This document shows positions 1 through 64,000 of a DNA stretch of 64,000 nt, piece by piece; the stretch's first letter is position 1; every line of letters starts with the position of its first letter. Under the pieces are notes generated by a model. That model ran no database searches, was not told the origin of the DNA, and was given only the letters and a program-made list of their open reading frames with translations. Source of the DNA: Myxococcus xanthus. Lineage in GTDB: Bacteria > Myxococcota > Myxococcia > Myxococcales > Myxococcaceae. A program made the translations under genes and the position numbers. The stretch is taken from assembly GCF_900106535.1 (NCBI RefSeq), contig NZ_FNOH01000008.1, positions 62,001-126,000 on the forward strand, in the 5' to 3' direction.

Positions 1-2
1 CC

Positions 3-62
3 GCGGGCTACTGCTGCACCGTCTCCACGGCGTGCGGCCTCGGCTGCCGTGTCTGCAATTGA
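3..62 (+). CDS. C-terminus of a cysteine-rich peptide (5' end outside window)
   Basis: An open frame enters from the left edge and ends at TGA (60-62). Its last residues are AGYCCTVSTACGLGCRVCN, with five Cys and several Ser/Thr in 19 residues. Such a tail fits a Cys-rich secreted peptide, the C-terminal domain of a larger exported protein, or a lanthipeptide-like precursor core. Nothing upstream is visible, so the function is unknown. A strong hairpin 30 bp downstream supports a gene end here. The frame could still be chance in GC-rich DNA. Confidence 0.35.
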   Translation, partial: AGYCCTVSTACGLGCRVCN

Positions 63-93
63 GCCGGCCCATCGAACCTGAACCTTGAACAGA

Positions 94-128
94 CCATCCG
101 CGTGAGATCTCTCCTCTCACGCGGATGG
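94..128. terminator. Hairpin between convergent genes
   Basis: A perfect 14-bp inverted repeat (94-107 and 115-128, arm CCATCCGCGTGAGA) encloses a 7-nt loop. It lies between the peptide tail ending at 62 and the end of mxaA at 144. There is no long T tract on either side, so it may be an atypical or bidirectional terminator, or a 3' stabilising stem. Confidence 0.6.
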
Positions 129-143
129 CCATTTCATGCAAGC

Positions 144-3100
144 CTACCACCCAGCGGGAGCAGCCAGGAAGCCACGCTGCACCAGCGAGGAGAGATACGT
201 CGAAATCAACGTGGCATCCACGGTCGGACACGACGTCCCTGTTCCTCCCAGCGCCTTCAGCGTGTGCCCGCTGTCGCAGACCACCATCCGCGGCCCACCC
301 ACGCTCCGGTCCTCGGGCGGCACCTGCTGGAGGAACAGGAGCAGGTCTCCCAGCTCACGGTCGGACGGCGCCGCGAGGCCGAGCTCCGCGAGCCACTCGT
401 CATAGGGGAGCACGCGCAGCCCGTAGCCAAAGGCTCGCATGTGGCTCCACATCTCGTCCGCTCGCACGAACTGCGGGTTGACCAGGTGGAAGGTCTGACC
501 AAGGGACTCGGGACGCAGGGACAGGTCCACGATGGCGCTGCTCACGTAGTCCACCGGCGTCACGTCCAGCAGCGCGTCCACGCTGGGCGCACTCCCCAGT
601 TGGACGCAGCCCTTGAGGGTCCTGCACACCAGGTCGTCCGTGTTCCACGCACCCGTCCTGCTGTGCCCCGTCACCCGCCCCGGCCGGTGAATCGTCACAG
701 GGAGTCCTCGCTGCGAGGCCTCACGCACGAGCTTCTCCGCCACCCACTTGCTCTGGGCATAACCGCCCACCAGGCTCGCAGCCGCTTCCAGCGGCTCATC
801 CTCGCGGAAGGGAAGCTGGCGCCCCACGGGCAGCACCGACACCGTGGAGACATAGTGCAGCGGCTTGATGCGCGTGCGCACGCACAGGCGAAGAATCTCC
901 CGCGTACCCAGCACGTTCGCCGCGCGCATCGACTCGTAGGGGTAGATGAAATTGACGAGCGCACCGTTGTGGTAGACGGCGTCCACCTCCTCCGACAGCC
1001 GCTGGAACTCCGCTTCCGACAGGCCCAGCAGGGGCTGGCCGATGTCCCCTCGGACAGGGACGATTCGCGACGCCAGGTCGTCGCGCCACAGCGAGTAGCT
1101 CTCCAGGTTCTTGCGAATCCGCTGCATCCCCTCCTGCTCCGACTTGGAGCGGACCAGGCAATGGATGCGCGCCTGCGTCTTCCGGCAGAGCTCCTCGAGC
1201 AGGAATGCGCCGAGGAAGCCCGTGGCGCCCGTCAGCAGCACGGCGCGCGCGGGCCCGGAGGTGGACGGAAGCGCCGTTCCCGGCAGCAGCCCTGCCTCCA
1301 GCACGGCGTCCGCCTCCAGCTCCGCCACCACGTCGTGGACCGGCAGCGAGCCCGTCTTCGCGGCCTCGATGGTGCGCGCCATCTCCTCCAGCGTCGGCGA
1401 CTGCAACAGGGCCCTCAGCGGGATGTCCGCGCCCGACGCGGCCCGCGCGAGGACGAGCACCCGGTAGAGCAGCAGCGAGTGGCCTCCGAGCTCGAAGAAG
1501 TGGTCGTGCACGCCCACCTGCTCCACCCCAAGCACCTGGCGCCAGATGTCCGCCAGCGTGGCTTCCCCAGGCGTTCTCGGCGCGACGTGGGCCTTCGCCG
1601 TCCCGGAGCCCACACGGTCCGGCGCGGGGAGCGCGGCGCGGTCCACCTTCCCGTTCGGCGTGAGCGGCAAGGCCTCCAGGCCCACGAACACGAAGGGCAC
1701 CATGTACTCGGGCAGCCGGGACTTGAGGTGGTCGCGCAGCGCACCCGGCTCGGGGGCCTTCCCGTCGCGGCCCACCACATACGCCACCAACTGCTTGTCA
1801 GCGCCCGGGCCTTCTCGCACGACGACGACCGCGTCGCGGATGCCTGGGTGCTCCTGCAGCGCCGCGCCAATCTCACCCAGCTCGATGCGGAAGCCGCGGA
1901 GCTTCACCTGGTGGTCCATCCGGCCCAGGTATTCGAGTTGCCCGTCCGGCAGCCACCTCGCCAGGTCTCCTGTCCGGTACAAGTGCGCGCCCGCGTCCCC
2001 GGCGAAGGGAGACGTGACGAACCGCTCCGCCGTCAGCTCCGTCCGGCCCAGGTAGCCCCGCGCGACACCATGCCCGCCGATGTAGACCTCGCCCGGCACC
2101 CCCACGGGCATGGGCTCCCGGTTCGCATCCAGCACGTAGACCTGGGTATTTCCAACGGGCCGGCCGATGGTCGGCGTCTCGCCCCGGTTCACACGGGTGA
2201 ACGTGGAATAGGTCGTCGTCTCGCTCGGGCCGTAGAGGTTGAAGACATCTCTCACGTGGCCCAGGGCGTAGATGGAGTCAACCAGCGCTCCCGCCAGCGC
2301 CTCGCCCGCCAGGTTGACGATGGTGACCGACGCCGGCACCCCGCCCCCTCGCAGCAGCGCGCCCATCGCCGAGGGCACGGTGTTGACGAGCGTCACCTCC
2401 TTCGCCGCGGGCAGTTCGGGCAGCTCCAGCGCATTCTTCGCGACGATGACCTTCGCCCCACAGCACAGGGGCGTGAAGATTTCGAAGACGGACAGGTCGA
2501 AGCAGATGGACGTCGACGCCAGCGTCCCCGCCAACGACTCCGGCGAGAAGACACTCTGGGCCCACTGCAAGAAGGCCACGGCGTTCCGGTGGTCAATCAT
2601 CACGCCCTTGGGCTTGCCGGTGGAGCCCGAGGTGTAGATGAGATACGCGAGCGAATCGGGCGTCGTGACACGCCCGGGGTTCACCTCCGGCTCGGCGCCG
2701 AGGGCGGCGGCATCCGCGTCCAGACACACCACGCGTGCCTCGGTGGCGGGAAGCCCCGGGAGCAGCCGTTGCTGCGTGAGCAGCACAGGCACCTGCGCGT
2801 CCTCGAGGATGAGCGCCAGCCGCTCCTTCGGGTAGGCGGGGTCCAGTGGCACGTAGGCGCCGCCGGCCTTGAGGATGGCCAACAGGCCGATGACGAGGTC
2901 CTCCGTCCGCTCGACGCAGAGCCCCACGCGCGCCTCGGGCCGCACGCCCAGCCGCCGCAGGTGATGGGCCAGTTGGTTCGCCCGGCGGTTGAGCTCGGCG
3001 TAGGTCAGCGTCCGCGTTCCGCTCACCACGGCCACGGCGTTCGGCGTCCGCTCCACCTGGGCCTGGATGAGCTCGTGCATGCACAGCGCCGGGACGCCGA

Positions 3101-4687
3101 GCACCGGGCCGTTCCAGGCCGTGAGCAGCCGCGTCCGCTCTTCCGTCGACAGCACGGGCAGCTTTGACAGGGGCGTCTCTGGTTTCGCGACGACGGCCTC
3201 CAACAACACCTGGAGGTGGCCCACCATCCGCTCCGCCGTCGTGGCGTCGAAGAGCTCGCGCGAGTATTCGAGCATGCCAGCCAGGCCCTGTTCGCCAGAG
3301 GCCAGGATGAGGGACAGCTCGAACTTGGCGACGCCTTCCACGCTGCCGTCAGGTGCACCGCCCAGGAATGACCAGCGCGTCCCGGGCAGGTCCAGCGTGG
3401 GCGCGGGGATGTTCTCCAGCGTGAAGCAGGCACGCACCAGCGGGTTGAGCCCGCCCTCACGCGATGCGCCGACCGCCTTCACCACTTCGCTGAAGGGCAG
3501 CGCCTGGTGGTCCTGGGCGTCGAGCACCGTCTTGCGCGCCCGGGCCAGCCACTGCGAAAAGGTCGGGTCTCCGGACACGTCACTCCGGAGCACGAGCGTG
3601 TTGGCGATGAAGCCGATGAGGTCCGGCGGCACGCTCCCCCGATTCGCGGTCACCGTCCCCACGCCGAAGTCGAGCTGTCCCGAGTAGCGGTGCAGGAGCG
3701 CGGCGAACGCGGCGTAGAGCACCATGAAGAGGCTGCACCCTTCACGCTGGCCGAGCTCGCGCAGCGCCTCGCTCAACCCGGGCGAGAAGGCCACGGGCAC
3801 GGTCGCACCCCGGTGGCTGGTGGCGCTGGAGACACCACGGTCCACGGGGAGCTGAAGTGGCGGCAGTCCCTGGAGCTTCTCCTTCCAGAAGGCCCGCTCC
3901 CGGCCGCCAGCGGCCCCCGCCAGCCAGGCCTGCTCACGCAGGGCCGACTCGGCGAACTGCATGGACACGGGTGGCAAGGCCGCGGCCTGTCCCCGTACGA
4001 AAGACGCGTAGAGCGCCGACAGCTCCCGGACGAAGACGCCGAGCGACCAGCCATCCGTGATGATGTGGTGCTTCGTCACGAAGAGCGCGGAGTCGTCGGC
4101 GTCCAGGGACACCAGCGTCACGCGGAACAGGGGGCCCTGGGCCAGGTCGAAAGGCTGCTGGGCCAGCGCCTCCGAGCGCCGTTGGACCTCCTCGTCGCGC
4201 TGCGCCTCCGTCAGCCCCCGCACCTCCACGACGCTCAGCGTCGCGCCCACGTCGGGCGGCGCGATGACCTGCCTTGGACTTCCGTCCACCTCCGGGAAGG
4301 CCGTCCGGAGGACCTCGTGCCGGCGGACCAGCTCGTCCAGGCTCCGGCGCAGCGCCACCGTGTCCAGCGCGCCGTGTACCCGCAGCCCCAGGTGGACGTT
4401 GTACTGCGCGGTGCCCGGTGACAGCCGGTCCAGGAACCAGAGCCGCTCCTGCCCGCTGGACAGCGGGATGACCTGGGGCCTCGTGACGGGCCGCTCAGGG
4501 CCGCTGCCCACCTCGTCGTGCGCGGTGTGCTTGCGCAGGAACGCGAGGATGTCAGCCTTGTTCGCCGCCAGCTCGGTCCGCAGCTCCGGCGTGAGGACGG
4601 CCTTGCCCGCCTCCACCACCAGCTTGTCACCGTCGACACGCAGGCGAACGCCCCTGGCCGCGAGGGTGCCCAACAGCTCCCGTACAC

Positions 4688-4691
<4 letters not shown>
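144..4691 (-). CDS. mxaA: MxaA: terminal NRPS module (docking-C-A-PCP-thioester reductase)
   Basis: Final module of the assembly line, 1515 residues. Residues 1-55 resemble a TubC-type docking domain. A condensation domain follows (HHIITDG near 209), then an alanine-type adenylation domain (YTSGSTGKPKG near 690), a PCP (GGHS, Ser near 1071) and a C-terminal NAD(P)H reductase. The reductase has GATGFLG near 1157 and the catalytic YAQSK near 1311. Aligning the A domain to GrsA by eye gives the specificity code D-L-F-N-N-A-L-T-Y, a known alanine code. The module would join the polyketide to alanine and release it reductively. In myxalamid this four-electron step yields the 2-amino-propanol amide. 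The ATG overlaps the mxaB stop (ATGA), with GAGGT 8 nt upstream. No thioesterase is present. The mxa assignment comes from the whole operon. Confidence 0.93.
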
Positions 4692-26673
<21,982 letters not shown>

Positions 26674-26685
26674 GTCGGAATCTCT

Positions 26686-29600
26686 TCAATCGGCCAGCGC
26701 GGCGAGCTTCTCCGCAAGCAGCGCCTCGGCTTCGTCGTCCGAGAGTTGCTTGACGTTGTTGACGATCGCGGCTTCGAGCGCGGCGGCTTCATCCCGCGGC
26801 GGCTCCGCCTGGGTCGTGATGGGAAGTTGCAGTTGTTCAGCCAGGTGCACGACGAGCGCCGCCACCGTCGGATGCCGCCAGACCAGCGTCGCGGGAAGCC
26901 TCAGGCCCAGGCTGGCTTCGAGCCGGTTGCGAATCTCCAGCCCCATCAGGGAATCCAACCCCATGCTGCCCAGGGGCTCCTGCGGGTCGATTCGTGAAGG
27001 CGCCAGCCGGAGCACATGGCCGGCCTGTTCGCACAGGTGCGCCTCCAGCAACGACGCGCGCTTCAGCACCTCCGCGGCCCGGAGCGTCTCCACGAAGGCA
27101 CCGCGAACAGCGGGGATATTCGCGGCGCTGGCCTGCTCACGCGCCAGCCGTGACAGGAAGGGCGAGCGCGCCGCCGTCAGGTAGAACTCGCTCCACTGCC
27201 GCAGGTCGAAACGCATCACCACCACGCGCGACAGAGGGCTGCCCAGGATGCGGCTCAACGCCTCCAGCGCTTGCGACGGTGGCATGGTGTCCACGCCGCG
27301 CTGGGTGATGCGTTCCCCGCGCGCCTCGGCCGCCGCGGCCAGACCCACACCGGCCCAGGCCCCCCAGTCAACGCTCAGCGCCGGCAGGCCGAGCCCACGC
27401 CGATACGCTGCCAACGCGTCGAGGAAGACGTTGGCCGCCGCGTAGTTGCCCTGCCCCGGCGAGCCCAGCAGCGAACCCGCCGCGGCGAACAACACGAAGT
27501 GCTCCAACGGCGCCGATGCCGTCAGCGTGTGCAGATGCCAGGCGCCGTGGACCTTGGGCGCCATCACCGTGCGCAGACGCTCGGCGGAGAGGTTCACCAG
27601 CACGCCGTCATCAAGGACGGCCGCCGCGTGGAAGACACCCCGGAGTGGAGGCATCTCCGCCGCCACCTCGCCCAGCACCCGCTCCAGGTCCGGGCGCGCC
27701 GCCACGTCCGCCTTGAACACCCGGACTTCGACGCCGCCGGCACGCAGCGCATCCAGCACCGGCTGCGCCTCCGCGGACGCGCCCTTGCGCCCCAGCAAGG
27801 CCAGGTGGCGGGCACCCCGGTCGACCAGCCACTCCGCGAGCTTCAGGCCCAGGCCACCCAGGCCACCGGTAATCAGGTACGTGGCATCGGCTCGCAACTC
27901 CGCCGGCGCCGCCGTGCTGCGCTCCATGCGCGACAGCCGCGCCACGAACCGCGCGGAGCCTCGGAGCGCGACCTGCTCTTCCGAACTCGAAACGAGGAGC
28001 TCGTCGGCCAGCACCCCAGCCTGGGCCTCATCGCGAGCCCCCAGGTCCACGCTGCAGCACCGGAGTTCGGGATGCTCCAACGCGAGCACGCGTCCCAAGC
28101 CCCAGAGTGGCGCCTGCTCGACATGGGCCACCTGCTCACCCGGCTTGACGGCCTGGACACCTTCCGTCACCAACCACACCCGAGGCATGTCCCGGAAGCC
28201 CGACGCGACCAGGGCCTGCGTGAGGTGGAGCGCGCTCGCCGCGCCAAGCGTGCGCGCCTTCACCAGCGCATCCGTGCCAGCCTCGAGACCGGGAACGTCC
28301 AGGCTGAAGAGGTGCACGACGCCACTGCATGCGGGACGCCCGGCGCCGAACTCCGCGTCGAGAATCCGCGTGAAACCCTCCGCTCGTGACGGGTCCACCA
28401 TGTAGTGGCCGGGCTCGACGAGCCGGGTCTCCTCGCCGTGGGAGACGAGGATGCAACGCTCCCCGCGCTCGCTCAGCACCGCGCGCAGCTTCCCGCTGAA
28501 ACCAGCACGGTCCGCGAGCACCAGCCAGGTGCCGGGCGTGGACTCCGAGACGGCCGTGGGCGTCTCGCGCGGCGCTTCCTGCCAGTCCACCCGGTACATC
28601 CACTGGTCGATTTCATCCGCGGACCGGCGCCGCACCGCATCCAGACGGCGCGCCATCAAGCCGCGGGCCTCCATCAGGACGTTGCCCTCCGCGTCCAGCA
28701 ACGTCACATCGGCTTCAATCGAGCCCGGGCCACTGCCCGTGCCCGGCCGGACACGAGCGTGACTCCACAGCGCACGTCCGGGCCGCCCGTGCATGCGCAG
28801 CGAGTCCACCGCCACCGGGACGAACGTCTCTCCCCGGCGGTCCCCCAGCCCCGCGCCGTTGATGGCTTGCAAGCAGGCATCCAGCAGCGCCGGATGGAGC
28901 TGATGCGCCGTCATCTCCGCCGCGACGGAAGGCGACAATTCCAGGCGCGCCACCGCCTCGCCCTCGCCCTTCCACATCTCCTTCACCAGGCGGAAGCTGG
29001 GACCGAAGTCGACGCCCCGCTCCAGCATGAGCTGGTAGTGCTTCTCGCCCTCCAGAAGCTCGGGGCACCGCGCCCGCGCCTCGTCGAGCGCGAAGGGCTC
29101 CGCGCTCGTGCTCTCACACATTCGCCCTTCAGCGTGCAGTGTCCAAGCCCCGGCGCCGTCCACCGGACGGCCAAAGACCTGGAAGCGACGGGTTCCATCC
29201 GCCTCCGGGATGACGCGCATCTGAACCGACAGCGCCTCTTCCCGAGGAAGCACCATCATCTCCTGGAAGATGACGTCCTCCAGCGCGAGCCGCGCCGGCC
29301 CGAAGGCCTCGGAGGCCCCCGCGAGCGCCATCTCCAAGTACCCGGTGCCGGGGAGCACGACCTCCCCATGGACGACGTGGTCCGCCAGATACGAAGGGCT
29401 GTCCGCGTACAGCTCCGTCTGCCACAGGTGCGCGCCGTCCTGGCCCGCCAGGGACAGGTGCGTACCCAGCAACGGGTGGTGGCCAGCGTCCCGGGCACGA
29501 CGGGTCCGCGTGGACGACTCAATCCAGAAGCGCTCGTGCTGCCACGGGTACGTGGGCAGCGCTGCGAGCCGGCCCCGCACGGGGTGCTGGCGCTCGAGGT

Positions 29601-32259
29601 CCACCTCGTGCCCCATGGCGTAGAGCGCGCCCAGGGACGACAACATCGCCCCGCGCTCGTCTTCGTCACGGCGGAGCGAGGGCAGCACCGTCCCCTCTCG
29701 CCCGAGGTGCCGCAGGTGTTGTTCCACCGCGGGCAAGAGGATGGGATGCGGGCTCAGCTCGATGAAGAGGTCATGGCCGTCGACCGCGAGCTTCTCGATG
29801 GCCTTCGAGAACAACACCGGCTCGCGCAGGTTATCCGCCCAGTAGCCGGCACGGAACTCCGCGCCATCCGTCATCCGTCCCGTCACCGTCGAGCAGATGG
29901 GCACACGGGACGCGCGCGGCGCGAGGTCCTGGAGCGCCGCGAGCAGGTCGGGCCGCAGCGGGTCCATTTGAGGGCTGTGCGAGGCCACGTCCACCTTCAC
30001 GAAGCGGCAGAAGACGTCCCGTTGCTTGAGCTGCTGGGCGATGTCCTCCAGGGCCCCAGGAGCGCCCGACAGCACCGTGGAGCGCACGCTGTTGCTCACC
30101 GCGACGGAGACCTGCGACTCCCAGCCGTGAAGGGCCTGCTTCGCCTCTTCCAACGTCAGGTCCACCAGCAGCATGGAGCCCTGCCCGCTCACGCCTCGAA
30201 GCAGCCGGCTGCGGCGGCAGATGATCTTCGCCGCGTCCTCCAGGCTCAGCGCTCCGGCCACGTGCGCCGCCGCCACCTCGCCCATGCTGTGCCCGACCAC
30301 GGCGTCGGGCTCGATGCCCCAGGCGCGCCACAGCTCCGCCAACGCCACTTCCATGGCGAAGAGAACGGGCTGGATGACGTCGATTTCATGGAGGCGGCCC
30401 TTGCCCTCTTCGGCGGCCAACTCAGCCAGAACGCTGAAGCCCGCGCACGCATGGATGGCCGCGTCGCAGCGCTCCATGGCCTCGCGGAACGCCGTCTCCT
30501 CCGCCAGCAGCTTCCGGCCCATGCCCAGCCACTGCGAACCCTGCCCCGGGAACACGAAGACGACCCGGCGCCGGGTCTGCCCCGATGCACGTCCCGTGGC
30601 CGCGCCCGGCACGGGCTCTCCACGCGCGTACGCCCCCAGCTTCTCCTCGAGTTCAGCGTGTGTATGGCCCGCGAGCGCGAGGCGGTGCTCATGGTGGGAG
30701 CGCGACAGGGACGCCGTGGCGCAGACGTCGCGGAGTGACACCTCGGGATGCGCGGCGAGCCAATGCGCGTGGCTCCCGGCCATGGCCTGGAGCGCCTCCG
30801 GACTGCGCGCCGACAGCACGAGCAACTCCGCGCCACGAGCAGGGACGGCAGGCCGCGGTGACGGCACCGGCGGCTCCTGCAAGATGACGTGGGCATTGGT
30901 GCCGCTGATGCCAAACGCGCTCACGCCAGCGAGGCGAGGCTGCTCGGCGCGGGGCCACGGCTGGAGCGCCGTGGGAACGACGACGGGCGCCCCGTCCAGG
31001 ACGATGTCCGGGTTGAGGCGGTGGAAGTGCAGGTTCGGAGGAATCGCCTCGTGGCGCAGTGATAGGGCCGTCTTCAGGATGCCCGTGAGCCCCGCCGTCG
31101 CTTCGAGGTGCCCGACATTCGTCTTCACCGAGCCGACGTACAGTGGCGTATCCGCGCTCCGTCCCGCGCCCAGCACCCGCGCCAGCGCTTGCAGCTCGAT
31201 GGGGTCGCCCAGCGACGTGCCCGTCCCGTGCGCCTCGACGAAGGAGACCTGCGAGGGCTTCAGCCCCGCGCTCGCCAGCGCCTGCTCGATGACCCGCTCC
31301 TGCGCCGGCCCGTTGGGCACCATGAGCCCACTGCTGGCGCCGTCCTGATTCACCGCCGAGCCCGCGACGAGCGACAGAATCTCATCGCCGTTGGCCAGCG
31401 CATCCGAGAGCCGCTTGAGCACCAGGACGACGCAGCCCTCCGCGCGCACGAAGCCATTGGCGGCGGCATCGAAGCTCTTGCACCGTCCGTCCGGCGCCAG
31501 CCCTCGGCTGCTGGAGAGGGCAACGGTCGGGTCCGGCATCAGCATGAGGTTGACGCCCGCGGAGAGCGCCAGGTCGCACTCGCGGTTGCGCAGGCTCTGG
31601 CAGGCGACGTGGAGCCCCACCAGCGACGACGAGCACGCCGTGTCGATGGACATGCACGGCCCCTGGAGGCCCAGCGTGTACGCCAGGCGGCCCGCCGCCG
31701 CGTTCAGCGAGGTTCCCGTCAGGTGATAGATGTCCGGCGCATCGCCGAGCTGCCGCGCCTGGAGCTGCGCGTAGTCGCTGCCGATGATGCCCAGGAAGAC
31801 ACCGGACTTGCTTCCTGCGAGCTGGTCCGGCGGCTGGCCCGCGCGCTCCAGCGCCTCCCACGCGACCTCCAGCAGCATCCGCTGCTGCGGGTCCATGCGC
31901 GAGGCTTCCCGGGGCGAGACGCCGAAGAATGCGGCGTCGAACTGGTCCACGCCGTCGATGAAGCCGCCCCAGCGAGCATAGGTGCGGCCCCGCTTGCTCG
32001 GGTCGGGGTCGAAGAGCGCCTCCGCGTCCCACCGCTCGCGCGGTACCTCGGTGATGGCGTCCAACCCCTGGCTCAGCAGGCGCCAGAAGGCCTCGGGTGT
32101 CCGCACGCCTCCGGGAACGCGGCAGGACGCACCGACGATGGCGATGGGCTCCGAGCGCGCGCGCTTGAGGGCTTCGCTCTCCGCGTGCAGGTCGAGCGCC
32201 AGCAGCGCGAGCCTCTTGGGAGAGAGGTTCGAAATCTTCTCGTAGAATTCCTTGCTCAT
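26686..32259 (-). CDS. mxaD: MxaD: PKS extension module 3 (KS-AT-DH-KR-ACP)
   Basis: Single PKS module, 1857 residues, with an N-terminal docking helix (EKISNLSPKRLALLALDL). The KS has DTACSSS with Cys near 207. The AT has GHSMGE near 657 and VASHS, a methylmalonyl signature. The DH has HVVHGEVVLP near 958, FGPSFR and HPALLD. The KR has GGLGGLG near 1467 and an LDD motif (B-type). The ACP has GLDSL near 1769. In the KR the segment before the catalytic Tyr reads LFAAAGSLLG, so the expected catalytic Ser, 13 residues before Tyr, is Ala. By collinearity the module would install the C10 methyl and the C10=C11 alkene, which needs ketoreduction. The gene begins 14 bp after mxaE. Confidence 0.92.
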   Translation of the reverse strand: MSKEFYEKISNLSPKRLALLALDLHAESEALKRARSEPIAIVGASCRVPGGVRTPEAFWRLLSQGLDAITEVPRERWDAEALFDPDPSKRGRTYARWGGFIDGVDQFDAAFFGVSPREASRMDPQQRMLLEVAWEALERAGQPPDQLAGSKSGVFLGIIGSDYAQLQARQLGDAPDIYHLTGTSLNAAAGRLAYTLGLQGPCMSIDTACSSSLVGLHVACQSLRNRECDLALSAGVNLMLMPDPTVALSSSRGLAPDGRCKSFDAAANGFVRAEGCVVLVLKRLSDALANGDEILSLVAGSAVNQDGASSGLMVPNGPAQERVIEQALASAGLKPSQVSFVEAHGTGTSLGDPIELQALARVLGAGRSADTPLYVGSVKTNVGHLEATAGLTGILKTALSLRHEAIPPNLHFHRLNPDIVLDGAPVVVPTALQPWPRAEQPRLAGVSAFGISGTNAHVILQEPPVPSPRPAVPARGAELLVLSARSPEALQAMAGSHAHWLAAHPEVSLRDVCATASLSRSHHEHRLALAGHTHAELEEKLGAYARGEPVPGAATGRASGQTRRRVVFVFPGQGSQWLGMGRKLLAEETAFREAMERCDAAIHACAGFSVLAELAAEEGKGRLHEIDVIQPVLFAMEVALAELWRAWGIEPDAVVGHSMGEVAAAHVAGALSLEDAAKIICRRSRLLRGVSGQGSMLLVDLTLEEAKQALHGWESQVSVAVSNSVRSTVLSGAPGALEDIAQQLKQRDVFCRFVKVDVASHSPQMDPLRPDLLAALQDLAPRASRVPICSTVTGRMTDGAEFRAGYWADNLREPVLFSKAIEKLAVDGHDLFIELSPHPILLPAVEQHLRHLGREGTVLPSLRRDEDERGAMLSSLGALYAMGHEVDLERQHPVRGRLAALPTYPWQHERFWIESSTRTRRARDAGHHPLLGTHLSLAGQDGAHLWQTELYADSPSYLADHVVHGEVVLPGTGYLEMALAGASEAFGPARLALEDVIFQEMMVLPREEALSVQMRVIPEADGTRRFQVFGRPVDGAGAWTLHAEGRMCESTSAEPFALDEARARCPELLEGEKHYQLMLERGVDFGPSFRLVKEMWKGEGEAVARLELSPSVAAEMTAHQLHPALLDACLQAINGAGLGDRRGETFVPVAVDSLRMHGRPGRALWSHARVRPGTGSGPGSIEADVTLLDAEGNVLMEARGLMARRLDAVRRRSADEIDQWMYRVDWQEAPRETPTAVSESTPGTWLVLADRAGFSGKLRAVLSERGERCILVSHGEETRLVEPGHYMVDPSRAEGFTRILDAEFGAGRPACSGVVHLFSLDVPGLEAGTDALVKARTLGAASALHLTQALVASGFRDMPRVWLVTEGVQAVKPGEQVAHVEQAPLWGLGRVLALEHPELRCCSVDLGARDEAQAGVLADELLVSSSEEQVALRGSARFVARLSRMERSTAAPAELRADATYLITGGLGGLGLKLAEWLVDRGARHLALLGRKGASAEAQPVLDALRAGGVEVRVFKADVAARPDLERVLGEVAAEMPPLRGVFHAAAVLDDGVLVNLSAERLRTVMAPKVHGAWHLHTLTASAPLEHFVLFAAAGSLLGSPGQGNYAAANVFLDALAAYRRGLGLPALSVDWGAWAGVGLAAAAEARGERITQRGVDTMPPSQALEALSRILGSPLSRVVVMRFDLRQWSEFYLTAARSPFLSRLAREQASAANIPAVRGAFVETLRAAEVLKRASLLEAHLCEQAGHVLRLAPSRIDPQEPLGSMGLDSLMGLEIRNRLEASLGLRLPATLVWRHPTVAALVVHLAEQLQLPITTQAEPPRDEAAALEAAIVNNVKQLSDDEAEALLAEKLAALAD

Positions 32260-32273
32260 CGCAGTCGTCCGAT

Positions 32274-35200
32274 TCAGCTCAACTTCAGGGCAATCAACCG
32301 CTCGACTTCGTCGTCCGACAGCTCCGAGACTTGCGCCAGCCGCTCCGACAGGTCGCCGACGTCCGCAGGCACCGGGGATGACTTCTGCACCGGAGCCGCC
32401 GCCACCGTGGGCAACGGGATGTCCACCGCGGTGACGCTCCCCGCCAGGCGCTTCGCCAGCGCCACGACGGTGGGGTGGTCGAACGCGAGGCTCGCGGGCA
32501 GCTCCTTCTCGAGTCCGCGCTGCAACACGTTGCGCAGCTCCACGGACATCTGGGACGTCATCCCCATCTGGAAGAAGCCGCGGTCCACGGGGGGCAAGTC
32601 GGCGGGAGCGAAGCCGAGAATGCGCCCCACCTCGCCCTGGATGCGTTGCACGAGCGTGTCGAACCGGCGCTCAGCAGGGAGCGCCTTCAACTCCGAGAGC
32701 AACCGTGCCCGCGAAGTGGCACCACCGTTCGTGGCCAGCGACGCCGCGCCCATGTTCAGCAGGAAGGGCCGGCGACGCCGAGCCTCCCAGATGGGCTTGA
32801 GTACGGACCAGTCCACGGAGGCGACCGTCTTATGGCTCGCGCCCGACCGCAGCACCTGTCCCATCGCATCGAGCGCGCGCTCCGAGGCCATGGGGTTCAG
32901 CCCGAAGCGGGCGTAGCCCCGCGCGTTGTCGGCGCGCTCTCCGCCAATCTCGTCCCACGTCCCCCAGTGAATGGTGGTCGCGGGCAGCCCTTCGGCCCGG
33001 CGGTGATGCGCCAGCGCTTCCAGGAACTGGTTGCCCGCCGCGTAATGCGCCAAGCCGGAAGCGCCCCACAACGTGGACGTCGACGAGAACATCACGAAGA
33101 AGTCGAGCGAGAGGCCGCGCGTCAGGTCGTGCAACACCCAGCTCCCGAGCACCTTCGGACGCATCATCGCCGTCGTGGCGGCGACATCCAGGTCCTCCAA
33201 CCGGCACTCCGTGATGAGCGCGGCGGCATGAATCACGCCGCGCAACGGAGGCAGCGTCGCCGCCATGTCGCGCAGGAGCGCCGCCATCCGCTCGCGGTCC
33301 GCTACGTCCACGGCCATGGGCGTGACAGTCGCCCCGATCACCCGGATCGACTCGAGCTCCTCGCGGCGCCGCACCGACGCCGCATCGTCCGCACCGGAGA
33401 CCCCACTGCGGCCCAGCAGCACCAGGTGCCGCGCGCCCCGCTCCACCAGCCACCGCGCCACCTTCAGCCCCAGCCCGCCCAGGCCGCCCGAGACCAGGTA
33501 CGTCGCATCCGAGCGCAGGCGCAGTGCCTCCTCGGCCGTCCCTGCCCTTCCCCGTGTAAGCCGGGGGACCAGCGAGCGCCCATCGCGGAAGGCGAACTGG
33601 TCCTCTCCATCCGTTCCGAACGCGGAGACTTCCCGCAGCACCGAGGTGACTTCATCCGGCGACCGAGTCGGCGGCAGGTCGATGAGGCCGCCCCAAACGC
33701 CCGGCTGTTCCAGCGAGACGCTCCGGCCCATGCCCCAAAGGGGTGACTGGGCCAGCGACACACGTTCGGTTCCCACGCCCGTGACCTGCGCGCCCCGCGT
33801 CACCACCCAAAGCCGCGCATGCCCTGACACCTCCATGAGGGCCTTCACCAGGTGCAGCGCCGCCACCGTGGACGCGGGCACTGCCGTCTGCCCATCCAAC
33901 GTTTCGTCGAGGCCCCACAGGAAGAGCGCCCGGCCTTCGTGCCCAGCCGCGAGCGCTGGAAGCTCTCGCAGCAAGCGCGCCATGTCCTCCGGCCGCTGTG
34001 GGTCCACCACGAAGCTCCGCGTTCCCAGGCGCTGGAAGGCGTCCCCCGCGGTCACCATGACAAAAGGGGTGTTCTGACGCCGCAGCTCCTCGGCGAATGC
34101 CGCGCCCCAACCACCCCGGTCCGCGAACACAAGCCAATCCGCGGGGGCCGACTGGGGTGTCCCCGCCGGCCGCGGCTCCCACGACACGTCGTGGAACCAG
34201 TCCTGCGCGCGGACTTCCCCCAACACCTCGAGCAGCCGCTCCACCGCCACGTGCCGCAACCGGACACCGCGCGCCACCGCGACCGGGCGACCCTCCGCGT
34301 CCAGCAGGGACAATGTGCCCAGCCGCTCCTCAGGACGAGACGCGGGCGAAATGGAGACGTGAGCCCACCGAACGTCCGCGCTGCCAGGGACGCACTCGAA
34401 TGATTCGAGCCCCAGGGGCATGAAGAGCGCCGCCTGCCCCGGTTCGGCCGCCAGCGCGAGCGCCAGCGTCTGGAGCGCGGCGTCCAGCAACGCGGGATGC
34501 AACTGATACTGGGACGCCTCCTGAAGTCGCTCCGCGCCCAGCACCACCCGGCCCAGCGCCTCCCCCGGCCGCCGCCACGCCTCGTCCAGTGTCCGCAGCG
34601 GCTCGTCGTACTGGACGTTGCAGCGCTCCAGCTCGCCGTAGACCGCCGCGCCCGGGACGTGCTCCACACAGCGCGCACGGACCGCGTCGATGGACGCCAA
34701 CGCGCCCATCGCGGCACTGAGCACCTGGACATGGCCCCGGCAATGCCGCACCCACCCCGCCTCGGACGAGGCCCCGCCCACCGCGCGGCTGTGGATGTGG
34801 AACTCGTGCTTGCCTCCTGCCTCGGAAGAGAGGTGGACCTGCACGAGCCGCCGCGGGGTCTCCGGCAGCACCAGCGCCCGCTCGAACTCGACGCCGGACA
34901 GCCCCCGTCCCCCAGGGCCCAACGCATCGGCGGCGGCGCTCAGCCCGAGCTCCACCAACGCCGAGGCAGGAACGACCGCGACGCCACCCAACCGGTGAGC
35001 ACCAAGCCACGGCAGCGAGTTGCTCCCCAGCTCCAGCTCGAAGACCTGGCCATCGACGCCGTGAGCCACGCTCACCGGCCGGCCCTTGAGGGACGTCACC
35101 GGCTCGACCATCGCGGCCACGGGCGTGGCCACCGCGTCCAACCAGTACCGCTTGTGCTGCCAGGGATAGGTGGGCAGCGGGAGCGGCGTCCCACCCCCCG

Positions 35201-37858
35201 GGAAGAAGCGCTTCCACTGCACGGGGAGTCCCGCGCGGTACAGCGCGCCCACGGACTCCAGCAGCACGGTCCGCTCAGCCTCCTCGCGGCGCAGGGACGG
35301 AAGCGTCACGCCCTCGCGGCCCGCGTGCTGCAGGCATCGCTCCACAGCGGGCAGCAGAATCGGGTGCGGGCTCATCTCCAGGAAAACGGAGTGCCCAGCC
35401 TCGGCGAGTTGCAGCACCGACGAGGAGAAGAGCACCGGGTCGCGCAGATTGCGGACCCAGTAGGCGGCATCGAAGCCGGAGCCGTCACAGGAGGCGCCGG
35501 TCACCGTGGAGTGAATGGGCACGCTGGAGCGTCCGGGCCGCACCGCCGAGAGCACCGAGAGCAGCTCGTCCCGCAGCGGGTCCACCTGCGGACTGTGCGA
35601 GGCGACGTCGACCTTCACCCAGCGGCAGAAGACGTTGCGCGACTCCAGGTCGGCGCGAATCGATTCGAGCGCGGCATTCTCTCCCGACAGCACCGTGGAG
35701 GTCGGACTGTTGCTGACCGCGATGGCCACGCGGTCCTCGCGGCCCGCCAGCGTCTTGCGCGCGTCCTCCAGGGTCAGCTCCGTCGCGAGCATGGCCCCCT
35801 GGCCGCTGATGCGCCGCAGGAGCTGGCTGCGCAGGCAGATGATGCGCGCCGCGTCCTCCAGGGAGAGCGCGCCCGCGACGTGCGCCGCGGCCACCTCGCC
35901 CATGCTGTGCCCCACCACCGCGTCCGGCTCGACGCCCCAGGAGCGCCAGAGTGCGGACAGCGCCACCGCCATGGCGAACAACACCGGCTGCACGACGTCG
36001 ATGTCCTGGAGCCGGGAGTCCTCGGCAGGGGCGCGCAGCACGTCAATCAGACGCCACGTGACGTGGGGCCGCATGGCCTCGTCGATGCGCTCCACGGCCT
36101 CACGGAAGACAGGCTCCTGTTCGAGGAGCTGCCGCCCCATGCCGGCCCACTGCGAGCCCTGCCCCGGGAACACGAAGACCGCCTTGCGCCGGGTATCCGT
36201 GTCCGTCGCCGCCGGAGCAGGCCCCTCCAAGGCGAACTCCCGAAGCTGCCGCGCCACAGCGTCCGCCGAGTCCCCCGCGACCGCCGTCCGGTACTCGTGA
36301 TGGGTCCGCCGCAGCGCCGCGGTGAAGCAGACATCCCGGAGCGACATCTCCGGGGACGACGTGAGGACGTCCGCGTACTTCCGGGCCAATGCTTGAAGCG
36401 CGGAGGGTGAGCGCGCGGACAGCGGCAGCAGGTACGCCCCGCGAGAAGGCGCAGCGGGCGCCGCCGCGGCCACGGGGGCCTCTTCGAGAATCACATGGGC
36501 ATTCGTGCCGCTGATGCCAAACGAGCTGACCGCCCCCCGGCGCTTGCGCGTCTCCCGCGCGGGCCAGGGGTGCAGCTTCGTAGGGACAGTGAGGGCCTCA
36601 CCGCCGAAGTCGATGCGCGGGTTGAGCCGCTGGAAGTGCGCGAGCGGCGGGACGGCCCCGTGCTGCATCGACAGGACCATCTTGATGATGCCAGCGATGC
36701 CGGCGGCCGACTCCAGGTGGCCGATGTTCGTCTTCGCCGCGCCCACCACCAGCGACTGCTCCGCGGTGCGCCCCTGGGCGTACACCTCGTGGAGCGCCTC
36801 CAGCTCGATGGGGTCGCCCAGCGACGTCCCGGTGCCATGGGCCTCAACGCAGTCGATGTCGGCGGGCTCCAGGTTCGCGCTCTGGAGCGCCTGGCGGATG
36901 AGCGCCTTCTGCGCGAGCACGTTGGGCGCCGTCAATCCCGCCGACTTGCCATCCTGGTTGACGGCAGACCCCCGGATGAGCGCTAGGACGGTGTCCCCCG
37001 CCGCCAGCGCATCCGACAGCCGCTTGAGGACGACCACGCCGCAGCCCTCGCCCCGCACGAAGCCGTTGGCGCGGGCATCGAAGGTCTTGCAGCGTCCATC
37101 CGGCGCGAGCGCCTGCGCACGGGACACGCGGCTCGACGACAGCGGCGACAGGATGAGGTTGACGCCGCACGCCAGCGCCATGGTGCACTCTTGCTGCCGG
37201 AGGCTCTGCGCGGCCAGATGCAGCGCCACCAGGGATGACGAACACGCGGTGTCCACGGACAGGCTGGGTCCCTGGAAGTCCAGGAGGTACGACAGCCGCC
37301 CCGGCACCACGCAGTTGATGGCGCCCGTCACACTGCTGGAGTCGCGCGCCGCCGGATTTCCCACCTGCAACAGCGCGTAGTCATCGCTGTACACGCCCAC
37401 GAACACGCCCGTGCGGCTCCCTGCCAGCCGAGACATGTCCTGGCCCGCGTTCTCCAGCGCCTCCCACGCCACTTCCAGGAGGATGCGCTGCTGCGGGTCC
37501 ATCCGGTGCGCTTCGTGCGGAGAGATGCCGAAGAAATCCGCGTCGAACTGGTCCACCGCGTTGATGAAGGCACCCCACTTCGCGCCCAGCTTCTCCTGGG
37601 CCTCGGGGTCCATCCGCGCCATGTCCTCACGGGTCCACCGCGAGGATGGCACCTCGGTGACGGCATCCACGCCGTTGCACAGGAGGTTCCAGTACGACGC
37701 CGGGTCGTTCCCTCCGCCCGGGAAGCGGCAGCCCATGCCGATGATGGCCACGGGCTCCGACCGGCTGCCCTCCACCGCGTCGAGCCGCGACTTGAGGTCC
37801 ATCGCCAGCAGCGCGAGCCGCTTGGGGGAGTACTGCGCAATCTTCTCCGCGAACGTCG

Positions 37859-37862
<4 letters not shown>
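32274..37862 (-). CDS. mxaE: MxaE: PKS extension module 2 (KS-AT-DH°-KR-ACP)
   Basis: Single PKS module, 1862 residues, N-terminal docking helix (EKIAQYSPKRLALLAMDL). The KS has DTACSSS with Cys near 205. The AT has GHSMGE near 652 and VASHS, methylmalonyl type. The DH-like region keeps HRLGGVAVVP near 955 and HPALLD, but the usual YGPxF motif reads YDEPL, so it is probably inactive. The KR has SGGLGGLG near 1461, no LDD and a Trp eight residues before Tyr, so it is A-type; Ser and Tyr are present. The ACP motif is GMTSQM, with the phosphopantetheine Ser (near 1768) kept but Thr instead of Asp before it. Reduction without dehydration would leave the C13 hydroxyl and C12 methyl of myxalamid. 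The ATG overlaps the mxaF stop (ATGA). Confidence 0.92.
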
Positions 37863-44926
<7,064 letters not shown>

Positions 44927-45538
44927 TCGGACCTCTAACTGGCACGCTCGAAAGCCGGGCTTTTCCTCGGCAAACGAGATGACGACGGACGCAGTCCGCC
45001 TCCCCCTCGATAGACCCGATACAAGGAAGAACGGATCAATGCCAAATCCAAAACGTTGGCGCAAGCCCGTCAGCACGAAGCCGTTTCGTGCACTTTCACG
45101 AGAACCGGACACTCCAAACGGAGCACCCCATGTCTCTCAATCACCAAGACTTCGACTGATGCATGCCTGACTTGAAAATCAACAAACCCCGAAGCAAACA
45201 CATGGATGACCTCAGTAGAACTAATTGCGAACAAAACACTCCCCAGACATGACTCACCCGCCAGTCAGAGTGCGCGCCGCCTCCATTCCGGGGAAATCGT
45301 AGAACCCATATACATAAAGCCTATCAGTCGCCCAGCGTCCCCCAGGGCCGATGCCCAGGGGATTCCACCAGCAAACGCAATGGCCTGGATGTGTCCTGCA
45401 CACGCCAGCCGGCTCCACCTGATGGGCAGCCCGAGCTCCACGCCGCGAAGCAATCACCGGACGTATGAATTCTTATGATAAATCAATACAGTACCGCGCT
45501 GCGGGCGACTGGCCCCGGACCACGAGGAGGCAACCCGA
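44927..45538. promoter_or_regulatory. Divergent intergenic region between mxaF and the dioxygenase gene
   Basis: About 610 bp separate the two divergent starts, and AT content is clearly higher than in the flanking genes. It should hold the promoter of the ~44.8-kb mxa operon (minus strand) and that of the dioxygenase (plus strand). A TATGAT at 45474-45479 could be a -10 element for the plus-strand gene, but no matching -35 is evident. I found no convincing sigma-54 site or long dyad and no convincing small gene. The RBS GAGGAGG ends 8 nt before the ATG at 45539. Confidence 0.45.
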
Positions 45539-46324
45539 ATGGAGCTTTCCCCAGGCGAAGTGGAGCAGTTCATCGAGCGTGGATTCGTCCGACTGGACCA
45601 GGCGTTTCCCCGCGAGCTGGCGGACGCGTGCCGCGAGCTGCTGTGGCGCGACACGGGGTGTGCCCCGGACAATCCGGCCACCTGGAAGCAGCCGGTCATC
45701 CGGCTCGGGGACTATGCGCAGGAGCCCTTCCGGCTGGCGGCGAACACGCCCCGGCTGCGAGGCGCGTTCGACCAGTTGGTGGGCCCCGGACGCTGGCTCC
45801 CTCGAGGCAGCCTGGGCACCTTCCCCGTGCGCTTTCCCAGCCCGGACGCGCCTGGAGACGACGGCTGGCATGTCGATGCCAGCTTCCCAGGTGACGACCC
45901 GAGCTCGTTTTTCTCCTGGCGGGTGAATGTGGCGTCGAAAGGCCGCGCCCTGCTGATGCTCTTCCTCTGCTCCGACGTGGGCGAGGACGACGCCCCCACC
46001 CGCATCCGCGTGGGCTCCCACCGGGACGTCGCCCGCGTGTTGGCCCCTGCGGGGGACGCGGGGTTGACGTTCATGGAGCTCGCCGGGAAGTTGGACGTGT
46101 CGGCCCACCGGCCGCTCGCGCTCGCCACGGGAGAGGCCGGCACCGTGTACCTGTGCCACCCCTTCCTGGTCCATGCCGCCCAGCCGCACCAGGGAACCCA
46201 GCCGCGCTTCATGGCCCAGCCGCCGCTCCTGTCCCGCGCCCCCTTCTCGGTACAGGGCCCGGAGGACGACGCCTCGCCGGTGGCACGCGCCATCCGGCAG
46301 GCGCTGAACGAAACGCGCGCGTAG
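45539..46324 (+). CDS. Phytanoyl-CoA dioxygenase (PhyH)-family Fe(II)/2-oxoglutarate oxygenase
   Basis: A 261-residue protein of the expected length for a PhyH-like hydroxylase. It has the HxD iron ligands in WHVDASF (near residue 105), a distal His in the HPFLVHAAQPH segment, and a downstream Arg (QPRFMAQP) suited to binding 2-oxoglutarate. There is no signal peptide, so it should be cytoplasmic. It would hydroxylate an aliphatic carbon using O2 and 2-oxoglutarate; the substrate is unknown. The gene is divergent from mxaF and converges, 20 bp apart, on the FAAL-NRPS gene. It could tailor that product, modify a fatty-acid precursor, or be unrelated. Myxalamid itself shows no obvious need for it. 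The RBS GAGGAGG is strong. Confidence 0.8.
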   Translation: MELSPGEVEQFIERGFVRLDQAFPRELADACRELLWRDTGCAPDNPATWKQPVIRLGDYAQEPFRLAANTPRLRGAFDQLVGPGRWLPRGSLGTFPVRFPSPDAPGDDGWHVDASFPGDDPSSFFSWRVNVASKGRALLMLFLCSDVGEDDAPTRIRVGSHRDVARVLAPAGDAGLTFMELAGKLDVSAHRPLALATGEAGTVYLCHPFLVHAAQPHQGTQPRFMAQPPLLSRAPFSVQGPEDDASPVARAIRQALNETRA

Positions 46325-46344
46325 CCCGCGCGCTCCCCGCGCCG

Positions 46345-49300
46345 CTACTTCCTGGCGCGCTGACGCTGACGCTTGAGGCTCTCCAACTGCCGCTTGGCCC
46401 GGTCCTGCGCGGCTTCCACCTGGGACTGCGCCGCCGCGGGCCCCTGCCGCGCGAAACGCGCCAGGGTGCTGATGGTGGGGTGCTCCAGCAGCTTCAGCAG
46501 GGGCAGGTCCTGGCCCAGCACCGACTTGAGCTGGGTGTGCACCTGCACCATCAGGAGCGAGTGGCCGCCCAGGTCGAAGAAGTTGTCGTGCACGCCCACC
46601 TGCTCCACACGGAGGACGCTGCGCCACACCTGGGCAATCTGCTCCTCCAGTTGCCCCTGCGGCGCCACGAAGGCCGCTTTCGCGGAGCGCACCACGTTCG
46701 GCGTGGGCAGGGCCCTGCGGTCCACCTTGCCATTGGGCGTCAACGGGAGCGCCGGTAGCTCCATGACGAGCGACGGAACCATGTGCTCCGGCAACCGCTG
46801 AGCCAGGGCGTCGCGCAGCGCGGACGCCTCCACCGTGGCGCCCTGCGCGGGCACCACGTAGGCCACGAGCCGCACGTCGCCGGGCACATCCTCGCGCGCC
46901 ACCACCACCGCCTCGCGCACCGAGGGCTGGGCGGTGAGCGCCGCCTCGATTTCCCCCGCCTCGATGCGGAAGCCACGCACCTTGAGCTGGTGGTCCACAC
47001 GGCCGAGGAACTCCATGGTGCCGTCGGGCCGCCACCGTGCGCGGTCCCCCGTGCGATACAGCCGGGCCCCGGGCTCACGGGCCCAGGCATCCGGAATGAA
47101 GCGCTCCGCCGTCAGCTCGGGCCGGCCCAAATAGCCACGCACCACGCCCGCGCCGCCGATGTACAGCTCACCCGCCACGCCCACCGGCGCCGGCCGCATC
47201 CGTGCGTCGAGGACGTACAAGCACGTGCGCAGCAGTGGCGTGCCAATGGAGACGACGGCCGCCGTCTCCTCCGGGGTCACGCGCGCCGTGGAGGACCAGA
47301 TGGTCGTCTCCGTGGGGCCGTACATGTTGAGCAGCTCGGCGGACTCCGGCAGCGCCTTGCGCAGGGACGCGGCCAACGCGCCCGGAAGGGCCTCGCCGCC
47401 CACCATCAGCCGTTGCAGGCCGCCCAGCGCCTCGACGGACTCGGGCTCGGACAGCAGCGCGCGCGCCAGGGACGGCGTGCACTGCAGGTGCGTCACGCCG
47501 TGCTCGCGGAGCTGCTCGGGAATCGTCTTCGCCGTGCCCGCGCGGCGGCTGTCCCGCACGCAGCGCTGCCGCACTTCGTCCAGCAGCGGCAGGCTGGCCA
47601 GCACCGTGTCTGCGGGAATACCGAAGTCGATGAGGCACCCCACCTCGTCCACGCCCAGAGAGTAGAGCTGCCCGACGCGCTCGCGCACCGAACGCGGCGT
47701 GCCGAACAGGCCGCTCGTCTCGAAGTAGCGGTCGAAGGCATGGCCGGCGAGCCGGTCCAGGTCCGCCTCCGTGGCCGAATCCATGTCGATGCCCAGCGTG
47801 CTCCCCAGGCCGCGCATCAGGTCGGCCGAGCTCTTGAGGTAGTTGCGGAAGGGCTGCTCCACCACCTCGCGCACCTTCGCCATGTCCTCGCCGATGAAGG
47901 TGTGCAGCATGAGGGTGACGTGGCCCTCGCCCGCGTGGCCCGCGTCGCGCCAGGCCTGACGGTAAAGTGACAGCTTCTTCTCCAGGTCCTCCCACGTCTG
48001 CCCCAGCAGGTGCGTGAGGATGTTGCACCCCAGCCGGCCCGCGGTGATGAACGTCTCCGGGTTTCCCGCGGCGGTGAGCCACACGGGCAGCTCCGCCTGC
48101 ACGGGACGGGGGCGCAGCTTCACATCCACCTGCGCGCCGCCGCCGCCCGGGAAGCGCACCGTCTCCCCACGCCACAGCCGGCGCACGGTGTCGATGCCTT
48201 CCATCATCAGCTCACGGCGCTGCTCGTACTTCTCCGGCGCGAAGACGAAGTCATTGGCATGCCAGCCGGAAGCGACGGAGATGCCCACGCGCCCGCCGGA
48301 CAGGTTGTCCACCAGGGACCACTCCTCCGCCACGCGCACGGGATGGTGGAGTGGCAGCACCACGCTGCCCGCGCGGATGGCCACGCGCTTCGTCACGGTG
48401 GCGACAGCCGCGCCCACCACGGAGGGATTGGGGTACAGGCCGCCGAAGGCGTGGAAGTGGCGCTCCGGCGTCCACACCGCCGCGAAGCCGTGAGTGTCCG
48501 CGAACTTCGCGCCCTCCAGCAACAGCCGGTAGCTGCTCTCCCCGCGCGACACCTCCGCGTCATCCGCGAAGTAGAACAGGCTGAAGTCCATGGGGCGCTT
48601 CCGGGCCCCCGCGGCGCGAGCGGGCGCCTTGAGCGAAGCCCCCTCCCCTTGCACCACCACCTTGAAGCCGCGGGTGAGCGTCCACAGCAACTCCAGGACG
48701 GAGATGTCGAAGGAGATGCTGGTGACGGCCAACCAGGCGCCCGCGGGCGAGTGGCCCACGCGCACGTCCATGGCGGCGAAGAAGTTGGCCACGCCCCCAT
48801 GCGGTACCACCACGCCCTTGGGCCGTCCCGTGGAGCCCGACGTGTAGATGACATACGCCGCGTTGTCCGGCGTGGTCCCCAGGGCCAGCGGTGACGCCGG
48901 CATCGCCGCGTAGGGCTCCGCCGTATCCAGCAGCACGGTGTGCAGGCCGGCCACGGGCAGCGTCCCCGCCAGATGGGACTGCGTGACGAGCACGCGCGCG
49001 CCCGAGTCCTCCAGCATGTACGTGAGCCGCTCCCGGGGATAGTCCGGGTCCAGGGGCACGTAGGCGCCGCCCGCCTCGAGGATGCCGAGCATCCCCGCCA
49101 CCATCTCCACCGAGCGCTCGGCGCACAGGCCCACGCGCACCTCGGGGCCCACGCCCAGGCCCCTCAGATGCAAGGCCAGCGCGGACGCACGGCGCGCCAG
49201 CTCCGCGTAGGTGAGCGTCCCGTCCTCGGCGACCACCGCCACCGCGTCGGGCGTGCGGGCGGCCTGCTCACGGAACTGCGCGTGGATGCAGTGCGAAGCG

Positions 49301-52300
49301 TCCTGGGAGAGCGGCGCCGTGAAGTCGTTCCAGCGCTCCAGCAGAGAACGACGCTCCGCCTCGTCGAGCAGCGGCAGGTCCTCCACACGCGCGTCCGGAG
49401 CAGCGACGATGCCCCTCAGCAACGCCTCCAGGTGTCCCGCGAGCCGCGCCATCGTCTCCGCCGAGAAGAGGTCCGAGCGGTACTCCAGCGCGCCCTCCAG
49501 CCCTCGCGGCGTCTCCACGACGGCGAGCTGCAGGTCGAACTTCGCCGTGCCCTCCACCGCGCCGTCCGGCACGGGCAGCACCGGGCGCCACTGCATGCCC
49601 GGCACGTCCATGTCCACCGGCGGCAGGCTCTCCAACACCAGGTTCGCCTGGAACAGCGGGTTGTCGCCGCCACGGACCGCGCGCGACGCGCCCACCACTT
49701 CCTCGAAGGGCAGGTCCGCGTGCGCCAGGGCCTCGTGGAACGTGTGGCGCATGCGGCCCAGCAGCTCCCGGAAGCGGGGCGCGCCGGACACGTCCGCGCG
49801 GAGCACCAGCGTGCTGGCGAAGAACCCCACCACGTCACGCAGCTCGGCCCGGTCCCGCTGCGCGAAGATGGTGCCCAGGCCGAAGTCGTCCTGACCGCTA
49901 TAGCGGTGCAGCAGCGCCGCCCAGGCCGCCGCCAGCGTAACGAAGAAGGTACAGCCCTCACTCCGGCCCACCGCCTTGAGCGAATCCACCAGCTCGGCCG
50001 GCAGCGCGAAACGGTGGAGCGCGCCGCGGAAGCCCGGCTCCCGGGGACGCGGGAAGTCCGTGGGCAACTCCAGGCGCGGCAGGTTCTCCAGCTTCCGCGC
50101 CCAGTAGGCACGCTGCCCGTCCAGCGCGCCGCCCAGCCCGCGCTGCCAACGTGCGTAGTCCACGTACTGCAAGGCGGGCGCGCCCAGCGACGCGGCGGCG
50201 CCAGCCACCTCCGCGCGGTACAGCGCGGCCAGCTCCCGGGCCAGGACGCCAATGGACCAGCCATCGGTGACGATGTGGTGCTGGGTCATCAGGAGCACGT
50301 GCTCCTGGTCCTCCAGCGCCACCAGCGCCGCACGCACCAGCAGGCCCTCTGAGAGATTGAAGGGCGCCTCGCCCTGGGCGCGGGCCAACTGATTCAGCCG
50401 CGCGTCACGCTCGGCGGGCGACAGCGCCCGCAGGTCCTCGCGGGCCACGTCCAGCGGACGCAGGGGCGGCAGGAGCTGGCGCGGCTGACCCTCCACTTCG
50501 GGGAAGGCCGCGCGCAGCACCGCGTGACGCGACAGGAGCCCTTGCAGCGCGCGCTCCAGCGCGGGCACGTCCAGCGCGCCGGAGAGCCGGAGCTGGAAGT
50601 GGACGTTGTACAGCGCGCTCTCCGGCACCAGCCGGTCCAGGAACCACAGGCGCTGCTGACCGGGAGACAGCGGCAGCTCTCCCTCCAGCGAGCCGGCCTT
50701 CAGCGGCGGCGCGGCGGGCGCGGCGGAGCCCTTCCACGCGTCCACCAGATGCGCGGCGGCGGTCCCCAGCGTCGGGTGCTGCCAGAGGAAGGCCACGGGC
50801 AGCGACACACCGAGTTCCTCTTCCAGCCGGCCGTGGAGCTCCAGCGCCATCAGCGAGTCGAGCCCCAGGCTGGCCAGCGACGTCTCCGGCGCCAGGGACG
50901 CGGGCGCAGCGCGCAGCACCCGCGCGGCCTCCACGCGGAGGAAGTCCACCAGCAGCGCCGGACGGGCCTCCTCGGACGCCAGGGCCAGGCGCTCGCGCAG
51001 GGGCGCGGACGGCGTGGAAGGCACGGCCTCCGGCACCGGAGCGGCCTCCTCGCCCGACACCTCCACCACCTCCAGCGAGCCCGCCAGGAAGCCATCACGA
51101 CAGGCGCGGCGCTGAATCTTCCCGCTCGATGTCTTCGGAATGCTCCGGGCCTGGAGCAGCACCACCGTGTGCGCATGCACCTGGTGCTCATCGGCGAGCG
51201 CGCGGCGCAGGGCGCCCACCACCGCCGCGCCGTCGAAGCCTTCGCGCACGTCGACCTCGGAGACCACCACCAGCCGCTCCTCCCCCTCCACGTCCACGGA
51301 GAAGGCGGCGCTGCAGCCGGGACGCACCGCGCGGTGCGCGCGCTCCGCGGTCATTTCCAGGTCCTGCGGATACAGGTTCCGACCCCGGACGATGAGCAGA
51401 TCCTTGAGACGGCCGGTGATGAAGAGCTCGCCCTCCGGCGACAGGAAAGCCAGGTCACCGGTGCGGAGGAAGGGCCCCTCGCCGTTGGCGAGCCGCGCGC
51501 CGAAGGCATGCGCCGTCTCCTCCGGACGATCCCAATACCCACCCGCCACGCTGGGGCCAGCGACCCAGACCTCACCCACCTCGTTCGAGGCCCGAGGCAC
51601 CCGCGTCTCCGGGTCCACGATGAGCAGCCGCTGGTCCGGCGCGCCCTGACCGGAGGACACCAGCGTGCGCGCCGTGGGCCCCTCCGCCGCGTCGGACGCG
51701 GGCTTCGCGCGCCCCAGCTCCAGCGAGCCGGTGTCGTAGCGCTCCTGCACACAAGGCGTTCCCTTCACGCCGCCGCTGACGATGAGCGTCGCCTCTGCCA
51801 GGCCGTAGCAGGGATAGAAGGCCTCGCGCCGGAAGCCAGCGGGCGCGAACGTCTCCGCGAAGCGCTCCATCGTCTCGCGCCGCACGGGCTCCGCGCCGTT
51901 GAAGGCCAGGTCCCAGTGGCTCAAATCCAGACGGGCCACGTCTTCGGCGCGGGCCTTTCGCGCGCACAGGTCGTACGCGAAGTTGGGTCCACCACTGACC
52001 GTCCCCTTGAAATGGGAGACGGCCTCCAGCCAACGCAAGGGCCGCTGAAGGAACGCGATGGGCGACATCAGCACGCACGGGAAGCCCAGGTAGAGCGGCT
52101 GCAACACCTTACCGATGAGCCCCATGTCATGGAACATGGGCAACCAGCCCACGCCCACCGAACGCTCCGCCTGCAACCCGAAGTCACGCGTAATCAACGA
52201 CTCGTTGTGGAGGATGTTGGCGTGGCTGACCTTGACCCCCTTCGGGTTGCCCGTGGAACCCGACGTGTATTGCAAGAAGGCCAGCGACTCGGACGTCAGG

Positions 52301-52809
52301 TCCGGGCGCTTCCAGTCCGCGGCCTCGGCTTCCGGCACCGCGTCACTGGCAATCCACTGCAATTCACCCAGCTCGGGAGCCTGTGGCGTGAGGAACTCCG
52401 CCATCTCCTGGATGGTGCTCGTCGTCAGCACGTAGCGCGCGCCGCAGTCCCGGGCGATGGCGCGAAGGCGCGGCAGCGTGCGCTCCAACCGCGTGGGGTC
52501 CGGCGGGTAACACGGCACGGCGATGACGCCGCCATACAGACAGCCCATGAAGCCCGCGACGAACTCCAGGCCGGGCGGATAGAGCAGCAGCGCCCGCTCC
52601 CCCTGCGCCCCCAGGGCACGCAGCCGAGCCCCCAGCGACCGCGCCCGTGAATCCAGCCGCCGGTAGGTCCACTCCTCCACCGGGCCGTCCACGTCTCCCG
52701 TCTCCAGGAAGCGATACAACAGCGCGTCGCCTTGAGACTCGGCGCGTTGACACAACACGTCCACCAGGGTGGGGAAACGGTGAGCTCGCGGCTCGATGTG
52801 CTCGGTCAT
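46345..52809 (-). CDS. FAAL-ACP-C-A(luciferase-like monooxygenase)-PCP lipopeptide-type synthetase
   Basis: One 2154-residue megasynthase. Residues 1-590 are a fatty acyl-AMP ligase (YTSGSTGNPKG near 186). An ACP follows (GLDSL, Ser near 650), then a condensation domain (HHIVTDG near 846). The adenylation domain (YTSGSTGRPKG near 1326) is split after its A4 motif by about 350 residues of luciferase-like monooxygenase (about 1403-1750; ERHFHAFGGLYPNPS). A PCP (GGHS near 2081) and a basic helical tail end the protein. The A-domain code, aligned by eye, is D-I-L-Q-M-G-M-I-W, almost identical to the glycine code. MtaG and MelG share a Gly A domain with inserted monooxygenase and make terminal amides through alpha-hydroxyglycine. 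Here no thioesterase or reductase follows. ATG 52809 has AGGAG upstream; an ATG at 52920 would add 37 unlikely residues. The gene is separate from the mxa operon. Confidence 0.9.
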   Translation of the reverse strand: MTEHIEPRAHRFPTLVDVLCQRAESQGDALLYRFLETGDVDGPVEEWTYRRLDSRARSLGARLRALGAQGERALLLYPPGLEFVAGFMGCLYGGVIAVPCYPPDPTRLERTLPRLRAIARDCGARYVLTTSTIQEMAEFLTPQAPELGELQWIASDAVPEAEAADWKRPDLTSESLAFLQYTSGSTGNPKGVKVSHANILHNESLITRDFGLQAERSVGVGWLPMFHDMGLIGKVLQPLYLGFPCVLMSPIAFLQRPLRWLEAVSHFKGTVSGGPNFAYDLCARKARAEDVARLDLSHWDLAFNGAEPVRRETMERFAETFAPAGFRREAFYPCYGLAEATLIVSGGVKGTPCVQERYDTGSLELGRAKPASDAAEGPTARTLVSSGQGAPDQRLLIVDPETRVPRASNEVGEVWVAGPSVAGGYWDRPEETAHAFGARLANGEGPFLRTGDLAFLSPEGELFITGRLKDLLIVRGRNLYPQDLEMTAERAHRAVRPGCSAAFSVDVEGEERLVVVSEVDVREGFDGAAVVGALRRALADEHQVHAHTVVLLQARSIPKTSSGKIQRRACRDGFLAGSLEVVEVSGEEAAPVPEAVPSTPSAPLRERLALASEEARPALLVDFLRVEAARVLRAAPASLAPETSLASLGLDSLMALELHGRLEEELGVSLPVAFLWQHPTLGTAAAHLVDAWKGSAAPAAPPLKAGSLEGELPLSPGQQRLWFLDRLVPESALYNVHFQLRLSGALDVPALERALQGLLSRHAVLRAAFPEVEGQPRQLLPPLRPLDVAREDLRALSPAERDARLNQLARAQGEAPFNLSEGLLVRAALVALEDQEHVLLMTQHHIVTDGWSIGVLARELAALYRAEVAGAAASLGAPALQYVDYARWQRGLGGALDGQRAYWARKLENLPRLELPTDFPRPREPGFRGALHRFALPAELVDSLKAVGRSEGCTFFVTLAAAWAALLHRYSGQDDFGLGTIFAQRDRAELRDVVGFFASTLVLRADVSGAPRFRELLGRMRHTFHEALAHADLPFEEVVGASRAVRGGDNPLFQANLVLESLPPVDMDVPGMQWRPVLPVPDGAVEGTAKFDLQLAVVETPRGLEGALEYRSDLFSAETMARLAGHLEALLRGIVAAPDARVEDLPLLDEAERRSLLERWNDFTAPLSQDASHCIHAQFREQAARTPDAVAVVAEDGTLTYAELARRASALALHLRGLGVGPEVRVGLCAERSVEMVAGMLGILEAGGAYVPLDPDYPRERLTYMLEDSGARVLVTQSHLAGTLPVAGLHTVLLDTAEPYAAMPASPLALGTTPDNAAYVIYTSGSTGRPKGVVVPHGGVANFFAAMDVRVGHSPAGAWLAVTSISFDISVLELLWTLTRGFKVVVQGEGASLKAPARAAGARKRPMDFSLFYFADDAEVSRGESSYRLLLEGAKFADTHGFAAVWTPERHFHAFGGLYPNPSVVGAAVATVTKRVAIRAGSVVLPLHHPVRVAEEWSLVDNLSGGRVGISVASGWHANDFVFAPEKYEQRRELMMEGIDTVRRLWRGETVRFPGGGGAQVDVKLRPRPVQAELPVWLTAAGNPETFITAGRLGCNILTHLLGQTWEDLEKKLSLYRQAWRDAGHAGEGHVTLMLHTFIGEDMAKVREVVEQPFRNYLKSSADLMRGLGSTLGIDMDSATEADLDRLAGHAFDRYFETSGLFGTPRSVRERVGQLYSLGVDEVGCLIDFGIPADTVLASLPLLDEVRQRCVRDSRRAGTAKTIPEQLREHGVTHLQCTPSLARALLSEPESVEALGGLQRLMVGGEALPGALAASLRKALPESAELLNMYGPTETTIWSSTARVTPEETAAVVSIGTPLLRTCLYVLDARMRPAPVGVAGELYIGGAGVVRGYLGRPELTAERFIPDAWAREPGARLYRTGDRARWRPDGTMEFLGRVDHQLKVRGFRIEAGEIEAALTAQPSVREAVVVAREDVPGDVRLVAYVVPAQGATVEASALRDALAQRLPEHMVPSLVMELPALPLTPNGKVDRRALPTPNVVRSAKAAFVAPQGQLEEQIAQVWRSVLRVEQVGVHDNFFDLGGHSLLMVQVHTQLKSVLGQDLPLLKLLEHPTISTLARFARQGPAAAQSQVEAAQDRAKRQLESLKRQRQRARK

Positions 52810-53166
52810 GTCTTCTCCTGCGCTGGACACGGCCCGGGTTGACACGCGGCCACGACATCCGGCTGAGCACGGAGAACCCCCCGGCAAACATCTTCCGGCC
52901 AAGGCCCCCCGAGCCAACATGCCGCTTCGCCCGGAAGAGGAAGCACGCTCGTACCTCGCTTGAGCCCGCCCCCTTGATACAGCGCAGCTTGTGCCACCGA
53001 CATTGCCTGCTTGTCCATATAAACGATAATAACGATTATTACAGCGATAGCGGTTCCTGATAAAAAGAACGCGGTATCCAGGTAGACGTCCTGGCCGTGC
53101 TCACGAAGACTCTAGCCATGCATCTGACACCGAGCGGCGCACGCCCGCGGAAGGCCCGCTGACGGC
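52810..53166. promoter_or_regulatory. Divergent promoter region between the FAAL-NRPS and MFS genes
   Basis: A 357-bp gap between divergent genes. It includes an unusually AT-rich core at about 53015-53070 with a repeated AACGAT motif. A TTGTCC, 17-bp spacer and GATTAT arrangement within this core is a weak sigma-70-like candidate for the plus strand. The rest shows no gene I can support. A shared promoter region suggests the transporter and the synthetase are co-regulated. Confidence 0.4.
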
Positions 53167-54534
53167 ATGGCATTCTCAAGCAGGAACGTCGTCACGAACC
53201 CTGCCCGGGTCTTCAGTCTCATCTGGCTGGGTCAGCTCATCTCGTCACTGGGGACGGGACTCACCCAGTTCTCGGTGGGTGTCTACGTCTACCAGAACAG
53301 CGATTCCGTCACGGAGTACTCGCTGGCGTCGTTCTTCGGGTTCCTCCCGATGGTGCTGCTCGCGCCCGTCGCGGGCTCCATGGTGGACCGCAGCAACCGT
53401 CAGCGGGTGATGCTGCTGGCGGACCTGGGCGCGATGACAGCCATCGGGTTGATGTGGTGCTTTGTCGCGGCGGACCGCGCCGGGCTGTGGCCCCTTCAAA
53501 ACTGGCACTTCTATCCCCCCCTGGCGATGAGCGCCGCCTTCAGCACCTTCCGCGTCCTGGCCTTCTCCACGGCCACGCCCCTGCTGGTCTCCAAGCAGAA
53601 CCTGGGCCGGGCCAACGGCATGGTGGAACTGGCCATGAGCGCGGGCCAGCTCCTGGGCCCCGCGATGGCGGGCGTGCTGGTGGTGCGCATGGGCTTGCAA
53701 GGCGTGCTGCTCATCGACCTGGCGACCTTCCTCTTCGCGGTGGCCACGCTGCTGAGCGTGCGCATCCCCCAGCCCGAACCGGACGCCGCGCGGACCGAGC
53801 CCAGGAAGTCGCTGTGGACGGACATCGCGCTGGGCTGGCGCTTCATCCGCGAGCGCCCCGGCCTGCTCGGATTGCTGGGCTTCAGCTCCGCCGTCAACCT
53901 GATCACCGTACTGGTGACGGTGCTCATCACCCCGCTGGTGTTGAGCTTCACGGACCCGACGACACTGGGCCTGGTGGTGTCCTGCTCCGGCGTCGGCATG
54001 GTGGCGGGTGGAATCACCATGGGCGTCTGGGGCGGCCCGAAGCGGCGCATCCTGGGCGTGCTGGGCGCGGAGCTCGTCGCGGGCGTGGCATTGCTGGCCG
54101 CGGCGCTCCCCGCCAGCGTGTTCGTCGTCGCCTGCGCCGCCTTCGTGTTCATGTTCACCGCGCCGGTGGCCATGGGCTGCTCGCAGGCCATCTGGCAGAG
54201 CAAGGTGCCTCCCGCCATCCAGGGACGGGTGTTCGCCACGCGCCGGATGCTCGCGCTGGTCGCCCCGCCCGTCGCCGCGCTGCTCGCGGGCCCGTTGACG
54301 GACAAGGTCTTCGACCCCTGGATGGCGCCGGACGGCGCCCTGGCCAACACCTTCGGCCAGGTGCTGGGCACCGGCCCGGGTCGAGGCATCGCCCTGCTCT
54401 ACGTCGTCCTGGGCCTCCTGCTGGCGGGCTGCGTCATGCTGACCGCGTCCTCCCCGCGCGTGCGCGGCGTGGAAGACGAGCTCCCAGACGCGTTGCTGCC
54501 CCAGGGTCTCCCCGCGGCGCAACAACAAGCCTGA
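53167..54534 (+). CDS. MFS transporter, probable efflux permease
   Basis: A 455-residue integral membrane protein with about twelve hydrophobic segments. It has an MFS-type first helix (SLIWLGQLISSLGTGLTQFSVGVYVY) and a cytoplasmic loop, DRSNRQR, after the second segment, the usual place of the MFS A motif. A central hydrophilic loop near residues 205-225 separates the two halves. The family exports small molecules by proton antiport. Position and divergence from the FAAL-NRPS gene suggest export of, or self-protection from, that product or myxalamid, but the substrate cannot be read from sequence. The ATG has only a weak upstream AAGG, about 12 nt away. Confidence 0.85.
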   Translation: MAFSSRNVVTNPARVFSLIWLGQLISSLGTGLTQFSVGVYVYQNSDSVTEYSLASFFGFLPMVLLAPVAGSMVDRSNRQRVMLLADLGAMTAIGLMWCFVAADRAGLWPLQNWHFYPPLAMSAAFSTFRVLAFSTATPLLVSKQNLGRANGMVELAMSAGQLLGPAMAGVLVVRMGLQGVLLIDLATFLFAVATLLSVRIPQPEPDAARTEPRKSLWTDIALGWRFIRERPGLLGLLGFSSAVNLITVLVTVLITPLVLSFTDPTTLGLVVSCSGVGMVAGGITMGVWGGPKRRILGVLGAELVAGVALLAAALPASVFVVACAAFVFMFTAPVAMGCSQAIWQSKVPPAIQGRVFATRRMLALVAPPVAALLAGPLTDKVFDPWMAPDGALANTFGQVLGTGPGRGIALLYVVLGLLLAGCVMLTASSPRVRGVEDELPDALLPQGLPAAQQQA

Positions 54535-54706
54535 GCCGCCGCGGCGCGTCCGCTGGTCAACGCTTCGCGCCCAGCGGCACTGTCAGCTTATTCTTGATTT
54601 ACAGACTGCCGTACAGTCCTTGCGGCTCCGGCCCCCCGGAGCCAAGGCCTCCGCCCGCCCCAGGCGTGGCGCGCCCGAGAAACCCTCGACCGCAAGGAGC
54701 ACAAGC

Positions 54707-55924
54707 ATGTCCGGCAAGTTCGTGTCACGCAGTCTGGCCCTGCTGGGAATCTGTGGGGGCCTGAGCGCCCTGGGAGGCTGTGGCGACGCCGAGCCAGTGC
54801 CCGCCGCCCTCGAACCGGTGGGCCAGGTGGAAGGCGCCGCCATTGTCGACACCATCACCGAAGGCACCTACGTCATCCGCTCGGTGATGACGAACAAGTG
54901 CATCGACGTCGCCTCGTCGAGCACGGCGGACGGCGCCAAGGTGCAGCAATGGGATTGCAACGGCACGAATGCGCAGCGCTTCCGCGTCACGCCCACGTCC
55001 GGGGGCTACTTCAGCATCATCAACGTGAACAGCAACAAGGCGCTCGACATCAAGGAGGCGAGCACCGCGGCGAACGCGCTGGTCCACCAGTGGGGTTATG
55101 GCGGCGGAGCGAACCAGCAGTTCCGCTTCGTGAAGGAAGTGGGCAGCGAGTTCAGCATCCGCGCGCGTCACACGGACATGGCCATTGACGTGTACTGGGG
55201 CAACACGGCCAACGGCACGGAGCTGGTGCAGTACCCCTACGAGCAGCGCACGAACCAGCGTTGGACGTTCGACCGCATCGACGGGGGCGGTGGCAACCCC
55301 GGCACGGGGCTGGCCGCCATCCTGAGCGAGTCCACGTTCAACGCCATGTTCCCGAACCGGAACCCCTTCTACACGTACAGCAGCCTCATCGCCGCCGCGA
55401 GCACCTTCCCGGCCTTCGCCAACACGGGCTCGCTGGAGACGCGCAAGCGCGAGGTGGCGGCCTTCTTCGCCAACACGGCCCATGAGACGGGCAACTACGT
55501 GTACGTGGAGGAGATCAATCGCGGTGACTACTGCGGCTCATGGGGGCCGCCGGGCTGCTACTGCGTCGCGGGCAAGAAGTACTACGGACGTGGGCCCATC
55601 CAGTTGTCCTGGAACGGAAACTACTGCGCCGCCGGCGCCGCGCTGGGGCTGCCGCTTCACACCAACCCGGACCTGCTGGCCCAGGACGCCAACGCCTCGT
55701 GGCGCTCCGCGTTCTGGTTCTGGACCACGCAGGCCGGCGCCGGAACCATGTCCGCGCACCGCGCGATGGTCGACGGCCACGGCTTCGGTGAGACCATCCG
55801 CACCATCAATGGCTCGCTGGAGTGCAATGGTCGCAACCCGGGCCAGGTGCAGAGCCGCATCAACAACTATCAGCACTTCACCAACATGCTCGGCGTGAGC
55901 CCTGGCGGCAACCTGGGCTGCTGA
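54707..55924 (+). CDS. GH19 chitinase lipoprotein with ricin-type lectin domain
   Basis: A 405-residue secreted enzyme. Its N-terminus is a lipoprotein signal (hydrophobic LALLGICGGLSALGGC, lipobox LGGC), so it should be anchored in the outer membrane or exported. Residues 50-190 form a ricin-B-like beta-trefoil with three QxW-type repeats (QQW, HQW, and a last repeat ending NQRW), a carbohydrate-binding module. Residues 200-405 are a GH19 catalytic domain with the general acid in AHETG, a second Glu in YVEEIN and the family signature YYGRGPIQLSW. It would hydrolyse chitin or a related glycan, fitting a predatory soil bacterium. AAGGAG lies 7 nt before the ATG; a 15-bp dyad (54604-54618) lies upstream. 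A hairpin follows the stop. Confidence 0.9.
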   Translation: MSGKFVSRSLALLGICGGLSALGGCGDAEPVPAALEPVGQVEGAAIVDTITEGTYVIRSVMTNKCIDVASSSTADGAKVQQWDCNGTNAQRFRVTPTSGGYFSIINVNSNKALDIKEASTAANALVHQWGYGGGANQQFRFVKEVGSEFSIRARHTDMAIDVYWGNTANGTELVQYPYEQRTNQRWTFDRIDGGGGNPGTGLAAILSESTFNAMFPNRNPFYTYSSLIAAASTFPAFANTGSLETRKREVAAFFANTAHETGNYVYVEEINRGDYCGSWGPPGCYCVAGKKYYGRGPIQLSWNGNYCAAGAALGLPLHTNPDLLAQDANASWRSAFWFWTTQAGAGTMSAHRAMVDGHGFGETIRTINGSLECNGRNPGQVQSRINNYQHFTNMLGVSPGGNLGC

Positions 55925-55973
55925 GCCGCGTCACCAAGGTGGGGATGGATCGCACCTCCACCTCACGCCGAAC

Positions 55974-56005
55974 GCCGGGCGGCCTCCTGCTCCAGGCCGC
56001 CCGGC
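55974..56005 (+). terminator. Hairpin after the chitinase gene
   Basis: A perfect 12-bp inverted repeat (55974-55985 and 55994-56005, arm GCCGGGCGGCCT) with an 8-nt loop begins 50 bp after the chitinase stop. No T tract follows, as is common in high-GC genomes. The position supports a transcription end. Confidence 0.6.
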
Positions 56006-56196
56006 TCCAGCACCTCGCCCCGGCAGCACCCACGTCCGGAACCGGGCAGCCCCCTGCCCCGTCTCCCGAAGGAACGCGCTGCCGCGCCTGACGGCGCTCC
56101 CCGCGTCGGCCGCGCTCCCGGAACGTCCCCCCGAGCCGCCCTGGGTTGCATCGGACAACGCCAGCATCCGCCCCGAAGAGTGCAGTTGAGGGATGG

Positions 56197-56476
56197 GTCT
56201 GTCTTTACCACCTGGGTGGTATGGGCAACGCGCGTCAAAACTCCTGAGCAATCCGTGTCTCGCGAATCCCCTGCTCCCCTCCGACCGGGATGGCAGGAGA
56301 CCACGCAGTGCATCACAACATCAGACGCTGAAGCAGGGTGTCTTCGCAGACGCCGAGTCTGCGACGACCTGCGCGTTGGCAAACCTGACTCGCCCAAGCC
56401 AGCGAACGGAGCCCAGGTGCATTCGCTCCACTGTCTGCATTACCGTCCATGAACATACCACCCGGGAGGTACAGAC
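56197..56476. repeat. 280-bp segment bounded by imperfect inverted repeats
   Basis: The left end (56197-56223) reads GTCTGT, CTTT, then ACCACCTGGGTGGTATG. The reverse complement of the right end (56454-56476) reads GTCTGT then ACCTCCCGGGTGGTATG. After a 4-nt indel, 21 of 23 positions match. Each end also contains a near-perfect 16-bp palindrome (TACCACC-NN-GGTGGTA; 56206-56221 perfect, 56456-56471 one mismatch). The segment could be a small non-autonomous mobile element, or a pair of operators looping the sigma-factor promoter. No coding potential or clear target duplication is visible. Confidence 0.45.
56344..56364. promoter_or_regulatory. 21-bp dyad
   Basis: A perfect 8-bp inverted repeat, TCGCAGAC / GTCTGCGA, with a 5-nt spacer lies inside the inverted-repeat-bounded segment, about 250 bp before the sigma-like gene. 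It may be an operator, perhaps for the HTH-like protein of the operon, or an RNA hairpin. No T tract follows. Confidence 0.35.
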
Positions 56477-56610
56477 ATGCAGCGCGCCTGCCAGGAACCA
56501 TTTGGGTGGCGCAGATGCATGTTTCCGTCGAACTCACCAGTGCGGCTCCGAAGGAGCACATGCGCGCACGTATCGAGCGCGTCCACGGAAACTTCCGATG
56601 AGGAGTCAGG

Positions 56611-57210
56611 ATGGGAATTCCAACACGAGACGAGGACGTCGCGTTGCATGCGCGCATCCTCCAGCGAGAGTCGGTGGCGAACGTGGACGCATTTGCGGTC
56701 TTCGTCGACCCCATCATCGCAGCCGTGAAGTACGCCCGAGGATGCACCCACGAAATGGCCCGTGACGCCGCCATCGACGTGTTGCTCGACTACCTCGAAG
56801 CCCCCGAGCGCTTTGATCCGCAGCGAGGTCGCCTGTTCTCCTACCTGGCGCAATCCGCGAAGAACACCGTCACGGACTGGCAGCGCTCGGCGACGAGGCG
56901 GCAGGCGCGTGAAGAAAAATTCGGCCTCCTTTTCGAACTTCTGGGGAGGTCTCCGAAAGACTGTTTGGAGCAATCCGCGGAGGTGAAGTGCATCGTGGAA
57001 CGCATCGAACAATCCGACCTCTCCCAGGTGGACCGCGCGTTCCTCGGACTCATGCTCCAGGGAGAACGGTCGACCCAGCGGTTCGCCGAGGTACTCGGCC
57101 TGGGTGCGCTCCCCGCAGTCGACATCCAGCGCGAAGTGAAGCGCAACCGTGACCGCATCATGAAGTGGCTGGTGCGCTTTGGAAGGGAGGTTTTCGGTGA
57201 CGAATCCTGA
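56611..57210 (+). CDS. Sigma-70-family (ECF-like) protein
   Basis: A 199-residue protein. The N-terminal half (about 15-100) resembles sigma region 2: a helical stretch with HEMARDAAIDVLLDYLEAP, then GRLFSYLAQSAKNTVTDWQRS, typical of the core-binding and -10-melting part of ECF factors. The C-terminal part (about 135-195) could be a region-4 HTH but is divergent. AGGAG lies 5 nt before the ATG. It heads a compact operon: the next gene overlaps it by 14 bp. It probably directs transcription of its own operon. GC content and codon use look less extreme than in the PKS genes, suggesting acquisition. Sigma identity is by pattern only. Confidence 0.65.
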   Translation: MGIPTRDEDVALHARILQRESVANVDAFAVFVDPIIAAVKYARGCTHEMARDAAIDVLLDYLEAPERFDPQRGRLFSYLAQSAKNTVTDWQRSATRRQAREEKFGLLFELLGRSPKDCLEQSAEVKCIVERIEQSDLSQVDRAFLGLMLQGERSTQRFAEVLGLGALPAVDIQREVKRNRDRIMKWLVRFGREVFGDES

Positions 57211-57574
57211 TTGGCTTGAGACTGCGGCCAGGCGGAGCACGGAGAAAGCCTGGATGCTTGGCCATGCGTTCGAGCGTTACCGCGCGATTGAAGGCATCAC
57301 CACCACTGACCTCGCGAACCAACTGGGTTGCTCGCTGGAAGAGCTTCACTGGCTGTCCCTCTGCCGACGTCCCGTTGGCGCTTCTTTTGCCAGGCAGACC
57401 ATCGCGGTCGCTCAGCGCTTCGCGGTCAACGAGCGGGTCCTGGTCCGAGTGCTTCGACACGTCGAGGTCATCGACGCCCTGACATCCGATAATGAAGGCG
57501 AGGCAATGACCGGCGCCAGTCGCATCCAAATCGCGGCCAGGGACCGCATTCGTGACGATGAGGATACTCCATGA
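57197..57574 (+). CDS. Small HTH-like protein
   Basis: A 125-residue protein from a GTG at 57197, chosen because GGGAGG lies 6 nt upstream; an ATG at 57179 would add six residues without a site. Residues 25-75 (RYRAIEGITTTDLANQLGCS then EELHWLSLCRRP) look like an Xre-type or cI-like helix-turn-helix. A helical segment (NERVLVRVLRHVEVIDAL) follows, then a charged tail. It overlaps the sigma-like gene by 14 bp and the metalloprotease gene by 4 bp, so translation is probably coupled. Pairs of HTH regulator and ImmA/IrrE protease are typical of mobile elements, where the protease cleaves the repressor. That role here is inference. Confidence 0.6.
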   Translation: MTNPDWLETAARRSTEKAWMLGHAFERYRAIEGITTTDLANQLGCSLEELHWLSLCRRPVGASFARQTIAVAQRFAVNERVLVRVLRHVEVIDALTSDNEGEAMTGASRIQIAARDRIRDDEDTP

Positions 57575-58299
57575 TGGGTCGTTGGCTGGATGAGGCCATG
57601 GCCATCAGTGGGCTCCAGGAGTGCACTTCCTATCCACGCGACCTGGCCGAAGAGGCCCCCTACCAACTGTCCGTGGAGACGGTGCCCATCCCCAGGCTCA
57701 CGACAGCGCACGTGGCGGCGTGGACATCGAAGCGGAAGGTTCCACATCCCATCTCCGACACCCACCGGGAACTCTACGGGTGCATGGTCGCCTGGAAAGG
57801 GAGCGCCCTGCTCTTCCACGACACCGGTGACTCGGAGGATGAACAGCGCTTCACCGTGGCACATGAGGTCGCGCACTTCGTGCTCGACCACGTGATTCCC
57901 CGCGAGCGAGCCCTGCGCTACTTCGGAGAAGGAATCCTCCCCGTCCTCGACGGAAAGCGAAACGCAAGCCTGGAGGAAAGACTGTCCTCGGTTTTCGGGC
58001 AGGTCCCACTGGGCGTCCAGGTCAAGCTCATGGACAGGAACCCGTCCGGGCACCTTGCCTCCGGAGCCACTGCGGAAGCCGAACGGCGTGCCGACCGGCT
58101 GGCGCTCGAGTTCCTCGCGCCAGCAGAGCTCGTGCGGCGGATGCTCCGTATCACCCCAGGAGAAGACGGCGTCCTGCGGGTGGCCCGCCGCTTCGGTCTC
58201 CCTGAAGACAAGGCCAGGGGCTATGCCCGCGCGCTCATGCGACAGGAGCGCGCTCAGCGATTCTCCATCATCGAATTTCTTGGCGAAGACAGGAGCTAG
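57571..58299 (+). CDS. ImmA/IrrE-family metallo-endopeptidase
   Basis: A 242-residue protein with the zinc-protease motif HEVAH (HExxH) near residue 93, in the context RFTVAHEVAHFVLDH, and a downstream EAERRADRLALEFLAP segment that supplies the third ligand in this family. No signal peptide or membrane segment is present. Family members such as ImmA and IrrE cleave HTH repressors to derepress mobile elements or stress genes. The HTH-like protein encoded just upstream is the obvious candidate substrate. The start overlaps the previous stop (ATGA), with GAGGAT upstream. The next gene begins 2 bp after its stop. Confidence 0.85.
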   Translation: MMGRWLDEAMAISGLQECTSYPRDLAEEAPYQLSVETVPIPRLTTAHVAAWTSKRKVPHPISDTHRELYGCMVAWKGSALLFHDTGDSEDEQRFTVAHEVAHFVLDHVIPRERALRYFGEGILPVLDGKRNASLEERLSSVFGQVPLGVQVKLMDRNPSGHLASGATAEAERRADRLALEFLAPAELVRRMLRITPGEDGVLRVARRFGLPEDKARGYARALMRQERAQRFSIIEFLGEDRS

Positions 58300-58301
58300 G
58301 C

Positions 58302-59489
58302 ATGGCGGGTGGTTTTCACGCCGAAGACGGAGCGGATCTCGTCGGTGACGACGACTTCGTCGACGCGTTTGGAGAGGATCTGCTGACGACGCTCAACCTC
58401 GACACATGGTCGCAGGGGCTCGACCTGGAGAGCGTCATGGCGCGGTTCCGAAAGGAAATCGCCAGTGCCGTGGACAAGGAGGGCGTCGTGAAGAAGATCA
58501 TCCGGCAACAAGTCCTTCCGAAAATCTCCGCGAACTCTCGCGGTGGTGCCAAAGAGGCTGGGGTCTACAGGGCCACGCCCGAAGAATTGGCCACGGTCCA
58601 TCAGAGCCTGCTCTTCTCTGGGAAGGTGGAGGCCGTCAACAGCATCTCGACGAGTCACGAGAGCCTGCCAATTGGAATCACCCAGATTGGAATCGCCGCG
58701 GTGGGTTACGGAGGGACGAGCGGAACATTTTCTCAGCGACTGTTCCGGAAGGAGATGTCGGACCAGCGTTCGAATCCAGTTCAAGAGGCACTCGCGTGCA
58801 TCGACCAGCGGATGGACAGGTCGGCCAGTCCTCGCGAGAGGTCGCTCTCCAAACTGGCTCGTCGCGGTATCAAGACCTACGCCGAGCGGGCCGTGCTCGT
58901 GGACAAGTCCGAAGCGGAGTGGCGTATCGGGCATGGCAATCCATGCGCTTATGAACTGATCACGGGCTCGGGTTACATGAGCCTCCTGCGCGAATCCATC
59001 AATGTGCTCAGGCGCCTCATCCTCCAGCAGAAGAAGTTCGTGTTCGTGCCAAGCACGCTCGAGGAGCGGGGCATCCTGACCATTGGTCATGCGCTCCAGG
59101 CTGGCGAGTACGTCATCTTCGAAACGCTCGAGCGCTATGGGAGGCGGGTCATCGAGCAATGGAAGTACGGGGACCGCAGCCAGAACTTCGCGGCGAGGTT
59201 CGTGCAGGAATGCTGCCCCGAAGTCATCTCCGGTGTGTTTCGCGCATCCGAGCGAACCCCTCCTCGCTCGTTCTATGCGCATCGCGACCACGTCCACCTC
59301 GCGGCGCGAGTCGCCATGGCCGACAGCATCCTCCGGCCCGATCGGGGATTCCCCATGCTGCTCGACGTCGCGGAAGCGTCGTGCCGGAGCGCCTTCGGTG
59401 AGGATGGGTTCATGGGCCTCGTGCATGACGCCTATGCCCAGGCAGGAGCCAACCTCGAGTTCTTCAACGAGCACAGCAAGCGCCATTAG
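58302..59489 (+). CDS. Conserved hypothetical, NurA-like partner of HerA
   Basis: A 395-residue protein lying 12 bp before a HerA gene, the place where NurA nuclease is usually found. Two parts recall NurA: VEAVNSISTS followed by GITQIGIAAVGYG (near 110-140), and a C-terminal segment with RVAMADSILRPDRGFPMLLDVAE (near 340-365). The positions where NurA has the metal-binding Asp of its VDGS motif and of the later DGsL motif read NSI and TGS. If the family call is right, the protein may be a non-catalytic relative. It could also belong to an unrelated HerA-partner family. AGGAG lies 7 nt before the ATG. No signal peptide or membrane segment is present. Confidence 0.55.
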   Translation: MAGGFHAEDGADLVGDDDFVDAFGEDLLTTLNLDTWSQGLDLESVMARFRKEIASAVDKEGVVKKIIRQQVLPKISANSRGGAKEAGVYRATPEELATVHQSLLFSGKVEAVNSISTSHESLPIGITQIGIAAVGYGGTSGTFSQRLFRKEMSDQRSNPVQEALACIDQRMDRSASPRERSLSKLARRGIKTYAERAVLVDKSEAEWRIGHGNPCAYELITGSGYMSLLRESINVLRRLILQQKKFVFVPSTLEERGILTIGHALQAGEYVIFETLERYGRRVIEQWKYGDRSQNFAARFVQECCPEVISGVFRASERTPPRSFYAHRDHVHLAARVAMADSILRPDRGFPMLLDVAEASCRSAFGEDGFMGLVHDAYAQAGANLEFFNEHSKRH

Positions 59490-59501
59490 GCCAGGGGGAC
59501 C

Positions 59502-61763
59502 ATGAGCATGGCTGACGACGGCAGGGGGCAACGCGCGCCGGGTGCCGGGACTTTCCGGGGACAACCCGCCGCATCAGGACAGGCTGCGACCCGGTCTGGT
59601 GGCGTGTCGGAGGATCCAGGCAATTGGGGCGATCCACCGCCCGGCCACCGCGCGGCGGGAAATGGACCGTTCAGGCCAGAGGCGAGGCCCACCAACGGGC
59701 CCACACGCCCCGTCCCCATGCCAGGCATGGGCGTTGGCGGGCCGCCGCCCGGGAAGAATGGTCAGCACCGCGCTGTCCCCACGGCGGCAGCACCTGTCAT
59801 GAATGGCAAGGCCCCTGGGCCCGTGTCCCCGCGGGAGCCTGACAGTGCGGTCGTTCGACCGACCCCAACAAAGACGCTGCACGAGCTCGACGAACTCAGG
59901 AACCAGGCCCATACCGGTCCCCAGGTGGATCCAGAGCTGGCAGCGGCGGTGGGATTCACCCACTTCGACGTCACCTCCAGCCAGGACAACCTCATCACCG
60001 TGCTGCTCACGCGTGAGGATTTGCACCTGCTCGCGTCCCAGACGCTGGTCCGGGTGAGGTCGAGGGAAGACAACCGCGCCTACCTGGGCGTCGTCGTGCG
60101 GGGCCCCTTCGCGGAACCGAACGCGGTGCCCGCCAACTCCACCATGGCCATTGGCGTGGTCACCCACGGCAAGAAGCTGGCGTACACATTCGACTATCAC
60201 GGGCGCGCGGAGATTGAGATTGTCGGAGAGGAAGTCGAAGGCACGCTGAAGCCTCCCCGCTTCCGGCCCCGGCCGCAGAGCCCCGTCTTCCTGCTCGACG
60301 AGGCGGAGAGCGCTCGCGTGCTGGGCGTCGGCGGCGACATGTGCCTGGGGCTGGTGGTCGGGTACGAAAAGATGGAGGCCCGGCTCAATCCCCGGGACAA
60401 ATCCATCCTCCCACGCCACACGGGCATCATCGGAACAACCGGCGGCGGCAAGTCCACCACGGTGGCCACGCTCATCCACCGAGCCCAAGCGGATGGCATC
60501 GCGACCATCGTCTTCGACGTGGAGGGTGAATACACGCACGTGGACCAGCCCACCGACCATGCCGCCATGCTCGAGGCGCTCAAACGGCGAGGCCAGCGTC
60601 CGCAGGGCGTCAAGGACTTGCACATCCACCACCTCACCGGGCGCGACAGCCTCAATCCGCGACACCGGAACAAGCACGCCTTCTCGCTCAAGTTCTCCAG
60701 CCTGTCTCCGTACGCGCTCGCGGAGATTCTCGACATGTCGGACGCACAGCAGGAGCGGTTCCTCAAGGCCTACGACGTCACCAAGCTCTTGCTCGAAGAC
60801 TTCAACATCTACCCGCAGACGGAAGAAGAGCGCCGCCAGGTCCTCGACGTGGACGAATTGTCCACGGGCTTTCCCCACATGACCATCGACCACGTGCTGG
60901 ACGTGGTCAGCGCGTACATCTACAGCCTCAGTGACGAAGGCAAATCGGAGACGCGTGGAAGGTCACGCGCCACCCCTCGGAAGCAGGCGTCCCTGCTCGA
61001 GGAGAACGACGACGCGGAGGCCGACCCGGACGTCACGGCCAAGGCGCCATCGCGCGGACTGATGCTCCGCACCGAGTTCAAGAGCAACTTCGGCCGGGTC
61101 ATGGCGCGCGTCATGGCCCAGAGCAGCCGGCACGAAATCAGTTGGAAGGCCCTGGCCAGCAAACTCCACCGGCTGCGGCGCCTGGGCATCTTCGACGTGG
61201 GTAACGAGCAAGGCGTGGCCTATGAGTCCATGCTCACACCCGGGCGCGTCTCCGTCATCGACCTGTCGGACACGGACTCACCGCAGCTCAACAACCTGGT
61301 CATCGCAGACATCCTGCGAGGCCTCCAGGAAGCGCAGGAGCGACGCTACGAGCGGGCCAACGCGAAGGACCAATCGGTCACGCCGGTCCTCATCATCATC
61401 GAAGAGGCCCACGAGTTCCTCTCCGCGAACCGAATTGCCCAGATGCCCGTGCTCTTCGAGCAGGTGGCGAAGATCGCCAAGCGGGGCCGCAAGCGCTGGA
61501 TGGGGCTCGTCTTCGTCACCCAGCTTCCACAGCACCTGCCCAACGAGGTGCTGGGCCTCATCAACAACTTCGTCATCCACAAGATCGCCGACAGCTCGGT
61601 CATCTCGCGCATGCAGAAAACCGCGGGCAGCATCGACGAGAGCCTCTGGAACCGGGTGTCACGGTTGGCCCCCGGTCAGGCACTGGTGTCGTTCAGCAAC
61701 TTCACCCGGCCGCTGATGGTCGCGGTGGACCCCGCACCGGTGAAGCGGCTGTTGGTGGAGTGA
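59502..61763 (+). CDS. HerA-type (DUF87) hexameric DNA translocase ATPase
   Basis: A 753-residue protein. Residues 1-125 are rich in Pro, Gly and Ala and look disordered, which is unusual for HerA. A HAS-barrel-like domain follows (NLITVLLTREDLHLL, near 165-250). The RecA-like core has a Walker A (GTTGGGKSTT near 311) followed by IVFDVEGEYTHV, and a Walker B (VLIIIEEAHEF near 635). HerA proteins form hexameric rings that pump DNA, usually with NurA nuclease; bacterial relatives pair with various effectors in phage defence. It closes the five-gene operon, so it probably acts with the preceding protein. Two ATGs, 59502 and 59508, are possible. The AGGGGG spacing favours the second slightly. Confidence 0.88.
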   Translation: MSMADDGRGQRAPGAGTFRGQPAASGQAATRSGGVSEDPGNWGDPPPGHRAAGNGPFRPEARPTNGPTRPVPMPGMGVGGPPPGKNGQHRAVPTAAAPVMNGKAPGPVSPREPDSAVVRPTPTKTLHELDELRNQAHTGPQVDPELAAAVGFTHFDVTSSQDNLITVLLTREDLHLLASQTLVRVRSREDNRAYLGVVVRGPFAEPNAVPANSTMAIGVVTHGKKLAYTFDYHGRAEIEIVGEEVEGTLKPPRFRPRPQSPVFLLDEAESARVLGVGGDMCLGLVVGYEKMEARLNPRDKSILPRHTGIIGTTGGGKSTTVATLIHRAQADGIATIVFDVEGEYTHVDQPTDHAAMLEALKRRGQRPQGVKDLHIHHLTGRDSLNPRHRNKHAFSLKFSSLSPYALAEILDMSDAQQERFLKAYDVTKLLLEDFNIYPQTEEERRQVLDVDELSTGFPHMTIDHVLDVVSAYIYSLSDEGKSETRGRSRATPRKQASLLEENDDAEADPDVTAKAPSRGLMLRTEFKSNFGRVMARVMAQSSRHEISWKALASKLHRLRRLGIFDVGNEQGVAYESMLTPGRVSVIDLSDTDSPQLNNLVIADILRGLQEAQERRYERANAKDQSVTPVLIIIEEAHEFLSANRIAQMPVLFEQVAKIAKRGRKRWMGLVFVTQLPQHLPNEVLGLINNFVIHKIADSSVISRMQKTAGSIDESLWNRVSRLAPGQALVSFSNFTRPLMVAVDPAPVKRLLVE

Positions 61764-61845
61764 CACGCGCCCCGCGTTTCTTCCTCCTGACACCTTGGGT
61801 GCGGGGGGATTGGACGCGTGGGCCAGCCCTGGCCAGAAAGCGGAC

Positions 61846-62148
61846 ATGAACCGACGCATGAAGGCCGCGCTCGCGGCCGTGGCCCCGCTGCTCCTCACGG
61901 CTTGCAGCGGAACCTCCGACGATGACGGCGATGCTTGCGCACAGGTGCGGGTGTTCGCGCGGCCTGCCTCGGGCGACGCGGAGTGCCGGAGCTTCGCGAC
62001 GCCGTGCGACGTGCCTCAGGGGTACGTCGAATGCTGCGGTGCGTTCCATGGCGATTGCGTGTCGACGGGGACACGGTGCGTGGACGACCCGCTGGATGCC
62101 TGCTCGCCTGGCTCGGGAGCAACGGACTGCCCCGGCATCTGCCAGTGA
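61846..62148 (+). CDS. Small cysteine-rich lipoprotein
   Basis: A 100-residue protein starting at ATG 61846 with a weak AGAAAG upstream. It has a classic lipoprotein signal (MKAALAAVAPLLLTAC, lipobox LTAC near residue 21). About ten Cys follow, including a CC pair, suggesting a disulfide-rich fold outside the cytoplasm. No family is recognised. It lies 82 bp after the herA stop and is probably not part of that operon. Small Cys-rich lipoproteins of unknown role are common in myxobacteria. Confidence 0.7.
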   Translation: MNRRMKAALAAVAPLLLTACSGTSDDDGDACAQVRVFARPASGDAECRSFATPCDVPQGYVECCGAFHGDCVSTGTRCVDDPLDACSPGSGATDCPGICQ

Positions 62149-62164
62149 CGCCGGCCGCGGGAGA

Positions 62165-62317
62165 CTACGGCGTCTTGTTCTTCTCGCCGGAGGACCTCGA
62201 CACGTCCTGTCCCTCCCTCTTCCGGTAGCCCCAGGTGGAGCTCCACATACCGGGCCCAGTGAAGATAACGGTGATGAGCGTCATCACCGCTGCGCCGATC
62301 AGAATCTCGACCACCAT
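62165..62317 (-). CDS. 50-residue single-pass membrane protein
   Basis: A short gene, MVVEILIGAAVMTLITVIFT followed by GPGMWSSTWGYRKREGQD and a Ser/Lys-rich tail. The first 20 residues form one membrane helix. The positively charged remainder should lie in the cytoplasm. A GGAGGGGAG purine run ends about 8 nt before the ATG. It ends 16 bp from the converging lipoprotein gene and is divergent from the nuclease/phosphatase-family gene at 62499. The function is unknown. Support comes from the ribosome site, the amphipathic layout and the clean gap it fills. Confidence 0.6.
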   Translation of the reverse strand: MVVEILIGAAVMTLITVIFTGPGMWSSTWGYRKREGQDVSRSSGEKNKTP

Positions 62318-62498
62318 GCCGCGCACTCCCCTCCGCACGAACTGTCCGTACGGTAATCTCGAAACCCACCGCCGTGCGTTTTCATGTCGTAACGCTCAAC
62401 AGTAAGCAATGCGCGTGAGATTAGGACGCCTCCTAGCGACGGCAGCGTCCTGCCTGCCTGCCCGCGCCAGGGCCGCGATGGGGTAGTCTCACGGCCCC

Positions 62499-63488
62499 AT
62501 GTCACGCCCCCTTCCCTCTGCGTCGAGGGACCGCAAGCGCCTCCGCGCCGCGGCCCTGCTGGCCGCCCTCTTGTCGCTGTCCGCCTGCGAGGGGCGTGAA
62601 ACACCACCGGGGCCGAATGAACCATGTGTCGGGGCTGCCTGTGGACCGCTGCAACCGCCCGACACCGCGCTCGAAGGCAGTGTGCGCATCGCGACCTTCA
62701 ACGTGCAGCGGCTCTTTGACACGGTGTGCGACTCCGATGCGTGCGGCGGCAGCAACTATGAGGCGCTGCCCACTCCCTCCGAGTTCGGTCTCCAGGCGGA
62801 CCGGCTCGCGTCCGCCATCTCGCGACTGAACGCCGACGTGGTGCTGTTGGCCGAGGTGGAAACCCAGGCCTCGCTCGACGCGCTCACGTCACGGCTCCCC
62901 CGCTTCGGCTATTCGGAGCTGGGCGAGACGGGCGCCGCGGCGTCCGTGGACGTGGCCGTCCTCTCTGTTCACCCCATCACCGACGTCCGCGGGCATCGGG
63001 AACGCACGCTGTGGCGCCCGGATGGCTCCGCCACCCGGTTCTCCCGCGAGTTGCTGGAGGTCCACCTGGACGTGGACGGGAAGAAGGTCATCGTCTTCTC
63101 CGCGCACTTCCGCTCCAAGTCCAATGACGACGCCGGGCGCCGCTTCGCCGAGGCCGTGGCGACGCGGGACATCGTCGCGGGCGCGGCCCAGGCGGCTCCA
63201 GACGCGCTCGTCGTCCTTGGCGGCGACCTCAACGACGTACCGGGCTCGGAGCCCATCACCGCGCTGGAGCGCGACGGCGCGCTGCTGCGCGTCTCCAGCG
63301 ACCGGCCGGCCAGCGAGACGTGGACGTACACCTACCACGGCGACACCCAGGCCATTGACCACCTGTACCTGGCGCGCGGCGGGGGCACGTATGTGCCCGG
63401 CTCGTTCCGCGCGGCGAGGGACCCACGGGGCGGCTATGGCGGGTCGGACCACGCCGCCGTGTTCGCGGACTTCCTGCCCGCGCCCTGA
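62499..63488 (+). CDS. Endonuclease/exonuclease/phosphatase-family lipoprotein
   Basis: A 329-residue exported protein with an Arg-rich N-terminus, a hydrophobic run and lipobox LSAC near residue 30. The EEP fold is clear: ATFNVQRLF (Asn ligand), VLLAEVE (metal-binding Glu), SAHFRSK, GGDLNDVPGSEP (Asp/Asn pair) and the final GSDHAAVF with the catalytic His. Such enzymes hydrolyse phosphodiesters of DNA, lipids or nucleotides. A surface form could degrade extracellular DNA from prey or matrix, which is inference. There is no clear Shine-Dalgarno, so translation may be leaderless. It converges on the YceI gene, 7 bp apart. Confidence 0.85.
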   Translation: MSRPLPSASRDRKRLRAAALLAALLSLSACEGRETPPGPNEPCVGAACGPLQPPDTALEGSVRIATFNVQRLFDTVCDSDACGGSNYEALPTPSEFGLQADRLASAISRLNADVVLLAEVETQASLDALTSRLPRFGYSELGETGAAASVDVAVLSVHPITDVRGHRERTLWRPDGSATRFSRELLEVHLDVDGKKVIVFSAHFRSKSNDDAGRRFAEAVATRDIVAGAAQAAPDALVVLGGDLNDVPGSEPITALERDGALLRVSSDRPASETWTYTYHGDTQAIDHLYLARGGGTYVPGSFRAARDPRGGYGGSDHAAVFADFLPAP

Positions 63489-63495
63489 GGCCGGC

Positions 63496-64000
63496 TCAGG
63501 CCGTCGCGGGAATGGCCTGGATGTCGAGCTCGAGGTCGATCTTCTCGCTGACGAGCCAGCCGCCATTGTCGAGCGTCTTGTTCCAGCGGATGCCGTAATC
63601 GGTGCGGTTGACGGTGGTGCGCGCCGAGTAGATGAGCCGCGAGTTGCCCCACGGGTCCTTCGACGTGCCGATGTGCCGGGCGTCGAAGGCCACCGGCTGC
63701 GTGACGTTGCGGATGGTGAGGTCGCCCAGGAGCCGGAAGCTGGCACCGCCCGCGGGTTCAATCCTGGTACTGCGAAAGGTGAGCTTGGGCGCGGCGTCGG
63801 CGTCGAGGAAGTCCGGTGAACGCAGGTGCGCGTCCCGGTCTGACGAGCCCGTGTAGATGCTCGCCGTTTCCACGGACATCTCGACTTCACCCTGAGTGGG
63901 CTGCTCGGGATTCACCCGGAGGACTCCGGAGAAACGCTCGAAGCGACCGTGGACTCGCGCCACCACCATGTGGCGCGCGACGAAGAGGACGGACGAGTGG
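63496..64000 (-). CDS. YceI-family lipid-binding protein (5' end outside window)
   Basis: The frame runs from TGA (63496-63498) to the right edge without a start that fits the family. Its first visible residues, HSSVLFVARHMVVARVHGRF, match the beginning of the YceI lipocalin-like barrel (usual form: hSxvxFxvrHm). Later parts fit too: PEQPTQGEVEMSVETASI, RDAHLRSPDFLDAD, FRLLGDLTIRNVTQPV. About 167 residues are present, lacking only a few N-terminal residues and any signal peptide. Family members bind isoprenoid or lipid ligands in the periplasm or cytoplasm. Confidence 0.85.
   Translation of the reverse strand, partial: HSSVLFVARHMVVARVHGRFERFSGVLRVNPEQPTQGEVEMSVETASIYTGSSDRDAHLRSPDFLDADAAPKLTFRSTRIEPAGGASFRLLGDLTIRNVTQPVAFDARHIGTSKDPWGNSRLIYSARTTVNRTDYGIRWNKTLDNGGWLVSEKIDLELDIQAIPATA

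Follow-up and report, generated by a model that had tools for sequence, protein, structure and literature searches.

Whether a ketoreductase (KR) of a modular polyketide synthase (PKS) can work without Ser 13 residues before the active-site Tyr, a residue usually counted as catalytic in KRs, is a question raised by the mxaD gene of Myxococcus xanthus. In the MxaD KR this place is taken by Ala, in a module from which an alkene, and hence a reduction step, is expected. The window analysed here is the whole stretch of 64,000 nucleotides from contig NZ_FNOH01000008.1 (positions 62,001 to 126,000), and all coordinates refer to it. A first-pass annotation of this DNA had noted the substitution and listed four outcomes: that the enzyme tolerates the change, that another residue such as Ser at -10 substitutes, that another KR acts in trans, or that the product carries a ketone.

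Cluster identity and layout

By Pfam, MxaD is module 3 in the gene order of a PKS cluster on the minus strand (Table 1). The available sections of PMC5559782 list seven guide sites that lie within the myxalamid cluster of M. xanthus DK1622 or close to it, and exact matches to three of the seven (17-6, 17-7 and 17-8) were located in the window at 22974, 41734 and 58835. A whole-genome search placed an exact match to site 17-5 on the same contig, 7.4 kb outside the window; sites 17-4, 17-9 and 17-10 were searched for within the window only and had no match there. The same sections of PMC5559782 report that deletion of the cluster in DK1622 abolishes myxalamid A ([M+H]+ 416.31). Taken with this deletion result, the exact guide-site matches, on which the identity rests, identify the cluster in the window as the myxalamid cluster, matching that of DK1622 and belonging to M. 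xanthus or a strain very close to it. Adjoining the mxa genes is a 2191-residue non-ribosomal peptide synthetase (NRPS) whose AMP-binding parts are separated by a stretch resembling luciferase-like monooxygenases (46348-52920, minus strand).

Domain content and product do not correspond at every step of the cluster. Module 5, in MxaC (16684-21333, minus strand), contains KS, AT, KR and ACP domains but no DH by Pfam, and its KR carries a Trp signature (FSSGSAVWGSAQMGHY); despite this, the corresponding position of myxalamid presumably bears a Z double bond. An ADH_zinc_N (enoylreductase-like) stretch is present in MxaB, the last module, despite which we assume that myxalamid keeps its C2=C3 double bond. 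MxaE has a DH domain by Pfam, despite which the 13-hydroxyl is presumably kept at this step.

The signature VASH, which we take to be of the methylmalonyl type, was found in four ATs (the extender AT of MxaF and those of MxaE, MxaD and MxaB), and AFH in those of MxaC modules 5 and 6; in the same signature scan the AT of MxaC module 4 matched neither the VASH-type nor the AFH pattern. The methyl groups of myxalamid are assumed to be at C14, C12, C10 and C2. The AT signatures fit this methyl pattern, and the MxaD step is therefore assigned to setting the 10-methyl group and reducing C11. For comparison, YASH and HAFH are named as methylmalonyl and malonyl signatures in the available sections of PMC5331325.

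Table 1. Coordinates of the PKS genes in the window and of the domains and active-site residues of MxaD
Feature	Position	Strand	Evidence or remark
mxaD-type PKS gene, 1857 aa, single module KS-AT-DH-KR-ACP	26686..32259	-	ORF, Pfam
KR domain of MxaD (PF08659, residues 1459-1636)	27352..27885	-	Pfam
Dehydratase (DH) domain of MxaD module; HVVHGEVVLP and HPALLDACLQ intact	28630..29478	-	Pfam, motifs
Acyltransferase (AT) domain of MxaD; VASH signature	29647..30561	-	Pfam, signature scan
Acyl carrier (ACP) domain of MxaD	26845..27036	-	Pfam
MxaF: module 1 fused to a loading part; AT and ACP each present as two stretches; KR Ser-type	37859..45112	-	
MxaE: module 2, KR Ser-type with Trp signature	32274..37862	-	
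MxaC: modules 4-6, three KRs, all Ser-type	11125..26673	-	
MxaB: module 7, KR Ser-type	4688..11128	-	
MxaA: terminal NRPS, C-A-PCP and reductase-type domain	144..4691	-	Domain search
Motif FAAAGSLLGSPGQGNY, Phe(-15) through active-site Tyr1606	27442..27489	-	
Phe at -15	27487..27489	-	
Ala1592 (GCC) at -14	27484..27486	-	Ser in phenalamide-type clade (5/18)
Ala1593 (GCG) at -13, place of the catalytic Ser	27481..27483	-	Ala in 18/18 orthologs
Ser1596 at -10	27472..27474	-	Ala in 7/18 orthologs
Tyr1606, active site	27442..27444	-	In 18/18 orthologs
Asn1610, active site	27430..27432	-	In 18/18 orthologs
Lys1569, active site	27553..27555	-	In 18/18 orthologs

Active-site residues of the MxaD ketoreductase

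The segment LFAAAGSLLGSPGQGNYAAAN was found in the minus-strand open reading frame of mxaD (26686-32259); the first-pass annotation had placed it correctly, at 27440-27510, and had left the strand unstated. Its reading of Ala at both -13 and -14 in MxaD, against Ser in the other KRs of the cluster, was confirmed, the remaining six KRs of the window all having Ser-Ser at -14/-13. Misalignment was ruled out, as alignment with the sister KRs needs no gap between Phe(-15) and Tyr.

The domain scored 227.5 bits against PF08659 (cut-off 22.6) and belongs to the PKS KR family. Three residues of the canonical Lys-Ser-Tyr-Asn set, K1569, Y1606 and N1610, are present, and the fourth, Ser(-13), is replaced by Ala1593. 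B-type KRs are recognized by an LDD signature and the lack of a Trp before the Tyr, and the MxaD KR has both features (HAAAVLDD, no Trp). It does not have the features of an inactive KR (KR0): the nucleotide motif GGLGGLG and the Tyr are kept in 18 of 18 orthologs, and an unreduced beta-keto product is contradicted, indirectly, by the reported and computed masses of myxalamid A given below.

Orthologs and history of the substitution

The MxaD KR was searched against 145 genomes of the order, and orthologs at 68-100% identity were found in 18 genomes including its own; among these relatives are Archangium lansinium and Myxococcus llanfairpwllgwyngyllgogerychwyrndrobwllllantysiliogogogochensis. 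The window and the 17 other clusters contain 131 KRs in total. All 18 MxaD KRs have Ala(-13), and the 113 remaining KRs in these clusters all have Ser, a pattern far beyond chance. A tree was built from 130 KRs (of the 131, the Ser-type MxaF KR of G109 was left out of the tree and of the group table), and in it the MxaD KRs formed one clade with support of 100/100. In a residue table of 214 KR stretches, 209 of them with all columns, 27 had a residue other than Ser at -13, made up of 22 MxaD rows (some genomes being entered twice) and five of 187 others.

Comparison of the codons in homologous mxaD genes, as proposed in the first-pass annotation, confirmed that the Ala is real: the 18 assemblies are independent and agree, and the Ala codons vary synonymously between genomes. 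A sequencing error was ruled out by this agreement. Since Ala(-13) is present in 18 of 18 orthologs and these form a single clade, the distribution is best explained by a single loss of Ser at -13 that would predate the split between the myxalamid and phenalamide lineages and was apparently never regained in the genomes seen. The residues at -14/-13 are Ala-Ala in 13 of the 18 MxaD KRs and Ser-Ala in the other five, and in the simplest history a second change, at -14, would then have occurred in the myxalamid branch.

The five Ser-Ala sequences come from orthologous clusters that contain eight KRs, not seven (G109, G113, G114, G111 and G102; L157, L160, L163, L166 and L169), the extra KR being Ser-type. 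One of these genomes, G111, is taken as M. stipitatus DSM 14675 and carries the FSAAG form; on the strength of this match the five eight-KR clusters look like phenalamide clusters. No report of the natural Ser-to-Ala change in MxaD was found in the literature searched, which did not include the 2001 myxalamid cluster paper.

Product chemistry

The [M+H]+ values computed for the alkene, the C11 ketone and the C11 alcohol were 416.316, 432.311 and 434.326, respectively, and the value reported for myxalamid A in the available sections of PMC5559782 is 416.31. Phenalamide A2 of M. stipitatus is described with a delta-10 olefin in the available sections of PMC13148359. The mass and this olefin are consistent with the earlier expectation that the MxaD module yields an alkene.

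The same sections of PMC13148359 describe prophenalamide D (C20H28O2), a 2-methyl-2E,6E-dienal with 4-, 6- and 8-methyl groups, a 10-phenyl group and an oxygen-bearing C5, which the authors postulate as a precursor. By comparison with the order of modules, and as far as the structure is described there, prophenalamide D would be precisely the chain present at the MxaD stage, with the double bond already formed, and prophenalamide E the chain one module past this stage. Both compounds were obtained from strain GXUA 01510, which lies outside the genome set compared here, and prophenalamide D could be a breakdown product instead of an intermediate.

Conservation and selection

The Asp motif of the MxaD dehydratase is kept in 18 of 18 orthologs and its exact HxxxGxxxxP motif in 17. 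In the exception, G096 (L138), the DH reads HVVHEQVVLP, in which the Gly of the motif is replaced.

Among the 13 myxalamid-type genomes, median dN/dS was 0.160 for the MxaD KR and 0.133-0.213 for the six Ser-bearing KRs. Among the five phenalamide-type genomes the MxaD KR had the highest median of the seven (0.195; others 0.105-0.189), as it did between the two clades (0.292; others 0.172-0.273), and these higher values are a mild sign of somewhat faster change of the MxaD KR. The constraint could come partly from folding and not from catalysis. A KR that no longer had work to do should lose its NADPH motif and Tyr, as in the inactive KR of chaxamycin module 3, which is described as lacking both the active-site Tyr and the NADPH motifs (PMC4551226, available sections). 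The MxaD KR keeps both and is very probably alive.

Reduction without the catalytic Ser, and alternatives

Very probably, the MxaD KR functions as a B-type ketoreductase that uses NADPH and lacks the usual Ser of the Lys-Ser-Tyr-Asn set. This reading is favoured alike by sequence conservation, by purifying selection, by the mass of the product, by the chemistry of the phenalamides and by the behaviour of a mouse fatty acid synthase (FAS) mutant discussed below, all of which lend their support to the first of the four outcomes listed earlier, tolerance of Ser-to-Ala. In the proposed mechanism, Tyr1606, helped by Lys1569 and Asn1610 via the NADPH ribose, would donate a proton to the C11 keto oxygen, and hydride would be delivered to C11 from NADPH. 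The aligning hydrogen bond of Ser would be absent, or would be supplied by water or the backbone, and reduction would perhaps be slower, yet fast enough for the assembly line. The module's own dehydratase would then make the C10=C11 double bond of myxalamid and phenalamide.

A further step, that Ala(-13) is itself kept by selection, is a doubtful proposition. Together with Ala1547 and Gly1595 it might reshape the site for a bulky branched substrate, or might tune a rate that couples reduction to dehydration, and such KRs might form a distinct Ser-free subtype of PKS KR that recurs in other lineages.

It is improbable that the MxaD KR is dead and that the beta-keto group on the MxaD carrier is reduced in trans, by the KR of a neighbouring module or by a free-standing KR. 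The missing Ser is of the kind usually counted as catalytic, and the cluster departs from colinearity elsewhere, with MxaC module 5 lacking a Pfam DH and MxaB having an ADH_zinc_N stretch. This proposal is set against the retention of the NADPH motif and of the catalytic Lys, Tyr and Asn by every one of the 18 orthologs, the dN/dS in the 13 myxalamid-type genomes, which is like that of the sister KRs, and prophenalamide D, which, if it is a true shunt product of the structure described, has its alkene already at the MxaD stage. Because the other catalytic residues of the MxaD KR are kept under normal purifying selection, reduction by another KR is unlikely.

Replacement of the Ser by another hydroxyl in the same active site (Ser at -10, -14, -6 or another residue) is equally hard to credit. 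Ser(-10), suggested in the first-pass annotation, did not hold up as a substitute, as seven of the 18 orthologs have Ala there, and Ser(-14) was ruled out by Ala in 13 of 18. Ser(-6) favours such a replacement in being present in 18 of 18 MxaD orthologs, but it is also common where the catalytic Ser is present at -13, for example in all 18 MxaC-1 motifs. In a scan against sister B-type KRs, four residues stood out as constant or almost constant in MxaD but infrequent in the sisters: Ala1547 (just before LDD), Ala1593, Gly1595 (-11) and Gly1622, none of which provides a hydroxyl gained in exchange. Charged residues at 1473, 1476 and 1526 showed the same pattern and are not part of the catalytic motifs. 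A solved KR that bears the Ser (alignment to 7s6b) likewise has Gly at -11 and Ala in the position equivalent to 1547, so these residues are no proof of compensation.

That the module makes a ketone, or that the Ala arose through faulty sequencing or assembly, is extremely improbable, since either idea derives only from the view of a single sequence in the first-pass annotation and is contradicted by the 18 independent assemblies with synonymous differences at the Ala codons, by the mass reported for myxalamid A and by the structures of the phenalamides as described in the sources available.

Occurrence of Ala(-13) in other ketoreductases

In 174 Myxococcota genomes, a motif for the Ala form gave 18 matches, of which 17 were MxaD orthologs and one, in G086, was not KR-like; the eighteenth ortholog genome (G044) lies outside this sample. 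The Ser-class motif, a pattern that admits also Thr, Cys, Arg and Trp codons, gave 190 matches in 48 of the genomes. A second set of 38 genomes, mostly actinomycetes and cyanobacteria, was reached through loci resembling the MxaD KR and is therefore KR-rich and not random; in this set the Ala pattern gave 20 matches and the Ser-class pattern 434, or about 4% Ala. Two of the 20 (L199 and L200) did not read as KRs and were dropped, leaving 18.

By Pfam, a DH is present in the module of 15 of these 18 Ala-type loci (four also having a zinc-dehydrogenase-type enoylreductase) and in none of two others, and one module is cut by a contig end. For comparison, 40 Ser-type regions were chosen manually, spaced about evenly along the rows listed for four of the 38 genomes. 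After one locus on each side was dropped for want of a usable module (L223, Ala; L230, Ser), a DH was found in 15 of 17 Ala-type and 33 of 39 Ser-type modules (Fisher p = 1.0). The DH profile used was built from ten of the compared Ala modules and MxaD, and Pfam gives the same 15. Neither a placement of Ala-type KRs where reduction is unneeded nor their enrichment in DH-bearing modules was seen. As DH domains occur in Ala-type modules as they do in Ser-type modules, Ala-type KRs are not confined to modules that dispense with reduction. The possibility that many KRs of proven activity have Ala here, raised at the outset as a point against the anomaly, thus holds in part: Ala is recurrent in these KR-rich genomes and mostly in DH-bearing modules, but it is uncommon, and we know of no KR among these Ala(-13) cases with proven activity.

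Implications and comparison with known systems

MxaD is by far best read at present, from the sequences compared, as a natural loss of the Ser that is real, ancient and fixed, with function retained, and as a variant on the known KR theme. KR activity is often predicted from catalytic residues, and since in MxaD the Ser is lost and the product is nevertheless reduced, MxaD warns against calling a KR dead on the Ser alone. The natural assembly line of a known product here appears to have lost one catalytic residue while its chemistry persists, which makes MxaD a ready natural test of the contribution of the Ser, and one that agrees with the recent mouse FAS result.

The 18 Ala-type loci of actinomycetes and other bacteria (L209-L226) are like MxaD in having Ala(-13) together with Tyr and Asn and, in 15 of the 17 for which the upstream sequence is long enough, a DH-bearing module. 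They are not MxaD orthologs and mostly have FSAxAG-like motifs with Ser at -14. The KR of chaxamycin module 3, a KR0, also departs from the full catalytic set, but as described it lacks the Tyr and the NADPH motifs, whereas the MxaD KR has both and its product is reduced (PMC4551226, available sections). DEBS KR1 (PDB 2fr0), a canonical B-type KR, is among the solved-structure matches of the MxaD KR (E = 3.8e-40) and shares with it the Pfam KR family, GGLGGLG, Lys, Tyr, Asn and LDD. Canonical B-type KRs such as DEBS KR1 have the catalytic Ser where the MxaD KR has Ala. Work on DEBS KR6 from 2003 reportedly speaks for a stronger effect of Ser-to-Ala.

A further comparison is with mouse FAS, as described in the available sections of PMC12856111. 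There, S2014A and Y2027F were built as KR knockouts after the design used in DEBS KR6, the same Ser-to-Ala change being cited as an earlier KR knockout in that domain (Reid 2003). Each single mutant unexpectedly kept reductive elongation, S2014A less efficiently than the wild type, and only the double mutant was inactive; the Ser was judged less critical, with substrate alignment proposed as its main role (PMC12856111). As in MxaD, the Ala of S2014A is exactly 13 residues before the catalytic Tyr (Y2027), the Tyr is present, and the enzyme still reduces. The two differ in that the mouse FAS variant was engineered and is impaired, whereas the Ala of MxaD arose naturally, is fixed in 18 genomes and seems to suffice.
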